Of a DNA stretch of 64,000 nucleotides, positions 1 to 64,000 are shown in pieces. The stretch's first letter is position 1; each line of letters begins with the position of its first letter. The notes below the pieces were generated by a model. The model had not been told where the DNA came from, searched no databases, and saw only the letters and a list, made by a program, of their open reading frames with translations. The translations under genes were made by a program, and so were the position numbers. The stretch comes from Deltaproteobacteria bacterium RIFOXYA12_FULL_58_15 (GTDB lineage: Bacteria; Myxococcota; XYA12-FULL-58-9). The DNA is taken from the NCBI GenBank assembly GCA_001798605.1, contig MGST01000042.1, forward strand, positions 1 through 64,000, in the 5' to 3' direction.

Positions 1-473
1 TATCGCCAGAGTCTCTCGGCAGGTGGTCCACGCTATTTGATTCATTTCACCCCGGGTGGGTGCTGGCAGGGCGCGAGGGATGGGTGGCTCATCTCGTGTG
101 GTTTGCACGTAGACGCCGTCTGTGACCCTCGAGTGCAAGTGGATGTTCAATTACCTGGCCATGTGCGACGACGCGCGGTGAATTGCGGTGCGCGACGCTG
201 GGTGGGCGTGGGAGATTCAAGATGCGCACAGAGAGAATCAGGCGGAAGACGCCTGTGCCACCAGATCCTTCGAGACCCTGTGTCGTGTTGCCATTTCCAC
301 GGACTCCAGTTGATGACGTCTAGACCGATACCAAGGGCAATCAATTGTTTCTGATCGTTTCCCAGCCGGCGGCCAGTTAGTAGCGTGGACGATGTTGCGT
401 CATTGACATGCTGTTGTGGACGAGTGTTGTTCCGAACAGCAAAAGAGCAACCGTCTTGAATAGGAAGCAGGGC
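1..473. other. No convincing gene
   Basis: Reading frames open here on both strands, but their translations are rich in Arg, Cys and Trp, show no recognisable motif and lack a credible ribosome binding site. The stretch runs up to the start of a broken gene at 474 and may be degraded sequence at the edge of an accessory region. No RNA gene or repeat was recognised in it. Confidence 0.4.
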
Positions 474-974
474 ATGGGCAAGACCGTCAACATTCCAAGA
501 ACACGACTCTATGATCTTCACCAACACGCGGCGTTCGAGTGTACCGGCAAGCTCGTTGTTGGCGATCCTGCCGGCATCACGAGCCAAGGCGAAAAACAGC
601 CAGTGAGCTACCGACCCTGCAAGTCAATCAAGGCAGTGCCCGGCAACTGGGTGGTCTTCACGCGGCATCCCAAGCCGAGGTTTTCCACCTATGCGGAACC
701 CGAGGTGGCCCATCTCATCGCGTGCCATGAAGACCTAGCGAAACGTGCAGTTGAGATCGAAGAGGCGGCGGTCAAGGTCGGACGGTTCGTGGTGGAAGGT
801 GGGCAAGCCTGCATCGTTGATGCCAAAAGGCGAGATGATCCCGCATTGCTCAAAGAACTGGAGTATGGCGCAGAGGAAAAGGTCATAGAGGGCTGCGCGT
901 TTCTTGTCAGCGCAGGTGGCTCTAGCCAAGCTGCGCGACCAAAGCACCGTCACTTTGCTGCTCGACTTGGTTGA
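474..974 (+). pseudogene. Truncated DUF4241-like protein
   Basis: This frame encodes 166 residues. From about residue 30 it reads like a DUF4241-type protein: a GDP motif, a central Trp-rich beta segment, then GRFVVEGGQ and GCAFLVSAGG. In that family the last motif is normally followed by a Gly-Tyr-Pro-rich strand and a terminal VDF. Here it runs instead into an Arg/Lys/His tail that looks out of frame, and the next gene begins in another frame exactly at this point (904-974 is shared). I read this as a 3'-truncated remnant joined to the HEAT-repeat fragment. The ATG at 474 is preferred to upstream starts because the extra N-terminus looks non-coding. The family assignment is from remembered patterns and is tentative. 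Confidence 0.4.
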
Positions 975-1812
975 CAACCCAGACTGGCAGGCCATGGCAC
1001 CGTGGCTTTGCGCTGCAGTGTGCGAAATTGATCCAGAACACGCTGCGCCCGAAATGTTGAAGCGATTGGAGTCGGCTGACAAAACCATGCAACCAGTTTT
1101 TGCCACAGCGATTGGGCACCTGCGCTATCAGCCGGGCGCGACCGAGATCCGGAAGCGTTTGCGAGCCAAAGCTTCGCGGGCCTATGCAACGGCCGCCTTG
1201 CTCAGGATGAACGATGAGAAGACCATCGCGGGGCTCGTTGATTCCCTTCAGGCTGGTATGGAGTGGCCCGACTTTCTGCTCGTGAACAACGTGATCCGTG
1301 GCTCCAGACTCGCTGAAGTCGCACGGACTCTGCTGACAAAAGGGGACCAGGCAGGTTGGAGTGGAGGCTGGGGAAGGGACCGCATCGAGCTTTTGGAGAC
1401 GGCAAATCATTTGGGCATCGCAGAAGCAAACGACGCTTTGCAGAAACTCGCAGACGACACGGACGCGAGGCCGGCCGCTCGTTGGCGAAGTGCCATTGCT
1501 TTGCTGGAAAGCGGTGATCTGCGCTATCTGCAATTCCTGCTGGATGCGATTCAACCAGACAAATCCGAGCCCGCTGAAGAATTTGGTGGGAATCGTGAAG
1601 CCAGGGAAGCAGCTATCGGTGCACTGCATCGTTGCGCCAAACGCGATCCCACAGTCAAATTGCCGATCCTCGATTCGCTCCATACAATGCGGCTCAACCC
1701 GGACAAGAACCCGAGCCTTGCCTACGCGGCGCAGAACGTGATCAAGGATCTGACGGGGTTCGAGCGCTACGCTGAGTTTGATGCCTGGCGGGCAAAACAG
1801 ACTTCGCCATAG
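904..1812 (+). CDS. HEAT-repeat-like protein, probably N-terminally truncated
   Basis: The 302-residue product is a series of paired helices of the HEAT/armadillo type: it opens with AQVALAKLRD, and similar amphipathic helices with AxxALL or AxxAL spacing recur about every 30-40 residues. The frame is closed by a TAG at 886-888, so translation can only begin at TTG 904 or GTG 916, which falls in the middle of the first repeat. The true N-terminus is therefore probably missing. It overlaps the broken DUF4241-like gene in another frame. No catalytic motif is visible; HEAT proteins usually act as scaffolds or partners. It ends with a coherent helical C-terminus, so the 3' side looks intact. Function unknown. 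Confidence 0.55.
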   Translation: MSAQVALAKLRDQSTVTLLLDLVDNPDWQAMAPWLCAAVCEIDPEHAAPEMLKRLESADKTMQPVFATAIGHLRYQPGATEIRKRLRAKASRAYATAALLRMNDEKTIAGLVDSLQAGMEWPDFLLVNNVIRGSRLAEVARTLLTKGDQAGWSGGWGRDRIELLETANHLGIAEANDALQKLADDTDARPAARWRSAIALLESGDLRYLQFLLDAIQPDKSEPAEEFGGNREAREAAIGALHRCAKRDPTVKLPILDSLHTMRLNPDKNPSLAYAAQNVIKDLTGFERYAEFDAWRAKQTSP

Positions 1813-1935
1813 GGTCTGCAGGGCGCAGAGTCACGCGGACCATAGAAGGAGCCATGAACGTGTGCATGGCTAATTGACAAGTCTACGAAATTCTTTCTGC
1901 ATTTGGCAGACTGACAAAGTCCGCAAGAATCATTC

Positions 1936-2139
1936 ATGCTGATTGAGTGCATGAGGTTTGCCATTTTGCTTTTCGTCCATCCTGACGGGCGAATCCCTCA
2001 ATCCAAGGACAAGGCAATTCTGTACAAGAAGCTCCCACGTCGACGTGACAATCTTGTGGCCGCGGTCGTTGTGGAGACCGGTGCAGGAGGAATCGTTGAG
2101 GTCATCACCGTGCTTGTCCATTTCGAGGTGAAACGATGA
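1936..2139 (+). CDS. DUF4258/RelE-like nuclease-fold fragment
   Basis: The last 45 of 67 residues follow the pattern of small DUF4258-type (RelE/BECR-like) proteins: a His-Pro, a basic segment IPQSKDKAILYKK, a beta strand LVAAVVVE, and a final strand EVITVLVHFEVKR. The usual first 30-50 residues, including the N-terminal His-containing helix, are not present in frame, so this may be a remnant or a short variant. Its stop codon overlaps the ATG of the DUF2283 gene (ATGA), showing tight coupling. Genes of this kind are commonly paired with DUF2283 genes and are suspected toxin-antitoxin-like modules. The start chosen is the first ATG; the Met at residue 6 is an alternative. Confidence 0.45.
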   Translation: MLIECMRFAILLFVHPDGRIPQSKDKAILYKKLPRRRDNLVAAVVVETGAGGIVEVITVLVHFEVKR

Positions 2140-2315
2140 GAGTTTTCCACCAACCCGATATTGACTATGTCTCGATCGATTTCTCGAATCAGGTCGAGGC
2201 CAAATCTTACTTCGAACACGGGATCATCGTCCGACTGGATTCCAGGGGCCATGTCATAGGACTGGATATCACTGATTCCAGTTCGTTTTTTTGGGGAGGG
2301 AGGAGATCGGCATGA
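2136..2315 (+). CDS. DUF2283 family protein
   Basis: This 59-residue protein shows the DUF2283 layout: an N-terminal strand and YVSIDF, a central GIIVRLDSRGHVIGLDI segment, and an aliphatic/acidic end. In the family this compact beta fold typically follows a DUF4258-like gene, as it does here. The start ATG overlaps the upstream stop, with GAGGTG about 7 bases before it, and the stop overlaps the ATG of the HTH gene. It is therefore the middle gene of a translationally coupled trio. By analogy it may be the small partner (antitoxin-like) of the upstream protein, but that is inference. Confidence 0.7.
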   Translation: MRVFHQPDIDYVSIDFSNQVEAKSYFEHGIIVRLDSRGHVIGLDITDSSSFFWGGRRSA

Positions 2316-2449
2316 AGGAGGCATGTCGAATTCTTGGGATCTCCGAATCTACTATGCGCCGCCGCATCAAGAAGGGTCTCATCAAGTACCGAAAGCCAAA
2401 CAACAAGGACTATCGGTTCAAGGGCAAGGACATTTTAAGTGCAGCCTGA
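2312..2449 (+). CDS. Small helix-turn-helix DNA-binding protein
   Basis: This 45-residue protein begins almost directly with an excisionase/MerR-like helix-turn-helix: EACRILGISESTMRRRIKKG, followed by a wing-like basic strand KYRKPNNKDYRFK and ending KDIL. Such minimal proteins bind DNA as regulators or as recombination directionality factors. It has a strong ribosome binding site (GGGAGGAGA) inside the preceding gene and overlaps that gene by four bases. In this trio it could autoregulate the operon or be a leftover of a mobile element. It is too short to carry a second domain. Confidence 0.7.
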   Translation: MKEACRILGISESTMRRRIKKGLIKYRKPNNKDYRFKGKDILSAA

Positions 2450-2471
2450 GCCTTGAAGCGACTACTGCTCG

Positions 2472-2609
2472 ATGCAGTACAACATCCTCTACGAACGTTA
2501 TGACTACCCAAGTCTCGGAGTGTTTGAAAGTCGCAAGCTGACGCGAACGCTTACCTTTGCTCCAGGTTCTGGGCCAACTGGGGTTTGGTTTGAAGATGAC
2601 ACCAAGTAA
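2472..2609 (+). CDS. Possible short ORF, unknown
   Basis: An ATG-initiated frame of 45 codons has natural-looking composition: aromatic-rich at the start (YNILYERYDYP), then a basic turn and an ending FAPGSGPTGVWFEDDTK. It lies between the HTH gene and the L,D-transpeptidase and overlaps the transpeptidase start by 14 bases in a different frame. No ribosome binding site is obvious. It may be a fragment of a larger lost gene. I do not recognise it. Confidence 0.3.
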   Translation: MQYNILYERYDYPSLGVFESRKLTRTLTFAPGSGPTGVWFEDDTK

Positions 2610-3135
2610 TTCGGCGAATCGCGGCTCGGTGCTTCTCTGTGCAGTCGCCTGTTTTGCGTACAACCACGCGCACGCAGAAACCGCAACGGCAGCATCAGAA
2701 GATCCCTGCATTGAAAAGGCCGCGTCTGTCGTTGTCCTGTTGGATGAGCATGTCCTTCTTCTCTGCGACTCGGGCAAGACGGCAAAGGAGTATGCGGTTA
2801 CTTTGGGAAAAGGCGGCACGGCCAATAAGAAACAGGGCGACAACAAGACGCCCATTGGCACCTATGCTTTGGGGTTGCCGCAATTTTCCGATAGATTTGG
2901 GATCTTCATTTCGGTGGGTTACCCAACTGAGCCTCAGAAACAACAGGGCTACACAGGTCAAGCCATAGGTCTTCATGGTCCGGATCGTCTCTTCACATGG
3001 GCAGGCGGGCTCAATACGATGATCGATTGGACGCAAGGCTGCGTTGTAGTCAAGTCTGACGAAGCCATCGGTGAAATTGCCGATTGGGTGAAGAGCAGAA
3101 AAGTCCGGCTGGTGCATTTGGTGGTGGAGCATTAG
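2596..3135 (+). CDS. L,D-transpeptidase (YkuD domain) family protein
   Basis: The product (179 residues from ATG 2596) has a signal peptide (about residues 1-27, cleaving after HAHA) and a YkuD-type domain. Visible hallmarks are the VVLLDEH strand, the TPIGTY motif, GLHGPD with its His, and the catalytic-region WTQGCVVV containing the nucleophile Cys. Such enzymes cross-link peptidoglycan stem peptides or attach lipoproteins in the periplasm; the short YafK/ErfK-like form fits. The longer frame from TTG 2557 would put residues before the signal peptide and is less likely. Two hairpins follow the stop and separate it from the convergent gene at 3285. Confidence 0.8.
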   Translation: MTPSNSANRGSVLLCAVACFAYNHAHAETATAASEDPCIEKAASVVVLLDEHVLLLCDSGKTAKEYAVTLGKGGTANKKQGDNKTPIGTYALGLPQFSDRFGIFISVGYPTEPQKQQGYTGQAIGLHGPDRLFTWAGGLNTMIDWTQGCVVVKSDEAIGEIADWVKSRKVRLVHLVVEH

Positions 3136-3170
3136 CTCCACCGACCGAGTCTCAACTTGAGCCTCGGCGG
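3123..3170. terminator. Tandem hairpins between convergent genes
   Basis: A perfect 8-bp stem, GGTGGAGC at 3123-3130 and GCTCCACC at 3135-3142 with an ATTA loop, spans the stop codon of the transpeptidase gene. It is followed at once by an imperfect 15-bp inverted repeat at 3141-3170. No T-run follows on either strand, so intrinsic termination is uncertain. The position between convergent genes suits a bidirectional transcript end. More palindromic sequence continues to about 3280. Confidence 0.5.
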
Positions 3171-3284
3171 ATCAACTCGTGGATCTCATTGCCTCTGCTG
3201 CGCGAGACCCCGAGGGTACGGCAAAACGCAGAGGGTCTCTCGTCGTCGCCGAATACGGCGAAAGTTGATCGGATCTCCGGTCAA

Positions 3285-4031
3285 TCAGCTCGGGTACACA
3301 TTCCATGCTTCGACAAGCTTCCACTTGCCTCGGCGTTTGCCGACCACGCCAGAGATCGACCAGCCGACCTTGCACTGTGAGCTGATCTCGGCAGGCACAG
3401 TGATCGGTCCCAAGGGCTGGGCTTTCCCTTCCAACATGCCGTCCAGCCAGATCGCGCCCCTCTCGACCTTCACGATAGAAAAGTGGTCCTCCAAATCGTC
3501 GTCTTTGGGATCAACTCCTTGCCAATCCGTGAACTCGTGAAGATGCATGGCGAGTCCTTCAGCCTTGGGCAAATCCCGTGCAGCCTCAGCACCCTGTTCG
3601 ATGGCGTCTTCCGCCTCTTCACGGTCAGCATAGCCTTTCTCGCCGAGCCACTTGGCGAGCTTCTTCGTCATGGTTCCCGCCGCCCCAAGGATCTCTTTGC
3701 TCGCCATGACCTTGCGGATCATAAAGTAGTCGAGAAACTCGCCGACATTGGACAAGATCTTGTCGGGACCAAAGATGTCGCAAAACTTCTTGCCCTTGGC
3801 GCTCTCTTTCTCGAAGATCTTGGATTCATCTTCATCAAGATCCTGGTAGGCATAGCCGTTGAGGCAATGTTGCAGCAACTCAGCTGTGCTTGCGTAGTTG
3901 CGAAAAGTTCGAGCTGACATGCCCTTCTTGAGATCCGCAAGAAAAGCATCGAATGTTTCGGAGATCGTAGGCTTGGCGACGTGCTCGGGGCTCTCGCCAA
4001 CGACTCTGAGCTTGGACTTCTTGGTTGTCAT
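3285..4031 (-). CDS. SAM-like core-binding-domain protein, unknown function
   Basis: This 248-residue protein begins with a Lys-rich segment and then a helical region (about 25-125) resembling the N-terminal core-binding fold of tyrosine recombinases: ISETFDAFLADLKKGMSART, then NYASTAELLQHCLNGY, and FCDIFGPDKILSNVGEFLDYF. No catalytic Arg/His/Tyr recombinase domain follows. The C-terminal 60 residues form a beta-rich unit (VGWSISGVVGKRRGKWKLVE, ending WNVYPS). I remember this as a conserved family of short proteins without known function. The start at 4031 has TTCG/GATCG upstream and is preferred because the longer frame to 4526 is antisense to the next gene. It diverges from the lipoprotein gene at 4138. 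Confidence 0.6.
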   Translation of the reverse strand: MTTKKSKLRVVGESPEHVAKPTISETFDAFLADLKKGMSARTFRNYASTAELLQHCLNGYAYQDLDEDESKIFEKESAKGKKFCDIFGPDKILSNVGEFLDYFMIRKVMASKEILGAAGTMTKKLAKWLGEKGYADREEAEDAIEQGAEAARDLPKAEGLAMHLHEFTDWQGVDPKDDDLEDHFSIVKVERGAIWLDGMLEGKAQPLGPITVPAEISSQCKVGWSISGVVGKRRGKWKLVEAWNVYPS

Positions 4032-4137
4032 GGCGGATCGTTCGACCATATTCGGGGTCGGATGGCAACGATCTCCAAAGATTATCTTGCGGGGAACGGA
4101 CGCCTGTAGCAGAAGAGATCCCGCAAGGGCTTTGCTC

Positions 4138-5751
4138 ATGAGATCTCTTTTGACCGTATTCCTGCTCGCGCTGCTTGCGAGTTCATGCGCTGCGACGCAG
4201 AGGGCGGAAAAGCCTCCGAAGCTTTCCGCTTGGATCTCCCAGATCCCTGTCACCAACTCATCATGTCCAGACATGGACCTGCGTGGCGAGGTCGCAGAGG
4301 CAGAGGAGATCGTTGCGTCTTTTGCAGTTGCAAACGGATGGGAAGAAACGCTGGCACGCAAGACATTCGATGCGGTTGAGATCTTCAAAACGCATAATGC
4401 GTTGTGGCAGCGCGTTCTCTCGATCAACGGGATGCCACTCGATACGGCATTGCCACCCGGTACCACGATGGTGGCTGGGATCGAGAAGCGAGTCCTGGTT
4501 GCCGTTTGTCCTGACGAGTATGCCAAAGTGTATCCAGAGTATGGGAGTCAGCCAGACTCATGGCGACGGTTGATTGCTCACGAGATTGCCCACCGCCTGC
4601 ATGTGAACCTCCTCGACGGGAACGAAGATGCGATGGGTCCGAGTTGGTTCTTCGAAGGATTCGCCGTGATTGCTGCTGGGCAGACCCTGGATCATGGGCT
4701 GGTCTACACCACGGCGACAGAAGCGTTTGCAGGCGTGCGCGAAAAGGGGCCATTGGCCTATCGTCGTTTCTCAGCAGCGGTTCGTTACTTCCTGAAGGAA
4801 CATCCTCTCAAGGAGCTGGTTGACCATGCAGGCAAGGAGGATTTTGAAGGCGGGCTTGAGACTCAAACTCACCCTGCTCCATCTTCATCAGTAACCGATG
4901 ATGAATCTTGCGCCATCATTGTGACAGACGACGACATTCCGTCTGGGTCTCCAATCGCCGGAGCGCTTTATGTTGAAGAAGCCGCGTTTGGCAAAGGGTT
5001 GCTGACCGCCGATGTGGTAGCCGCAGCACAAGGTTTCAAGAAAGCGGGCCTGACGTGTGTCGATGTCATTGATTCCCATGATGGCGCGATAGATCCAGAT
5101 CCTCTTGGAAAGATCGGCGTTCCTGTTTTGACTCCTTCAAATACCGAGGGATGGGTCTGGCCGTTCCTCGGTCCCATGAAGAAGAAATACGTCATCGCTG
5201 CATTGATAGGTTTTCACTCCAATGCAGGGCAACTGGGATTCCGCGCTCATACGATCAACGACGGGATCAAAGCGCTGAGCATCGACAGTAAGACAGTGGG
5301 CGAAGTGGCGCACCTCCTCTTGGGACTTGGTTCTTTTGACATTCCTGTTGGTTTGGTTTCTGGGGATATGAACGCCGTCGCCGAGGCTCTTGGTCTTTGT
5401 CCTCAGGCCGGTGGAGTTGTCGTCCGGTGGTTGTCAGATCAGGGAGAAACGGAGTTTCTTTCTTCGGAGGCTGCTGCTCAGCGTTTGTCCCAGTCAGCAA
5501 TTCAAGCTGTGGAGAGAAGGGGATGCCTTTTCCGGCCATCACTTCCTGTAGACGTTGCTGTTGCGACGTACTCCAAAGAAGCCGTGCGGGACAAAGCCAA
5601 GACATGCGATCGGGATTGGGAAAAAGAGATGAGGGAATCTGGGCTTGAGACCAGACATGGCATCGAAACGGGCACCAATATGCAGGCGGGTCTGACAAAT
5701 GGAAGCCTTCATTGGTCATCAAAAGTGCACGGCTGGCTTTCTTGCAGATAG
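4138..5751 (+). CDS. Lipoprotein: gluzincin-like metalloprotease fused to M55 D-aminopeptidase domain
   Basis: The 537-residue product starts with a lipoprotein signal (hydrophobic run ending LLASSC, Cys17). Residues ~80-230 contain a zinc protease core: HEIAH at 148-152 and a downstream FFEG supplying Glu173. After a Ser/Pro/Thr linker (~240-256), residues ~258-480 match the M55 (DppA) D-aminopeptidase fold: an acidic TDDD at the first strand, DSHD (His314), GFHSNAG (His360), AHT (His371) and VGE (Glu389), all near the known metal-ligand positions. M55 enzymes normally stand alone in the cytoplasm and cleave D-amino-acid peptides; here the domain would be exported. The frame is continuous across the junction. 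Start ATG 4138 is chosen because it begins the signal peptide. Confidence 0.7.
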   Translation: MRSLLTVFLLALLASSCAATQRAEKPPKLSAWISQIPVTNSSCPDMDLRGEVAEAEEIVASFAVANGWEETLARKTFDAVEIFKTHNALWQRVLSINGMPLDTALPPGTTMVAGIEKRVLVAVCPDEYAKVYPEYGSQPDSWRRLIAHEIAHRLHVNLLDGNEDAMGPSWFFEGFAVIAAGQTLDHGLVYTTATEAFAGVREKGPLAYRRFSAAVRYFLKEHPLKELVDHAGKEDFEGGLETQTHPAPSSSVTDDESCAIIVTDDDIPSGSPIAGALYVEEAAFGKGLLTADVVAAAQGFKKAGLTCVDVIDSHDGAIDPDPLGKIGVPVLTPSNTEGWVWPFLGPMKKKYVIAALIGFHSNAGQLGFRAHTINDGIKALSIDSKTVGEVAHLLLGLGSFDIPVGLVSGDMNAVAEALGLCPQAGGVVVRWLSDQGETEFLSSEAAAQRLSQSAIQAVERRGCLFRPSLPVDVAVATYSKEAVRDKAKTCDRDWEKEMRESGLETRHGIETGTNMQAGLTNGSLHWSSKVHGWLSCR

Positions 5752-6173
5752 CATTTGCCGCCAGCTACCTCCGTGGCTCAAACAATTGGGAAGCCGTCGA
5801 CAACGGTTACAGAGCTTTCAAGGAGAAGCGGTTCTCGGATGCCGTTCAATTTTACGCAAAAGCATTGGAGCAGAATCCGTACGATGTGCCAACACGGTGT
5901 CGTTTGGGCGCGGTTTACCTTGATCTCGGAGAATTGAAACGGGCACAGGAGATGTTCGCCTATGCTCTCGGTAGGCAAGATGAAATTGGAGGTCCGCTGA
6001 TGGAAAGTTGGTGTTGGATTGGAATTGCGGAAACCGAGAACAAGTTGGGCAATGTTGAGGCTGCACATCATGCAGCTCGCAAAGTGCTTGAGCTTCCTGA
6101 TTCCAAGGGACGCCACGAGAAAGCCAAGAATCTGTTGGGTATAGGCGTTAAGTCAGGCCTTGGGGAAGATTGA
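5712..6173 (+). CDS. Tetratricopeptide-repeat protein
   Basis: The 153-residue product contains about three TPR units between residues 30 and 145, seen as AFKEKRFSDAVQFYAKAL, then a repeat with GAVYLDLGELKRAQEMF, and a last with ENKLGNVEAAHHAARKVLEL. TPRs mediate protein contacts. The start is uncertain: TTG 5712 is the first available and overlaps the end of the lipoprotein gene by 40 bases, with no good ribosome binding site. It may be translated by coupling from the gene upstream. No signal peptide is clear, though residues 5-20 are hydrophobic. Confidence 0.6.
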   Translation: MVIKSARLAFLQIAFAASYLRGSNNWEAVDNGYRAFKEKRFSDAVQFYAKALEQNPYDVPTRCRLGAVYLDLGELKRAQEMFAYALGRQDEIGGPLMESWCWIGIAETENKLGNVEAAHHAARKVLELPDSKGRHEKAKNLLGIGVKSGLGED

Positions 6174-6458
6174 GAAGTGGTTTCTTGTAACGGTGAAAAA
6201 AGAAGCGAAGTTCATCCGTTTCCTACTCAGCCTCCGTCTACTGTTGTGTCGTACTTGACGCCATCCGGCGCGGGCACGGGAACGTTGTGCAAAGACGCTT
6301 TTACGGGTTGCAGGGTCTTGCGGTGACGGGGGCGGGTTTAGGAATCCTGTTCCACAGGCTCACGCGCGGGTGCAGCACACAAAGACCGACGAAACCCGGG
6401 TCATGTTCAGCAGCGGTGCCAGTTCGGTCCACAAGAACGAGGGCACGCGTTATTGGTG
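6174..6458. other. Intergenic stretch without a gene
   Basis: About 285 bases separate the TPR gene from the promoter of the PadR gene. Small open frames here have no coding character. Nothing else was recognised apart from the promoter that follows. Confidence 0.4.
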
Positions 6459-6487
6459 TTGACATATATCGAGCACCGACATATAAC
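6459..6487 (+). promoter_or_regulatory. Sigma-70-type promoter with repeated GACATATA, likely PadR operator
   Basis: TTGACA (6459-6464) is separated by 17 bases from TATAAC (6482-6487), close to the consensus vegetative promoter. The octamer GACATATA occurs twice, at 6461-6468 and 6478-6485, so one copy overlaps each promoter box. The PadR-family gene starts 26 bases downstream. A repeated ACATAT motif lying over its own promoter suggests an autoregulatory operator; the regulatory part is inference. Confidence 0.65.
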
Positions 6488-6512
6488 GTAAGGCGTAGTG
6501 GAGGTAAGTCGC

Positions 6513-6845
6513 ATGGACGTTGATCGCATCAAAAATGCTTGTTCCGAAACACTTGTGGTCAATCTTCTCAAAGAGAAGCCGATGCATGGTTACGACATGT
6601 GCAAGGAGATTGAGAATCGTTCGAGCGGGTATTTCGTATTGAAGCACAGCACTCTGTACCCGCTGCTGCATCGATTGGAGAAAGAAGGATTGGTCAAATC
6701 GAAATGGAGTGAATTTGATGCAGGCAAACCGCGGAAATATTACTACCTAACGAAGAAAGGCGTTGCCCATCACGAAAAGACCATCGAGTCGTGGCGCGAG
6801 CTAGTGGCTTCAATCGGCCACCTCATACCTGAGGTGGCCACATGA
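6513..6845 (+). CDS. PadR-family transcriptional regulator
   Basis: This 110-residue protein is a typical PadR winged-helix regulator: LLKEKPMHGYDMCKEIE at the start of the DNA-binding domain, STLYPLLHRLEKEGLV for the recognition helix, then the wing with YYYLTKKG and a short C-terminal helix. Start ATG 6513 follows GGAGG by eight bases and sits just after a clear promoter carrying repeated motifs. The gene overlaps the next one by four bases, forming a regulator/target pair. PadR operons in many bacteria encode membrane proteins with a HAAS/permease-prefix domain, as found here. Confidence 0.9.
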   Translation: MDVDRIKNACSETLVVNLLKEKPMHGYDMCKEIENRSSGYFVLKHSTLYPLLHRLEKEGLVKSKWSEFDAGKPRKYYYLTKKGVAHHEKTIESWRELVASIGHLIPEVAT

Positions 6846-7579
6846 CTTTTGGACCGTATCTAGCCCAGCTCGAAAACGCTCTGGAAATACCCTACCCAGA
6901 AAGGGCGGAAGTCATCTCTGAAATTGCAGCGCATCTGGAGGATCTCTGTGCCGATCTTATGTTCAACGGAACGAGCGAAACCGAAGCGAGAGAAGAAGCG
7001 ATTCGAGCGATGTCTGCTGATGCGGGGTTTGTTCGGGAAATGGCCGATGTTCACCAAACTGCCATCGCCAAAGCCCTTTCAAAGCTTCCCCGCAACGTAT
7101 CTTTGGGAATTGAGTACAGTGCTATCGCACTGGTTGGTCTGTTTTTGGTTTTCATCACAGTTCTTCAGGAGGCTCCCATGATCGAGTTTTTGGCAAGTGG
7201 CGGTCTGTTCATGATCCCCATCAATCTGGCTGGTATCGCTATTGTGTTTTTGGGGATCGAGAGGATCTATTCCTTGTTCATCAAGAAGGACCACTCGCAA
7301 GAGAATCTGGAAAAGAGGTTGCTTTCGCTGGGCTTCCTCGCCGTTGCCTGTGTCATGACGGGAGTGATTGGCACCCTGGTTGGCTTCTACCAAGCGTTCT
7401 CAGTGGCCGATCAAGTCGCGTCCAAGTTTGACGGTGTGTTCCCAATCTTCGAGGTGACTAGGATTGCCATCACCACTTCCATTTGGGGCATAACGCTAGC
7501 GTTCATTGCGGTAGTGGTCCGATTCATCGCAAAAGCAAAAGCGACGCGAATTCTGGGGATGCGCTCGTTGTCCACCTGA
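6842..7579 (+). CDS. HAAS-prefix membrane protein with MotA/TolQ/ExbB-like domain
   Basis: Residues 1-75 form the alpha-helical HAAS-like prefix typical of PadR-linked genes (pattern YLAQLENAL, EVISEIAAHLEDL, EAREEAIRAM). The rest (~85-240) has about four membrane helices whose order and motifs recall MotA/TolQ/ExbB proton channels: a first helix, then FLASGGLFMIPINLAGI and IVFLGIERI, a cytoplasmic stretch, then GVIGTLVGFYQAF and an IAITTSIWGITLAFI helix with conserved Gly and small polar residues. I infer a prefix-domain variant of an ExbB-like channel subunit. No ExbD/TolR partner lies beside it. Coupled by ATGA to the PadR gene, which probably controls it. Confidence 0.7.
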   Translation: MTFGPYLAQLENALEIPYPERAEVISEIAAHLEDLCADLMFNGTSETEAREEAIRAMSADAGFVREMADVHQTAIAKALSKLPRNVSLGIEYSAIALVGLFLVFITVLQEAPMIEFLASGGLFMIPINLAGIAIVFLGIERIYSLFIKKDHSQENLEKRLLSLGFLAVACVMTGVIGTLVGFYQAFSVADQVASKFDGVFPIFEVTRIAITTSIWGITLAFIAVVVRFIAKAKATRILGMRSLST

Positions 7580-7616
7580 TTGCAGTGATTCGAAACGAGC
7601 GGAGATTGTCCGGTGC

Positions 7617-8756
7617 GTGGCAATAGAGGAACATTGGCGAAAATCGACGGATGACATGAGCATTGGAACTCAGATAGTGATCGAAAGCTGGCGCAATTTC
7701 GGCTTTGGCATTTCGTTCCTGCGAGCTTGTTTGATTTTTGTTCTTTTCCGCATTGGTTCCATGTTGAATCTTTTGTTCCTCGGCCTGGATCACATCTTCT
7801 TCCCGGGCTTTCGACGAGTTGAAGTGGAGAACCCGATCTTCATTATCGGTCATCCAAGAAGCGGTACATCATTTGTTCACCAACTGCTTTCCGAATCGCA
7901 TCAAATAGCTGCGTTCAAGGCGTGGCACATCTTCTTTCCGGCGCTAACCTCAAGGGTGTTTGTCAGGCCGCTGGTTAGGTTCCTTTCCAAGAGAGGATTG
8001 GACGAGTTGATACCAAGCGCAACGGGCCATCGAGTCGCGCTAGATAGCGTTGAAGAAGAGGAATTGTTGTTTTTCCACAAGCTGGACACACAATTCGCCA
8101 TTATTACAACGCCGCTTGGTTTTGCTGAGGTAGATCATCGAGAACTGCGCTTTCACGATCTGCAATCTCAAACAAAACGCACTAAGTCAGTGCGCTTTCT
8201 TAAAGGCTGTTTCCAACGGCACATCTACTATACGGGACGAAAACAGATCTTCGCGCAGACCCATTTTTCAACCCACCGTATCAAGACCCTTCTTGAAGTT
8301 TTCCCCGACGCAAGATTCATCTACATGGATCGCTCGCCGTTCGAGACTTTGCCTTCGTATTTCTCTCTCAACCACGGCGTTGTGGATCAGGTGTGGGGCA
8401 TGGGAAATTTTGAAGCGGAGCAGATCTCTCGATACTTCCGCAACCGTTACCAGGCGAGCATTGAGCTGTGCCGGTATTTTCATGATGTCGTCGAAAACGA
8501 AGAAATCGACAGAAAGAAGATCTTGAAGATTCAGTATGATTCGCTTCGCAATGACCTGGTGGGTGTGTTCGAAAACATTGTGTCATTCGGGGGTTTGGAA
8601 CCAAGCGGAGAACTGAGAGCTCTCGTCCAGAATCGCGCGGCGAGACAGCCGCATTATCGACGAGTGCACGAAGTACGTCCAATCGAACATTTTGGAATTG
8701 GCGAAGATGAGGTGGCGAGGGACTTTGCTTTTCTGCTTGAAGGCAGATCCACTTAG
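7617..8756 (+). CDS. Sulfotransferase family protein
   Basis: The 379-residue product has the two PAPS-binding signatures of sulfotransferases: IIGHPRSGTSF (5'-phosphosulfate loop, about residue 80) and FIYMDRSPFETLPSY (3'-phosphate binding, about 240). An N-terminal hydrophobic stretch (residues ~30-60) suggests membrane association. Such enzymes transfer sulfate from PAPS to lipids, sugars or peptides; the acceptor cannot be told from the sequence. GTG 7617 was taken as start because GGAG lies upstream; ATG 7656 is possible. It begins 37 bases after the HAAS/ExbB-like gene and may share its transcript. Confidence 0.8.
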   Translation: MAIEEHWRKSTDDMSIGTQIVIESWRNFGFGISFLRACLIFVLFRIGSMLNLLFLGLDHIFFPGFRRVEVENPIFIIGHPRSGTSFVHQLLSESHQIAAFKAWHIFFPALTSRVFVRPLVRFLSKRGLDELIPSATGHRVALDSVEEEELLFFHKLDTQFAIITTPLGFAEVDHRELRFHDLQSQTKRTKSVRFLKGCFQRHIYYTGRKQIFAQTHFSTHRIKTLLEVFPDARFIYMDRSPFETLPSYFSLNHGVVDQVWGMGNFEAEQISRYFRNRYQASIELCRYFHDVVENEEIDRKKILKIQYDSLRNDLVGVFENIVSFGGLEPSGELRALVQNRAARQPHYRRVHEVRPIEHFGIGEDEVARDFAFLLEGRST

Positions 8757-8961
8757 AACACATTCATTCGTCATCAGCCTGGTTCGGAGACACTGCGCAG
8801 CAGGGACGGAAGTGGTGTGTGGGCGAATGGGATTGAAGCTTGATTGCAGTCACTGTAGTGGAATTGACCTTGGCTGTTGCGGCATTCACTTTCCACCACC
8901 CACATGGTTGGCTCGGTTGCTCTGGTTGACGGCTTGTGGTTGGTGACGATAGGCGAAGTGC

Positions 8962-11250
8962 ATGGAGACGAACGAGCAAGAAGTTGCATACGACAAGTTG
9001 CAGGCGGCCCACGAGCTTCTCGAGCGTGGGCACCTGGAGGCGGCCCACAGCGCCTTCGCTGATCTGCTTTCGGGATTGCCCGCACCAGAGGAGTTGAGGG
9101 GGCCTGCGGAGGCAGGACTGGCCCAAGTGTGCCTCGAGCAAGGAAGACTTCACGAAGCGATGGCCCACGGCCAACGCGCCCGGGATCTCGGGCAGGCCGA
9201 TGGACTGGCAGTCATCGGTGAGATCCTCAGGCGTCAAGGCGACAGGGACGGTGCGGCGGATGCGTTTCTATCAGCATACATCCAGGAACCGTTTGATTGG
9301 ACCCGCCTTGCCACCTATTGCGAGCTGACCGGGCGTCCTCACCGCGACCCATCTCGAGACGGACACCAACCTCCAGCCAATCCGTTCGCCCGCTTGTGGT
9401 TGTACCGCGATCTCTTGGGGCAGCTGGCGGAGACGGAGTGCGGACACACCTTCACCCGCACGGCGAGGCTCGCCAGAGAGCACGGCATCGATGCCATCGA
9501 GTTGTTCCAGGTTCTGAATCATTATGATGTTTGGTGCGATTGCGAGGCTTCCGGCGCGTGGGCACATGGTGACCATGGGGCACAACGCGTGTGGCTCGCG
9601 GGTTGGTTTGAGGGCCGCCCTGATCTCGTTGACCGATTGCTGAGAGCGCGGGTGCTGCGCGAAACCACGCCCGAGGAGATTCCCGACCAAGAGATCGAGG
9701 AAGCGACCGCCGACAAAGAGGGTGACGTGCCGATCGTTCAATTGCGGATCGAGAGGCAGGAGCGCGCTGGTAAGGTACCGCCACAACTGGTTGAGGGATT
9801 CTACCTGCGAGATACGTTTGTCCACATCAAGGCCAATCTACGGGAGGGCGAGCAGGCGGCATTTTTCGTTGGCTTTGTCGACACCGAAGAACCGCCTGCG
9901 GCGATCGTGGTGACCACGGGGGCGGTCGAAATGTTGGATCTGGAGGGTGTGCGCTCCCTCGACTCCCGGGACCGAGGTCGAATCGACGACCTCACCAAGT
10001 ACCTAGATCGATACAAACCACCTGCGATCAATGGGCAACGGGATGTTCCAACCGAAGATGAACAGAATTGGTTGCGTGAGAATCTGCGCGAGCTCATCAA
10101 GCACGCCGGAGCCGAGCCTTTTGTCAGGCCGCCATTGAATCCCGACGACGCCTTGACTGTCTGGCGACCAAATGCAGATGGCATGTCGGCGTTGATAGGA
10201 TGGCTCATGCAGCACGCGGGCCTCGGTGCTCTGAAGGTCAACCTGATTGTTGGCAGGCCGGAGGCACTACCGAACGATGTCATCCTGGGTTGGTTTGCCG
10301 GCATAGAGGGGAACACCGCCCACTTTGGTTGCGACATTCAACTGCACGATGAGCCGGAGAACGTGTTGGGTACTCTCTCCCACGAAGTGGCCCACGCCTG
10401 GCGCGAACATCACGGCCTGCGCCTAGACGACCGAGAGCTGGAGGAGAAGCTCACGGATCTCACGGCTGTCTATCTCGGCTTTGGTGTTGCGGTCACCAAC
10501 GCGAGCTTTCAATATCGAGCAAGTGGCGTTGTGATGGGCGGCACCGTGATCCACCAGTGGAAGTACTCTCGTGCCGGATACCTCCCCGCCCAGGCTCTGG
10601 GTTATCTGCTCGCGGTCCAGAGTCGGTGCCGGCGAGAGGGCATGTTTGACCGGCGACGACTGGCCGCAAATCTTGAGGTTACCCAACGTCACTTCTACAA
10701 GGCCGCCATCAAGGCATTGCCAGAGGATGAGGAACTGCTGAGGGGAGAGTTGGGGATCCCCCGATGGGCTGGGGATTTTCACGACCAACGCCGGCCAGTG
10801 GAAACGGCGAGGAGACAGCCGCTGGTCGCCACATCCACCACAGTCGAATGGAACACGCAGGACGGACCGCCGAAGTTCAATGAAGGCCGCCCTGTTTTTA
10901 GGGTGCCCACGAAGAAGTTGGGAGGCAAAACCCTGCTGTTGATCATGGGCGGCTTCGTGTTGTTCATCGTCGTGGGTGTGGCAACGAAAGATCTTGCGGT
11001 CAGTATGACGGCAGGGCTTGTTGCGGCAACTGCGGCCTTCGTATTCGGCCCTCGTGTCCGATACGACCAGTGCGCCGATGTGGAGTGCGAGGAGATCATT
11101 CCCGCAGGTGCAACGATCTGCCCTCGATGCGGGGGTACCGTCAGCGGCACGATCAAGAACGCCAGTGATCGTCTCGAAGCCGAGGAGGCATTGTTTGCCG
11201 AGAAGCTCCGAAACACCGGTCGAGCCGCGAAATCCTTGCGGACGGAATGA
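8962..11250 (+). CDS. TPR-containing membrane zinc metalloprotease with C-terminal zinc ribbon
   Basis: The 762-residue protein combines: TPR-like helices (residues 1-110); a long middle region of unknown fold (110-460); a zinc protease motif SHEVAHAW (His474, Glu475, His478) followed by EEKLTD, whose acidic residues could be the third ligand; two adjacent membrane helices (about 657-694); and a C-terminal zinc ribbon with Cys704/Cys709 and Cys720/Cys723. No signal peptide precedes the TPRs, so the protease part is probably cytosolic with a membrane anchor near the C-terminus. I do not know a named family with this layout. It is a single gene with non-coding DNA on both sides. Confidence 0.7.
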   Translation: METNEQEVAYDKLQAAHELLERGHLEAAHSAFADLLSGLPAPEELRGPAEAGLAQVCLEQGRLHEAMAHGQRARDLGQADGLAVIGEILRRQGDRDGAADAFLSAYIQEPFDWTRLATYCELTGRPHRDPSRDGHQPPANPFARLWLYRDLLGQLAETECGHTFTRTARLAREHGIDAIELFQVLNHYDVWCDCEASGAWAHGDHGAQRVWLAGWFEGRPDLVDRLLRARVLRETTPEEIPDQEIEEATADKEGDVPIVQLRIERQERAGKVPPQLVEGFYLRDTFVHIKANLREGEQAAFFVGFVDTEEPPAAIVVTTGAVEMLDLEGVRSLDSRDRGRIDDLTKYLDRYKPPAINGQRDVPTEDEQNWLRENLRELIKHAGAEPFVRPPLNPDDALTVWRPNADGMSALIGWLMQHAGLGALKVNLIVGRPEALPNDVILGWFAGIEGNTAHFGCDIQLHDEPENVLGTLSHEVAHAWREHHGLRLDDRELEEKLTDLTAVYLGFGVAVTNASFQYRASGVVMGGTVIHQWKYSRAGYLPAQALGYLLAVQSRCRREGMFDRRRLAANLEVTQRHFYKAAIKALPEDEELLRGELGIPRWAGDFHDQRRPVETARRQPLVATSTTVEWNTQDGPPKFNEGRPVFRVPTKKLGGKTLLLIMGGFVLFIVVGVATKDLAVSMTAGLVAATAAFVFGPRVRYDQCADVECEEIIPAGATICPRCGGTVSGTIKNASDRLEAEEALFAEKLRNTGRAAKSLRTE

Positions 11251-11270
11251 AACGATTGCATGATACAACT

Positions 11271-11343
11271 ACGAAATATTTCGTATTAAATCAAATTGTT
11301 ACGATTGCCTTGCAGAATAGGAAATAATTCCTATAATGCAAGA
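11271..11343 (+). promoter_or_regulatory. AT-rich promoter with two palindromes ahead of the ATPase gene
   Basis: A perfect palindrome ACGAAATATTTCGT (11271-11284) and a 7-bp inverted repeat ATAGGAA/TTCCTAT (11317-11334) flank a promoter with TTGCAG (11310-11315), a 16-base spacer and a perfect TATAAT (11332-11337). The second palindrome overlaps the -10 box and so would suit a repressor. The ATG at 11344 lies only six bases after the -10 box, so the transcript would start at or next to it. Confidence 0.65.
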
Positions 11344-12483
11344 ATGAAAACACGGGAGTGTCGAGAGCTTCTGCGCATGCGACTACAGAACTTCCCGGCG
11401 GTAGCCATCGTCGGGCCGCGACAATGTGGCAAGACGACTTTGGCAAAAATGATTGGTGGCTCCTATTTCGATTTGGAAAGGTCAGCGGACCAAGTTCGCC
11501 TGGATGCAATGTGGAACCAACTCATCAATGGTGATGAGCTGTTGATTCTCGACGAGGCGCAAAGGGTACCCGATGTATTTCAGCGATTACGTGCCGCCAT
11601 CGATGAAGATCGAGGTCGAAAGGGTCGGTTCTTGTTGTTGGGGTCGGTGTCTCCGTCATTGATGGAGAATGTGTCGGAGAGTTTGGCTGGACGATTGGCA
11701 ATTCTCGAGCTCACTCCGTTTTTTCTCAGCGAGATTGAGCAGCCCGACGACCTTTGGCTCATGGGGGGTTACCCCGACGGTGGTATCCTCGACGAGGACA
11801 TGTTTGGCCCGTGGCAAGAATCCTATTTGGCTCTTCTGACCCAGAGGGATCTTCCCAGTTGGGGATTGCCTGCAAAACCGCAAACAACCCAACGACTCAT
11901 TCGTATGCTCGCAGCGTTGCATGGCCAAACGCTGAATGCGTCGCAGCTGGGCACTTCGATGGCACTCGATGCCAAGACTATACGCAGCTATTTGGATTAT
12001 CTTGAGGGTGCGTTTCTCATTCGGTTGTTGCCCCCTTTCTTGGGGAACATCAAGAAGCGTCTGGTCAAATCCCCCAAAATTTTCTGGCGGGATTGCGGCC
12101 TGCTGCATTCAATCCTGGGTGTGCATGATATCGAGCAGCTTTTTGCACAACCATGGGTTGGCTCAAGCTGGGAAGGGTTTGTGATCGAACAGACTTTGAG
12201 CCGGCTTTCGGCCTCGGGCAAATCAACTCAAGCGTTCTACATGCGCACCTCCGATCAATATGAACTCGACTTGGTCCTCGACTGGGGAACTCAGAAGTGG
12301 GCAATAGAAAGCAAGCTCACGAGCAACCCTTCACCGCAAATGATAACCCGGCTGCAAAAGACAGCAGAAATCATCAACGCACGAAGGTCCGTGCTCGTGT
12401 GTCGAGTAGAAGAACCAATCGAGAGCGATGAGCTCTTGGTCACCGACCTAAGAGGATGGATGCGGCATTTGTTGTCGCAGTGA
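11344..12483 (+). CDS. AAA_14/DUF4143 family ATPase
   Basis: This 379-residue protein has the standard layout of the family: an AAA_14 P-loop domain (Walker A GPRQCGKTT near residue 24, Walker B LLILDEAQ, sensor FLLLGSVSP) followed from ~190 by a winged-helix and the DUF4143 domain with its WEGFVIEQ and ELDLVL motifs that resemble a nuclease-like fold. Such proteins are widespread accessory ATPases of unknown role, often on mobile or variable segments. The upstream region is markedly AT-rich and carries palindromes, unlike its neighbours, which fits recent acquisition. I chose ATG 11344 over TTG 11296 because the P-loop family begins there and the -10 box lies between the two. Confidence 0.85.
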   Translation: MKTRECRELLRMRLQNFPAVAIVGPRQCGKTTLAKMIGGSYFDLERSADQVRLDAMWNQLINGDELLILDEAQRVPDVFQRLRAAIDEDRGRKGRFLLLGSVSPSLMENVSESLAGRLAILELTPFFLSEIEQPDDLWLMGGYPDGGILDEDMFGPWQESYLALLTQRDLPSWGLPAKPQTTQRLIRMLAALHGQTLNASQLGTSMALDAKTIRSYLDYLEGAFLIRLLPPFLGNIKKRLVKSPKIFWRDCGLLHSILGVHDIEQLFAQPWVGSSWEGFVIEQTLSRLSASGKSTQAFYMRTSDQYELDLVLDWGTQKWAIESKLTSNPSPQMITRLQKTAEIINARRSVLVCRVEEPIESDELLVTDLRGWMRHLLSQ

Positions 12484-12533
12484 AGTTCGCAGGGGATGCA
12501 CGGATATTGGCATCGCTGTTCGTCTGTTTTGAA

Positions 12534-13421
12534 TCAGCCGAGTTGTCGATTCAATGTTTCCAGCACCTGAAACAGTCCCTGGGTGCCCAGGTCTTCCCAT
12601 CCCATGGCCATAGCCGCCACGTAGAACTGGTGAACGAGGGCCAGTCCCGGCAGCGACAGGCGCATGCGTCGAGCCTCGTCGAGGGCAATGCCCATGTCTT
12701 TGACAAAATGCTTGATGTAGAAACCCGGACCGAAGTTGCCGTCGGCGATACGGCGGCCCAAGTTGTTGATGGACCAAGAGCTTGCCGCCCCTTTGCCGAT
12801 GATGTCGATGACCCGGTGGGCGTCCATGCCGGCTCGCTGGGCATACAGAAGGGATTCCACCACGCCGATCATGGTGCCGGCGATCAGTATTTGGTTGGTC
12901 ATTTTGGTGTGCTGCCCGGAACCGGCAGGGCCCATCAAGGCGATGGTCTTGCCCATGATCTCGAACAGTGGATTGACGGCATCAAATGCCGGCCGCTCTC
13001 CTCCCACCATGATCGCCAGGGTCGCTTCCCGGGCTCCCACGTCACCGCCGGACACCGGTGCATCAAGTGCCCCGACTCCTTTGTTCGCACACTCGCGGTG
13101 AATCCTTTGGGCGAGGTCTGGGCTGGACGTCGTCATGTCCACCACCGTGTCCCCAGTCTTGGTTCCCGCCAAAACGCCGTCGTCCCCTAAGATCACATCC
13201 CGAACGTCGTCGGGAAAACCCACCATGGTGAAAAGGATATCGCTGTTTTCTGCCACGGCCTTGGGCGTGTCGGCCCAATGTGCCCCTTTCTCGAGAAGCG
13301 AGCGGGTCTTATTGCGGGTTCGGTTAAACACAGTCAGCCGGTGTCCGGCGTTCAGGAGGTGTCCGCACATGGAAACGCCCATCACGCCGGTTCCGATCCA
13401 TCCAAGGCGTTGACTTGTCAT
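12534..13421 (-). CDS. NAD(P)-dependent beta-hydroxyacid dehydrogenase
   Basis: The 295-residue product belongs to the 3-hydroxyisobutyrate dehydrogenase / tartronate semialdehyde reductase family. Visible marks are the Rossmann loop GWIGTGVMG (residues 6-14), the substrate loop DAPVSGGDVGA (~120), and the catalytic Lys in GSGQHTKMTNQ (~170), followed by the all-helical C-terminal dimerisation domain. It reduces short beta-hydroxyacid or semialdehyde substrates; which one cannot be told here. Full family length. It is convergent with the ATPase gene and divergent from the membrane protein at 13592. Confidence 0.9.
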   Translation of the reverse strand: MTSQRLGWIGTGVMGVSMCGHLLNAGHRLTVFNRTRNKTRSLLEKGAHWADTPKAVAENSDILFTMVGFPDDVRDVILGDDGVLAGTKTGDTVVDMTTSSPDLAQRIHRECANKGVGALDAPVSGGDVGAREATLAIMVGGERPAFDAVNPLFEIMGKTIALMGPAGSGQHTKMTNQILIAGTMIGVVESLLYAQRAGMDAHRVIDIIGKGAASSWSINNLGRRIADGNFGPGFYIKHFVKDMGIALDEARRMRLSLPGLALVHQFYVAAMAMGWEDLGTQGLFQVLETLNRQLG

Positions 13422-13591
13422 GGGCTCCTTCTTCTACAGGTTCGCGGGTGAAGTCAATGAACGCTCGTTCTGCGGGCGTGGTTGGTCGTGCCTTCAACCT
13501 GCGGTTGAAATCAGCTATGGGTGCGGCCCCTTCGAGAGACGAAGGAGGACCGGACAATGTCCGTACCGTGAATCCGGCGCGGAGGAATGAA

Positions 13592-14800
13592 ATGACGATA
13601 GAAGACGGCGGTGGCGAATCCTCATCTGGCGAGGCGAGAGGCAAATCGCTAGGTCCATCCTTTGGTCCACCCACCGGACTTCCCTGGGGCCTATTGGCGG
13701 CATGTGTTGGCGTAATCGGTCTGGTTGTCCGCTATCTGTTCTGGGAGTTGGGAGAGGTCCCGGCTGGCGTTACGGGGGGTGGCATTGGTCTTGTTGTTGC
13801 TGGTGCCCACGTGGAAAGAATTAGACGCGCCAGGACGACGCGACCGTGGTCTTTCTTGCACTTGACGGGGATCGTGGCGGTGGCCGCGCTGTTGTCGTTG
13901 GGGGCCGTGTGGATGCGGCCGATGTTGTTCGAAGCGACCACCTCCGACGTGACCTACGAGATGCCTGGCCTCAGATGGACGGGGCCTGGTTGGGAGGTGA
14001 AGGAGCGCGAGGATCGTTTTGACTTCGGTCAATTGGTACTCGCAGCGCCTGGTGGCACTGGCAGATTCATTCGTTTTGGTTGGGCTCGTGATCGACAAGG
14101 GCGTCGGGAGGAGTTGGAAGCGCTCATCGCATCGACGAACCAGAAGATCGCGAGTGTCGAAGAGGTCTCAGTTTCGGGACATGTCGGCTATCGTTTTGAA
14201 GCAACCATGATAGATGGGACGAAGAGGAATTTCGCCACGCACTGGTTCTGCCCCGAACATGGACGCACCCAATCGCTCACGACTTTTCTGTCGCTTGATC
14301 GCGATGCGCTGATGGAGAAACACGTAGCGTATGAGCAGTCGGCTGAGTGCCACGTGCCGTTTGACGGAGAGCTCCCGCGCATCGTGTTCCCAATGGTCGT
14401 CATGCCGGACGGATTTGGGCGCATGGACAACCCGGATGCGGTTTCCCTGATCAACGAAAATGAGACCGAGGTCTTCATTTTTCCTCCGGCGCTCCCAGAG
14501 TCAGAGATCAGCGCGAAACTTCAAACAGAGGTGGAGCTTCTCAAACTCATACTCGGCGGTCTGCTTCGAACACAGCTATTTACGGTTGAGCAGAAACCGA
14601 CTGTGGTCGCGGAGCAGGGTGGTGAACGCACCGCGCTTTGGGAGGGGACGGCGAGCATGGAGGATGGCAAGGTCAGACTCGTTTTTGCGGCATGGCCCTG
14701 CGCCGAACAAGACCTTTCAATGCTGGGCTTGTACCTCGGGCCTCAAGACAAACCAATCGACAGCGCGAGGCAGATCCTTCTTGGCGCAGCCTGCCCCTGA
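13592..14800 (+). CDS. Membrane protein with soluble C-terminal domain, unknown
   Basis: The 402-residue protein has a disordered acidic/Gly-Ser N-terminus, three membrane helices between about residues 32 and 110 (LLAACVGVIGLVVRYLF, AGVTGGGIGLVVAG, then FLHLTGIVAVAALLSLGAVW) and a C-terminal domain of about 280 residues rich in beta strands, probably outside the membrane. I do not recognise the family. Start ATG 13592 is chosen for its GAGGAATG ribosome binding site; the longer frame is antisense to the dehydrogenase promoter region. It stands alone, followed by the acetyltransferase gene after 84 bases. Confidence 0.55.
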   Translation: MTIEDGGGESSSGEARGKSLGPSFGPPTGLPWGLLAACVGVIGLVVRYLFWELGEVPAGVTGGGIGLVVAGAHVERIRRARTTRPWSFLHLTGIVAVAALLSLGAVWMRPMLFEATTSDVTYEMPGLRWTGPGWEVKEREDRFDFGQLVLAAPGGTGRFIRFGWARDRQGRREELEALIASTNQKIASVEEVSVSGHVGYRFEATMIDGTKRNFATHWFCPEHGRTQSLTTFLSLDRDALMEKHVAYEQSAECHVPFDGELPRIVFPMVVMPDGFGRMDNPDAVSLINENETEVFIFPPALPESEISAKLQTEVELLKLILGGLLRTQLFTVEQKPTVVAEQGGERTALWEGTASMEDGKVRLVFAAWPCAEQDLSMLGLYLGPQDKPIDSARQILLGAACP

Positions 14801-14884
14801 GCGCTTCTGCGCCTTTGGGAAAGTAGGGGCCGATAAACTGGCGGGTCAATTTCATTCGTTCAATTCTTCGTTCTGGGGTAGGTC

Positions 14885-15715
14885 ATGAACTCGATGGTCA
14901 CGCTCGTTGATCCCGATGACATCCTCGAGAGAACCCAGTGGGATTTCTTCTGGGTTCCCAACGACGTTGAGATCGTCGAGCGACCACAGCTTCTCTACTG
15001 CCGATGTCCACGAGACGTTCTCATCCTCAACACGGTGACCCGCACTCGGGCAGACCCATCGGTGGTGCCGGATCTCGTCGCCGAGGTGGTGGCATCTCAC
15101 GCTACGGTCCGCTCGCGGTGGCTCGTACGGGATATGTCCGCCGCCGAGCCATTGCGGCGAGCACTCGATGGCGTCGGGTACACTCCAGCCGTAGCGACTC
15201 ACGCCGTCGCCATACAAACCACGGACTTTGTGCCCCGACCGTCGTCCGGCATTGTGGTCAAACGAGTGCTCGACATGGATACCCTCCGCGACCGCACCGC
15301 GGTTCTCAGTGGCGGCTTCGGCGAGTTCCGCGAGTTCACTGACGCCGAGTTGGAGGCCGACCTCTGGCAATGCACAGCAGCCAACGCGCGGGTGCAACAA
15401 TATGTCGCCTATGACGAGTCCTCGAGCCGCGCGATCTCAGCCGGAGGCATGACGTTGTTTTCGCATCTGGGGTTTGGGCTTCTTTGGGCTGGTTGCACAG
15501 TTCCCGATGCTCGCGGTCGAGGCGCCTACTCCGCCGTGTTAGCAGCGCGGGTCAACGCGGCCAAGAATCTGGGTTTCAAGTACGTCGGGCTCTATGCCAT
15601 CACCGACACATCGGCCCCTATTGTGACTCGACAGGGATTCAAGAAGGTTGGCGAGATGACGTACTGGGAACGGCCGGCATCTCGGCCTCAAGGGGAACCA
15701 AAGATGATGAAGTAA
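14885..15715 (+). CDS. GNAT-family acetyltransferase
   Basis: The 276-residue product has a C-terminal GNAT fold (about residues 125-265). The acetyl-CoA binding motif A is seen as CTVPDARGRGAYSAVL, with the pattern R-x-R-G-A followed by a helix, and motif B near GLYAITDTSAPIVTRQGFK. The N-terminal half is a divergent GNAT-like region often seen in two-domain members. Substrate unknown. It begins with ATG 14885 after GGGGTAGGTC and its 3' end overlaps the convergent CPBP gene by 28 bases. Confidence 0.8.
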   Translation: MNSMVTLVDPDDILERTQWDFFWVPNDVEIVERPQLLYCRCPRDVLILNTVTRTRADPSVVPDLVAEVVASHATVRSRWLVRDMSAAEPLRRALDGVGYTPAVATHAVAIQTTDFVPRPSSGIVVKRVLDMDTLRDRTAVLSGGFGEFREFTDAELEADLWQCTAANARVQQYVAYDESSSRAISAGGMTLFSHLGFGLLWAGCTVPDARGRGAYSAVLAARVNAAKNLGFKYVGLYAITDTSAPIVTRQGFKKVGEMTYWERPASRPQGEPKMMK

Positions 15716-16407
15716 CCGACGATGAGCACCGCAATATCAACCAGAGCGTGGGATACGAAAGGCGGCCAGACCGAGCCGTATTTGCGATACAACCAGCTCC
15801 ACACGAGTCCTCCCACGAAGACGCCGGCGCTGCCGAGGACTACCAACGAAACGGGAAAGTAAGCCGTCAAAATGATGAGGTGGTGAACAACAAACACGAG
15901 GGCTGAGCCGACAACCGCGAGTGGGCCTCCAACCAGTGTTTCCCATTTGCGGAAGATGAACCAACGGTAGACGTATTCTTCGAGGAGGGAGTTGATGCAA
16001 ATGAGATACGCCGCGAGGCCAACGTACGTCCAACGGCGCGTGAGGCCTAACCCCTGCACCTTGCTGCGAACGACTGTGGGGTCGATGAGAGCATCGGCAA
16101 CAACGAAGTAGGTGGCAACAATCATCAGTCCAATGGCGACGCCGAGGATAGCGGCAGTGACAAATCCGCCGCAGCGTGCGGGAGACCAGCTCAAGGGCTG
16201 CTTGTCGACGAAGAGGTACCACAACACGGGCAAGCCAAACAGCCAGATCTTGGCGAATGCCCACAGGATGGTACCGAGCAGTCCTTTGTCGAAGGTGAGC
16301 CCGACCAACACCCCGACGCTTGGCGCTGGGGCGAGCAGCAACAGTGCCAACAGAGCCCTTCGCCGGGATGATGTGGATGGAGGATTGCCCAGCATCGGCA
16401 CGTTCAT
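15688..16407 (-). CDS. CPBP-family intramembrane glutamic protease
   Basis: This 239-residue integral membrane protein has about seven hydrophobic helices and the CPBP (Abi/Rce1-like) motifs: LLEEYVYRWFIF containing EExxxR (about residue 140), the VVHH pair in the next helix, and PPFVSHALVD near the end. These residues form the glutamate protease active site. Members process prenylated or other membrane peptides and are often linked to bacteriocin immunity; nothing nearby shows which role applies. It diverges from the response regulator gene at 16599 across a 191-base gap. Confidence 0.9.
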   Translation of the reverse strand: MNVPMLGNPPSTSSRRRALLALLLLAPAPSVGVLVGLTFDKGLLGTILWAFAKIWLFGLPVLWYLFVDKQPLSWSPARCGGFVTAAILGVAIGLMIVATYFVVADALIDPTVVRSKVQGLGLTRRWTYVGLAAYLICINSLLEEYVYRWFIFRKWETLVGGPLAVVGSALVFVVHHLIILTAYFPVSLVVLGSAGVFVGGLVWSWLYRKYGSVWPPFVSHALVDIAVLIVGYFIIFGSP

Positions 16408-16598
16408 TGGATGTCTTTCACGGCTCGAAGTGCCCGCAGAAATGCCTGATCAACCTTGCGCTTCACAGTACGCCGACCCAGGAAGAGCGGCCAATAATTG
16501 GCACGTTGCGTGGCCATGGCTGTTTTGCGATTATCCGCCCTCACCAGTGGCAATCAAAGAGGTCGGACGAAGACCGGTTGTCTTGCGGAGGATGCATC

Positions 16599-16964
16599 AT
16601 GAGTTCCGACAGGGTTCTACTCATTGACGATGAAGTCGATTTTGTCGAAGCACTGGCTGAACGTCTGAGAACGCGAGGCCTCGAGGTTGATGTGGCAACC
16701 AACGGGGAAGACGGGATCGCGAAATCAAAGTCGGCTTCTTATAGCGCGGTGGTATTGGACTTTTCGATGCCCGGCATGAACGGTATCGAAACTCTCAGAG
16801 CACTCAGGGAGTACAACAGCAGCATTCGGGTGCTGCTGCTTACTGGGCAGGCGACGGTGAAGGCAGCGATTGCGGCCACCCGACTCGGTGCCGTCGATAT
16901 CCTCGAAAAGCCGATAGACATCGCGACGCTTCTGGAAAAAATTGGCGAAGCACGGGCCAGGTAG
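16599..16964 (+). CDS. Single-domain response regulator
   Basis: A 121-residue CheY-like receiver with no output domain: acidic pocket VLLIDDE, phospho-acceptor Asp in VVLDFSMPGMNG (~residue 54), Thr in LLTGQAT, and Lys in ILEKPID. The ATG at 16599 follows GGAGGATG. It stands 11 bases before the probable carbonic anhydrase gene, so the two are likely cotranscribed. Its sequence resembles the regulator at 27778 closely (shared DFVE, MPGM-GIETLR and EKP-DI features), so the two are probably paralogues and may be phosphorylated by the same kinase. Confidence 0.9.
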   Translation: MSSDRVLLIDDEVDFVEALAERLRTRGLEVDVATNGEDGIAKSKSASYSAVVLDFSMPGMNGIETLRALREYNSSIRVLLLTGQATVKAAIAATRLGAVDILEKPIDIATLLEKIGEARAR

Positions 16965-16975
16965 CGGGAAATCAC

Positions 16976-18256
16976 ATGGACCACTCGACGACCCGCCATT
17001 GGGTTCCAAACTATTGTCACACCGACAACTTCCTGCCAACGGTTCAGGAAACCGTTATCTTAATGGCGAACCCACCGTATTTCTTCCCTGACTTCGTCGG
17101 GCGGGCCATGGCCTTCTTGCAGAGCGAGGCCGTCGCGAAGTTGGGATTTGTCTTTGATCCCACGAGCGTCTTGCCCTGCAAATGGAAATGCTCGGATGAA
17201 TCTCTGTTTGGCGTCGATTTGGCGTTGTATGCCTTCACCGGGCAACACCCTTTCGACAAAGGCAAGCTTGGCGGTCAGTTCAATGAGGGTGCGGTGGCCG
17301 CTGGCGTGCATCACTGCAAGACCAACATCGATTTTGGTGGAGCCCATGTCGGATATATCCCAGGCCCCAATGGTGGTGAATTTGGGCACATTCAACGCCC
17401 ACTCAACGCCGAGGAATTGTCAACCGATTGTGGTGCCCTGATGGGGATCATGCGGCCGTACAAAGAAATCTATGACGATGCCTGCCGAAGCATTCTGATC
17501 TACAGGCCCGCTGGCGAGCGCATCCTGACGTCGATCCCCAACGAGTTTCTGGAGCCCAGTTGGAGCAGCCACAACATCAAGCTTCTCATAGACGTCGAAA
17601 GATTCTGTGATGGCCTCGTTCCCTACGATGTCAACATACGTCACACCCACAAATTGGCCGGGCGTTCTCTCTTTTACGTGAACGACGAGTTCTTGCTGAG
17701 CGTGAGCTCAGAGAACTTGGGGCGATATTCGACACCGGAGAAACACCGAATTGGACCCGAGTTGACATCTCCGTTTTTTCACATTTTCGACGTCAATCCG
17801 GAGATGGAGGGCGGCGTTCTGAGACACCGATTTCTCGCCTACATGAAGTACATCCTCTCCTCAAAGGTCGCGCCCTATCCGCTCAAAGCGGCGGTCACTC
17901 GTTCCAACATAGAGTACAACAAACTCACCGACTGTGTTCGCGCGGAGGCTTTTCGCCACTATTCATTTGCCAGTTTCACGGGTGTCTTCATCGACATGTA
18001 TGACGTAGCAAAAAGAAGCTATGTGAATCTGTTCCAACCCATAGGATGCAGTCTGAAGACTGCCGATCGAATTCGAGAGCACGAGTTCAGTGCCGCAGAA
18101 TTGCGCGAGGCATTCGACGGGTTATCGCCGGCCAAGCCCGTCATTCCCCTCAAGGGCGTGTTGGGCTACGATAACGCAGATCATCTCATCGCCGACTTTA
18201 CGTTCCGACCGGAGAACCCGACGACGCCGACTCTGGGGCAATCTCGAAGGGGATGA
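16976..18256 (+). CDS. Probable LCIB-like (theta-type) carbonic anhydrase family protein
   Basis: The 426-residue protein carries, in order, PCKWKCSDE (Cys72, Asp74), GVHHC (His112/His113) and STDCGAL (Cys152). From memory this is the order and spacing in the LCIB/LCIC family, whose zinc is held by Cys-His-Cys and which is related to beta-carbonic anhydrases; LCIB proteins have CRDE, a His-His pair about 40 residues later and a CGAL motif. The C-terminal half (~200-426) is less familiar. The neighbouring SulP transporter (many SulP proteins move bicarbonate) supports a role in inorganic carbon handling. Cytosolic; no signal peptide. It lies 11 bases after a response regulator gene. The family call is inferred from motifs, not from a search. 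Confidence 0.6.
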   Translation: MDHSTTRHWVPNYCHTDNFLPTVQETVILMANPPYFFPDFVGRAMAFLQSEAVAKLGFVFDPTSVLPCKWKCSDESLFGVDLALYAFTGQHPFDKGKLGGQFNEGAVAAGVHHCKTNIDFGGAHVGYIPGPNGGEFGHIQRPLNAEELSTDCGALMGIMRPYKEIYDDACRSILIYRPAGERILTSIPNEFLEPSWSSHNIKLLIDVERFCDGLVPYDVNIRHTHKLAGRSLFYVNDEFLLSVSSENLGRYSTPEKHRIGPELTSPFFHIFDVNPEMEGGVLRHRFLAYMKYILSSKVAPYPLKAAVTRSNIEYNKLTDCVRAEAFRHYSFASFTGVFIDMYDVAKRSYVNLFQPIGCSLKTADRIREHEFSAAELREAFDGLSPAKPVIPLKGVLGYDNADHLIADFTFRPENPTTPTLGQSRRG

Positions 18257-18280
18257 GGCGCCTATGGTCGCACTGGCGAC

Positions 18281-21200
18281 CTATTCTTCGTCTGTCTCTT
18301 TGTTGATCCGTACAACCCCGACGAGGGGACAAGTCTCGTTGGTGTCAGCGTGGGAGACTTTGTGGATTGCCTGAATCGCCTTGGCTTGGGTCGGGAAGAA
18401 CGCGCTCGTGGAAATAATATCACTTCTCCCATTTTGTCTTAGGACCTCGAGCTCCTCGTCTTTGAGGCCGCTAAAGACGAACGTGTAGCCATCATGCTGC
18501 AACTGTTCAACCAGCAGTGAGAGCTCCTCGGCGGCGATGGGATCCAATCTGACCAAAGTATGCGCCGCGAAAAGAACATGCCTTGCTGAAGGTTGTTTGC
18601 CGAGCGCGCTGCGCAGCTCATGCTCGAAAAACCGAATGGTCCCATAGTCGAGTGGGCCGTCGAATCTCAAGGCAACAATCCGGGTGCATAGCGCCAGATT
18701 GTGCCTTCGCGCGTCTCTCAATGATCCATCCGGATGAAGCGCAAGTTGGACCATGCGCGGCAGGATACCGCGCAGAGGGCATTCCTCTTCGCTCGCGTGG
18801 GTATGAGCCTCATGAAACAGTGAAGCAAGGGCAGAGGCGGCTGATGGGTAGACATCGTTGATGCCGATTGTGTCGATCACGCCATGGCGACCCAGAGACG
18901 CGAAAACGCGGTCGGTGAAGCCGGCCAAGACGACCTTATACTCCGCATCTCGCACCGCCTGCACCAAGGCCACGAGATTCTCGCGTTCGGAAGGGCCCAA
19001 TTGGTGAATGGTGTTGGCAAGAAAGACGACGCTCTCGACCTCGGGTCGAGTTTTGGCCCATCGAATGAACTCGGACTGAATCGCTTTGCGACTGAACAGA
19101 ACAAGTGGCCCCTCCAAACGCAGCACGCCGATCTTTTCGCAGGTCTCCAGACGGTGGTGTTCTACCTCCCGCAATGTTCCTGTGTGGTGCCAGGACAACT
19201 CTGTCACGTGGGGTGCGACCGCTCGCAAGGGGCAATCCCCCTCGGATGACCCTGTGTGAGCGGCGGAATAGATGGAGGCAATTGCGGTGAGCTGGGTTGG
19301 ATAGATGTGGTCGATCCCGATGACATCCAAGAGGCTATTGCGTTTGAGAGCGTCGACAACGTCCTCCTTGAGACCGCTGAAAGAAACAGCAAACCCGTCG
19401 GCCTTGAGTTTTCGGACCAACTCGATCAACTTCTCAGCGCCCAACTCGTCGACGTCATTGATTCCGTGACCCACGAAGACGATGTGCCGCACGGTCGGCC
19501 GATCAGCGAAACGGTTCAGGATCTCCTGTGCCAAAAAGCCCGTGTTGGCAAAATTTAGGGGCGCATCAAAACGCAGGGCCGCAATATGACGGCACGTTTG
19601 GAGATGGTGGCGTTCGACGCTGCGCAGCGAGCCGTCTTCGTGCAAGGAGAGCTCCACCACGGGGGGCATGGCCTGTCGGAAGGGACAGCCGTCTTCCGAA
19701 GTGCCTTGGTGCGCCGACGGGTAGATCGCTGCAATGGCCTGCGCCCGGGTGCCGTAGAAGTGCTCCTCGCCGATTTCGTCGTAAAGGTGGGAGCGGCGGA
19801 GCACATCGAGAACGTGTTCGGACATTCCGGAGAAGGACACACCGTAGCCGGCTCCGCGCAGATTCTCGACGAGGTGTCGGAGCGTCTCCTCGCCAGACGC
19901 ATCCACTTCGGTGATGCCGTTGCCCGCAATGAGCAGGTGCTTGAGCTCGGGCAGCTCAGCGACACGATTGAGCAGTTCGGTCTCCAGGTAGTTCGCGCTG
20001 GCGAAATACAAAGGGCCATCAAAACCCACCACCGACAGGTGGCGGCAGGTGGCTAGCTTGTGCCGTTGTGCATTCCGCATGGTGCCGTCACGGTGAGGGG
20101 CCAACACCACCACATGCGGTCGGGTGCTACGGTAGAGGTAGGCCCCTAGAGAAAGAGCCACGCCGATGAAAATCCCCCGCTCGAGGTGCGGCGCAAACAC
20201 GAGAGTGCCGACGAAGGTAACGACAGAGACGATTCCATCCACACGGCTGGTCCGCCATGCGTGGACGAAACCTGAAACATTGAGCAGACCAAAAACTGCC
20301 ATCATGATGATTGACGCCAGCACGGCCTGGGGTAGGTAATAGAGGGTCTTGGCAAACAAGAGCAGCACAACCATGACGATGCCGCTTGAGAACACGTTGG
20401 ACAGTCCCGTCTTGGCACCAGCCTGAAGATTGACGGCAGACCGGGAAAACGAACCCGACACGGCGTAACTCTGAGTCATGCAACCGAGGATGTTGGCGAG
20501 GCCCTGACCGATGAGCTCCTGGTTAGCGTCCAGTTTCTGCCGTGTTCGGGCTGCCATTGCCTTGGCAATGGAGATCGCCTCCATGAACCCTAGCAATGAG
20601 ATGATGAGTGCTGCCACAAACAACTTTGACATCACGTTCCAGTTGAAGTCTGGCAGGCTCAAGCTCGGAAGGCCCGCTGGAATGTTTGCGATGACCGCAC
20701 CACCGCCGGTGAGTGTTAGCGCCGATGTGTCCAAAGCCGAATTGCCTATCTTGAGTCGCCATGGTCCACCCGTTGAAGCCATGTTGTTTGGTTGTTCGCC
20801 ACGGACGAAGAAGTCTTTGCTCTCGTTGTCGCCCTTAACAAAGAGTTGTTCCCTAAGCTCGGCACGATGCACGGAGATCTCCACTTTGAGCGCAGCGATA
20901 TGACGATCAAACAGGCCGGCCATGTCGTGCAAAGCACCCACGTCACGCAGTGTGGGGTGCGAGGGGGCTGTGTCGGTGGGCGGTGCCAAGAAAAGGTTGG
21001 GATCGCGCCCCTCGTGGCAGCGAAGACACATGGCCTGCGGTTGGGAATTCAGCTCAGTCGCTTCTTTTTGGCTCTTGGATCGAGCGATCTCCAGAGCCGT
21101 TTTTGACTCCACAGCCGCGTTGAATGACTGCACGAGCTCCAGGGTGTGCGGGGATTGAATATCATTGATAGGGACGACCTCGTTGCGTTCAAAATCCAAT

Positions 21201-21865
21201 CCCCAGGAGAGCAAGGTCGTTATCACCACAGCCACCAGAACATTGGGAAGACGTGGGTTGAGCCGCCGCAATCCAATCATGGTGGCGAAAGACAGTGCCG
21301 CCATGCCAACGGTGGGCCAATGGGAATAGTCGACGGCCGCGTCGATCACTCGGATGACGGTTTCGTAGTGGTGCGGAGCATTGTCGACGTAAACACCGAA
21401 GATCTTCGAGAGCTGAGACGTTGCAATGATGAGTGCTGCGGCGTTGGTGAATCCGTTTGTCACTGGATGCGAAAGGAAGTTGACAATGACGCCCAGTCTC
21501 AACAGGCCCAAGGTGAACTGAAACGCACCGACCAAGAATGCCAGCAGCAACGCATAGGCGATGAATTCTTTGCTGCCGGCAGTGGCAAGCGGTTCCAAGG
21601 CCGCCGCGGTCATCAAGGAGACCACCGCCACGGGGCCCGTGGCCAATTGTCGGCTAGAGCCGAACAGGCTGGCTATCATCGGCGGCAACAACGCCGCGTA
21701 AAGACCGTAGTATGGGGGCAAGCCAGCCAACTGGGCGTAGGCCATGGATTGCGGTATGAGCACCAGGGCCACTGTTAAACCGGCGAGAAAATCGATTCGC
21801 AACGTTGTGCGGTGGTAACCCTCGAACCAACTCAAGAAAGGAAAAACTCGTTTAATGAACGACAT
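18281..21865 (-). CDS. SulP-family anion transporter with heme-c loop motif and four STAS repeats
   Basis: The 1194-residue protein has a SulP/SLC26 membrane domain (residues ~20-580): the DFLAGLTVALVLIPQSMAYA signature in TM1, FLSHPVTNGFTN, and FMEAISIAKAMA in TM8. Between TM7 and TM8 (about 225-410) a large insert, predicted periplasmic, carries a CxxCH heme-c motif (Cys280-His284). The C-terminus holds four STAS-like repeats of about 150 residues (~583-725, 733-875, 883-1025, 1034-1178), each opening with a conserved PHV..L..H.DG-R...H-L-TC header. SulP proteins usually have one STAS domain. Substrate could be sulfate, bicarbonate or another anion; the convergent LCIB-like gene favours bicarbonate. 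Confidence 0.85.
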   Translation of the reverse strand: MSFIKRVFPFLSWFEGYHRTTLRIDFLAGLTVALVLIPQSMAYAQLAGLPPYYGLYAALLPPMIASLFGSSRQLATGPVAVVSLMTAAALEPLATAGSKEFIAYALLLAFLVGAFQFTLGLLRLGVIVNFLSHPVTNGFTNAAALIIATSQLSKIFGVYVDNAPHHYETVIRVIDAAVDYSHWPTVGMAALSFATMIGLRRLNPRLPNVLVAVVITTLLSWGLDFERNEVVPINDIQSPHTLELVQSFNAAVESKTALEIARSKSQKEATELNSQPQAMCLRCHEGRDPNLFLAPPTDTAPSHPTLRDVGALHDMAGLFDRHIAALKVEISVHRAELREQLFVKGDNESKDFFVRGEQPNNMASTGGPWRLKIGNSALDTSALTLTGGGAVIANIPAGLPSLSLPDFNWNVMSKLFVAALIISLLGFMEAISIAKAMAARTRQKLDANQELIGQGLANILGCMTQSYAVSGSFSRSAVNLQAGAKTGLSNVFSSGIVMVVLLLFAKTLYYLPQAVLASIIMMAVFGLLNVSGFVHAWRTSRVDGIVSVVTFVGTLVFAPHLERGIFIGVALSLGAYLYRSTRPHVVVLAPHRDGTMRNAQRHKLATCRHLSVVGFDGPLYFASANYLETELLNRVAELPELKHLLIAGNGITEVDASGEETLRHLVENLRGAGYGVSFSGMSEHVLDVLRRSHLYDEIGEEHFYGTRAQAIAAIYPSAHQGTSEDGCPFRQAMPPVVELSLHEDGSLRSVERHHLQTCRHIAALRFDAPLNFANTGFLAQEILNRFADRPTVRHIVFVGHGINDVDELGAEKLIELVRKLKADGFAVSFSGLKEDVVDALKRNSLLDVIGIDHIYPTQLTAIASIYSAAHTGSSEGDCPLRAVAPHVTELSWHHTGTLREVEHHRLETCEKIGVLRLEGPLVLFSRKAIQSEFIRWAKTRPEVESVVFLANTIHQLGPSERENLVALVQAVRDAEYKVVLAGFTDRVFASLGRHGVIDTIGINDVYPSAASALASLFHEAHTHASEEECPLRGILPRMVQLALHPDGSLRDARRHNLALCTRIVALRFDGPLDYGTIRFFEHELRSALGKQPSARHVLFAAHTLVRLDPIAAEELSLLVEQLQHDGYTFVFSGLKDEELEVLRQNGRSDIISTSAFFPTQAKAIQAIHKVSHADTNETCPLVGVVRINKETDEE
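18332..20119 (-). repeat. Four-fold STAS domain duplication inside the SulP gene
   Basis: Four successive units of roughly 450 bases encode STAS-like domains whose headers and cores align: a short beta pair ending in a Cys (LATC, LQTC, LETC, LALC), a FDGPL-type strand, a helix, an IDxxG/VDxxG-type turn and a final helix followed by a Cys-Pro pair. Divergence between units shows an old duplication, not a recent slip. Confidence 0.85.
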
Positions 21866-21914
21866 GTGTTGTCTGCTTCCTCATCCAACCCAATTCCCGC
21901 AGGTTCACAGTCCC

Positions 21915-22613
21915 TTAGCGTGGATCCGTCACGAAACCGGCGTCGATCTGTTCTTGGACCAGCTCGCGCGCGACTTCCCGGGGGTGTTCAGGCTCGCGGT
22001 CGCGAACGATGGTCTCGCCGTCACGAGTGATGATCTCGATCCGCAACAGCTCACCGTTTGCCTCGATCGACCAACGTCGGCCATCGGGGTGGGTGAGGCT
22101 GGCGGAGAAGATCTTGGTCATCGGCGAAATGAGCTCGGTCACTCGCCACTCACTGTCGACCCAACCAAAATTGCCGTGGAGTTTGCCAGCGGAAAAGATG
22201 GGGGGCGCGTGAGACGCACCACCTTCGTACGTCAAATCGTGAAAGGCGATGCTGTTGGTATTGGCAAGGGCTGCGGTGGCGGTGCCGGCTGCAGAGTTCG
22301 CCCTGGCCATGCTGTTGGCATTGGTCGCGGCATCGACATCGGTGACGGCTTCGACATCGGTGACGGCTTCGACATCGACATTTGGATTGTGGCTGATGGT
22401 CCCCACCGCCCAATATTTGCGCCCGCGACTTGGGCGAATCACGACGCGGATCCATTGGCCGTTGCGCATGCTCTCCCTGTCGGTGAAGTAGGGGCGCTTC
22501 GGTGAGCGTGGGTTTGAGTTCGGGTACTTCTCATTGTGGGAACGGCTGTACTCGAGGTCTACCGCTGCGCTGAGAATGCCGGCGGGCATGTGTCTGTATA
22601 AACTGCTGGACAT
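21915..22613 (-). CDS. Hypothetical protein
   Basis: This 232-residue protein is not recognised. Residues ~1-75 and ~125-232 look like ordered soluble sequence (a beta segment WIRVVIRPSRG and later EWRVTELISP, ending with a helix VARELVQEQID), separated by a low-complexity Ala/Thr/Asn/Val linker made partly of short in-frame repeats. No signal peptide is obvious. It lies 49 bases upstream of the SulP gene on the same strand, so it may be the first gene of that transcript. ATG 22613 has no clear ribosome binding site; an internal Met near residue 48 is possible. Confidence 0.5.
   Translation of the reverse strand: MSSSLYRHMPAGILSAAVDLEYSRSHNEKYPNSNPRSPKRPYFTDRESMRNGQWIRVVIRPSRGRKYWAVGTISHNPNVDVEAVTDVEAVTDVDAATNANSMARANSAAGTATAALANTNSIAFHDLTYEGGASHAPPIFSAGKLHGNFGWVDSEWRVTELISPMTKIFSASLTHPDGRRWSIEANGELLRIEIITRDGETIVRDREPEHPREVARELVQEQIDAGFVTDPR
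22335..22379 (-). repeat. 18-bp in-frame tandem repeat
   Basis: The unit GACATCGGTGACGGCTTC (plus strand) occurs twice exactly, followed by a half unit. It encodes the repeated EAVTDV linker of the hypothetical protein. Because 18 is a multiple of three, copy-number changes would keep the frame. Confidence 0.85.
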
Positions 22614-22724
22614 CGCGCGGCACCTTAGGGGCCGCGCCTGATTTCGTCAACGGAATGTTTTCCCACCCGGTAGTAGCCTGAAGATCGAGAGCGGTATTGT
22701 GGAACGGACAATGGCGCACTGCGG

Positions 22725-24173
22725 TTAGCTCCGTTCGGTTGTGGGGGCTGATGACGGCAGTGAGCTGCGGGGCTTTTGGCCGATGGTGTTCCAATTGACC
22801 CTGCGGGTCAGAAACATCACCAAGGCAAGCAGGGCGAACAGGGCCCAGGACCCTGCAAGCAGTGCGAGCGTCTCTTCGCGGAGGATGACGTAGAGCAGAC
22901 CGTAGGTTGCGCCGAGTCCCAGGCCGCATAACGCGGCGCGACTTTCCTTGACCAACATGGTTCGGGCGTAGGCGAAGATGAGCACAACGACGGCACTCGC
23001 GGCGATGAGATAGGAGAGCCCAAAGGCCAGGTGTTCGGATAGAGACAACAGGAGTAGATAGAAGACCACCAAAGCGCAGCCGACGAAGAGGTATTGGATT
23101 GGGTGTATCGAAAGACGCGCCACCACCTCGAACAAAAAGAAAGTGACGAAGGTGATGACGATGATGAACAGGGCGTATTTTACCCCCCGAGTCACCTGGT
23201 GATAATGGCTGACGGCGTCGATGAAGCGAACGGTGATGGCCGGGGACCGAGAGCTAGTGTCTGCGAGGGAGTCACCGATCTGCGATGTCATCATCCCCGA
23301 CGTCGTCGAGTCGAGGTGCCAAGTTGCGGCAAAACCGGAGTCATCGACGGTGCGAGAGGTCGGTAATCGAGCGCCATTGAAACTCGGGTGTGGCCAGTCT
23401 GATTTCAATACCACCGCGACACTTTCGCCGAACGGAGTGAGGTCCAGTGTGTCAGAGCCGAAGGCTTCGATAGTGGCTGCGAGTGTGACGGTCCCGCCGC
23501 GTCGAATCGCAGGAGCGTGCAACACCGGGCCAGGGATCCCGTGCTCATTGAAAGCCTTGCGGAGCGGCTGATTGAGGCCGTTGACATCGATGTGCCCGGC
23601 CACTGATCCATCGGATTTGGCACCCAACAGGAATACCCATGAAGCGTTGTTCCAGTCGAGGCTGGAAGGGGCGGTATCGATTCGGTTTGTGTCCTGGGAT
23701 GGGGCGGTATCGATTCGGTTTGTGTCTTGGGATGGGGCGGCATCGGTTCGGTTTGTGTCCTGGGATGGGGCACCGACGCGGTTTGACTCTTGGGAGGGGG
23801 CGCGCTCAGGTGCCACCTTCACGGTGCCGCGGATGAGCATGGTGCTGCGGTAGGTGGGGAGACGGAAGATATTGCGATATCGTTCGACCACGGGAATGTC
23901 ACCTTGGATCGATAACGTGTCCAAAGTGATGAAGTGATGCTCATGGGTGCCGATTGTTGGAACCACAAGAATTGGGCCGCGAAGGGAAATCGGCGGTCCC
24001 CATTGCTGCTGGAGCTCCTCGGAGACCTCTAGAACGCGTTGGCTGCGCTCCGCGACGAGGTCCTCAATCGAGGAAAGTGGAATAAGAAGGACGAAGGTCA
24101 GGATCGTGGTGCCCATGATCTTGATGAGGGTCGGGTTCTTCACGAGCAGGCGGAGTGGGTTCTGGTTTTCCAT
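22725..24173 (-). CDS. creD: CreD-like inner membrane protein
   Basis: The 482-residue product has the CreD layout: one N-terminal membrane helix (about 18-38), a large periplasmic domain with the RxxxxxVLxV and GPILVVP motifs after the helix, and a block of five or six membrane helices at the C-terminus (VKYALFIIVITFVTFFLFEV, IQYLFVGCALVVFYLLLLSLS and so on). CreD proteins are linked to envelope stress and antibiotic response in enterobacteria. The periplasmic domain is interrupted by four tandem 11-residue repeats (APSQDTNR type) that are not part of the usual family sequence. No creBC-type genes adjoin it, though a response regulator gene follows on the same strand side at 24325. Confidence 0.85.
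   Translation of the reverse strand: MENQNPLRLLVKNPTLIKIMGTTILTFVLLIPLSSIEDLVAERSQRVLEVSEELQQQWGPPISLRGPILVVPTIGTHEHHFITLDTLSIQGDIPVVERYRNIFRLPTYRSTMLIRGTVKVAPERAPSQESNRVGAPSQDTNRTDAAPSQDTNRIDTAPSQDTNRIDTAPSSLDWNNASWVFLLGAKSDGSVAGHIDVNGLNQPLRKAFNEHGIPGPVLHAPAIRRGGTVTLAATIEAFGSDTLDLTPFGESVAVVLKSDWPHPSFNGARLPTSRTVDDSGFAATWHLDSTTSGMMTSQIGDSLADTSSRSPAITVRFIDAVSHYHQVTRGVKYALFIIVITFVTFFLFEVVARLSIHPIQYLFVGCALVVFYLLLLSLSEHLAFGLSYLIAASAVVVLIFAYARTMLVKESRAALCGLGLGATYGLLYVILREETLALLAGSWALFALLALVMFLTRRVNWNTIGQKPRSSLPSSAPTTERS
23668..23799 (-). repeat. 33-bp in-frame tandem repeat in creD
   Basis: About four units of 33 bases, each starting GGGGCGGTATCGATTCGG or a variant on the plus strand, encode 11-residue units of APSQDTNRIDT type. 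The middle two are nearly identical and the outer ones have diverged, as expected of a growing and decaying minisatellite. Confidence 0.85.
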
Positions 24174-24324
24174 GTGGGTCCTCGCATCTTTGGCGCGGCA
24201 CGAAATGCTGTGGTCGCGCGATTTGTGACCATCATGGACGATGGGATTGACGTCGCCGTGGGGATGAAATCGAGTTTTCGCGGAGAAATGATGCAGTTCT
24301 TGTGCAAGAGTGTCCGACTTGCGA

Positions 24325-24753
24325 CTATTCTGGGTTATTCTGGGTTAACAATCGGTCAAGGGGGGGCGAAGGCCGGCGGCTTCTTTCTTCCTGGGCGCGA
24401 GCTACAGCCCGCAGCATGACGGCTGCGAGATCGGTCAGCTCAACGGGCTTGTTGAGGTACTCAAAGGCTCCGAGCTCACGCGCCAGTTCTTCATCATTTT
24501 CGTTGCCGTGGCCACTGACGACGATGACCTGTACGTGCGGTCGCAATTTTCTTACCCGGCGCAGAACCTCGTGGCCACTTATGCCGGGCATGCGCAAGTC
24601 GAGCACCATGATGTCGTAATCCCCCGCCCGAATGCGCGACAAGGCTTGCTCACCGTCGAAGGCCACGTCGGACCGCATGTCGCGCATCTCGAGGCGTTCG
24701 GCGAGGGTCGTGATGTAATCGCGCTCGTCGTCGACCAACAGAATCTTGGACAC
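24325..24753 (-). CDS. Single-domain response regulator
   Basis: A 142-residue receiver: acidic pocket ILLVDDE, phospho-Asp in IMVLDLRMPG (~residue 53), Ser/Thr switch in VIVVSGHGNEND, and Lys in YLNKPVEL. After the receiver comes a short Arg-rich tail, with no DNA-binding domain. The start is GTG 24753: GGAGG lies eight bases before it and the receiver begins there; the longer frame adds an unrelated N-terminus. It diverges from the sensor kinase gene at 24981 over 227 bases and probably shares its regulatory region. Confidence 0.85.
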   Translation of the reverse strand: MSKILLVDDERDYITTLAERLEMRDMRSDVAFDGEQALSRIRAGDYDIMVLDLRMPGISGHEVLRRVRKLRPHVQVIVVSGHGNENDEELARELGAFEYLNKPVELTDLAAVMLRAVARAQEERSRRPSPPLDRLLTQNNPE

Positions 24754-24980
24754 GTGGTCCTCCGCAAGCCCAAGCAGGTCGTAGGCAAACCCACAGGCTT
24801 TCAAGGGTCGAGGATAGCGAACCGCGGTCTCGATGTATATCCCAGTGAACTCCTGAACTCCTGGCGCTGCGAAATGGTCCGCGAGAGCCACCGCCCGCAA
24901 ACACCGCAAACAAACAGCCCTTGTGTGTCGATCGCGACTTTCTTATGCTCCGGCTGATGGCGAATTTCTACTAGTCCTGC

Positions 24981-26711
24981 ATGGCAATGAGGGTTGGCGA
25001 TGTGATGAATCTGAGAGTTGACTCACCTCAAGCCGCCGTTGAGAGCTCCACCCTCATACCCCATGGCTATTACCGCAGGTTGCGGTGGATTTCCGTCAGC
25101 GCTGTGGCGTCGGTGTCGGTGATTCCACTCATTATTATGACGGTGATCAACTATCACCAGTACGAGGAGGCGTTTCGCATCGAAGCGACCCGACCGGTGC
25201 ATCGTCTCACCGTGAGCGCCAAGCTCTCGATGGAATCCTATCTGTCAGAGAGGCTGTCCGCGTTGCAACTCGTCAATCGCGCGGCCTCCATAGAGGAGAT
25301 GCGCGACTCTGCAGAACTGGCCAAATGGCTCACCCACATCAAACGGTCGTTTGGTGGTTTTGTGGATCTGGGCCTCATTGATGCTGCGGGCAAACAGGTG
25401 TCCTACGCCGGTCCGCACGAGCTCATAGGACGCAGTTATCAGGATCATGATTGGTTCCATGAGGTTTCCCAACGTGGTGTATACGTGAGCGATGTGTTTC
25501 TCGGTTATCGAGACTCGCCGCATTTTGTCATCGCCGTCATTCATGACACCAGTGACGGCACCCTCTACGTCCTGCGTGCGACCATCGACACGAACGCCAT
25601 CGTCCGCCGTTTGGCCTCGTTGGCGGGGCCGGAGCTCAATGATGCTTTCTTGATCAACCGTGAGGGCATCCTGCAAACGCCCTCGCGCTTGTTTGGTGAG
25701 GTGTTGGGACAGTTGCCCTTCCAAGTTGCTGAGAATCCGGAGGAACCCGGTATTTTGGAGACCAAAGATCCTGACGGCAAACCAGTATTGGTCGGTTATG
25801 CCGCGGTATCCAACACCCCGTTCGAGGTGGCGATGATCAATCGCTCTGGCGTCTACCACGGCGATTGGTTGTCGTTGCGGCGTGAGTTGGTGTCCTTTCT
25901 CATTGTTAGCGTGCTGTTGATCTTGGGAATGGTTTTTTGGGGTGCGACGTACATGATCAACCGGGCTCGTAACGCAGACAGCCGCCGCGCCACCCTGTAC
26001 CACAAGATGGAGTATACCAATAAGATGGCGGCGATTGGGCGCCTTGCTGCTGGCGTCGCCCACGAGATCAACAATCCACTGTCGATCATTCATCAGAATG
26101 CCGGACTCGTCCAAGATCTTCTTTCGGTGTCAGGCAAAGAACCGCCCAAAGAAAAACTGTTGTCGCTCATTGAGTCGGTGTTGTCCTCCGTTGACCGATG
26201 CAGCGCCATCACGCACAGGTTGTTGGGCTTCGCTCGGCACATGGATGTGGAGACCGAGGAGATTGATCTCGAGTTATTGATTCGCGGGGTCTTGATGTTT
26301 TTGGAGAAAGAAGCAAGTTATCGCAATCTCCGAGTCGACGTCACGGTCGACGAAAAAGTGCCGACCATCCAGAGTGACCGCGGCCAGCTGCAGCAAGTGT
26401 TTCTCAATATCATCAACAACGCATTCGCCGCGGTGGAGGAGGGGGGATCCATTGCCATCTCTGTTCGCAAACTCAACGACCAGCAGGTGGCGGTGGCGAT
26501 CACCGACAACGGTATGGGCATCCCTGAGCAGAATCTTGCGCATATCTTTGAGCCGTTCTTCACTACCAAAAAGGGGGCGGGTACCGGTCTAGGACTGTCC
26601 ATTACGTACGGGATCATTCAGAAACTAGGCGGTAAGATTGAAGTAGACAGTCATGAGGGCAAGGGTACTTGCTTCACCGTGACCTTGCCGTTGGAGAGGA
26701 AACAATCGTGA
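24981..26711 (+). CDS. Membrane sensor histidine kinase with Cache domain
   Basis: The 576-residue protein has an N-terminal cytoplasmic tail, a membrane helix (~34-58), a periplasmic double-Cache sensing domain (~60-310, with YQDHDWFHEVSQRGVYVSDVF-like features typical of Cache folds), a second membrane helix (~318-340), a HisKA dimerisation domain with the phospho-His in AAGVAHEINNPLS (~365), and an HATPase_c domain with NIINNAFAAVEEGG, DNGMGIP and GTGLGLS boxes. It is therefore a complete, active-looking kinase that probably senses a small molecule in the periplasm. It leads an operon of kinase, regulator, degenerate kinase and regulator. Confidence 0.9.
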   Translation: MAMRVGDVMNLRVDSPQAAVESSTLIPHGYYRRLRWISVSAVASVSVIPLIIMTVINYHQYEEAFRIEATRPVHRLTVSAKLSMESYLSERLSALQLVNRAASIEEMRDSAELAKWLTHIKRSFGGFVDLGLIDAAGKQVSYAGPHELIGRSYQDHDWFHEVSQRGVYVSDVFLGYRDSPHFVIAVIHDTSDGTLYVLRATIDTNAIVRRLASLAGPELNDAFLINREGILQTPSRLFGEVLGQLPFQVAENPEEPGILETKDPDGKPVLVGYAAVSNTPFEVAMINRSGVYHGDWLSLRRELVSFLIVSVLLILGMVFWGATYMINRARNADSRRATLYHKMEYTNKMAAIGRLAAGVAHEINNPLSIIHQNAGLVQDLLSVSGKEPPKEKLLSLIESVLSSVDRCSAITHRLLGFARHMDVETEEIDLELLIRGVLMFLEKEASYRNLRVDVTVDEKVPTIQSDRGQLQQVFLNIINNAFAAVEEGGSIAISVRKLNDQQVAVAITDNGMGIPEQNLAHIFEPFFTTKKGAGTGLGLSITYGIIQKLGGKIEVDSHEGKGTCFTVTLPLERKQS

Positions 26712-26721
26712 GGAGGGCGGC

Positions 26722-27108
26722 ATGCGAGTTCTGATGGTCGATGACGAGGTGGAGCTCGTCAATGCGCTGGTCGAGAGGTTGGGGATTCGCGATATCGACG
26801 CCGTGGGGGTTACCAACGGGCACGACGCCCTCGAGAAGATCTACGAAGAGCCGTTCGATGTGGTTGTCTGTGATGTGAAGATGCCCGGACTCGGCGGCCT
26901 CGATGTCATCAAAAAGGTCAAAGAGAAATGGCCCGACCTCGCAGTCATTCTCCTCACCGGCCATGGATCCACCCGCGATGCGGAAGAAGGAGTGCGGGCT
27001 GGTGCCTTCCGTTATCTGATGAAGCCAATCAACATTGAGACGCTCGTCGAGGTGCTGCGAGAAGCCACGGAAGCGGGAAACGGGCGTGGTGATGGTCAGA
27101 TCCCCTGA
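26722..27108 (+). CDS. Single-domain response regulator
   Basis: A 128-residue receiver with MVDDE, phospho-Asp in VVCDVKMPGLGGLDV (~residue 50), LLTGHGSTRDAEEG and YLMKPIN. It starts 10 bases after the sensor kinase, with GAGGAGGG before ATG 26722, so kinase and regulator are cotranscribed. The C-terminus (~118-128) is a short tail. Its last 17 bases overlap the next gene. The HGSTRDAEEG element resembles the NtrC-type receiver surface, but no sigma-54 domain follows. Confidence 0.9.
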   Translation: MRVLMVDDEVELVNALVERLGIRDIDAVGVTNGHDALEKIYEEPFDVVVCDVKMPGLGGLDVIKKVKEKWPDLAVILLTGHGSTRDAEEGVRAGAFRYLMKPINIETLVEVLREATEAGNGRGDGQIP

Positions 27109-27781
27109 TCGCGATTTGGCGGCGCGCCAGAATGGTTTCGCCTTCTTTGGTGCGATCACTGCGAGCCTCTCGCATGAGCTGAACAATGTTCTGGCGACCA
27201 TCAAGGAGTTGTCTGGCCTCTTGGAGGACTTGGTCCACGCCGTCAAACCAGAGCGGCCCCTCAACGGGGAGCGCGTGATCTCATCACTGGAAAAGATGAA
27301 TGTCCAAGTGGAGAGGGGTCGACGTTACGTGAAGCAACTCAATCGCTTTGCACATAGCGCCGACGAACCAGAGGCCGCGATCGATCTCTGCGATACCGTT
27401 GCCGAGATCGTGGCCCTGAGTCAGAGGTTGGCAAAGCTCAATCGGGTCGATCTCATCACAGAGTTGCCCGAGCAGATGGTCAAGATTGACGGGAGCTCTT
27501 TCGAGGCCCAACATGTTCTCTATCGTTGTCTCAAGGCTGTGATGACCGCGGCGGGTCAAGGGGAGAAGGTTGTTGTTCGCTTGTCTGACGATGGACCGCG
27601 GATAGTCGTAGAAGTGGCAGGTCCCGATCGGGCGATTGATGTGTCGCCGGAATGGTTGCATGTGACCGAACGGTTGGCTGAGGAAGTTGGTGCTGTTTTT
27701 GTTTCCGAAGGGGGAGACTCGGGGAAGATGCTGCTCCACTGGGAACCGGGTCGCGCTGTTATTGGAGAGGTGAGGTTATGA
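27092..27781 (+). CDS. HisKA-containing protein with degenerate ATPase domain
   Basis: The 229-residue product has a HisKA-like helix pair with SLSHELNNVLATI (~residues 22-34), so a phosphorylatable His is present. The following region (~110-225) has the length of an HATPase_c domain but lacks the asparagine of the N box (LYRCLKAVMTAAG takes its place), has no DxGxG motif (AGPDR instead) and no G2 box. It may therefore be a phosphotransfer or scaffolding partner and not an autokinase. ATG 27092 is used; two GTG codons just before it are alternatives. It lies between two regulators and overlaps both. Confidence 0.75.
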   Translation: MVRSPDRDLAARQNGFAFFGAITASLSHELNNVLATIKELSGLLEDLVHAVKPERPLNGERVISSLEKMNVQVERGRRYVKQLNRFAHSADEPEAAIDLCDTVAEIVALSQRLAKLNRVDLITELPEQMVKIDGSSFEAQHVLYRCLKAVMTAAGQGEKVVVRLSDDGPRIVVEVAGPDRAIDVSPEWLHVTERLAEEVGAVFVSEGGDSGKMLLHWEPGRAVIGEVRL

Positions 27782-28209
27782 GTCACGAAAAGGTTCTACT
27801 GGTCGATGACGAAAAGGATTTTGTCGAAGTTCTCGCGATGCGGCTGGAGACCCGAGAATTCGACGTCGACATGGTGCTAAGCGGCGAGGAAGCTTTGGTC
27901 AAGGCGGGGCAGAGAGGTTACGATGCCATCTTGCTCGACTTGGCGATGCCGGGCATGGATGGAATCGAGACGCTGCGGCGCCTACGCGAAATCAATCCCG
28001 ACTCGCAGGTGATCGTGCTGACAGGGCGTGCCACGGTCAAGCAGGCAACGGAGATCATGAAGCTTGGGGCCCTTGACCTCTTGGAGAAGCCCGTCGACAT
28101 TGAAGTCTTGGTGGAGGGCATTTCGCAAGCGGCCACCAACAAGTTCAGACTTTCGGAGCAACGGATCGCCGAGCGGACCGAGGAGATCATCAAGCGTCAC
28201 GGTTGGTGA
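27778..28209 (+). CDS. Single-domain response regulator
   Basis: A 143-residue receiver with VLLVDDEKDFVE, phospho-Asp in ILLDLAMPGMDGIETL (~residue 54), VIVLTGRATVKQATEI and LLEKPVDI, then a short helical tail. It overlaps the degenerate kinase gene by ATGA and is the last gene of the four-gene operon. It is a close paralogue of the regulator at 16599, which hints that the LCIB/SulP block and this kinase operon belong to one signalling circuit. Confidence 0.9.
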   Translation: MSHEKVLLVDDEKDFVEVLAMRLETREFDVDMVLSGEEALVKAGQRGYDAILLDLAMPGMDGIETLRRLREINPDSQVIVLTGRATVKQATEIMKLGALDLLEKPVDIEVLVEGISQAATNKFRLSEQRIAERTEEIIKRHGW

Positions 28210-28320
28210 GTTGTCTTACCGGTCTGCGGGCCAGTGTCTTTGCATACGCCGTTTTTTTGCCTATTTGGCCGCTTCGGGTTATTCGACGTGTAGAGGTCGG
28301 TGAACCACGAGGGGTCTACG

Positions 28321-28485
28321 ATGAAGGACGACGCATTTTTGGAGCTGGAAAGAGCCCGCTATGAGTACCGTTTGGCTATGCGACGTTATGGGGAGGCCCC
28401 ATCGCAGGCGACGCGGCTCGATTGGATGCGTGCTCAGCGCAGGCTGGCCATCGCAGTGAGCGAACAGCTCAACATACCTTTGTAA
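28321..28485 (+). CDS. Small hypothetical protein
   Basis: A 54-residue, highly charged, fully helical protein (LELERARYEYRLAMRRYG, then RLDWMRAQRRLAIAVSEQL). No domain is recognised. ATG 28321 follows GAGGGGTCTAC. It stands alone between the two-component operon and pgpA, with 111 bases before it. Confidence 0.5.
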   Translation: MKDDAFLELERARYEYRLAMRRYGEAPSQATRLDWMRAQRRLAIAVSEQLNIPL

Positions 28486-28663
28486 TCCAGCCCGCATTGG
28501 ATTTGCGCGTCGAGTTAGGCCGCCCGCATTTGGATTTGGGCGAAGAGTTGAGCCGCTGCTCCGTTGCCAATACTCAGCGTTCCCAACCTGTCACTGTGGT
28601 CAACGCGATAGTACTCATCGGTGCGACGTCATTGCTGCGTGAGGCTGCAGCTTGGAGGAACCT

Positions 28664-29128
28664 GTGCGACGAAAGTTCATCCTGGGCGTCGCGAGTTGGG
28701 GAGGGCTCGGTTATCTGCCCAAGGGGCCCGGAACGTGGGGCACTTTGGGGGCCATCCCCCTTTGGTGGGTGCTGGCTACGTTGGAACGGCCAGTCTTTGT
28801 TGCCGTTTGCTTCGTTTTCGTTGGCGTGGCGATTCTCGTCTCCCATGAGGCTGAGAAGATCTATGGCAGTCATGACGTTGGCCACATTGTCATCGACGAA
28901 GTGGCTGGCCTGTTGGTGACCGTCGTCGGGGTGCCTTGTCGTTGGCCAGAGGTGTTGGCAGCCTTCGTCCTCTTTCGTTTGCTTGACATAGTCAAACCAT
29001 GGCCAATCGGTTGGATCGACCGCCGGGTACCTGGTGGTGCTGGAGTTGTATTGGACGACGTCGCCGCGGGTGTCATTGGTTGCCTGGTGCTTCACGCAGC
29101 GAGACTCTTGCTGGGAGGTTGGTGGTGA
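28664..29128 (+). CDS. pgpA: Phosphatidylglycerophosphatase A
   Basis: The 154-residue membrane protein matches PgpA, which removes the phosphate of phosphatidylglycerophosphate in phospholipid synthesis. Motifs: GLGYLPKGPGTWGTLGA at the N-terminus, HDVGHIVIDEVAG with the conserved acidic pair (~75), and RLLDIVKPWPI further on; about four membrane helices. The start is taken as GTG 28664, five bases after GGAGG; TTG 28652 would contain that site. The stop overlaps the cinA start (GTGA). Confidence 0.9.
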   Translation: MRRKFILGVASWGGLGYLPKGPGTWGTLGAIPLWWVLATLERPVFVAVCFVFVGVAILVSHEAEKIYGSHDVGHIVIDEVAGLLVTVVGVPCRWPEVLAAFVLFRLLDIVKPWPIGWIDRRVPGGAGVVLDDVAAGVIGCLVLHAARLLLGGWW

Positions 29129-30366
29129 GCAGATACGAGCGAATTGAGATGCTGGCCATTGGGGACGAGTTGCTCGATGGGCGCGTGACCGATACCAATA
29201 CCGTCTGTTTGGGTCGAGCTCTGACTGGCCTCGGCCTTACACTGGCGCAGCGAACAACCGTGGCAGACGACATCGAGGCGATTGTGCGTGCGGCCAGAGC
29301 CGCGATTGCGCGCAAGGCTGGATTGGTGGTTGTCAGCGGCGGCCTCGGCCCGACTATGGACGACATCACTGCAGAGGCGTTCGCCGCTGTGGCTGGAGTT
29401 GATCTGGTGCGGGATGAAGAACAGGTGCGAGCAATTGAGGAGCGGCTGCGCTCACGTGGTCGAGCGGTTGCCGACAATCAGCTCAAGCAGGCTGATCGTC
29501 CCGAGGGATCCGAGGTGATTTCGAATCCGCGAGGTACGGCACCCGGTTTCAGTCTCGTTCACGATGGCTGCCGTTTTGTAGCGCTGCCCGGTGTGCCGCA
29601 CGAGTTCGAGTATTTGCTGCGGACAACGGTGATAGCAGAGCTCGGTGCCGACGGACCGCAGATCGTCGAGGCGACCCTGTACACTTTTGGCCTGGTTGAG
29701 GGTGATGTTGATGCACTGCTTCAACATGTGCGCAGGAAACATGCCGACGTTCGTTTTGGGTTTCGCGCCAAGTTTCCGGAGATACATGTGTCCTTCAAAG
29801 TTGAGGCCAGCCGCCAAACAGAGTTGGAGGCAGCGGTGGTTGCTGCCCGCAAGGAACTTGGGGCGCACGTGTACGCCGACGTGCCGATCTCAATGGCTGA
29901 GGTGGTGCTCAATTTGTTGCGCAACGAAGGTGCAACATTGGCCGTGGCCGAGTCCTGCACCGGCGGGCTCGTGGCCGACAATCTCACCGATGTCGCTGGC
30001 TCATCAGATGTTTTTTGTGCGGGTGTCGTCTCCTACGCCAATACGGCGAAGGAGAAACTTCTCGGCGTCGCAGCGGAGACCCTCGCCACAGTGGGTGCCG
30101 TCAGTGAGAACACGGTTATGCAAATGGCGAACGGTGTGCGTGAGCAGGCAGGGACAACCTATGGTCTGTCCACCTCGGGAATTGCTGGGCCTGGTGGTGG
30201 CACGGCGGACAAACCGGTTGGTACTATCTGGATCGGCGCTGTGGGCCCAAGCCTCGCGGTGGCGCGCAAGCTGTCGCTGCCGTTTGACCGACGCGGCAAT
30301 AAGGTGGTGACTGCGTATGCCGTTCTCGATTTGTTGCGCCGAGCACTCCTGACAAACGCAACATAA
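29125..30366 (+). CDS. cinA: CinA-like protein (competence/damage-inducible, NMN amidase family)
   Basis: The 413-residue protein has the two-domain CinA form: an N-terminal molybdopterin-binding-like domain (residues ~4-170; EMLAIGDELLDGRVTDTN, VVVSGGLGPTMDDIT, and ALPGVPHEF) and a C-terminal amidase domain (~255-410; AESCTGGLVADNLTDVAGSS and SGIAGPGGGTADKPVG). CinA C-domains deamidate nicotinamide mononucleotide and the N-domain hydrolyses ADP-ribose-type pyrophosphates. Start GTG 29125 overlaps the pgpA stop and has GGGAGG upstream. pgpA-cinA is a common pairing. Confidence 0.95.
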   Translation: MSRYERIEMLAIGDELLDGRVTDTNTVCLGRALTGLGLTLAQRTTVADDIEAIVRAARAAIARKAGLVVVSGGLGPTMDDITAEAFAAVAGVDLVRDEEQVRAIEERLRSRGRAVADNQLKQADRPEGSEVISNPRGTAPGFSLVHDGCRFVALPGVPHEFEYLLRTTVIAELGADGPQIVEATLYTFGLVEGDVDALLQHVRRKHADVRFGFRAKFPEIHVSFKVEASRQTELEAAVVAARKELGAHVYADVPISMAEVVLNLLRNEGATLAVAESCTGGLVADNLTDVAGSSDVFCAGVVSYANTAKEKLLGVAAETLATVGAVSENTVMQMANGVREQAGTTYGLSTSGIAGPGGGTADKPVGTIWIGAVGPSLAVARKLSLPFDRRGNKVVTAYAVLDLLRRALLTNAT

Positions 30367-30386
30367 CGTTGCGGTGATGTCTGGGT

Positions 30387-30947
30387 CTATGGGGTTGAGG
30401 TAAGGCCTTCGGCTTCAAGGTGCAGCTTGAGCTCGATATGTTGACCTGGCACGAAAAGAGCCATCTGGGTAACTGGCGTAAACGGTGGTTTGGCCACGGT
30501 GATGGATATCTGATCTCCTACACCAAGCTCCTGTGAATCGAGACACATGGCGAACAAACCTTGTGCGTCGGTCCAAGTGCCCATGGATTTTCCGGCGCCG
30601 GTGCTCACGGTCACTTCGGCGCGCTGAATGACGAGGGTGATGTCTCCAGCAGTGAGTGCCTGACCGAAGACGCAGGTTTGTCGAGATGTCTTCTGTGCAA
30701 GCTCCGTTGGGCCCGCCGTCTCTTCAATGTGCACACCGAGATCTTTTCCTGACACGCATGGTGGGCACTTGCTGCGAATGAACTTGGGTTCACATCCAGG
30801 ACAGTCGGGGCATTGCGGCTCCAGGGGAATTGGCGTCGGTGGGCACTCGGGAGGCCTGGGTGCCGGTTGCGGCTTGGGAGTCGGACAGAGTCCACAACCC
30901 GTGGCACCCATCATGATGGCGATGATGACAATGAAACAGCTATGCAT
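30387..30947 (-). CDS. Cys/Pro-rich lipoprotein, unknown
   Basis: The 186-residue product has a lipoprotein signal peptide (MHSCFIVIIAIMMGATGC, lipobox before the second Cys), then a Pro/Cys-rich stretch (~20-65) with CPDCPGCEP and CPPC motifs that resembles a spacer or metal site, then a beta-rich domain of about 110 residues, possibly a carboxypeptidase-regulatory-like or Ig-like fold (ending GQHIELKLHLEAEG). Function unknown. Start ATG 30947 is used over the in-frame TTG six bases upstream. Convergent with cinA, 20 bases apart. Confidence 0.6.
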   Translation of the reverse strand: MHSCFIVIIAIMMGATGCGLCPTPKPQPAPRPPECPPTPIPLEPQCPDCPGCEPKFIRSKCPPCVSGKDLGVHIEETAGPTELAQKTSRQTCVFGQALTAGDITLVIQRAEVTVSTGAGKSMGTWTDAQGLFAMCLDSQELGVGDQISITVAKPPFTPVTQMALFVPGQHIELKLHLEAEGLTSTP

Positions 30948-31082
30948 AACCAACCGAGGTTATTGAAAACCAGCGGGCGGTCAAAGCGAAAATCCAACAG
31001 ACAATTGACCAACCAGCCAGATTGTCGACAACGCATTTGGCACGCTGTTGGTTTGGGCCTGACACGGAGAAATCTCGGGGAC

Positions 31083-31101
31083 GCGGCCTTCCTCAGGCCG
31101 C
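31083..31101 (-). terminator. GC-rich stem-loop just after ssb
   Basis: GCGGCC (31083-31088) and GGCCGC (31096-31101) form a perfect 6-bp stem with a 7-base loop immediately beyond the ssb stop codon. There is no T-run after it on the minus strand, so it may act as a 3' end stabiliser or a weak terminator. Confidence 0.45.
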
Positions 31102-31449
31102 TTAGGCCGCCTGTTCCTTGCTGCCCAAAAAGGTGACCTGACTTCCTACAATCTCAGTTGAGTAGCGGTCTTTGCCATCGGTGTCCGTCCATTTTCTGGT
31201 TTGCACCTTCCCCTCGATGCAGACCTGCCGACCCTTATGGAGGTGCTCACCTACGAGGTCCGCTGTTTTCCCCCAAACAACAATGTGATGCCATTCGGTG
31301 TGTTCATTGCGCTCGCCGGTGGTTTTGTCTGTCCACGCTTCGCTGGTGGCAATGCGGAAGGTTGCACGTGTGCGGCCGGTGTCTGTTTGTTTGATCTCTG
31401 GGTCAGCGCCAAGACGGCCAATCAGAATCACACGGTTAATACTACTCAT
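31102..31449 (-). CDS. ssb: Single-stranded DNA-binding protein, short form
   Basis: A 115-residue SSB made only of the OB fold: MSSINRVILIGRLGADPEI, the RTRATFRIATSE strand, EWHHIVVWGKTADLVGEHL and the final GSQVTFLGSK. It binds single-stranded DNA as a tetramer. The flexible linker and the acidic DDDIPF-type tail, by which typical SSBs recruit partner proteins, are missing; the protein ends KEQAA. Start ATG 31449 follows GGATGGAG and begins the OB fold; upstream in-frame residues are not SSB-like. It may be an accessory SSB, with a full-length one elsewhere. Confidence 0.9.
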   Translation of the reverse strand: MSSINRVILIGRLGADPEIKQTDTGRTRATFRIATSEAWTDKTTGERNEHTEWHHIVVWGKTADLVGEHLHKGRQVCIEGKVQTRKWTDTDGKDRYSTEIVGSQVTFLGSKEQAA

Positions 31450-31659
31450 GATATGCTCCATCCTCCCCGGTTGGACTGCCGTGCGTCGAGGGGAATGCGC
31501 CGCACACCCGAGGTCAATGCAGGCCCCATGCCGTATTTCTGTCAACTATTTTCGGGAGGTTATGGCGGCGCTGTCGCGTGATGAGTCACTATTTGTCGCA
31601 ATGTGGAACGCGGTTTTTGGCAGGACACCGGTGAAGTGACTGCGAATGCCCGACGTCGT

Positions 31660-33066
31660 ATGATAATCGCCATGCATATATTATTTGCTCTGATGGTCGT
31701 GGCTGCCGCACCGCCGGTAGCACAGGTCGCCGATGCCGAGGCCATCGCTTGGCTGGAATTGCCGCAGGCCAATGCGAGCGCCGAAGCGTTGGCCCAATCC
31801 CGCTTTGCCGATCTCTTCGAGGCAGTGTTCCCCAAAAGGATGCTGCGGGCCCTTAAGGGCGCGACCAAGAGCCAGGTGTTGGCGGCGGCATTCAAGAGCG
31901 CGTCGCCTGGAGAGGCGGAGGCGACGGTGTGGATCGAGGCCGGCAAGGCCGAGCCAGCGATTACGGCCGCGCTCGTGGATTGGCTCGGGGCTATGGGGGC
32001 GAAGCAGGCATCGAGATCCGCCGGTGGGCTCACCCTCACGCCGGTTCAGTTGCGAGGTCGTGTCATCACCGTGTTTTCTGGGCAGGGACGCAGTGGTTGG
32101 AGTACCCAGGTGCAGCGGGCCGAGCGGGCTCTCACGCGCTCACCCGCGCCTTTGGATGACGACCCGGCATACGTGCAGTTGCTGCGCCGCACGACCAAGG
32201 CCGACGCTCGTGGGCGAATCAACGTGCCGCGATTGTGGGGCATGGTGGCGCGCAGCCAGCAAGCCTCCAAATGGATTCCGATGATCGAACGTTTGGGATT
32301 GGAGCACCTGGCGGCGGTGGAGGTGCAGAGCCGCCTGTTGGATAAGACGAGTGTCGCCTTGGAGGTACAGCTCACGTTGCCGCGGCCGTGGAGGCACTTG
32401 CTCGCATCCCTCGGTCCTCCGATTGCCCATACTGAGCCGGCCGTACCCAAGGGAGCACGGTACGCTCGTGCGTCGGTTCGCCCTGGGTACCTGTGGTCGT
32501 GGCTTGAGAGGATGGCAAGTGACAAGGCACCCATGGAGACGGCGCTGGTGCGAGCGCAACTCGACGGCATTGAGAAGCGCCTGGGCAGCAAGCTCGTCGA
32601 AGATGCGTTGGGCGAAGACCCGCAAGTATGGACCGTCTACCAAAAAGCGGGAGCCGTTGTCGTCGAGATGGGCGTCAAAGATGCGACGCTCATGGGCGAG
32701 TTCGTCAAAGCCTACGCTGCGATCCTGCCGAACTTGTTCCCGCAAACCCAAGTCAAAGATACCACGATAGGCAAAACCCAGGTCATCGGGGTGAGCGGCG
32801 GCGGCGTGGGACCCATCAGTGTTGCGGTCCTTGGCGATGTGCTGCTGGTGTCGTCCAGCGCGATGGAGCTCGAGGCGCATCTTGGTCGGCGGCAGCCAGT
32901 CAAGGAAGGACCGCTGGGAAGTGAGCGGTTGATAGCCTATGGCAACAATCCCGACACCAAGATTCAAGTGCCGCCCCTGTGGCATGCCGTTGATGTGGGA
33001 GTCGTTGGGTGGCGGGTCAGCGCGGAGTCCGACCGCTTGATTGTCGATGCAACTGTGCGCAAATAG
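31660..33066 (+). CDS. Exported protein, DUF3352-like pattern, unknown
   Basis: The 468-residue product begins with a signal peptide (MIIAMHILFALMVVAAAPPV, cleavage after AQVADA or before). The mature part is a repeating alpha/beta design reminiscent of secreted DUF3352-type proteins: helical segments such as FADLFEAVFPKRMLRAL, strands with YARASVRPGYLW, and a repeat in which a GVKDATLMGEFVKAY strand-helix unit recurs. No catalytic motif was found. ATG 31660 or ATG 31672 may be used. It is divergent from ssb and followed after 80 bases by ribE. Confidence 0.5.
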   Translation: MIIAMHILFALMVVAAAPPVAQVADAEAIAWLELPQANASAEALAQSRFADLFEAVFPKRMLRALKGATKSQVLAAAFKSASPGEAEATVWIEAGKAEPAITAALVDWLGAMGAKQASRSAGGLTLTPVQLRGRVITVFSGQGRSGWSTQVQRAERALTRSPAPLDDDPAYVQLLRRTTKADARGRINVPRLWGMVARSQQASKWIPMIERLGLEHLAAVEVQSRLLDKTSVALEVQLTLPRPWRHLLASLGPPIAHTEPAVPKGARYARASVRPGYLWSWLERMASDKAPMETALVRAQLDGIEKRLGSKLVEDALGEDPQVWTVYQKAGAVVVEMGVKDATLMGEFVKAYAAILPNLFPQTQVKDTTIGKTQVIGVSGGGVGPISVAVLGDVLLVSSSAMELEAHLGRRQPVKEGPLGSERLIAYGNNPDTKIQVPPLWHAVDVGVVGWRVSAESDRLIVDATVRK

Positions 33067-33146
33067 ACGTCCCAGGGTACCAAAGGCAGCAAAGATGGTG
33101 ATACGTCTTTACGAGCCCCGTTCGAAGTGCAATATGTCCCGGCGCC

Positions 33147-33785
33147 ATGTTCACCGGCCTCATCGAGACCATTGGGACGATTCGACAGGCGGCGGGTGAG
33201 TCGCCGCGGCGGATCACTGTCGCCTCGTCCATTCCCAATGAGGACGTCGCCATCGGAGATTCCGTTGCCATTGATGGCGTTTGCCAAACAGTGGTGCACA
33301 GGGATTCCACGGGCCTGACGTTTGAGGCGGCAACCGAAACCTTGCGGCGCACAACCTTGGGGAGCTTGCGCGTCGGTGACAAAGTGCACCTCGAACGAGC
33401 CCTGCGCCTCGATGGGCGTCTCGATGGCCACCTGGTCATGGGACACGTCGATGGGGTGGGCAAGGTGACGCGGTTAGAGCAGCGACAGAGTGCTCTCTAC
33501 GTCAGTGTGGACGCGCCCAAAGAGGTTGCTCGTTTGACCGTGGCTCGGGGGTCGATTGCAATGGCTGGGGTATCGCTCACAGTGACCGATGTCTCTGGAA
33601 ACGTCGTTACGGTGGCTCTGATCCCGCATACTCTGATAGCGACGCGGTTTGGCGAGCTTCGGGTGGGGGCGGATGTGAATCTTGAGGCGGACCTGCTCGC
33701 GCGCTACGTCGAGCGGCTTCTCGAGGGCTCCGAAACACCTGGTTCCTTGACTGAGGAATGGCTGAAAGATAAGGGGTTTGCATGA
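33147..33785 (+). CDS. ribE: Riboflavin synthase alpha subunit
   Basis: The 212-residue enzyme joins two molecules of 6,7-dimethyl-8-ribityllumazine to give riboflavin. It shows the internal duplication of the family: MFTGLIETIGTI and GDSVAIDGVCQTVV in the first barrel, and LDGHLVMGHVDGVG, SIAMAGVSLTV and LIPHTL in the second. The length is standard. It heads an overlapping operon with ribBA, ribH, nusB and a further gene. No FMN riboswitch pattern is visible in the 80 bases upstream. Confidence 0.95.
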   Translation: MFTGLIETIGTIRQAAGESPRRITVASSIPNEDVAIGDSVAIDGVCQTVVHRDSTGLTFEAATETLRRTTLGSLRVGDKVHLERALRLDGRLDGHLVMGHVDGVGKVTRLEQRQSALYVSVDAPKEVARLTVARGSIAMAGVSLTVTDVSGNVVTVALIPHTLIATRFGELRVGADVNLEADLLARYVERLLEGSETPGSLTEEWLKDKGFA

Positions 33786-34954
33786 GTTACGCTGGCGTCC
33801 CGCGAGCGGTCGAAGCCATTCGCGCGGGCAAGATGGTCATTCTCGTTGACGACGAAGACAGAGAAAATGAAGGCGACCTTTGCATGGCCGCCGAGAAGGT
33901 TACGCCCGAGGCAATCAACTTCATGGCGATGTACGGCCGCGGGCTCATCTGTGTCACTCTGACTGAAGAACGTATTCGGCAACTGCGATTGCCTATGATG
34001 GTGGACCAGAACACCAGCCAATTCGGTACGGCATTCACCGTTTCCATTGAGGCCCGACGAGGGGTCTCCACAGGTATTAGCGCTGCTGATCGCGCCACAA
34101 CGGTGTTGGCCGCCATTGCCGACGACGCTAGTCCCGATGACATTGTCAGCCCCGGTCATGTGTTCCCCCTGCGCGCGCAGCCGGGCGGCGTGCTCGTGCG
34201 TACCGGGCAAACCGAGGGCGCTGTGGATCTCGCGAAGCTCGCTGGCCTCAAACCTGCTGGCGTCATCTGCGAGGTGATGAACACCGACGGCACCATGGCG
34301 CGTCGGCCCGATCTCGAGAAATTTTCGGCTGAGCATGATTTGATCGTTCTCACCATAGCCGATCTCATCGAATATCGGATGCGCAATGAGTCGCTGGTCA
34401 AGTGTCTGGTGAGTCGAGAGATTCTGCATCCGCAATGGGGTGATATTCAGGTGCGCGCCTACGGGACCAGCCTCGACGGGCGTCAGCACTTGGCGATGGT
34501 GAAAGGTGACCTACACAGCGTTGAATCACCTATGGTTAGGGTGCATTCAGGCTATCCGTTGGCGAATATTTTTGGGGATTTGTTCAGCCAAGACCGCGAG
34601 ACATTGGGCGCGGCAATCGCTCGCATGGAGAAACAACCGTGCGGTGTTATTTTGTGCCTTGATGCGGGCACCCGCCAAGTGCCTCTCGAGGAACGCATTC
34701 GCCAGCTCGGCCGAGGGCGCGCACAGTGTGAATCGCCTGATGGCGATGGGATTCTGCGCGACATCGGTATTGGCGCGCAGATCCTGCGTGATCTCGGCCT
34801 CACCAGGGTGCGGGTCCTCTCCAACAATCCGAAGCGACTCGCCGGCATTGATGGTTTTGGTCTGCGAGTTGATGAAGTGATCCCCCTTGTTGTGGACGAC
34901 CTCGCAGTGGCAGCGACGTCGAGATTCAGGGTAATTAGCGGCAGCGACGGTTAG
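33782..34954 (+). CDS. ribBA: 3,4-dihydroxy-2-butanone 4-phosphate synthase with degenerate GTP cyclohydrolase II domain
   Basis: Residues 1-205 form a complete RibB domain ([17 protein letters not shown] near residue 22, [20 protein letters not shown] and [16 protein letters not shown]), which makes 3,4-dihydroxy-2-butanone 4-phosphate from ribulose 5-phosphate. Residues ~210-385 have the RibA fold, but the zinc site SECLTGD..GSLRCDCG is replaced by [17 protein letters not shown] with all three Cys lost, and the RQEGRGIGL loop is DAGTRQVPL. The RibA half should therefore be inactive, as in known RibBX-type fusions. A working GTP cyclohydrolase II must be encoded elsewhere. Overlaps ribE by four bases. 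Confidence 0.95.
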
Positions 34955-34986
34955 CGTTGTCGCGTACTGTTACAGGGAGTATTGCA

Positions 34987-35469
34987 ATGGCCGAAAAGAC
35001 GGGCCAAGTATTTTCAGGCAATCTCGTGGGCGATGGGCTGAAGTTTGCCGTGGTGGTTTCTCGCTTCAATGAGTTCATTACCAGTAGGCTTCTTGGTGGG
35101 GCAACGGACGCCTTTGTGCGCCATGGGGTCAAGCCGGAGGACATCGACGTTGCTTGGACGCCAGGCACCTTTGAGATGCCACTGGTGGCCAGGCGGCTCG
35201 CTGACAGCGGTCGATACGATGCCATTTGTTGTATCGGTGCTGTCATTCGCGGGGGGACGCCGCACTTCGACTTTGTCGCAGGGCAAGCCGCTCGAGGAAT
35301 TGCTACAGCTTCATGGGAATCTGGCAAGCCCGTCTCCTTTGGCATTCTCACCACGGACACCATCGAGCAGGCGATTGAGCGGGCTGGAACCAAAGCCGGC
35401 AACAAGGGTTTTGATGCAGCGGTGGTCGCCCTTGAGATGGCTCAACTCATGCGCGCGCTTCCCGGTTGA
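34987..35469 (+). CDS. ribH: 6,7-dimethyl-8-ribityllumazine synthase
   Basis: The 160-residue product condenses 5-amino-6-ribitylamino-uracil with the RibB product to form lumazine. Motifs: [11 protein letters not shown] (substrate binding), [15 protein letters not shown], and [16 protein letters not shown] with the general-acid His, then [12 protein letters not shown]. Start ATG 34987 has GGGAG upstream; an in-frame TTG at 34957 would reach back toward ribBA and is less likely. It sits 32 bases after ribBA. Confidence 0.95.
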
Positions 35470-35475
35470 TCTCAC

Positions 35476-35901
35476 ATGCGTCGTAGAGCTCGAGAGTGTG
35501 CCCTTCAGATCCTCTATCAATTGGATATGACGGCGGCGCAAGATGGGGCGCTTCCCGCTGAGAAGTTGGATGTTGCTTTGGAGCGGTATTGGGACAGCTT
35601 CGAGGCAGTTGACGCCGACGAGCGCGAATTCGCCGAGCGCTTGGCACGCGGTGTTGTCCGAGAGGTGGAGTCGATAGACAACGCCATCGGTGAAGCCTCT
35701 CGCAACTGGCGGTTGTCGCGAATGGAAAGTGTCGATCGCAACTTGTTGCGACTCGCCGCATTCGAGATCATCCATTGCCCTGATATTCCTCGCGCGGCGA
35801 GTATCAATGAGGCGATCGAGATTGCCAAGCGCTACGGTGGTGGTGACTCGGCCGCCTTCATCAACGGGATACTCGACAAGTTGGGCTTGGAGGAGCCGTG
35901 A
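35476..35901 (+). CDS. nusB: Transcription antitermination factor NusB
   Basis: The 141-residue all-helical protein matches NusB: MRRRARECALQILYQLD at the N-terminus, the central FAERLARGVVREVESIDNAI, the VDRNLLRLAAFEI motif, and the C-terminal INEAIEIAKRYGGGDSAAFINGILDKL. It binds boxA RNA with NusE during rRNA transcription. ribH-nusB is a classical pairing; only six bases separate the genes, and the stop overlaps the next start. Confidence 0.97.
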   Translation: MRRRARECALQILYQLDMTAAQDGALPAEKLDVALERYWDSFEAVDADEREFAERLARGVVREVESIDNAIGEASRNWRLSRMESVDRNLLRLAAFEIIHCPDIPRAASINEAIEIAKRYGGGDSAAFINGILDKLGLEEP

Positions 35902-36383
35902 GCCTACTGACGAGCTCAGGAATTCATGCCGATTTGTCGGGGGTCAAGGTCGAGCGTGGTGACCTCAAGTGGCTCGACCAGCGAAAACCTGCAGCTGTTG
36001 CCGTGTTCTGTTTCTCTGATGTCCGCCCACTGTGTGGTGTCGCAGGGTTTCTTGATTGGCGCTTGTGTGGGGCGATCTCACGTCGCATCGAGACGGGTGA
36101 TTTCGCCGGCCACGTGGATGAGGTGTTGCTGTTGCCGAGCGAGGGCCGCTTGGGACGGCAGCTCGTCTTCGCATTTGGTTTGGGGACTTTGGCGGACTGC
36201 AATCGGCAGGTGTTGAGTCGTGTTTGTCGGGAAGCCTACCGCGTCATGCGACGCGCTGGGGTTGCAAACCCGATGTTTGCGGCCCCGTCGGTTCACGGCG
36301 GGGGGCAAATGGAGGCCGAGTTTGTGCAATCGGTGGCCGACGAGCTCAAAGGTGAGATTGGCGGAGTTTTGGTTGAGAGTTGA
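35898..36383 (+). CDS. M17 leucyl-aminopeptidase N-terminal-like protein
   Basis: The 161-residue protein resembles the non-catalytic N-terminal (macro-like) domain of M17 aminopeptidases: RPLCGVAGFLDWRLCGAISR, then a GDFAGHVDEVLLLPSEG strand pair, and LVFAFGLGTLADCN. The catalytic M17 domain with its metal ligands is absent, so it cannot be a peptidase by itself. Such stand-alone domains occur in Myxococcota-like genomes without known role. GTG 35898 overlaps the nusB stop (GTGA), so it ends the ribE-nusB operon. Confidence 0.65.
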   Translation: MSLLTSSGIHADLSGVKVERGDLKWLDQRKPAAVAVFCFSDVRPLCGVAGFLDWRLCGAISRRIETGDFAGHVDEVLLLPSEGRLGRQLVFAFGLGTLADCNRQVLSRVCREAYRVMRRAGVANPMFAAPSVHGGGQMEAEFVQSVADELKGEIGGVLVES

Positions 36384-36495
36384 GGGACTGTGGGGCAACG
36401 AAGGGTCAAAAGGCGACGCGGTTCACCGTTGTCTGAGATGATCGTCAACCAGGGGCTGACTCCCCCTCATTTTCAGCATAAGTAATGCGTCATAG

Positions 36496-36513
36496 TGGGG
36501 GCACTGGCCCCCA
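36496..36513. terminator. Hairpin in the leader of the PATAN protein gene
   Basis: TGGGGG (36496-36501) pairs with CCCCCA (36508-36513) over a 6-base loop, just before the ribosome binding site of the next gene. A run of four A follows on the plus strand, which makes four T on the minus strand. It may end readthrough or influence translation; function is uncertain. A second weak stem, AGGGG/CCCCT, lies at about 36450-36467. Confidence 0.35.
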
Positions 36514-36534
36514 AAAGTGTGAAGGAGACGAAAC

Positions 36535-38574
36535 CTGAGCCTCCTCGGAAATCTTGCCGATTTGGGTCTGGGAGACATCTTTCAGATAGTCTCGCTGAGC
36601 CGTCGCTCCGGCACTCTGCAATTGACGACCCCGTCGCGGTCGGGCGAGATTGTATTCGATCAAGGCCGCGTGGTCGCCGGTTACATGACCGGAGAGACCA
36701 ACTCGGTTGGCGACAGTCTGTTGGAGCTGGGAGCAGTCAAACCAACAACGTACCAAGAGATGTTGGCTGCCCAGGCCGATGGTCTTGGGGGGCTTGAGCT
36801 GTTGCGGCGATTTGAAGCAGAGGCTTCGGGCATCTCTGATGGCCTCGATGAATTGCTACGTCGTACCATCTACCAGATGTTCGATTGGGATGAGGGGACC
36901 TTTTCCTTTGTCCTCGAAGAGAACCCGGACCCATGGCGTGGCTTCTCTCTCGCTGCCAATCGGGTTGTGGTGGTCAAGGGACTGAATCCGCAATACCTCG
37001 CCATCGAGGGAGCGCGGCTGCGTGATGAACGCACCAAAGATGACGCGCTAGAGAGTTTTCTCGCCCGTGACAACAAACCACCCCCTCAACTGAGTCGTGA
37101 TGCTGAGGTGAAATCATTTGCCGCGCAGCTTCGTGAGTCGCCAGCGGTTCAGGATACAATCCCGAACACCGATGTGGCATCAGCGCCCATTGGCGCAGAT
37201 GCGGCCGAGCAAGCGGTCGAGCCAGCAGTGCAACCAACTGTCTTGGGATCACCTGGGGAACAGACAGTCGCGATCCCGATTGCGCAGAGTGCCGTTTGGC
37301 CCGCCACGATGGAGACGCAGTCAATCGCTGGGAGTTCCGCGAGCGCACCAGGCTGGTGTCTGCTGGCGGTGGATGACGATCCACAGGTCACTCACCACAT
37401 TGGGGATTCCTTTGGCAGTCGTTTTTCCGAGGTCATACTCGCCAACACCGTGGCCGAGGCATTCGGGGAGATGGATGGCCGCGACAATCTCATCGTCGTC
37501 AGTGATCTGATCATCGCCCGGTCCGATGGTGCCGGAATTCTGGGCGGTATCGAGATTCTCGAGAAGATCCGTGAGCGGTCCGCCGACCTGCCGGTCATTC
37601 TATTCACCGACTACGAAAACGCCGAGGCACAGAAGAAGGCGAGCAACCTCGGTGTCGCGGGTTTCCTGATGAAACCACGCAAAGCCCAGATTCAGGCGGT
37701 GAAACAAAAGGGCGGCTTGAGTCCGGCAATGCAAGAGTTCCTCGAGGGTCTCGGTACGGCCCTCGACCCATATCTGAGCGAAGCGGGTTCAGCTTCCGTC
37801 GTGGAACCTGCCACGTCCCCGGTATTGGTTCCTGTACCTGGGGTGGAGCCCGCAACACCCGAGCCCATTTTGTCATCCTCAGTCGTGCTTGCGCCTTCTG
37901 CCGCAGCGATTGTCGATCTTGGTCCTGAGGGGCAAGAACACAAGCAGCCAATGGCAGAATCTCTTCCGTACGATCTTCGCCGGGAGATTGCGGGGTATAT
38001 ACAGGACGTTGATGTTCCGGGCTGGGACGATCTGCCGCCTGCCGTGGTATCCTCTGAACAGGTTAGCACGCTTCGGTCGATGCTCTCTGAGCTCGTCGAT
38101 CCGGCCAATCGGGAAACTGTCACCCTGCTGGTGTTGCGGTTTGCTAGCGTCGTTTTCGATCGCGCTGCGTTGTTCTTGGTAACGCGTCGATTCTATGTTG
38201 GCCTTGGGGGTTTCTCATCGGAGGAATCCTCCGACCAATTCGTTGTACGCGTACGAAAGATCCAGGTGCCCGTGAGCACGGAATCTGTATTTTCGAGGGT
38301 TGCCCGTTTCCGGTCGCCATATCGCGGTCCACTGGCAAATTTTGGCGGCAATGAACGACTGGTCGGAGGATTGGGAGGCAGTTGGCCTTCAGGGCAAGTG
38401 GTCGCTATCCCATTGATCTCGAACGACCGAGTGGCGGCAATCCTCTACGGTGACAATCCTGGGGGCAAAGACATTGGGCCGACCGATACGTTGGAGATCT
38501 TTCTCCAGCAAGCTGGTTTGGCTATGGATCGAGTTCTACTCGAGCGAAAGCTCGAAGAAGCACGACGTCGTTAG
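36535..38574 (+). CDS. PATAN (DUF4388)-receiver-GAF regulatory protein
   Basis: The 679-residue protein begins SLLGNLADLGLGDIFQIVS, the classic start of DUF4388/PATAN domains, placing the initiation codon at CTG 36535, which has AAGGAG seven bases upstream; only TTG 36562 remains as an alternative since TGA 36520 closes the frame. Domains: PATAN (1-140), a Pro/Ala-rich linker, a receiver (~275-400; AVDDDPQ, phospho-Asp in VVSDLIIA, Lys in FLMKPRK), another linker, and a GAF-like domain (~515-670). PATAN-receiver proteins regulate gliding or pili-linked behaviour in related bacteria. It heads the chemosensory cluster. Confidence 0.85.
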   Translation: MSLLGNLADLGLGDIFQIVSLSRRSGTLQLTTPSRSGEIVFDQGRVVAGYMTGETNSVGDSLLELGAVKPTTYQEMLAAQADGLGGLELLRRFEAEASGISDGLDELLRRTIYQMFDWDEGTFSFVLEENPDPWRGFSLAANRVVVVKGLNPQYLAIEGARLRDERTKDDALESFLARDNKPPPQLSRDAEVKSFAAQLRESPAVQDTIPNTDVASAPIGADAAEQAVEPAVQPTVLGSPGEQTVAIPIAQSAVWPATMETQSIAGSSASAPGWCLLAVDDDPQVTHHIGDSFGSRFSEVILANTVAEAFGEMDGRDNLIVVSDLIIARSDGAGILGGIEILEKIRERSADLPVILFTDYENAEAQKKASNLGVAGFLMKPRKAQIQAVKQKGGLSPAMQEFLEGLGTALDPYLSEAGSASVVEPATSPVLVPVPGVEPATPEPILSSSVVLAPSAAAIVDLGPEGQEHKQPMAESLPYDLRREIAGYIQDVDVPGWDDLPPAVVSSEQVSTLRSMLSELVDPANRETVTLLVLRFASVVFDRAALFLVTRRFYVGLGGFSSEESSDQFVVRVRKIQVPVSTESVFSRVARFRSPYRGPLANFGGNERLVGGLGGSWPSGQVVAIPLISNDRVAAILYGDNPGGKDIGPTDTLEIFLQQAGLAMDRVLLERKLEEARRR

Positions 38575-38607
38575 GATGTTTCCGAGTGATTGTGAGCGAG
38601 GGCGCAG

Positions 38608-38982
38608 ATGCCTAGATTGATGGTCGTTGAAGACTCCGCAGCCATGCGGGGTATGATTGCCTCGATTCTCGGGCAAATCGCTGATTCGGAAGTCGTCGAG
38701 GTCGCGTCGGGTTTTGAAGCGCTCAAATTGTTACCGCGCGACGTTGTTGACCTTATTGTCATGGACATCAACATGCCAGATATCAATGGCCTAGAGCTCT
38801 TGTCATTTGTACGCAAGTTGCCGGCCTATGCGAATACGCCGGTTTTGATCGTCACCACGGAGAGGGGCGAGGAAGACCGCAAACGTGGCATGGCTTTGGG
38901 GGCGAACGGCTATCTGGTGAAACCTTTCGACCCCGATGAGTTGTTGGAAACTGTCATCAACCTTTTGAGCGAGAGGTCATGA
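38608..38982 (+). CDS. CheY-like response regulator
   Basis: A 124-residue receiver: MVVEDSAAMR, phospho-Asp in LIVMDINMPDINGLELL (~residue 53), VLIVTTERGEEDRKRG and GYLVKPFD. The overall sequence is typical of the CheY proteins paired with CheA. It overlaps cheA by four bases (ATGA) and is probably its direct phosphorylation target. Confidence 0.92.
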   Translation: MPRLMVVEDSAAMRGMIASILGQIADSEVVEVASGFEALKLLPRDVVDLIVMDINMPDINGLELLSFVRKLPAYANTPVLIVTTERGEEDRKRGMALGANGYLVKPFDPDELLETVINLLSERS

Positions 38983-41048
38983 GTTCGTCCGTATTCACGC
39001 CAGAGCTCATTGCCGAGGCGCAAGAAATTGTCGACGCCCTAAACAGCGATTTGATCGTCGCAGAGAGTGAGGCGAGGGCGGGCATCGTTGATCCCGATCG
39101 CATCAATGGCCTATTTCGCAGCGCCCATTCCCTCAAGGGCATCTCAGGAATGTTCGGGCTCAGTGGGGTGTCACGTCTCGCTCACGACCTCGAGAGCCTG
39201 CTCGACGGAATGCGATTGGGCAAGGTGCAGCTCGATGCCAACGCATTGGACGTGTTGTTCAGCTGTGTCGAGCGGTTTGGTGCACTTATCGCAGCGGCCG
39301 CAGAGGGCGACGAAAACCTCGAGGTCGGGGTGGACGAGTTGGTTGTGCGCCTCAAGAATGTGACCAGCGGTGACGTCGGAGTCGGCAAAACAGAGTTGAC
39401 GGCGTTGGTCGACTTGAGCGCAGACGTGGTCAGTGTACTCACTGAGTACGAGGAACATCGGCTTCGGGAGAACCTGAAGAAAGACCGCAATCTGTTTATG
39501 CTGCGCAGCGCCTTCGATCTCTCCAACTTTGACGTTGGGCTTGCGGAGATCGACGCAGCCGTCAAACCGCTTGGCGAGGTGATCACCAAACTCCCGTCAT
39601 CGAAGCCCGGAGAGTCTGGCACCATCGCATTTGATATCATTGTCGGCTCGGATTCTGATGCGGAGTCGTTGGCTTCGGCCATCTCCGACGACCGCGTCGA
39701 GGTCATCCCCATCGGCAAACGAGGGGCTACGCAGCGGGCAGCGGTTGCGGCGCCAGTTGCAGCCACGCCATTGGCTCCGTCTACAGAGGAATCTGCAGCG
39801 CTACTGACGTCACCGGAGGCTGATGAGGGTGCGACGATTCGAAGTGTGTCGCGGACGGTGCGGGTAGATATTCGGCGTTTGGACCGTCTGATGAACCTGG
39901 TTGGCGAGCTCGGATTGACCCGAATGGCCTTCGAGAAAATCGGCGAAGGCTTTCGTCGGCTGCAGGGCTTCACCGGTTTGGCAGCAGAACTGCACAAAGA
40001 AGGTCGAAATTTCGAGCGTCGCCTCACCGAGTTGCAGGCGGGCATCATGGAAGTTCGCATGGTGCCGCTCGCCAATCTCTTCGAACGAATGGTGCGTATT
40101 GGCCGCAAGGTAAGTAGAGAGCTCAATCGAGAGGTGCGAATCGAGGTCAGCGGTGAAGGGACAGAGCTCGATAAGCTCATCGTCGAGGACCTCGCCGACC
40201 CCTTGATGCACCTGGTGCGGAATGCGATTGACCACGGCATCGAAGCTCCAGAAGATCGCGAAGCAAATGGCAAGCCCCGAGAGGGCATGGTCCGATTGAC
40301 CGCCACTGCTCGCGGTAATCACGTTCTTGTTGTGGTTTCGGACGATGGCGGCGGGATCGACGTCGCCAGGGCTCTGGAGTCGGCAGTGCAGAAAGGGCTT
40401 GTCACACCGGAACGTGCCGCGGAACTGACTCGCCGTGAGGTTTTTAACCTTCTCCTGCTGCCTGGTTTTTCCACTCGTAGCGAAGTCTCGGAGTACAGTG
40501 GTCGCGGTGTGGGGATGGATGTCGTCAAGACCAAGATCTCCCAGTTGTCCGGAATCGTCGACATAGACTCAGAGCCGGGTCGAGGCACGACGGTGACAAT
40601 TACCCTTCCTATCACTCTTGCCATCATTCCTGCGTTGATTGTGATCGTGGCCGGAGAGACCTACGCGATACCTCTGAACAATGTGCAGGAGACATTGGCA
40701 CTGGAGCCCAGTCTCGTGAGGACCATCGAGAACCGTGAGGTCATTTCGGTGCGGGGTACAACAGTGCCGCTCGTCGACCTCAGAGGCATTTTTCACATTG
40801 ACGGAAAGGGACGACCCGATCTCCCCTATGGCGTCATTGCCGGTGTGGGCCAGAACGCAACCGCTCTCGTGGTCGACGAGCTCGTCGGGCAGCAGGATAT
40901 TGTTATCAAATCTCTCGGCCGTCGGTTGCGAAAAGTTCCAGGTATTGCCGGTGCCGCGGAGCTTGGTAATCAGAAGACGATTCTTGTGATCGACATGGTT
41001 GAGCTAATCGACGAAATGGCACGTGGTGGTGGTGATGGGCGTGCGTGA
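38979..41048 (+). CDS. cheA: Chemotaxis histidine kinase CheA
   Basis: The 689-residue protein has all main CheA domains: an HPt domain with FRSAHSLKGISGMFG (phospho-His50), a linker domain without the classic CheY-binding P2 form (~150-280), a dimerisation domain (VRVDIRRLDRLMNLVGEL, ~290), a catalytic domain with HLVRNAIDHGIE, SDDGGGID and GRGVGMDVVK boxes, and a CheW-like C-terminus (~560-689). It phosphorylates the CheY and CheB proteins of this cluster in response to a receptor array. Overlaps the CheY-like gene and the first cheW. Confidence 0.97.
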   Translation: MSSSVFTPELIAEAQEIVDALNSDLIVAESEARAGIVDPDRINGLFRSAHSLKGISGMFGLSGVSRLAHDLESLLDGMRLGKVQLDANALDVLFSCVERFGALIAAAAEGDENLEVGVDELVVRLKNVTSGDVGVGKTELTALVDLSADVVSVLTEYEEHRLRENLKKDRNLFMLRSAFDLSNFDVGLAEIDAAVKPLGEVITKLPSSKPGESGTIAFDIIVGSDSDAESLASAISDDRVEVIPIGKRGATQRAAVAAPVAATPLAPSTEESAALLTSPEADEGATIRSVSRTVRVDIRRLDRLMNLVGELGLTRMAFEKIGEGFRRLQGFTGLAAELHKEGRNFERRLTELQAGIMEVRMVPLANLFERMVRIGRKVSRELNREVRIEVSGEGTELDKLIVEDLADPLMHLVRNAIDHGIEAPEDREANGKPREGMVRLTATARGNHVLVVVSDDGGGIDVARALESAVQKGLVTPERAAELTRREVFNLLLLPGFSTRSEVSEYSGRGVGMDVVKTKISQLSGIVDIDSEPGRGTTVTITLPITLAIIPALIVIVAGETYAIPLNNVQETLALEPSLVRTIENREVISVRGTTVPLVDLRGIFHIDGKGRPDLPYGVIAGVGQNATALVVDELVGQQDIVIKSLGRRLRKVPGIAGAAELGNQKTILVIDMVELIDEMARGGGDGRA

Positions 41049-41655
41049 CCAAAAGAAGATGAGTGGCAGCGGACGCGCTGTTGCATCCGACGCAGTGTCG
41101 GATGCGGGGCGTGCAAACGGCGATCCACTCAAAGAGTTCTTTGTTTCCGACAACGAAGCTGATCTAAACCAGGCGCTTCACGTGGGGGAAGCCTATGTGG
41201 GCACAGCCTTGCACGCAGACGCCATGCTCGAACTGTTGGCTTTTTGGGCCGGCGACGAGGAATACGGGGTTGAAATCGTCCAGATTCAAGAGATTATCAA
41301 GGTGCCGGTGATCACGCCAGTGCCGCGCGCACCCGCATGCGTGCTTGGTATCATCTCTCTGCGTGGGACAATCGTACCGGTTGCCGACCTGCGGGCGATT
41401 CTGGGCATGTCGCCTTTGCCCGCAGCACGAGCCAGCCGAATATTGGTGTTACGAGGCGATGGCGAACCGGTTGGACTGCTCGTTGACCAAGTGAGTAGCG
41501 TGGTTCGATTGGAACGAGAAGCTGTTCAGCCGGTGCCACGTACCATGCAGCGACAGGCTGGTGACTTGTTGCAGGGGGTGGGACGTGATGAGGACAGAAT
41601 GTTGATTATTCTAGATCTCCCAACGGTGCTGATGGCAACGGAGTATGTGGGATGA
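41035..41655 (+). CDS. cheW: CheW-like coupling protein with N-terminal extension
   Basis: Residues ~60-206 form a CheW domain (ELLAFWAGDEEYGVEIVQIQ, VPRAPACVLGIISLRGTIVP, and VGLLVDQVSSVVRL). It couples CheA to receptors. The first ~60 residues are an unusual low-complexity extension. ATG 41035 overlaps the cheA end by 14 bases; ATG 41059, just after the cheA stop, is a reasonable alternative. The next cheW overlaps its end by four bases. Confidence 0.92.
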   Translation: MGVRDQKKMSGSGRAVASDAVSDAGRANGDPLKEFFVSDNEADLNQALHVGEAYVGTALHADAMLELLAFWAGDEEYGVEIVQIQEIIKVPVITPVPRAPACVLGIISLRGTIVPVADLRAILGMSPLPAARASRILVLRGDGEPVGLLVDQVSSVVRLEREAVQPVPRTMQRQAGDLLQGVGRDEDRMLIILDLPTVLMATEYVG

Positions 41656-42140
41656 ACCCCGCTAGAGACGACGAGATTGTTCAGTTGGCCGCGTTCTGCG
41701 TTGGGCCAGAAGAGTATGTCGTCGACATCATGCGAGTCCGCGAGATTATTCGCCCCATACCGATCACGCCTGTGCGCAAAGGGCCCAAGTATGTCGAGGG
41801 GGTTATCAGCCTGCGGGGGTCGGTGATTCCAATTGTCGATTTGCGCCGTCGTTTCGAGATTCCCATAACGGAGTCACCTCAACAACGAATCATGATCATG
41901 ACCGTTGCAGGACGTTCGCTTGGTTTGATGGTGGACTCGGTCACCGAGGTGGTGCGGGTGCCGCGCAGCTCCATTCGGGCGGCACCGGGTCTGCTGGAAG
42001 CCGAACGAGCTCCGTACTTTTTAGGGGTCTGCCATCATCGTGGAAGAACTCTGATTCTTTTGAATGTAAAAAACATCATCGTCTCAGAAGAAGTGATCGA
42101 CATCTCCTCAGAGACGGCAGTTCTGCGTGAGGGGTTGTGA
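41652..42140 (+). CDS. cheW: CheW-like coupling protein
   Basis: A 162-residue CheW: LAAFCVGPEEYVVDIMRVRE, VRKGPKYVEGVISLRGSVIP, then LGLMVDSVTEVVRVPRSSIR. It is of normal CheW length, in contrast to the extended copy upstream; the two differ clearly, so they may couple different receptors or bind CheA and another partner. Start ATG 41652 overlaps the upstream stop, and its stop overlaps the GTG of the next gene. Confidence 0.93.
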   Translation: MNPARDDEIVQLAAFCVGPEEYVVDIMRVREIIRPIPITPVRKGPKYVEGVISLRGSVIPIVDLRRRFEIPITESPQQRIMIMTVAGRSLGLMVDSVTEVVRVPRSSIRAAPGLLEAERAPYFLGVCHHRGRTLILLNVKNIIVSEEVIDISSETAVLREGL

Positions 42141-44917
42141 ACCAGGTTATTTGTCCTCTTTGTGACGCGTCGTTACCAACACCCGCCGGACAAATGGTGT
42201 GGGTGCGGTGCCACGATTGCGGTGAGTTGGTCTTCCGTTCTTTGAGTGGACCGGAGGTCGTGGTCGCCCACGCGTCAGACGTTGTAGCGCAGGTGATCGG
42301 TGTCGCCCTCATCGATAGCCGATTTGCCCCCATTCGCGTCAGAAATGGCACTCAGGCGATGGCTGTGATGCTCGCTCGACGCCCGGCGGCAATTGTTCTC
42401 GATGTGGGATTGAGCGACATGATGTCTTTTCAGTTGATCGAGAAGATCCGCGCAGGAGAGTTGGCGGGAACCAAAGCCATTCTCGTCGCCTCCGTGTTCA
42501 ATAAGACAGCATACAAACGCAGGCCCGAAACTCTCTACGGCGCTGATGACTATGTTGAGCAGCACCACATTCCCGACATGCTGCCGAAGAAGCTCGCGTC
42601 GTTGTTGAACGAACCAGAGCCGAACTTGGGGCGGCTAGACGAGGCGGCGCTGCAGCGTCTCAACGATGACGAATCGATGCCCGAGTTGTCGGGGCGCAAT
42701 CGACTCCAAGCGTTGGCTCGCAGCATTGTCGCCGACATCGCTCTGTATCATGAGAATGAAGTGCATGCTTGCGTGAAATCCGCTGAGGGCACACCGCTTG
42801 TGTCGGCGCTCGACGAAGGTCGCCGTCTTCTTGCCAGCATGGCCATCGTCGACGGCGACACGGATCCGATCCAAGAGGCATTTGATGAGTTGGTCCGTGC
42901 GATGAGGGGTGCCATGTGCCCAACTGAGACGAAGGGCGTCGCCGAGCGTGCACGCCGGCAGAACCGTTATGTCCGCGCACAGGACCTTTGGCCCGATCAT
43001 CCAGGGGCTATTGCTGTGTTGCTAGATCTGTTGGGAGATTCTCACTGGCGCGTTCGCAAGGCGGCAGTCGTTGCCGCCGCCAGGTTCAGTACCGACGCCA
43101 ATCTGCCATCCAAGTTGGTGGATGGTTTGGCCTCACGAGACAACGCCGGCCTGCGCAACGCTTGCGCAGAAGCCCTGGTGTGCCTTGGACGTCCCGTCGT
43201 CGCGATGCTGATGGAGACTCTGCCTACTCAGGATGCCGATCACCGCAAGTTCGTCGTCGAGGCCTTGGGGCTCATCGGCACGGCGGAGGCACGAGCTGCA
43301 CTCATAGCGCAACTCGGCGACGACGACGTCAACGTTCGAGCGGCGGTGGCTGAGGCCTTGGGACATATCGGTGGGACAGAGGCGATAGAACCTCTCAAGG
43401 CGATGCTGGTGTCAAAAGACACCGAACTCTTGCATCGCGTCTACATATTGCAGGCATTGGTTAGCTGTGGTGAAACCATCCCATTCGATGAGATACAACA
43501 GTGGTTGGGACAGCGCGTTCTCGAGCGACAGGTCCTGGCCTTATTGGGGCGTTGCGCGGACGATCGAGCGATCGCGCCACTGTTGGAGGGCGTTGTTGCC
43601 TCGAGCCGAGAGACACGCGCCGTCGGGGTGTGCGCATTGGCTGAACTTCTTGCAGATCTCAAAGGGAAAGACACGGGCGTTGTTGCCCGTACGCTGGCCG
43701 CGGGAGTCGCGCGAGAGGCCGTCTTGGAGGCGCTCGCTGACCCAGATGATGATGTTCTGAAGGCGGCTGTTTCGGTTCTAGCGGCTACGGGTGATCCAGG
43801 CTTGGCACCGACGATCCTTTTGCGGTGCGCTTGCCGAAATGTCGTTGAAGCGGGTGTGCGCGCGGTGATTTCCATGGGGAGCCCAGTTGTGAAGCCGCTC
43901 CTAGAGGCGTTCGACTCTGCGCCCATCGAAGCTCGGGTGCTATTTCTCGAGGTGATTGAGCTGGTCGGCGACTCGATCAGTGTTCCCGTTCTCCTCGAGA
44001 TAGCGATGGGCCCGGATACACGTTCGTCAGAAGCGGCCCTGAGGGTGGTCGGCAAATTGGCCGGAGTTGATGTGTTGCCCGCGTTGATGCGGGTCGTGCG
44101 CGAGGGCGTGCCCGAGATTGCTCATGTAGCTGCGATGTCGATGTGTGCGATCGGCCGGCGAGAGGCTGATGCGGTGGGTGATTCTGTTGTCGCCAATTGG
44201 ATGTCGGGAGAGGTGAATCCCGAATGGTTGGTGGTGCTTGGCGGATTGAGTCGGGATGTTGACATCGAAGTGATAGCCGGTGCGACCCACCATCGCGACC
44301 CCGATGTGCGGTGCGCTGCCATTGATGCTGCCCGTTCCTATGGTACGAGTTTTGACGAAGAGAATGTCATCATGCTGCTGACCGACGAGCATGCACGGGT
44401 GCGTGCATCTGCCGCTCGCGCACTTGGCTGCTACCGTTCGGACACAGCCCTGGCAGCGCTGCTCGCGGCGTCACAGGATGCCGATCCATGGGTCGTCGCA
44501 GAGGCCGTCTTGAGTCTAGGCGGCGTCGGCGGTGATCAGGCAGTTCGCGTTCTCAAGGATGCCGCCGGCAGTTCGGTGGCACCGATTGCCATTGCCGCTC
44601 TCAAGAGTCTTTTCCGACTCAATCCTCCGCAGCTTGAGGCTGCGGTTGAAAAAGCGCTCGCGCACGCTGATCCTGAGGTTGTCCGGGAGGCGATTGCCGC
44701 GTCGGTTCGTTTGTATCCCGACCGTGCGCGCGAGTTGCTGGGCGATTCGCTGCGCAGTCGTTACTGGAACGTACGCGCAGCCGCTGCTGAGGCCTTGGTC
44801 AATCGCAGCATGGTGTTACCCGTTGAGCAGGTGGGCGCACTTCTCATCGCCGAAACAGAGCCACTTGTGCAAGAATCGTTGGAACGGTTGTTGCGCGTTG
44901 CCCAGGAGGGTGAATGA
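42137..44917 (+). CDS. Zinc-ribbon/pseudo-receiver/HEAT-repeat protein
   Basis: The 926-residue protein starts with a zinc ribbon (Cys6/Cys9, Cys25/Cys28), then a receiver-like domain (~40-155) that retains the phospho-Asp strand IVLDVG but lacks the acidic pair and the conserved Lys, and then about 700 residues of HEAT repeats, seen as recurring units such as DPDVRCAAIDAARSYG and HARVRASAARALG, with LLGDSHWRVRKAAVVAAARF early on. No catalytic site is visible. Lying between cheW and cheR with overlaps on both sides, it is probably a dedicated scaffold or output component of this chemosensory system. Confidence 0.85.
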   Translation: MNQVICPLCDASLPTPAGQMVWVRCHDCGELVFRSLSGPEVVVAHASDVVAQVIGVALIDSRFAPIRVRNGTQAMAVMLARRPAAIVLDVGLSDMMSFQLIEKIRAGELAGTKAILVASVFNKTAYKRRPETLYGADDYVEQHHIPDMLPKKLASLLNEPEPNLGRLDEAALQRLNDDESMPELSGRNRLQALARSIVADIALYHENEVHACVKSAEGTPLVSALDEGRRLLASMAIVDGDTDPIQEAFDELVRAMRGAMCPTETKGVAERARRQNRYVRAQDLWPDHPGAIAVLLDLLGDSHWRVRKAAVVAAARFSTDANLPSKLVDGLASRDNAGLRNACAEALVCLGRPVVAMLMETLPTQDADHRKFVVEALGLIGTAEARAALIAQLGDDDVNVRAAVAEALGHIGGTEAIEPLKAMLVSKDTELLHRVYILQALVSCGETIPFDEIQQWLGQRVLERQVLALLGRCADDRAIAPLLEGVVASSRETRAVGVCALAELLADLKGKDTGVVARTLAAGVAREAVLEALADPDDDVLKAAVSVLAATGDPGLAPTILLRCACRNVVEAGVRAVISMGSPVVKPLLEAFDSAPIEARVLFLEVIELVGDSISVPVLLEIAMGPDTRSSEAALRVVGKLAGVDVLPALMRVVREGVPEIAHVAAMSMCAIGRREADAVGDSVVANWMSGEVNPEWLVVLGGLSRDVDIEVIAGATHHRDPDVRCAAIDAARSYGTSFDEENVIMLLTDEHARVRASAARALGCYRSDTALAALLAASQDADPWVVAEAVLSLGGVGGDQAVRVLKDAAGSSVAPIAIAALKSLFRLNPPQLEAAVEKALAHADPEVVREAIAASVRLYPDRARELLGDSLRSRYWNVRAAAAEALVNRSMVLPVEQVGALLIAETEPLVQESLERLLRVAQEGE

Positions 44918-45774
44918 TCCTGGGGGCGGGCAGAGCGGTCAGTATGACCGATGAGGAGTTTCGTCTCATCCGGGATCTCATCTGCGATTTTTGTGGCATC
45001 TACTTCGAGGATTCTCTCAAGTTCTTGGTCGAGAGGCGGCTGCAGCCGCGTCTTCCGGTGTTTGGCTTTGTCAGTTTTCGAGACTACTACCGACTGATCA
45101 AATACGGTCGTGAATGTGAACGCGAGTTTGACGAGATCGTCGAACGGGTGACCACCAACGAGACATATTTTTTCCGTGAGGCGTATCAGCTGCGCGCGTT
45201 CACCGATGAAATTTTGCCGATGGTGGTGGCGCAGAGATCAGAGGGCCGGATTCGAGTTTGGTCGGCAGGTTGCTCTACGGGTGAGGAACCCTATTCTATC
45301 GCCATGTTGCTCGACAAATGTCCCATTGTTGCCGGGCGTCCCGTCGACGTTTTTGGCAATGACATTTCTCGAAAGGTGCTGCGAACTGCGCGAGCAGGCA
45401 TGTACACCCAGGCATCCTTTCGCAGCACGGACAATGCGTACATTAAAGAATACTTCCATCGTGACGGACGCACCTACCAACTGGATGAGCGTATCCGCAA
45501 TCGTGTCACATTTGGGCATCTCAACCTTATGGATGAGAATGCTTTGGCCCTGATCGGCAAAGTCGACGTCATCCTTTGCCGTAACGTCATCATCTATTTC
45601 AACCATGCCAGTCGTGCCAGGCTACTGGCTACTTTCTATCGCAAGCTTCGGCCCGGCGGTTTTCTCCTCCTCGGACACTCCGAGTCGCTGGTAAACGAGA
45701 CCAAAGACTTCGAACTCGCACCACTCACCAACGACATGGTTTACCGGAAACCGGGAGAGGGCTCCTTGCTATGA
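44914..45774 (+). CDS. cheR: Chemoreceptor methyltransferase CheR
   Basis: The 286-residue product has the helical CheR N-domain and a SAM-dependent methyltransferase domain: TTNETYFFRE, the SAM loop VWSAGCSTGEEPYSIAM, then NDISRKVLRTARAG and DVILCRNVIIYF, ending LGHSESL. It methylates glutamates of chemoreceptors. ATG 44914 overlaps the HEAT gene stop (ATGA) after AGGAGGG; ATG 44944 would fit the family start better but has no such site. Its stop overlaps cheB. Confidence 0.95.
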   Translation: MILGAGRAVSMTDEEFRLIRDLICDFCGIYFEDSLKFLVERRLQPRLPVFGFVSFRDYYRLIKYGRECEREFDEIVERVTTNETYFFREAYQLRAFTDEILPMVVAQRSEGRIRVWSAGCSTGEEPYSIAMLLDKCPIVAGRPVDVFGNDISRKVLRTARAGMYTQASFRSTDNAYIKEYFHRDGRTYQLDERIRNRVTFGHLNLMDENALALIGKVDVILCRNVIIYFNHASRARLLATFYRKLRPGGFLLLGHSESLVNETKDFELAPLTNDMVYRKPGEGSLL

Positions 45775-46820
45775 AGAAACTGCGTGTCTTGGTCATTGAT
45801 GATTCGGCGTACAATCGAAAGACGTTGACGGAGTTGCTCCAGGCAAACTCCGAGATTGAGGTGGTGGGCAGAGCTTATGACGGCGAAGAGGGGCTCAAGC
45901 TTGTTGCGTCACTCAAACCTGATCTGATTACCCTCGACATTGAGATGCCCAGAATGGATGGATTCACGTTCCTGCGCATCCTCATGCACCAAATGCCGAC
46001 TCCAGTCATTGTCATAAGCTCCCACAGTCGCAAGGAAGAGGTGTTTCAGGCCTTGGAGCTCGGGGCTCTCGATTTTGTCGCCAAACCCTCACACCACATC
46101 GCACCCGACCTGAAGGAGCTGGGTGAGGAGCTCATCTCCAAAGTACTAGCCATTCGCGGGCTGCGGGCGCTGCCTGGACAAGCCGCGCCGGCGAAGAATC
46201 GGCACGCACCGAAGGAACCGATGGTCAAAGGTGGCGAGGTCGACAGAGTTGTCTGCATTGGTGCATCTACCGGTGGGCCGCCAGCGTTGGAATCGATATT
46301 CAAATCGCTGCCCAGTTTTGCGAGCACGGCCTTTTTGGTTGCGCAGCACATGCCGGAAAAGTTCACCCGCGCGTTTGCGGACAGGCTCAATCGCATGGTC
46401 GACCTCGATGTGCATGAGGCCGAAGGGGGGACACGAATTACCGCTGGCAACGTGTATGTCGCACCGGGAGGTAGCCACATGGTGGTGGCTAAAGGTACCC
46501 ATGGGCCCGTTTTGCATATCGTGCCTACAGAGGATGAGGACCGTTACACCCCGTCGATTGACAGGTTGTTGGAATCAGCGGCGGAGCATTACCACCAGTC
46601 ATTGCTCGCGATTCTACTCACGGGCATGGGCTCGGACGGTAGTGTTGGCATCGAGGTGGTGAGGCGGCTTGGGGGCCGAACCCTAGCGGAATCGGAGGAG
46701 ACGGCTGTGGTGTTTGGTATGCCGAAGGAGGCGATCGCTACCGGTTGCGTCGATGAGGTTCTCGCGCTTTCATTAATAATTGAACGGATTCAGGAGTTTG
46801 CGGCGGCGCGCAGGCCATAA
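45771..46820 (+). CDS. cheB: Chemotaxis methylesterase CheB
   Basis: The 349-residue protein has a receiver (phospho-Asp in LITLDIEMPRMDG, ~residue 55; KPSHH) and a methylesterase domain with the catalytic triad regions CIGASTGGPPAL (Ser), LVAQHMPEKFT (His) and LLTGMGSDG (Asp). It removes methyl groups added by CheR, giving adaptation. The presence of both CheR and CheB shows that receptors with methylation sites must exist, though none is encoded in the window. Confidence 0.97.
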   Translation: MKKLRVLVIDDSAYNRKTLTELLQANSEIEVVGRAYDGEEGLKLVASLKPDLITLDIEMPRMDGFTFLRILMHQMPTPVIVISSHSRKEEVFQALELGALDFVAKPSHHIAPDLKELGEELISKVLAIRGLRALPGQAAPAKNRHAPKEPMVKGGEVDRVVCIGASTGGPPALESIFKSLPSFASTAFLVAQHMPEKFTRAFADRLNRMVDLDVHEAEGGTRITAGNVYVAPGGSHMVVAKGTHGPVLHIVPTEDEDRYTPSIDRLLESAAEHYHQSLLAILLTGMGSDGSVGIEVVRRLGGRTLAESEETAVVFGMPKEAIATGCVDEVLALSLIIERIQEFAAARRP

Positions 46821-46893
46821 GAGAGAGAATCTTGAGGCGACCGGCAGAGCCTGCTAAGACGAAAGGACAGCAAGGCTGTATTAGTAGGGTGCC

Positions 46894-47748
46894 ATGGTAC
46901 ACGACAAAAAAGGCAAAGAGCGGGACGACGTGGGTGAGGGCAAGGATGACGCTCGTCAGGAGGTCGTGCAGATCGTCAAGCGCGGTGCCGAATTCACCGA
47001 GGAAGTCCTCAAGGAGAATGAACGTCTCCGCTATAGGGTGGCACAATTGGAGACCGCGCAGAGTTCTGTAGGCAAGGATGACTCGCTTGTTGCAGAGCTG
47101 TTGGCGAAGATTCGTCGACTCGAGCACGAGCGATCAGAGATAGGCAGACGATTCGCTGAGGTGGAAGCTGAGAACCAGAACTTCGCCAATCGGTACATCG
47201 AGATCGAAAACGAGAACAACAATCTTCTCAACATCTATGTCGCCAGTTATCAGCTGCATTCGACTCTCGATTTCCATGAGGTCTTACAGATTCTCATCGA
47301 AATCATTCTCAACTTTGTCGGAGCCGAGGTTTTTGCCATCGGCCTGGTGCCTGAGGGCGGCGGACCGTTGCGGCCGTTGATTGTTGAGGGCATGGAACGT
47401 GATGAACTGGCCTCTTTGGCTACCGACTCGGGGGTCGTGGGGGATGTCGTTGCTTCCGGGGAGCCACGTTTTGTGGAGTTCAGTGAGAGTCGTGAGGTCA
47501 AGCTTCGGGATCCGGGAATTTGCGTTCCGCTCAAAATAAAGGGACAAGTTATCGGTGTGGTGTTGATCTATCGATTCTTGCAACAGAAGACGGAGCTCGC
47601 CGCCGTCGACCATGAGTTGTTCACTCTGCTTGCGGGGCACGCAGCGACTGCAATTTTCGCATCGAAACTCTACACGGACTCAAAACGTAAACTGAAGACC
47701 ATCCAAGGCTTCATCGACCTGATGACGTCCGAAGGGGCGGCTGGATAG
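46894..47748 (+). CDS. Coiled-coil and GAF domain protein
   Basis: Residues ~20-115 are a long charged coiled coil (EFTEEVLKENERLRYRVAQ and following heptads with FAEVEAENQNFANRYIEIE), and residues ~125-280 form a GAF domain (ILNFVGAEVFAIGLV, then a conserved PL-IKG-VIGVV strand pair). It has no kinase or cyclase domain. It may act as a sensor or scaffold for the array. A receptor-like coiled coil without membrane helices suggests it could take a receptor's place, but this is speculation. It follows cheB by 73 bases. Confidence 0.8.
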   Translation: MVHDKKGKERDDVGEGKDDARQEVVQIVKRGAEFTEEVLKENERLRYRVAQLETAQSSVGKDDSLVAELLAKIRRLEHERSEIGRRFAEVEAENQNFANRYIEIENENNNLLNIYVASYQLHSTLDFHEVLQILIEIILNFVGAEVFAIGLVPEGGGPLRPLIVEGMERDELASLATDSGVVGDVVASGEPRFVEFSESREVKLRDPGICVPLKIKGQVIGVVLIYRFLQQKTELAAVDHELFTLLAGHAATAIFASKLYTDSKRKLKTIQGFIDLMTSEGAAG

Positions 47749-47751
47749 GGC

Positions 47752-48126
47752 ATGTCAGATTTCTCGGCATTGGTTGTTGAAGATTCGCCCACAATGCGGC
47801 AGTTGATCGTATTCGCATTGCGGCGTCTGCAGACCCTCAAAGTTACCGAGGCCGATGATGGCGTCGATGCTTTGAAAAAATTGCAGGCGGCAAAGTTTGA
47901 CATTCTCATCACCGACATCAATATGCCGATCATGGATGGCCTCAAGCTCGTGAGCTTGGTGCGCAAGGATGAAATTCACAAGGACATCCCCATTGTTATC
48001 ATTACCACTGAGGGGGCGCAGGAAGATCGCCAACGCGCTCTGGCCCTTGGTGCCAATGCTTACATAACCAAGCCGATTCAGGCACCGCAGGTGATCAACA
48101 CGGTCAAAGAGCTTCTCAAGCTCTAA
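47752..48126 (+). CDS. CheY-like response regulator
   Basis: A 124-residue receiver with LVVEDSPTMRQL, phospho-Asp in ILITDINMPIMDGLKLV (~residue 54), VIITTEGAQEDRQRA and AYITKPIQ. It is the second CheY-like protein of the cluster and resembles the first (38608). It starts three bases after the GAF gene stop and closes the cluster. Confidence 0.92.
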   Translation: MSDFSALVVEDSPTMRQLIVFALRRLQTLKVTEADDGVDALKKLQAAKFDILITDINMPIMDGLKLVSLVRKDEIHKDIPIVIITTEGAQEDRQRALALGANAYITKPIQAPQVINTVKELLKL

Positions 48127-48133
48127 AAGCCCT

Positions 48134-48223
48134 AAACAGTGACGCATTGGAAAAGAGACGCGAGCGAGACGAGGCGGAGCCGAGGAGCCCGCGCAGTGGA
48201 TCTTTTTCAAGGCATTGCTGTTT
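48134..48223. repeat. Long imperfect inverted repeat between convergent genes
   Basis: The arm 48134-48156 pairs with 48201-48223: 18 of 23 positions complement, and some mismatches would be G-U pairs in RNA. The 44-base centre is a purine-rich, GA-repeating sequence. It sits exactly between the last chemosensory gene and the convergent acyl-CoA-binding protein gene, and its right arm touches the latter's stop codon, so a bidirectional terminator is likely. Confidence 0.6.
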
Positions 48224-48488
48224 AAGTCATCAGGCCATTGACCAATGCGACATAGTCCTTCATGGCCGACTCTTTGCTCTTGCCCTTGAGCTTGTCCCAG
48301 GCGTCGTGTTTTGCGCGGCCTTTGAGATTGATCATGCCGGGGCGCTTGCCCTGCACGTCGCCTGCGGTGCCTTGTTTGTACAATGCGTATAGCTTGAGCA
48401 GTGTGTTGTTGTCGGGCGCATTCGACAGCTTCATGACGTTTTGTGCCGCTTGCTTGAATTCTTGCTCGAGATCTTCCATTGCTGCCAT
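48222..48488 (-). CDS. Acyl-CoA-binding protein
   Basis: The 88-residue protein matches the ACBP family: DLEQEFKQAAQNVMKLSN at the start, the LLKLYALYKQGTAGDV signature, then KRPGMINLKGRAKHDAWDKL and a final helix with MKDYVALVNGL. ACBPs carry long-chain acyl-CoA esters in the cytosol and are near-universal in eukaryotes but only patchy in bacteria. ATG 48488 is used since GAGGAGAG precedes it; ATG 48479 is also possible. Convergent with the CheY gene, divergent from the next. Confidence 0.92.
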   Translation of the reverse strand: MAAMEDLEQEFKQAAQNVMKLSNAPDNNTLLKLYALYKQGTAGDVQGKRPGMINLKGRAKHDAWDKLKGKSKESAMKDYVALVNGLMT

Positions 48489-48620
48489 GGGGCTCTCCTC
48501 GGCCGTATTCTTCCGGCGAATTTGGCGCTGTGAAACTTGCATGCCAACACGGACTCGACTTGGCTGCAAGGGACTTTCGTGATGTATGCGATGGCGATTG
48601 GGGAGAAAGGAGCAAGTCAG

Positions 48621-49250
48621 GTGAGCCACCCATGGTTGGACGGCCGACTCTCAAAGGTCGAGTCATTGTCGGACACGGTGCGCATGTGGACCTTTCTCGC
48701 TGGAAACACAGCCAAGGGGGATTTGCAGGCGGTGGGTCATGATTGGCGATGCCTGGCCCAGGACGACCATCTCGGTGGCATCGAGGCCATTTTGCAGACC
48801 CATCTCTTTGCCGGGTACCCTCGCACCATCAATGCCCTGGCGACTGTCCGTGGGCTCGGGGTGTCACCTGGGGTTCGAGTGGGTGAAGTCGACTCCAGTA
48901 TGTGGACCGAACTCGGCGAGGGGAATTGTCGCACGATTTATGGGTCAGCCTATGACCGCTTGCGCGATCGCATTGCCGGGCTGCATCCCGACATCGATCG
49001 CTGGATGGTCGAAATCGGTTATGGGCGCATCCTGTCGCGGCCAGGTCTGACTCTGCGGGAGAGGGAGCTCTGCGTGATTGCCGTGCTTGCGGGGCAGAAC
49101 GTCGCGCCACAGTTGTCCAGTCATCTGCGCGGTGCCATGCGCGCCGGTGCCACCCCTGTGGAGTGCACTGCGATTCTCGAGCAAACGGATCTCGTTTGGG
49201 GACCCGAAGCCCGCAGACAAGTCGATATTGTGTGGGGAGAGTTACGATGA
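48621..49250 (+). CDS. Carboxymuconolactone decarboxylase-like protein
   Basis: The 209-residue product has the helical AhpD/CMD fold in its C-terminal half: LHPDIDRWMVEIGYGRILSR, then LTLRERELCVIAVLAGQNVAPQL and HLRGAMRAGATPVECTAIL, the usual helices of the fold. The paired CxxC of AhpD-type reductases is absent, so a peroxidase role is unlikely. Start GTG 48621 has AAGGAG nine bases upstream; further upstream codons lie in the promoter region. It overlaps the next gene by ATGA, so the two belong together. Confidence 0.7.
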   Translation: MSHPWLDGRLSKVESLSDTVRMWTFLAGNTAKGDLQAVGHDWRCLAQDDHLGGIEAILQTHLFAGYPRTINALATVRGLGVSPGVRVGEVDSSMWTELGEGNCRTIYGSAYDRLRDRIAGLHPDIDRWMVEIGYGRILSRPGLTLRERELCVIAVLAGQNVAPQLSSHLRGAMRAGATPVECTAILEQTDLVWGPEARRQVDIVWGELR

Positions 49251-50080
49251 TCTATCTGCTGTTGGTAGCGGCTCTGATTTCCGAAGGTGCGGGTCGGCCA
49301 GAGCAACAGTCCGGCCACCGCATCGTTCACCAAGAATCGACACCATTCGGCATGCTCTTCGTTATCGATGAAGGGGGAATGCGGTACTTGCGATTTGACT
49401 CAGCCAGTGGCGATGACCAGAGCATGATCTCGTTGAATGACCAGGATGCGGTGTCGATGGATTACGTCCGTTTTTCCGCAGTGGGTCTCGGCTACGTGGA
49501 GGCGCCCCAACGGTTGCTCATGGTGGGCTTGGGCGGCGGTACATTCACCGCGTTCGCGCACCGCGTCTTGCCCGACATGGAAATCGATGTCGTAGAGGTC
49601 AATCCTGCGGTTCTGCGTGTGGCCGAGAAATATTTTGGCGTTTCGCGCGACGCTCGATTGCGGGTGCACATCGACGATGGTCGCAGGTATCTCGAAAACA
49701 CCAGCACTCAGTACGATCTCATCCTGCTCGATGCCTACACCGGAAGTGGCATTCCGAGCCACCTGACGGGAGGTGACTTTTTCGATTTGACAAAGAGACG
49801 TTTGAGTCCAAAGGGGGTTCTGGTTGCCAATTTAGCTGTGGACGATCGTCTTGAACGAACCCTCATCGATGTAATTGAGAGGGAAGTGGGGGCAGTCGAT
49901 TGTTTCCGCACTCCCGACAGTCTCAATCTCATCGTCGTTGCCAAGCCAGTTGGTCGTGTCGGCCAACGGCAGTTGGCAGCTCGAAGCGCCAAACTCGATC
50001 AGGATCTCAAACTGCCTTTCGAACTCGCTCGGGTCGCGGGTGCCGTCGATGCCGATTGTGCGAGTGCACGGTCTCCGTGA
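49247..50080 (+). CDS. Exported spermidine-synthase-like protein
   Basis: The 277-residue protein has a Rossmann methyltransferase-like fold of the spermidine synthase family: LLMVGLGGGTFTAFAHRVL (SAM-type loop), IDVVEVNPAVLRVAEKYF, HIDDGRRYLE and DLILLDAYTG. The first 18 residues (MIYLLLVAALISEGAG) look like a signal peptide, which would place an SAM-type enzyme outside the cytoplasm, where no cofactor is expected. The first residue is the start since ATG 49247 has GGGGAGAG upstream. No paired SpeD gene lies near. Whether it still binds a nucleotide is unknown. Confidence 0.75.
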   Translation: MIYLLLVAALISEGAGRPEQQSGHRIVHQESTPFGMLFVIDEGGMRYLRFDSASGDDQSMISLNDQDAVSMDYVRFSAVGLGYVEAPQRLLMVGLGGGTFTAFAHRVLPDMEIDVVEVNPAVLRVAEKYFGVSRDARLRVHIDDGRRYLENTSTQYDLILLDAYTGSGIPSHLTGGDFFDLTKRRLSPKGVLVANLAVDDRLERTLIDVIEREVGAVDCFRTPDSLNLIVVAKPVGRVGQRQLAARSAKLDQDLKLPFELARVAGAVDADCASARSP

Positions 50081-51118
50081 TTAATTGGGCGGGGCGTGGC
50101 TGCGGCGTCGCCACAGCAGCAGACTGCACAACACAAGGAGAAGGAGTGGGACAGTTGTCGCGACGGGTGAGGCGGCACAACCGGAACCATCGTCTGAGCC
50201 GGTCTCTGTGATCTTCACGTCGTTAACCAATGGCATCGGTGACGCACAAAAGCCGTAACCGCTCCAATCACTGCAGGTTTGGCCGGTGCAGTTGCCGCAA
50301 CCCTCCAGTTCAAGCGCGCAGCTGGGTTGCTCGGCGTATTGGTTGGCGGTGGCGGCGGGATATTTGAAAACGACACCATCGCGATCGTCGCAGGCAAGGC
50401 TGCGTTTGTCGATGTCACCGAGTTTGGCCGTCGCACACATCGTTGATCCTTTGGCGCAGCTTGGATCGAGTTCACCCCACTCATCGGGGTGTCCGAGGCC
50501 AAGGATATGGCCGATCTCGTGCACCGCGGTATTGGCGAGATCGGTGAAGCGGCACTCAGGATCAGGATCATCGCGGGTGTTGCCATTGCAGTTGGGGCAG
50601 CATCCGTCGAGGTCAGCGAAAGTGAACTCCTCCGAGTTGAATTCAATGTCACCGTCGAAGATCTCACCGGTCTGTGCGCTGTAGGTCGTTGTGGTCAGGG
50701 CGATGATGCGGTCAGAATGGGGCCAATCCTTGTCGCGAAAGATGATCAGATTCTCATTGGCCGCGGGATCGAGGAAATCGAAGCCGACAAGGTCTCTGTC
50801 AACTCGCGCGGCCAGGGGAGTGAAGGTGATGTCGGTGGAGTTGTTGGGCGGCTGGCAACCGGAAATACCTACCCAGGTTGCAAATGAAGCGCCAATGACA
50901 GCTTCTTCATTTGTGCCAGCCAGATCTCCTGTGCCTGCAGCGTGAAATGCATAGGTCAGATCTCGGTGGAACCAAGACAACGATGGCCCAGTCTCTAGGT
51001 TTGTGCCCGTGATAACCCGTGAGCATACCCATGCGTTGGCGTCGGTGGTGATGAGGGTGAGCGCCAACGCCGCGAAACACAATGCAAAAGTCCCACTGCT
51101 GAAGATGCTACGGTGCAC
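50081..51118 (-). CDS. Matrixin-type zinc metalloprotease with MYXO-CTERM-like tail
   Basis: The 345-residue product has a signal peptide (cleavage near ANA, residue 29), a metzincin/matrixin zinc motif AVHEIGHILGLGHPDEW (~residues 200-215) and Cys-rich regions likely to hold disulphides. It ends with a GSGCAASP turn, a membrane helix VATTVPLLLLVLCSLLLW and RRRS: the layout of the MYXO-CTERM sorting signal (Cys, helix, Arg cluster) used by Myxococcota to place proteins on the surface or in outer membrane vesicles. It follows the gene at 51108 by an 11-base overlap. Confidence 0.88.
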   Translation of the reverse strand: MHRSIFSSGTFALCFAALALTLITTDANAWVCSRVITGTNLETGPSLSWFHRDLTYAFHAAGTGDLAGTNEEAVIGASFATWVGISGCQPPNNSTDITFTPLAARVDRDLVGFDFLDPAANENLIIFRDKDWPHSDRIIALTTTTYSAQTGEIFDGDIEFNSEEFTFADLDGCCPNCNGNTRDDPDPECRFTDLANTAVHEIGHILGLGHPDEWGELDPSCAKGSTMCATAKLGDIDKRSLACDDRDGVVFKYPAATANQYAEQPSCALELEGCGNCTGQTCSDWSGYGFCASPMPLVNDVKITETGSDDGSGCAASPVATTVPLLLLVLCSLLLWRRRSHAPPN

Positions 51119-51626
51119 GTTTGATCTCCCGGACCGCGAGCTCTAAGTCGCGCAACGACTCTGGAAACCGGGCAGTGGGCGGCCCCATGGAGTTGTCGAC
51201 CAGTCGCATACCGAACCCCTTACGAAACACTCGTGGGTTCGCGCCCTCCTCCAAGATAAATGCGCCCTGTGCCATTTCCACAACCCGAAGGACGCCAGCG
51301 TGACGCTGCAAGCAAAGCACCACACGTTGTCCGGTGCCAAACCTCAATGCCCCATCAACGCGTTGGCCAATCTCGCCGATAGTCCCGCCCAAAGTAACAA
51401 CGTCAACTGTTGTATCGGTGAGCTCGCCGACCCAGACCTCCTCGACTGCAATGGATACGCGGGTGAGGATGCGTCCATCTTGCCAGTACGATGTGGACTC
51501 TCCGGTCGTCCCCAACACAATCCATTGGGATTCACGCACCAACTCGGCAAGTGATGCGCGGGTGGCGGTGGAGGCACCTGCGGGTGGGACAGCTAGAAAC
51601 GCTAGTAGGAATGCCAATCGTCTCAT
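51108..51626 (-). CDS. Exported protein, unknown
   Basis: The 172-residue product has a signal peptide (MRRLAFLLAFLAVPPAGA) followed by one beta-rich domain: LVRESQWIVLGTTGE, RVSIAVEEVWVGEL, GALRFGTGQRVVLCLQR and a terminal helix. Its gene overlaps the start of the matrixin gene, so it is cotranscribed with it. In related bacteria short exported beta proteins of this type commonly precede matrixin-like genes; a role as prodomain, inhibitor or chaperone is possible but unproven. Confidence 0.7.
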   Translation of the reverse strand: MRRLAFLLAFLAVPPAGASTATRASLAELVRESQWIVLGTTGESTSYWQDGRILTRVSIAVEEVWVGELTDTTVDVVTLGGTIGEIGQRVDGALRFGTGQRVVLCLQRHAGVLRVVEMAQGAFILEEGANPRVFRKGFGMRLVDNSMGPPTARFPESLRDLELAVREIKRAP

Positions 51627-51672
51627 GCAGGGATGCTACCCGACGCATTGGTATACAGCAATGTCGCATAAA

Positions 51673-51726
51673 GGTACTGGAGGTACTGGAGGTACTGGAG
51701 GTACTGGAGGCACTGGAGGCACTGGA
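51673..51726 (+). repeat. Six tandem copies of a 9-bp repeat
   Basis: The unit GGTACTGGA occurs four times and its variant GGCACTGGA twice, in one run with no spacers, upstream of the minus-strand gene at 51626. It is a minisatellite and not a CRISPR array. No gene appears to be translated through it. Confidence 0.9.
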
Positions 51727-51784
51727 GGTATTTGCTGGTCAGCCGCGCCCCCGGCCGCCTGCGGCGTCGGGATCGTTCATGAGA

Positions 51785-51963
51785 GAAACGGGACAGACCC
51801 TGTGCCCAAGCGAGCGCCTGCGGTGGCAACGGGGCACGCGGTATTCACCGAGAACAAGGAAGCCGCCGAAGTGATGCACTCAATCGAGACGAGAGTCTTT
51901 GGAGGCGGAACCGAGCGTGCCCAGTTGCCGCCGCAAAGCGAGCGGCGACACAGGGTTAGTTTC
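51785..51963. repeat. Long palindromic element, REP/MITE-like
   Basis: GAAAC at 51785 and GTTTC at 51963 mark the ends of a ~180-base inverted repeat whose arms share ACCCTGTG and GGCAAC-GGGCACGC-CGGT blocks. The outer part contains a GGGACAG/CTGTGCCC hairpin, and inner sequences (GCCGCCGAAG and CTTTGGAGGCGG) form a nested stem. No transposase gene is inside. It could be a miniature palindromic element related to REP sequences, or a large bidirectional terminator; its loop is not coding. Confidence 0.6.
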
Positions 51964-51966
51964 TGA

Positions 51967-52320
51967 CTAGCCCTTGCGCCGGTTAGGTACCACGTGGCCG
52001 CGCAAAAACAAAACGAAGTGACGCTGACGCCCCGACATGTGACTCGCGAATACGCCAAGGAGCAGAGCTGTGACCAGCAAAGGCACCCGCGCAGGCCAGT
52101 AGATTCCGGCAAGTCCCACCAAGGCGAGCTTGACGAAAACCATAGTTCCTCGGACTTCACACAAGACGGCGAAGCTCGCGAGCATATCGACCAAGAGCAG
52201 GGTGGTGCCACTGGCGAGTGTTGCGACCAACCATGGCAACAACGAATCGCGATGCAGGCCGAAGATGTGACCGCCAAGAAGAGTTCCGCCGCTCAGTACA
52301 TGCAGTGCCCGAAGGGCCAT
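51967..52320 (-). CDS. Small membrane protein, unknown
   Basis: The 117-residue protein has about four membrane helices (LRALHVLSGGTLLGGHIFG, LLPWLVATLASGTTLLLVDM, FVKLALVGLAGIYWP and VPLLVTALLLGVFASHM). It has His residues in the first helix, HVLSGG and GGH, which could bind metal or heme, but nothing proves it. ATG 52320 is used because a hairpin lies just upstream at 52368; the longer frame to 52407 runs through it. Family not recognised with certainty. Confidence 0.55.
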   Translation of the reverse strand: MALRALHVLSGGTLLGGHIFGLHRDSLLPWLVATLASGTTLLLVDMLASFAVLCEVRGTMVFVKLALVGLAGIYWPARVPLLVTALLLGVFASHMSGRQRHFVLFLRGHVVPNRRKG

Positions 52321-52367
52321 GAACGTAGCGCGGCGGCCGGGAAAGTCTCGAGGTTGCTCAGGAAAAA

Positions 52368-52388
52368 GGGACAGAAATACCCGTCCCC
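52368..52388. repeat. REP-like hairpin
   Basis: GGGACAG at 52368 pairs with CGTCCC at ~52382-52387, with the same GGGACAG motif as in the palindromic element at 51785. Such GGGACAG-centred hairpins are typical of REP sequences associated with RAYT transposases, though no transposase is visible here. It lies just upstream of the membrane protein start. Confidence 0.5.
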
Positions 52389-52575
52389 GGTGTTGGGCTG
52401 CACTCATCGGCACGAAGCATAACCCAGCTTGGGGGGCCCGTCGACGTGGGTTGGTATGCGTGGGTTGGTATGCAGGTATGCCCGACATTTGTCCTCCGCT
52501 GTCCCTTGTAACCGACGAACATGTTGTGACAGAACTGTAAACGACCTTTTCGGGTGGTCACGAGAGGAGTTGGGG

Positions 52576-54456
52576 ATGGCGCTGTGCACTGGCTATATGG
52601 GCAAGTCATACGACATCGATCTGTCTACGGGGGAGATCAAAATCCTCGATATATCCCAGCACGTCGATCTCTACCTGGGTGGCAAGGGCGTGGGGACCAG
52701 GTTGCTCTACGACAACACGCCGCCGGGAATGGATCCCTACGACGACAGGATGCCGCTCATATTCTCGACCGGCCCGCTGACGGGGACCTCCGCACCACAA
52801 TCAAACCGGTTCGTGGTGACGACCAAATCGCCCCTCACGGGGGCTGTTGCGAATTCGACCTGTGGTGGTGATTTTGCCCGACAACTCAAAAGAGCAGGTG
52901 TCGACGTCGTCATGGTGCGCGGCAAGGCAAAGGCACCCGTCTATATCGAAATCACTGACGAGGGTGGTGCTTCGATCAAGGACGCGACTCGACTTTGGGG
53001 GAAGGGTGCCGTTGAGACCCAAGAGTTGTTGCCCAAGGGATTTGGCAAGGCTGTGATTGGCCCCGCCGGAGAGAACCGGGTCCGCTTTGCCTGCATTGTC
53101 AGTCAAGAGCGCGTCGCTGGGAGGACGGGCTGTGGCGCGGTGATGGGGGCAAAGAACCTCAAGGCGATCATTGCAGACGGTAAGATGAAGATCGTCGCCG
53201 AAGACAAGGACGCCTTCGAAGAGCTGCGCAAGTCGATGGTCAAGTACCTCAAGAGCCATCCGATGACCGGCAAGATCCTCCCCGACCTCGGCACCGCGAA
53301 TATAGTCAACACCGCGGCGGGTCGTAACATTCTGCCAGTGAACAATTTTCAGAGAGGTACGGACCACAGGGCGCCGCGGATTTCCGGAGAAGCACTGGCA
53401 GCCAAGCATCTCAAGCGGAGGGTGGGGTGTGTCAACTGTCCGATTGTTTGTGGTCGCGGCATCGACCTGCATGGCAAGCGCACCAAGGGACCTGAGTACG
53501 AAACCCTGTCGATCATGGGATCGAATCTCGGCAACTTCAATCTTCCCGACATTTTTGAGTGGAACTATCTGTGTGACGATTTGGGGATGGACACCATCTC
53601 CACGGGTGGGGTTCTTGGCTTTGCCACAGAGCTCACCGAGCGCGGCATGCTCAAGAGCAACCTGTCTTTCGACAGCCACGAAGCTGTGGCAGGGCTTCTG
53701 CACGACATTGCGCACCGCAATGGCCTCGGCGACGACTTGGCGGAAGGCGTCAAGCGAATGAGCGAAAAGTACGGCGGCCACGATTTTGCGATCCATGTGA
53801 AGGGGCTGGAGTTGCCCGGATACGACCCACGTGGTTGCTATGGACAGGGGCTCGAATACGCCACCACCAATCGCGGCGGTTGTCACGTTCAGGGCGCGAC
53901 CATGTTTCTGGAGGCCACGGGTCCCATCAGCATCGATCCGCTCTCTGTCAAATCGAAGGCGGGACTGGTGATCCTGCAACAAAATTTGTCTGCGGCGATC
54001 TGCTCATCGGTGTTCTGCATGTTCTCATCCTACGCCATGCTGCCTCGTCAGGTGTTTGGCCTCGACCCGCAAGGAATGTCGTACAAAGCTGTGACCCAAG
54101 TTCTTCTCAACTCGGGGCCCATCCTCGAGCTGGTTCTCAAGGCCAAGGCACCGTTGTCTATGCTGTGGTTCGAGAAGTTTCTGACCTACGTGATGGGCAA
54201 GAAAGTGTCGCTGGGAGATTATACGGAGCTTGGTGAGAGGGTATTCAACCTCGAGCGCATCTACAACATCCGCGAAGGGTTCACGAGCCGGGATGATACC
54301 CTGCCGCCACGAATCCTCAACGAGTCGACGTTCAAGGGTGTTTCGGGCGGTGTCCCTTTGCATGAGATGTTGCCGAAATATTATCGCATCCGCGGTTGGG
54401 ACAAGTATGGGATCCCCCGCGACCAAACACTCGACCGTCTGGGCATCACCACCTAA
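52576..54456 (+). CDS. aor: Aldehyde:ferredoxin oxidoreductase family protein
   Basis: The 626-residue enzyme is of the tungsten/molybdopterin AOR family, which oxidises aldehydes to acids with ferredoxin. It has the N-terminal YLGGKGVGTRLLYD and GPLTGTSAPQSNRFVV pterin-binding motifs, GRTGCGAVMGAKNLKAI, the iron-sulphur ligands in VGCVNCPIVCGRG with a later VFCMF Cys (~residue 477), and the C-terminal domain ending in GIPRDQTLDRLGI. Full family length. Start ATG 52576 follows GAGAGGAG. It is followed after 14 bases by a ThiS/MoaD-like gene, a common partner for tungsten enzymes. Confidence 0.93.
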   Translation: MALCTGYMGKSYDIDLSTGEIKILDISQHVDLYLGGKGVGTRLLYDNTPPGMDPYDDRMPLIFSTGPLTGTSAPQSNRFVVTTKSPLTGAVANSTCGGDFARQLKRAGVDVVMVRGKAKAPVYIEITDEGGASIKDATRLWGKGAVETQELLPKGFGKAVIGPAGENRVRFACIVSQERVAGRTGCGAVMGAKNLKAIIADGKMKIVAEDKDAFEELRKSMVKYLKSHPMTGKILPDLGTANIVNTAAGRNILPVNNFQRGTDHRAPRISGEALAAKHLKRRVGCVNCPIVCGRGIDLHGKRTKGPEYETLSIMGSNLGNFNLPDIFEWNYLCDDLGMDTISTGGVLGFATELTERGMLKSNLSFDSHEAVAGLLHDIAHRNGLGDDLAEGVKRMSEKYGGHDFAIHVKGLELPGYDPRGCYGQGLEYATTNRGGCHVQGATMFLEATGPISIDPLSVKSKAGLVILQQNLSAAICSSVFCMFSSYAMLPRQVFGLDPQGMSYKAVTQVLLNSGPILELVLKAKAPLSMLWFEKFLTYVMGKKVSLGDYTELGERVFNLERIYNIREGFTSRDDTLPPRILNESTFKGVSGGVPLHEMLPKYYRIRGWDKYGIPRDQTLDRLGITT

Positions 54457-54470
54457 TGGCGGAGGAAACC

Positions 54471-54716
54471 ATGGCGACATTGATTCCCAACTACGCGTTG
54501 GCCGAAATCATCGGCGAAAAGATAGAGATCGATGCGGGCACAGTCGATGAACTCATCCGTGAAGGCATTGCCCGCTATGGAGAGCCCTTCAAAAAGGCAA
54601 TTGCGCACGCCGCAATCGCTGTGAATGGTCGCACCATCTCCTATCTGAAGGGCAAAAAGACCAAGCTGCAAGCTGCTGACACCGTGTGGCTGATTTTGCC
54701 GGCGAGCGGTGGTTGA
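54471..54716 (+). CDS. ThiS/MoaD-family sulfur carrier protein
   Basis: The 81-residue protein shows the ubiquitin-like fold and ends in the essential Gly-Gly (LILPASGG), on which a thiocarboxylate is formed. Key pieces are KIEIDAGTVDELI, FKKAIAHAAIAVNGR and KLQAADTVWLILP. Start ATG 54471 follows GGAGGAA. Directly after aor, it probably supplies sulfur to the molybdopterin/tungstopterin cofactor of that enzyme. Seven bases overlap a frame of the next region but its true start lies downstream. Confidence 0.88.
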   Translation: MATLIPNYALAEIIGEKIEIDAGTVDELIREGIARYGEPFKKAIAHAAIAVNGRTISYLKGKKTKLQAADTVWLILPASGG

Positions 54717-54744
54717 TTCGGCTCCGCTATCGATGGAAACAGAC

Positions 54745-55260
54745 ATGAGCCGGCGTGTTCTCATCTACTTTATTGTGCTGTTGGGCGGTTGCGGCGAAAA
54801 CGACAACAACGAGTTTCTGCCCTCAGGGGACGCGGATCCAACATACGGGCCTTGTGAGGAGCGAGCCAGCAGCGGAAGTGTTACGTCAGTTGATCTGCGC
54901 ATTGAATCGCCGTTGCCAGGGAGCTTCACCACGGGCTGCGCACGGGGAGTCGTCACCGACCTCGAAGCGTACATTCTCGTCGATGTTCTCAGTCCGTGCT
55001 TTGTCGATGTTGCGGCCGCGGGAGTGTCAGGATGTTGCCCCAATATCCCGGCCGGGAAAAACTATTCGATAGTGATGGTCTACCGGGATGGCCCCAGCCG
55101 CAAGAACCTCGCCGAGCAGATTGACAGTTTCGTGGAGTTGCCAACCGCGAGTGCCCCGGTGATGTCGCTGTCATTTGCGGGTGCTGTTGATGAGTCGCAA
55201 TACGACGCCGATCACGACGGCACCGGCAACTTGACCGAGTGGTGCAATGGGACCCTGTGA
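54745..55260 (+). CDS. Lipoprotein, unknown
   Basis: The 171-residue product has a lipoprotein signal (VLIYFIVLLGGC, Cys15 as lipid attachment) and a mature Cys-containing, Ser/Gly/Asp-rich domain with no known family. Near the C-terminus DADHDGTGNLTEW resembles a single calcium-binding dockerin-like loop. Start ATG 54745 is chosen as the beginning of the signal peptide, 28 bases after the ThiS stop. Confidence 0.6.
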   Translation: MSRRVLIYFIVLLGGCGENDNNEFLPSGDADPTYGPCEERASSGSVTSVDLRIESPLPGSFTTGCARGVVTDLEAYILVDVLSPCFVDVAAAGVSGCCPNIPAGKNYSIVMVYRDGPSRKNLAEQIDSFVELPTASAPVMSLSFAGAVDESQYDADHDGTGNLTEWCNGTL

Positions 55261-55330
55261 GGGATTGCTGGCTGGACCGGTGACGGAAGGGAACACGAGG
55301 CAGCGTCGCGACCATATTTGGCGAGACAGG

Positions 55331-56560
55331 TCAGTCGTCGTGGTTGTCGGCTGCATTGGTGAAATCCTCGGGTTTCGGTAGCTCCGTCTCTCGGTTGATG
55401 CACGAGGAGCGTGCACCAGGCCTGGCTGCTTCCTCCTCATCAGCTAACGAAACATACTCTTCGTCGTTGACCCAGTATCTCCCACCATCGGGGGCAACGA
55501 GAATTTCGATGTCGTCACCCACCAGGGCATCGCCGGCCTCCGATCGCACCGGCTCTGCCGCGCCGCCGCTGATGTAGACAGCGCCAATGGCTTTGAGTCT
55601 GGCAAATACGTCGGGATTGGGGTGACCGTAGGTGTTCTCTCCCGTGGAGAATATCGAGACCGTTGGGTGCAGGACTTGTACGAAACAGGGATTGGAGGAG
55701 TGTGCCGAGCCGTGGTGATGAACCCGGTAGACATCGACCGCTCCGACGTGATCCGCAATCACGGTCTCTATGTCGTTGTAAGTGGTGCCCTTGCGACCGA
55801 ACCTCCGCATGCTGTTCGCACCGGTGAGGTCCCCGCCCGCCAGGAACTCGAATTTGCCCATGGTGAGCTTGAGCACCACCGAGTAGTCGTTCTCGCTCGG
55901 AGGATATTTCTTGACGAAGTCGGGATAGCGCGAGGCCATGCGGTCGAGATAGCCATTGCCCGCCGCGGCAATGACCGTGACGGACAAGCCGTCGCCGAGG
56001 TCGATGCTGTCGCCGGCGGTAACCGAACGCCGGTCAGTTACTTTCCCGCTCGCGAGCCAATCCGGCACCGTTTTTTCGTAGGCCTTTTGCGTATCGCCCT
56101 TGCGCCCGTCAACCGTCCAAAGGCCCCTGTCGATGAGTGTGCCAACGGTTATGCCGTGGTCTTCTATCAGGGAGAAGATGCCGGAAGCTTTGCCGTTGCG
56201 GGTGCGAAGACCACCAATGTGGTCTTTGTGGTAATGGGTGGCGACGAAGTAGTCGATGTGCCGCGAGCCGAGCAGTGCATCGAGGCGGCGAGGAATGGCG
56301 CGGGCGGCTCTCGAGGGATCGGTGAGGGGCGATCCGCAATCAATGAGCATGCTCTTGCCGCGATAGATGACCAACATGGCATCCGATTGTCCGACGTCGA
56401 AATTAATGATGTGCAATGCCCCGTCAGTGGTTTGCGGCAGGTTCGGATAGCGGATCCCTGCGGGCTTGGGACAGGCGCAGAGAGCTGCTGCCGCAAAAAG
56501 GGAGAACAGCGTGGTTTGAGACCGCTTCTTTTTTGCTGTCAGGAAAACGTGATCTGACAT
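55331..56560 (-). CDS. Metallo-beta-lactamase-fold lipoprotein (ComEC-like)
   Basis: The 409-residue protein has an N-terminal lipoprotein signal (LFSLFAAAALCAC) and one metallo-beta-lactamase domain of the ComEC/competence type: INFDVGQSDAMLV, LIDCGSPLT, the zinc motif ATHYHKDHIGGL (residues ~107-118), GKFEFLAGGDLTG and VHHHGSAHS. Such domains hydrolyse phosphodiesters or related bonds, outside the membrane here. The last ~60 residues are a charged tail. Its start lies three bases after the stop of the histidine kinase, so the two are cotranscribed. Confidence 0.85.
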   Translation of the reverse strand: MSDHVFLTAKKKRSQTTLFSLFAAAALCACPKPAGIRYPNLPQTTDGALHIINFDVGQSDAMLVIYRGKSMLIDCGSPLTDPSRAARAIPRRLDALLGSRHIDYFVATHYHKDHIGGLRTRNGKASGIFSLIEDHGITVGTLIDRGLWTVDGRKGDTQKAYEKTVPDWLASGKVTDRRSVTAGDSIDLGDGLSVTVIAAAGNGYLDRMASRYPDFVKKYPPSENDYSVVLKLTMGKFEFLAGGDLTGANSMRRFGRKGTTYNDIETVIADHVGAVDVYRVHHHGSAHSSNPCFVQVLHPTVSIFSTGENTYGHPNPDVFARLKAIGAVYISGGAAEPVRSEAGDALVGDDIEILVAPDGGRYWVNDEEYVSLADEEEAARPGARSSCINRETELPKPEDFTNAADNHDD

Positions 56561-56563
56561 GGG

Positions 56564-58642
56564 CTAGCTCTTTCGGTGCGGCAAACGCACTGAAAAGGTG
56601 GTGCCGTGTCCAGGACGGCTCGACACATCGATGCGGCCCCCGGCGTTTTGTGCAAGACGGGCCGAGATGGCCAAACCCAGGCCGGTGCCGCGGGGCCTGG
56701 TGGTGAAGAAGGGCACAAAGAGTCTCGGCAGGTCGGTTGATTTGATGCCGGTGCCCGTATCGTGGACACGGATCACCGTATGGTCGTGGTGGAGACCACG
56801 TTCGCCGCCCCGGAACTCGCCGGTCGCATCGCGGCTGATTGCCGTGGACACCGTTACTTGGCCGCCGTTCGGCATCGCTTCGATAGCATTGTGAATCAGA
56901 TTGATAAGGATCTGTTTGAGATGCTCCGGATCAATGGAGATCTTCGGGAGGCTGTGCGCGAGATCCACGGTGAGCTCGACGTGTGGGGGCAGGGGCCCCT
57001 TGGAGAGAAGGGACACTGCGGAAGTGACCACCTCATTGACGTCAGTGGGCTGCGAGGTGTCACGGTAGGGTCGAGTGTACTCGAGAAACTGGCCGAGAAC
57101 TCGCCCGAGTCGGTCGGTCTCCTCGACGATAACGTTGACAAACTCGATGGCCTCCGCTGGGAGCGTGGCTGGGTCGAGGCATTGTGCTGCACCCTTGATT
57201 GCTCCAAGGGGATTGCGGATCTCATGGGCGATGCCCGCGGCCATCTCTCCCACGGCCACCAAACGATCGCGATCGAGCATGCGTTCATATTCTTGTGAGT
57301 TGGCAATGATGAAGGCACAGGCCTCGGCTACCGAGAGGAAGTCCGCGATCTCCTCGGTTGAAAACGGACCTGTGGATTGACTCGAACCAATGGTTAGGAT
57401 GCCGAGCATGTGGTCATCGTAAAGCATCGGCAGGACCACTTGTGCGTCGAGACTGCGCATGGTTTCGATGGCTTCGGCGATGCGTAGGTGGTCACGCTGT
57501 GTGGTCGGATCTCCGCCTGTGAGGTTGTCTGGAGATTCGCGGTAGCGATCGGCGAGCGAATCGACGGCGATGGGGCGATGCTCACGTCGCAATTGCTGCA
57601 ATAAGGCAGGTTGCTGGCCGACGGTCAGGATTTCCGGAGCTTCGACGTCGCGACACCCCTCGAGACGAAATTCAACTTCGCCTTCGCTTGCGAGGTACAC
57701 TGCGGCGCAGCTGGTGTGACCGCAATCGCGTATTGCATTGAGGACCTGACTTGTCATTTCATCAATACTGATGGTCGTGCGCAGTTGGGCAAGGAGTGAG
57801 CCCATGGCGCGGCGGAGCTCATAGCGTTGGCGAAAGAGGAGCTTGGCTGCTGTTTCTTCGACCCAAGGCCGGATTTGGTCGTAGAGAATGAGAATGACGA
57901 AGCTCGCGACGAGGGTGTTGAACAACCACAACTCTGGTTCGGGGGTGCCAACCCACAAGAGCAGCAGAGCGTAGATCGACGCCAGCACGACGGTGAGGAC
58001 GCCTAGGACTGCCGCTTTGCCAACGAGGTCCACGAGGTCAATGACGCGACGGGAAAGGACTGATTGATACAAAAAATAGACATAGGCGGTACCCGCCACA
58101 TGACCTATTGCCGCGGCCAGCTCAGCTCCAACCACGAGTTCGCCAAGGCCGAACACCAAAGCCGCCAGTCCTCCGAGCACGAGGTACCACATGCGTTTGC
58201 GTTCAGCTTCGAGAGTCGCGTTGCGCGCTTGAGTGAAGAGAATGTGCAGCACGAAACCTATGGCACCAACCACAAAAACAGTGACCACACCGCGGAAGGC
58301 GAGGTGTGTACCCCAGGGAGAGAAGGCTGCGACGACCAGAACAGCGGTGATGAACTGTGTGGCTGTGAGCAGGCGGCGCAACGCAAACTGTTCGCGGAGG
58401 ATTTCGCTGAAGAACGAAAGCGCCGCCGGAGCAATCAACAAGGCTGCGGTGAGTTGCAGACGTGTGGCATTGTCACCACCGAAGCGGGCAACCGCCGAGG
58501 TTGTGTACCAAAGGAAAAGAGTGAAGGAGAGGGCCGCAAATCGGGTTTGCAATGCCCGGCGCGGGCGGCGCAAGAGGACAGCCACAGTTACGGTCAATGT
58601 CACGACACTCGCCAAGATGGCGCTGGGAACGCCCACAGTCAT
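56564..58642 (-). CDS. Membrane histidine kinase with 7TM sensor and GAF domain
   Basis: The 692-residue protein has seven to nine membrane helices in a 7TMR-HisK-type sensor (residues ~1-265), a GAF domain (~300-455), a HisKA domain with MAAGIAHEIRNPLGAIKGAA (~475) and a HATPase_c domain with NLIHNAIEAMPNGG, HDTGTGI and GTGLGLAIS boxes. It is a complete kinase, of NtrB/AtoS type from the HEIRNPL motif. No response regulator gene adjoins it; it is followed instead by the metallo-beta-lactamase lipoprotein gene. Its target must lie elsewhere. Confidence 0.92.
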   Translation of the reverse strand: MTVGVPSAILASVVTLTVTVAVLLRRPRRALQTRFAALSFTLFLWYTTSAVARFGGDNATRLQLTAALLIAPAALSFFSEILREQFALRRLLTATQFITAVLVVAAFSPWGTHLAFRGVVTVFVVGAIGFVLHILFTQARNATLEAERKRMWYLVLGGLAALVFGLGELVVGAELAAAIGHVAGTAYVYFLYQSVLSRRVIDLVDLVGKAAVLGVLTVVLASIYALLLLWVGTPEPELWLFNTLVASFVILILYDQIRPWVEETAAKLLFRQRYELRRAMGSLLAQLRTTISIDEMTSQVLNAIRDCGHTSCAAVYLASEGEVEFRLEGCRDVEAPEILTVGQQPALLQQLRREHRPIAVDSLADRYRESPDNLTGGDPTTQRDHLRIAEAIETMRSLDAQVVLPMLYDDHMLGILTIGSSQSTGPFSTEEIADFLSVAEACAFIIANSQEYERMLDRDRLVAVGEMAAGIAHEIRNPLGAIKGAAQCLDPATLPAEAIEFVNVIVEETDRLGRVLGQFLEYTRPYRDTSQPTDVNEVVTSAVSLLSKGPLPPHVELTVDLAHSLPKISIDPEHLKQILINLIHNAIEAMPNGGQVTVSTAISRDATGEFRGGERGLHHDHTVIRVHDTGTGIKSTDLPRLFVPFFTTRPRGTGLGLAISARLAQNAGGRIDVSSRPGHGTTFSVRLPHRKS

Positions 58643-58735
58643 GGGGCCACTCTAGCAGCCGTTGACCGGTTGGAACCAACAGCATTGTGGTTTTCTCTGT
58701 CCGTATTCCACCGAAGCAGCGCTGGCGAAATGGCG

Positions 58736-58810
58736 TTGGCCGGCTGGTGGTTCTTCGGGTCAGGCGTTTGCCGTAGCCAGTTGCTGGTTCTTCGGTTCAG
58801 GCATTGGCCG
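58736..58810 (+). repeat. Imperfect direct repeat, two copies
   Basis: Two copies of about 31 bases with a CTGGT-GTTCTTCGG-TCAGGC core lie at 58743-58773 and 58781-58810, about 38 bases apart. They cover the 3' end of the HicB-like gene and the sequence just beyond it. The origin is not clear. Confidence 0.55.
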
Positions 58811-59065
58811 GCGCGGCTCGCGACGCGGAAGCTCGAGGTGACTGTTAGGGAGAGGAACGTGGCTTCCCGAGCACACGCAGTTTGTGAGCCACTGTCGGCG
58901 TTGTTCCTCCAGGGCAGCATAGAGTCGCGGAAGATCCCAATGGGAGCACGTGCAACCGGGCAAATCGGGGAAGCTGCCGCGAAACCCACTGCTTGTCGCA
59001 GTGATGCGCATTGGGTAATGAAGTCGCAAATAGAAGTTGATTTGACGACTGGCCTGCCTGTCCAT
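58760..59065 (-). CDS. HicB-like protein without an adjacent HicA
   Basis: The 101-residue protein shows the HicB antitoxin pattern: a strand YPMRITATSSGFRGSFPDLPGCT, a Ser/Thr-type turn, then a helix LYAALEEQRRQWLTNCV and a basic tail with PLPNS. The FPDLPGC motif is the family hallmark. HicB proteins neutralise HicA mRNA interferases, but no HicA gene is beside it, and the C-terminal half replaces the usual DNA-binding domain with a Pro/Arg-rich tail encoded by the repeat at 58736. It may be an orphan or a fragment. Start ATG 59065 has GGAG 11 bases upstream. Confidence 0.6.
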   Translation of the reverse strand: MDRQASRQINFYLRLHYPMRITATSSGFRGSFPDLPGCTCSHWDLPRLYAALEEQRRQWLTNCVCSGSHVPLPNSHLELPRREPRRPMPEPKNQQLATANA

Positions 59066-59342
59066 TAGATACTTTCTCCGGTGCCGCACGCGGCACGCTC
59101 CCGCTCTATTCTGACGGCGTCTGTGGGGGCTCGCCAAACGAGGCCACCCAAAATTTCCTCGGCGTTTCCCAATGTAAGTCGCAATTTGGTTGTCGGCACG
59201 AAAGAGGGCACGTTGCGTGTTTGTGGTGCGGACGGGGGCACCACGGCACTACGCGTCCGAGCTTGCTTCTGGGGCAAATCCCCTGCAACCTTTGGCAATT
59301 CTGCGCCGGTTGTGGGGCGGCGAGAAGAAAAAGAGGATGCTC

Positions 59343-60656
59343 ATGGGAGATCGAGATCTTGGAGGTTTGCTCGAGCCGTTGCTCGGCGTCGCGTCGTCGA
59401 CGCGCCACCTTCGCATGGTGGTGACACCCGGCCGAGTCGTCATCGATCGCGATGATGGGAGTAGCACCGTCGCCGTGTCGTGGGATGCCGAGCAGCACGC
59501 GAGAGTTTGCGACGCCGTCGCTGAGCACGTCGAACTTTCGGGTGGGGTTACGGTAACTCGTCTCGGCAACACGATCGTGTTGCGGCAACCGCCAGACCCG
59601 CTTCGGCGCATGAGTGATCTGGCCGACGGCGGAAGGCTGTCGTCACTCGCGGCTCGATTTCTCGTGGGTTCAAGTGCTCTGGGCAAGAACATTCTAGTTG
59701 CAGCCCCCTGGTGCGCCGGGGTCTCGTTGGTTTCGGGGCTGATAACGGAGGGAAGTCGACCGGTAGTTGTCGGTGGGCCGGGGGATGCGGTGCCGCCGAC
59801 ATGGCCACTGGTGCGAGGAATTCGCGACGCTTGGGTGGTCGGCGCGGATCGCATCGGTGTGTGGTCCTTGCCGGCAAACGAGTTGGTGGAGATCTTCGCG
59901 CACGGCTCGCACGTGGTCGCGTGGATCGATGCGGCTCGTCTGGACCGAGCCTTGATGCGTTTTGAGGTTGGCGTCGAGCGGGCGGGCGGGTCGACTGCAC
60001 CACTGCACGTTCTTGCTGGCATCGACTTGGTCGTGGTGATGACTCGCGGAGAAATGCCCCGAGTGAGTCAAATCGCCGAGATCACCCTGGCCGAGGAGGG
60101 GTATCGGCCACAGCTGTTGTTTGCCTCGAATCTGCCGCCGGTCCCGACGGCTCTGATGCCCGTTGCGTCTCCGAGTTTTCTCGACGAGCTCGAACGAGCA
60201 GGGCAGAATGTGTTGGCCGATGAGCTCCGACATGTGGGGCCGTCCCATCCCGTCACAACGCGGGCACCTGTGGTGCCCGCAGCGGCGCCTGTGGTGCCCG
60301 CAGCGGCGCCTGTGGCTGTAGAGCCGATGGTCAGGATCTCTTCGCGGCCAGTCGTCGAGACGTCTCTTGGCCCAACGCCCCGGTTTGATCCCGCCCTGCG
60401 AGATGCGCCGCCACCCGGTTGGGAGCTCGACCAATTGGAAGAGGAGGTGCCGTCTGAGGATGGAGCTACGGCGAGCCCTGAGGATGCGACTTTGGCCGCT
60501 ACCTTTGGTTTGGCGCCGCCACCACCACCGCCTGGTGCGGTGCCGCTTAGCTCCGTGTTGTTGGGTGGGGTGGAGCAACGCTCCTTCGATGAAGCCATGC
60601 GTCGGGCGCGAGCGCGGGATGATCTCCTGCGGGAGGAGGACGATGAGGACGTTTGA
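59343..60656 (+). CDS. Degenerate CpaF/TadA-family ATPase-like protein
   Basis: Residues ~85-295 keep the order of CpaF-type secretion ATPases: LADGGRLSSLAARFLV, a position where a Walker A loop would lie, DRIGVWSLPANELVEIF in the place of the DRI-VGEVR segment, HGSHVVAWIDA at the His-box, and LAGIDLVVVMTRGEMPRVSQI at the end. The Walker A is replaced by SSALGKNILVAAPWCA, lacking GxxGxGKT/S, and Walker B and the catalytic Glu are gone, so ATP hydrolysis is unlikely. The C-terminus is a Pro/Ala-rich linker and acidic tail. ATG 59343 follows AGAGGA. Probably a regulatory pseudo-ATPase. Confidence 0.65.
   Translation: MGDRDLGGLLEPLLGVASSTRHLRMVVTPGRVVIDRDDGSSTVAVSWDAEQHARVCDAVAEHVELSGGVTVTRLGNTIVLRQPPDPLRRMSDLADGGRLSSLAARFLVGSSALGKNILVAAPWCAGVSLVSGLITEGSRPVVVGGPGDAVPPTWPLVRGIRDAWVVGADRIGVWSLPANELVEIFAHGSHVVAWIDAARLDRALMRFEVGVERAGGSTAPLHVLAGIDLVVVMTRGEMPRVSQIAEITLAEEGYRPQLLFASNLPPVPTALMPVASPSFLDELERAGQNVLADELRHVGPSHPVTTRAPVVPAAAPVVPAAAPVAVEPMVRISSRPVVETSLGPTPRFDPALRDAPPPGWELDQLEEEVPSEDGATASPEDATLAATFGLAPPPPPPGAVPLSSVLLGGVEQRSFDEAMRRARARDDLLREEDDEDV
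60267..60308 (+). repeat. 21-bp in-frame tandem repeat
   Basis: CCTGTGGTGCCCGCAGCGGCG occurs twice exactly, followed by a partial third, in the linker of the pseudo-ATPase. It encodes the PVVPAAA repeat. In-frame slippage would lengthen the linker by seven residues. Confidence 0.85.
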
Positions 60657-60734
60657 ATGCGCAGTATTTTTGCTGTCTGCACAGCGACAGTCTAAGATCG
60701 GGCTCAGATTGTCCGGTAATGGCGGGAGGGAATT

Positions 60735-60923
60735 GTGGCCCTGAAACGATGTCCCAGCTGTCGCGTCGACCTCGCCGTTGATGCGCGGGTGTGCCCCAAA
60801 TGCGGTTGGCTCTTTGCCCGCCAGGTTGGGAGTACCAAGCGGGATGTGCGTCGCCATATCGCCGTCGTGATTGCGGCTGCCGCACTCAGTGGGGCAGTGT
60901 TAGCGTGGCTATTGGCCCGCTGA
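60735..60923 (+). CDS. Small zinc-ribbon membrane protein
   Basis: The 62-residue protein has a zinc ribbon (CPSCRVDL then CPKCGWLF, two CxxC pairs) and one membrane helix (IAVVIAAAALSGAVLAWLLA) at the C-terminus. Similar proteins are found as small membrane adaptors of unknown role. GTG 60735 follows GGGAGG. Its 3' end overlaps the convergent trmL gene by 38 bases. Confidence 0.75.
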   Translation: MALKRCPSCRVDLAVDARVCPKCGWLFARQVGSTKRDVRRHIAVVIAAAALSGAVLAWLLAR

Positions 60924-61374
60924 GGGTCTGCCGCAACGCCTCGTAGGTAGCGATTCCCACTGCTGTGGATAGATTGAGGGAGCGCATATCATCATTGAGA
61001 TGCGGGATGTTCAGCCGCATGTCGGCACCGGCCCACGAGTGCAGCCAATCGGGGCAGCCGGAAGTCTCGCGGCCAAAAAGGAGCCCGTCACCATCGGAAA
61101 AGGACGCCCGCCAGAAAGACTGTCGCGACTTGGTGGTGAACACCCAGGTCCGTTTCGGGCGTTTTTCGCTGTCGAGGAAAGCCTGCCAATTGAGGTGCTC
61201 GACGACGTCGAGTGAATGCCAATAGTCCATGCCCGCTCGGCGAAGGTGGCGATCGGTAATGGTGAAACCCAACGGGTGGATCAGGTGGAGCCGGGAGCGT
61301 GTAACCGCGCAGAGCCTACCGACGTTGCCAGTGTTCTGCGGGATCTCCGGTTGAAAAAGGACGACGTGCAGCAT
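60886..61374 (-). CDS. trmL: tRNA (cytidine(34)-2'-O)-methyltransferase
   Basis: The 162-residue SPOUT enzyme methylates the 2'-O of the wobble base of tRNA-Leu. Motifs: MLHVVLFQPEIPQNTGNVGR, LHLIHPLGFTITDRHLRRAGMDYW, DGDGLLFGRETSG and the trefoil-knot end LNLSTAVGIATYEALRQ. Start ATG 61374 begins the family sequence; the longer frame to 61452 is not conserved. The cofactor is SAM; the enzyme is a dimer. A small membrane protein gene lies 53 bases upstream on the same strand. Confidence 0.95.
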   Translation of the reverse strand: MLHVVLFQPEIPQNTGNVGRLCAVTRSRLHLIHPLGFTITDRHLRRAGMDYWHSLDVVEHLNWQAFLDSEKRPKRTWVFTTKSRQSFWRASFSDGDGLLFGRETSGCPDWLHSWAGADMRLNIPHLNDDMRSLNLSTAVGIATYEALRQTLSGPIATLTLPH

Positions 61375-61427
61375 GTTGGGTTGGATGATTGGGTGAACGA
61401 TCGTGATCGCGAGCTCCACCGCTCGAT

Positions 61428-61586
61428 CTAGTGCCACATGGCAGCCGCCCAACCAACTAAGGCGACGGCGGCGATAACCACGACAACGCTAACGCCGAGA
61501 CGTCGGCCGCGCCTATTTCGCGCGCCGTCGGTGTAGATCTCCGGCTGGGTCTGCCTCAGCACAGGTGGGGTATCGCGGGAACGCAT
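61428..61586 (-). CDS. Small membrane protein, 52 residues
   Basis: An ATG-started frame of 52 codons has a polar, Arg-rich N-terminus and one hydrophobic helix (LGVSVVVVIAAVALVGWAAA) near its C-terminus. The charge pattern suits an N-in, C-out single-span protein. GGAAACA lies before the start. It precedes trmL by 53 bases and may share its transcript. No family is recognised. Confidence 0.5.
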   Translation of the reverse strand: MRSRDTPPVLRQTQPEIYTDGARNRRGRRLGVSVVVVIAAVALVGWAAAMWH

Positions 61587-61755
61587 TGTTTCCGGTCACT
61601 ATGTCACAACCCGGTCCCGGCCACCACTGGTCTGTATTCGGGAATATTTGGGGATCGCAGGCACTCGCCCCCCTCCTCATTGAGAGGCCTCCGCCCTATC
61701 TGCACCCGAGAAACTGGGCTTTCCAAGAGGTCGGGTCAATGCGACACTGTGCTCC

Positions 61756-62379
61756 GTGTCAGACCGCTTCCCACATGATCAATACCAACAATCCACCGAT
61801 TCGCAGATTGTCGAAGGATTGGTGGCTTCAGCCGCCGCCGGAGATTCGGGCGCACGTTCGGTCCTGTTCCAACGCTATTGGCCGGTGATTCGACAGATTG
61901 TTCGGGCCTGTCGCTATCGCATGGGCGGCGCGACGCGTTTGCGCGAACAAACCCAGGATCTGGAGCAAGAGGTCGCGCTCGAGGTGCTGTTGGCACTGCC
62001 CAAGCAGAGATGGCAGGGCCGTCAGGCCTTCAAGGCTTGGTTGCACAAGCTTGCGACTGCCACCATCATCGATGCGCAGCGTTTCAATCTCGCCAAAAGG
62101 CGCGATCATCGTGTCGAAACTGGGGTAGAGCGGGCCGAGCGTATGACCCCAGCTGGCACGTCACCGGAATCGGCCATCGACGATCATCGGCGTCTGCAAA
62201 CACTTGCTGAAATGCTCGATGAGCTCAAGCCGCAGTATGCCGGTGCCGTGATGCTGCATCACCTTGGTTACACCTACGCCGAAGTTGGCGAACTCTTGGG
62301 CTGTACTGCAGAGGCCTCGCGCAAGCTGGTTTCCCGTGGGGAGGCGAAGCTTGTGCGCTTGCGTGAGCGCAACGAATAG
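61756..62379 (+). CDS. ECF-type RNA polymerase sigma factor
   Basis: The 207-residue protein has sigma region 2 (RSVLFQRYWPVIRQIVR ... DLEQEVALEVLLALPKQRW, ~35-100) and region 4 (LKPQYAGAVMLHHLGYTYAEVGELLGCTAEASRKLVSRGEAKL, with the HTH at ~165-195). It lacks an adjacent anti-sigma gene of the classic type; another sigma factor gene follows. GTG 61756 is the first in-frame start. It probably directs a specific stress regulon; the trigger is unknown. Confidence 0.9.
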   Translation: MSDRFPHDQYQQSTDSQIVEGLVASAAAGDSGARSVLFQRYWPVIRQIVRACRYRMGGATRLREQTQDLEQEVALEVLLALPKQRWQGRQAFKAWLHKLATATIIDAQRFNLAKRRDHRVETGVERAERMTPAGTSPESAIDDHRRLQTLAEMLDELKPQYAGAVMLHHLGYTYAEVGELLGCTAEASRKLVSRGEAKLVRLRERNE

Positions 62380-62438
62380 TACACGTAAACCAAATCGCGC
62401 CTTCAGGGGTCTAATGTCGCAGTGACGAAAGGCCCAGC

Positions 62439-62981
62439 GTGGAAACAGTGGTGAAAAGCATTCCCGAAAAGGTTGAGCGGCAGGCCCAGCTCGTTGAGCT
62501 TGTCCAGAACGAACGGGATCGGGCTGTCGCCATTGCTTACCACATGCTCGGCGGCGACCGTGAGGCCGCTCTCGACGCCGCCCAAAACGCATTTCTTCGT
62601 GCGTTCGAGGCGTTGCCCGTGTTTCGTGGCGACTCCAGCCTGTCCACCTGGTTTTTGCGAATTCTCATCAGAGAGGCAGCGAGGCTAGATCGAAAGAGTT
62701 TCCTGCGCGAACGCTGGGATCGCCTTTGGGGGCGGGCCCAAGAGCAAATGGTCGATCTCCCCCGTGGCGACCCTGAGGTCAAACGTCAGATTGCGTTGGC
62801 TCTCGAGAAGCTGTCGCAGCAACAACGTGCTGCATTTGCCATGGTGCATCTCGAGGGTATGACGGTAGTTGCCGCGGCTGATGTTTTGGCGGTGGCCCCC
62901 GGAACCCTCAAGAGTCATTTGCATCGGGCATTGGCGACCCTGCGCCGCGAGCTCGGCAGCCTTTGGGAGGAAGTACAATGA
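62439..62981 (+). CDS. ECF-type RNA polymerase sigma factor
   Basis: The 180-residue protein has sigma region 2 (RAVAIAYHMLGG...ALDAAQNAFLRAFEAL) and region 4 (LEKLSQQQRAAFAMVHLEG, then MTVVAAADVLAVAPGTLKSHLHRAL). It begins with GTG 62439. Its stop overlaps the ATG of a membrane protein gene and a Spy/ZraP-like periplasmic protein follows, so the set looks like a sigma/anti-sigma-like/periplasmic sensor operon of envelope-stress or metal type. Confidence 0.93.
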   Translation: METVVKSIPEKVERQAQLVELVQNERDRAVAIAYHMLGGDREAALDAAQNAFLRAFEALPVFRGDSSLSTWFLRILIREAARLDRKSFLRERWDRLWGRAQEQMVDLPRGDPEVKRQIALALEKLSQQQRAAFAMVHLEGMTVVAAADVLAVAPGTLKSHLHRALATLRRELGSLWEEVQ

Positions 62982-63367
62982 CACGCATGACCGATGAACA
63001 ACTGGTCGAGAAGGTGCGACGAGGGTGGGGTGAACTGCGGCTCACGGCAACGGAGCGTGCACGTTTTGACCTCGAGTTGTGGGAAAAGGCAGAAGGGAAT
63101 CGGTCAACCTGGCGAGCTCCTCTGGGGGGGGCGGTCGTTGTTGCCGGTTTGGGGTTGGCGTTGGCGGTGGCGGCCGTTTTGCCTGAACGCCCGGAAATTG
63201 GGACGAGTGTGTCCAGAACGGCAGCGCCTGCGGAGGTCGCTGGCGATGCGGATTGGGATGAATGGCTAGGATTGGCGGTGCCCGTCAAATGGGGAGACGT
63301 CCCCGAGGATTTGCCCGTTGAGTATCAGGCCCTCGCCTATTGGCTCGGGCCGTCGGAAGAACAGTGA
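62978..63367 (+). CDS. Membrane protein, possible anti-sigma factor
   Basis: The 129-residue protein has a cytoplasmic N-terminus with a helix (DEQLVEKVRRGWGELRLTATER), one membrane helix (~52-70) and a short periplasmic tail. It does not have the zinc HxxxCxxC motif of typical anti-sigma factors, so its role is inferred from its place and topology. ATG 62978 overlaps the sigma gene stop (ATGA) with GGGAGG upstream. Confidence 0.65.
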   Translation: MTRMTDEQLVEKVRRGWGELRLTATERARFDLELWEKAEGNRSTWRAPLGGAVVVAGLGLALAVAAVLPERPEIGTSVSRTAAPAEVAGDADWDEWLGLAVPVKWGDVPEDLPVEYQALAYWLGPSEEQ

Positions 63368-63401
63368 TTTGCACCCTATCTTTAGGTGTGGAGGTTTTGT
63401 C

Positions 63402-63974
63402 ATGGAATTCAAACGATGGGTGGTTTCTGCCGTTATGGCTGCGACAATTCTCGGTGTTTCAGGTGCCGCATGGGCACAGCGGGGGCCGCGCGGCAAAGGT
63501 GGTGGCCCGGGGATGCCGTCACGCATTGAGGGGGTGGCTCGACAATTGGGTGTTGCTGAGGAGGTGCTCGTCGAGATTCGCAAGCTGGCGGTGGCCGCGG
63601 AGCACCGGGACGTGGAGATACGATCGGCGTTGGAGCAGGCACAGGTGAAGCTGCATGCGCTGATGGCGGCCGATATGCCCGAAGTCAACGAAGTCCTGGG
63701 CAAGGTCGAGGAAGTAGGCACTCAGCAGACGCGGATGCACAAGAATCACGTGGAGCTCATGTTGTCGGTTCGTCGGTTGCTCTCGGTCGAGCAACGCCAA
63801 CTTCTGTCGAAGTGGTTCGAACAACGTCGTGGGGGCCGAGGAGGACCGGAGGACGGCATGGGTTCCGGACGTGGACCAGGTATGGGGCCAGGTATGGGGC
63901 CAGGTATGGGCAATGGGGCCGGCAGAGGTCGTGGAAAGGGTTATGGTCCAGGCCGTGGTGGCAGAGATTGGTGA
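63402..63974 (+). CDS. Spy/ZraP-like periplasmic protein
   Basis: The 190-residue product has a signal peptide (cleavage after AAWA, ~residue 25), a helical core of the periplasmic LTXXQ/heavy-metal-sensor type (EVLVEIRKLAVAAEHRDVEI, then EQRQLLSKWFEQR) and a Gly/Arg/Met-rich tail with GPGMGPGMGPGM repeats that may bind metal or nucleic acid. It follows the membrane protein by 34 bases, with GGAGG before ATG 63402. It is probably regulated by the sigma factor upstream. Confidence 0.8.
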   Translation: MEFKRWVVSAVMAATILGVSGAAWAQRGPRGKGGGPGMPSRIEGVARQLGVAEEVLVEIRKLAVAAEHRDVEIRSALEQAQVKLHALMAADMPEVNEVLGKVEEVGTQQTRMHKNHVELMLSVRRLLSVEQRQLLSKWFEQRRGGRGGPEDGMGSGRGPGMGPGMGPGMGNGAGRGRGKGYGPGRGGRDW

Positions 63975-64000
63975 GACGAATTAGCTCCCGAGGCCTTTGA

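Follow-up and report, generated by a model that had tools for sequence, protein, structure and literature searches.

The window, the 64,000-nucleotide stretch analysed here, carries on its minus strand, at positions 18281 to 21865, a gene (P0001) for a protein of 1194 aa that is, by its sequence, a member of the SulP/SLC26 family, for which anion transport is predicted. A SulP transporter had been named in an earlier reading of this DNA (the original prediction), and the assignment is confirmed by PDB matches, by the Pfam domain Sulfate_transp (6e-103) and by the NCBIfam sulP model, the curated cut-off of which (380) is exceeded with 523 bits. Scores lie below the NCBIfam equivalog cut-offs for BicA and DauA. 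Both the SLC26 fold and the cytoplasmic STAS are present in the product (Pfam, AlphaFold model), and the modelled transporter part (residues 3-592) resembles SLC26 structures, including those of SLC26Dg, BicA and prestin. TM1-TM7 comprise residues 19-222 (21200-21811, minus strand; AlphaFold model, Pfam and PDB matches) and TM8-TM14 residues 409-581 (20123-20641, minus strand; AlphaFold model). The rest of the protein, residues 590-1194 (18284-20098, minus strand), consists of four tandem STAS repeats of ~151 aa each, recognized by Pfam in four stretches and by alignment of the repeats. Each repeat has two regularly placed cysteines, one in a motif of the RHxLxxC type and the other in a Cys-Pro near the end.

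Between TM7 and TM8 the protein has an insertion (residues 223-388; 20702-21199, minus strand), at which its PDB sequence matches are interrupted. In the alignment, insert-less SulPs pass from the end of TM7 directly to a GG-VVG-IP linker before TM8, and in the window protein ~165 residues lie in between. The original prediction had put a 180-residue insertion at this place; the position holds, but the length is slightly shorter, ~165 residues (about 223 to 388). Since seven TM helices are found on each side of the insert and the N-terminus and STAS are cytoplasmic, the models place the insert in the periplasm, the side of cytochrome c maturation, as had been claimed. The charges of the short loops are consistent with this location.

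The shape of the insert has been modelled twice, within the whole transporter (residues 3-592) and on its own, and the two AlphaFold models are concordant on its layout: a strand, helix 1 (residues 239-274, 36 residues; 21044-21151, minus strand), a loop with the motif CxxCH, the long helix 2 (residues 306-339; 20849-20950, minus strand), and strands leading back to TM8. Together these elements form a two-helix hairpin on a small beta base. In the insert-only model the hairpin core is mostly above pLDDT 90, and the block averages of helices and base are mostly above 85, many of them above 95. At the tip of the hairpin, which carries CxxCH, pLDDT falls to about 50-70 in either model, and any geometry proposed for the heme site is for that reason a candidate only. 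A known cytochrome or sensor fold could not be assigned to the insert, as no significant match came from Pfam (cytochrome c and heme-c models included), from a PDB sequence search (no relative below E 0.6) or from a Foldseek search of the PDB (no match below E 0.001). Cytochrome and sensor Pfam models give weak echoes in other members, and none in the insert of the window. One such echo, of sCache_heme, has an E-value of 0.18 and is confined to one member; identity with sCache_heme (Tll0287-like) was rejected, the insert being modelled as a helical hairpin on a beta base.

The minus-strand translation has CLRCH at residues 280-284, exactly at positions 21014-21028, where the original prediction had placed a CxxCH. 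This putative heme-c attachment motif (C280, C283, H284) is at the hairpin tip. Across the 64-kb window, the listed non-overlapping ORFs contain no other CxxCH, and from the composition of the protein about 0.0006 such motifs would be expected within the insert by chance. A search of related genomes and GTDB genomes yielded 15 distinct SulPs whose insert contains CxxCH and 40 hairpin-bearing SulPs without it. The 15 come from several lineages and form a long-insert subgroup in which the motif occupies an identical aligned place. Their membrane cores are on average 66.7% identical in pairwise comparison, and their inserts (residues 230-345) 27.7%, with a minimum of 14%. Between N249 and W369, only C280, C283, H284, L312, H313 and G317 are identical in 15/15, and the two residues between the cysteines vary freely (LR, ER, SS, FR, SH, KS, AS, SR, GS, TS). 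Conservation in close homologues, which bears on the original prediction, is thus strict in the subgroup of 15, but the motif is missing from the 40 other hairpin-bearing SulPs.

H313 (codon at 20927-20929, minus strand) is part of an LHxMAG motif near the start of helix 2 and is the candidate distal ligand of the heme. The second histidine is present in 15/15 CxxCH members, 17 to 38 residues past CxxCH and near the start of helix 2. Among the aligned hairpin relatives without CxxCH, the same column has His in just two. These two SulPs (L101, L108) are possibly relics. Against an insert identity of only ~28% within the group of 15, the invariant C-C-H-H is conspicuous and probably marks a bis-His heme-c site: a proximal His within CxxCH and a second His kept in step with it are the pattern expected of such a site. 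Covalent attachment of heme to the CxxCH of the insert is, judged from this pattern, very probable. The original prediction left the consequence of the heme as a redox response, a gas response or a link to electron transfer. Two invariant His indicate a six-coordinate heme, so a gas-responsive role is less favoured, and the ligands as predicted would favour a redox role over simple gas binding.

Cytochrome c maturation genes, to which the original prediction had also pointed, are found in the genome of the window, where a system-I operon with a ccmA-like gene, ccmB, ccmC, ccmE and the start of ccmF reaches the edge of a contig (C12). None of the matches reaches its curated equivalog cut-off, and for the ATPase a different ABC model gives a slightly higher score than ccmA does; the identification of the operon therefore rests also on the gene order ccmA-B-C-E-F. 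PF01578 is present in 14/15 genomes with a CxxCH-SulP. In the remaining one (G033, 92% complete) neither PF01578 nor CcmH was detected, and this genome nonetheless encodes cytochrome c proteins, which makes an assembly gap the likely cause of the absence.

Readings of the motif without heme can be weighed against these results. That CxxCH is a chance or non-functional motif can be dismissed as virtually without likelihood, since 15 relatives keep it in a shared place at 28% insert identity, 40 hairpin relatives lack it and 0.0006 are expected in the insert; nothing was found that favours this reading. A structural zinc site at the hairpin tip, made of C280, C283, H313 and perhaps also H284, would account for the invariance of two Cys and two His, and a tip loop could permit the variable spacing (17 to 38) between CxxCH and the second His. 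It would not be expected, however, to hold invariant the His immediately after the second Cys, which is required for heme-c and is rare in zinc sites, and a CxxCH in the periplasm is what the Ccm system, encoded in this genome, acts upon. Zinc binding is on these grounds quite improbable. The periplasmic location of the CxxC would also suit a thiol-disulfide switch without heme, but two invariant His in step with CxxCH would then be left unexplained, and we give this explanation very little credence.

The 40 close relatives that have the hairpin insert and lack CxxCH rule out that every hairpin SulP carries heme. They are mostly about 711-754 aa long, and in those that were aligned the tip lacks ~30 residues. 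The tail lengths suggest one to four STAS copies in the CxxCH relatives and one in the heme-free relatives. In a tree built on the membrane domains, with the insert excluded, the CxxCH sequences make three groups around a heme-free hairpin clade, and three label changes are needed. The pattern would fit an ancestral heme that was later lost. However, a single CxxCH clade is not rejected (p-AU 0.24), and the heme form may therefore have been either gained or lost.

The transporter gene of the window is flanked by genes of two-component signaling. A receiver protein is encoded on one flank (16605-16964, plus strand). On the opposite flank are found another receiver (24325-24909, minus strand), a histidine kinase of dCache-HisKA-HATPase architecture (24981-26711, plus strand), and, at 26722-28209 on the plus strand, a receiver (26722-27108), a HisKA protein (27035-27781) and a further receiver (27778-28209). 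The genes on this opposite flank constitute a cluster that relatives have in common: a dCache histidine kinase and receivers are found beside the heme-SulP in the window, L080, L082, L084, L122, and partly in L081. The same cluster is present beside the heme-free hairpin SulPs of L058, L124 and L125, and is consequently not specific to the heme form; it belongs to hairpin SulPs generally. Most of these clusters (L058, L080, L082, L084, L122, L124, L125) combine the hairpin SulP with a cytidylate-kinase-like protein (named by eye), a dCache histidine kinase, a HisKA protein and receivers; the window itself has no cytidylate-kinase-like gene, and the set of L124 includes a beta-carbonic-anhydrase-like gene. 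Just upstream of the transporter, an ORF of 232 aa (21915-22613, minus strand) contains an Ala/Asp/Thr-rich repeat and has no Pfam match. Also upstream, a CreD homologue (22725-24173, minus strand) has a short in-frame repeat of the APSQDTNRIDT type. Farther away, at 36562-46820 (plus strand), an apparent chemosensory cluster was noted by eye, with receivers and CheA-, CheW-, CheR- and CheB-like genes.

A different neighbourhood is found in four genomes that make up one clade on the membrane-domain tree (L037, L039, L120 and L121). In L037, L039 and L120 the gene order is [NiFe]-hydrogenase small subunit, large subunit, cytochrome b, heme-SulP, hypF and hypD (from Pfam in the case of L037). 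In L121 the heme-SulP is followed by a broken-up hypF, hypD and other hyp genes, and a separate contig carries the hydrogenase large subunit. To our knowledge, no standard hya operon contains a SulP gene. The linkage is confined to a single clade and possibly reflects one event. That heme SulPs always go with hydrogenase is ruled out by the restriction to this clade of four genomes; the transporter gene of the window is outside any hydrogenase operon, and a search for the large subunit gave no match in 6/15 CxxCH-SulP genomes. In L120, an alpha-carbonic-anhydrase-like gene was seen by eye downstream of the heme-SulP.

How could a heme at this place serve a transporter? In SLC26 proteins TM1-4 and TM8-11 make up a moving core, and TM5-7 and TM12-14 a gate. 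On the outer side, TM7 of the gate is joined to TM8 of the core by the insert; transport could therefore plausibly be altered by a change in this link. We propose that C280 and C283 hold a heme covalently, with H284 as the proximal and H313 of helix 2 as the distal ligand. The heme would be at the outer tip of the helical hairpin, the beta base of which would be tied to TM7 and TM8, in a linker coupling gate and core as the two bodies slide past each other in transport. The heme would most likely exchange electrons with a periplasmic redox partner, its redox state would alter the hairpin or the pairing of the hairpin in the SulP dimer, and this change would tune anion uptake. In lineages like that of the window, the change in the hairpin might also be signaled to the histidine kinase and receivers encoded nearby. 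That the heme gates transport is a proposal, and the reading as a whole, a mono-heme c-type module in the TM7-TM8 linker for redox-gated transport, is one to which we lean by a small measure.

Two other uses of the heme have to be considered, and the gene neighbourhoods bear on both. The arm might be an electron-transfer element and not a switch, shuttling electrons between a partner and either periplasmic carriers or hydrogenase, or coupling electron flow directly to anion uptake. The position of the heme-SulP gene in hydrogenase operons, adjoining a cytochrome b gene, speaks for this role, as do the two invariant His, which are suitable ligands, and the exposed tip on which the models put the motif. 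We nevertheless think it unlikely, as no path onward through the transporter is visible from a single heme at the tip and most CxxCH members have no adjacent hydrogenase gene, the large subunit being without a match in the 6/15 genomes mentioned. Its strongest form, in which electrons flowing through the periplasmic heme, with hydrogenase as one possible source, would directly drive or license the SulP to take up anions, is distinctly improbable; we know of no precedent for a redox-coupled secondary transporter of that kind. The protein could, on the other hand, be a transceptor or a gas or redox sensor, the heme arm serving as input to the neighbouring dCache kinase and receivers and transport being secondary. 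The kinase and receiver cluster around the window gene and those of L080, L082, L084 and L122 agrees with this; the SulP protein DauA of E. coli is reported to act in signal transduction together with a partner transporter (PMC5703999), and periplasmic heme-c sensors bind NO (PMC12889525). But heme-free SulPs have the same kinase cluster, members in hydrogenase operons lack it within the flanks examined, and two invariant His make simple gas binding less likely. A primarily sensory role is accordingly rather unlikely in our estimate.

Compared with the known SulP/SLC26 proteins (BicA, SLC26Dg, DauA, Rv1739c, prestin), which have the 14-TM domain and a cytoplasmic STAS in common, the window protein differs by its four STAS copies and by a heme-c-type insert that separates TM7 from TM8. 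No solved structure in the PDB, those of SulP/SLC26 included, matches the insert by sequence or fold. In the open-access literature we found no description of a heme-c SulP, an absence that is not proof. A survey from 2018 describes a SulP group Ci of sulfate reducers, ~710 aa in length, with an insertion of ~90 residues that was read as an extra TM helix, and makes no mention of heme or cytochrome for this group (PMC5840216). By size and description, group Ci may correspond to the heme-free hairpin relatives; the insertion read there as a TM helix (PMC5840216) is modelled here as a soluble hairpin.

The closest precedent, by analogy, for adding CxxCH to an existing domain is sCache_heme, in which a CxxCH fragment has been added to a heme-free periplasmic Cache sensor domain (PMC12889525). 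The sCache_heme/DUF3365/Tll0287 proteins, GSU0582 and GSU0935 likewise have CxxCH on a pre-existing periplasmic domain and a single c-type heme (PMC12889525, PMC3460858). They differ from the heme-SulPs in that the Cache fold is found in receptors or stand-alone proteins, not in transporters, and in that Tll0287 is Cys/His ligated, in contrast to the two invariant His here. SLC26/SulP is among the most widespread families of anion transporters, and no member bearing a redox cofactor was found in the open-access literature. The conserved probable heme site on an external arm suggests that in some of its members anion transport can be coupled to the redox conditions beyond the inner membrane. 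If this is true, a covalent heme in the gate-core linker would exemplify redox control of transport in nature, and a periplasmic insert that may earlier have been taken for a TM helix would acquire a function.
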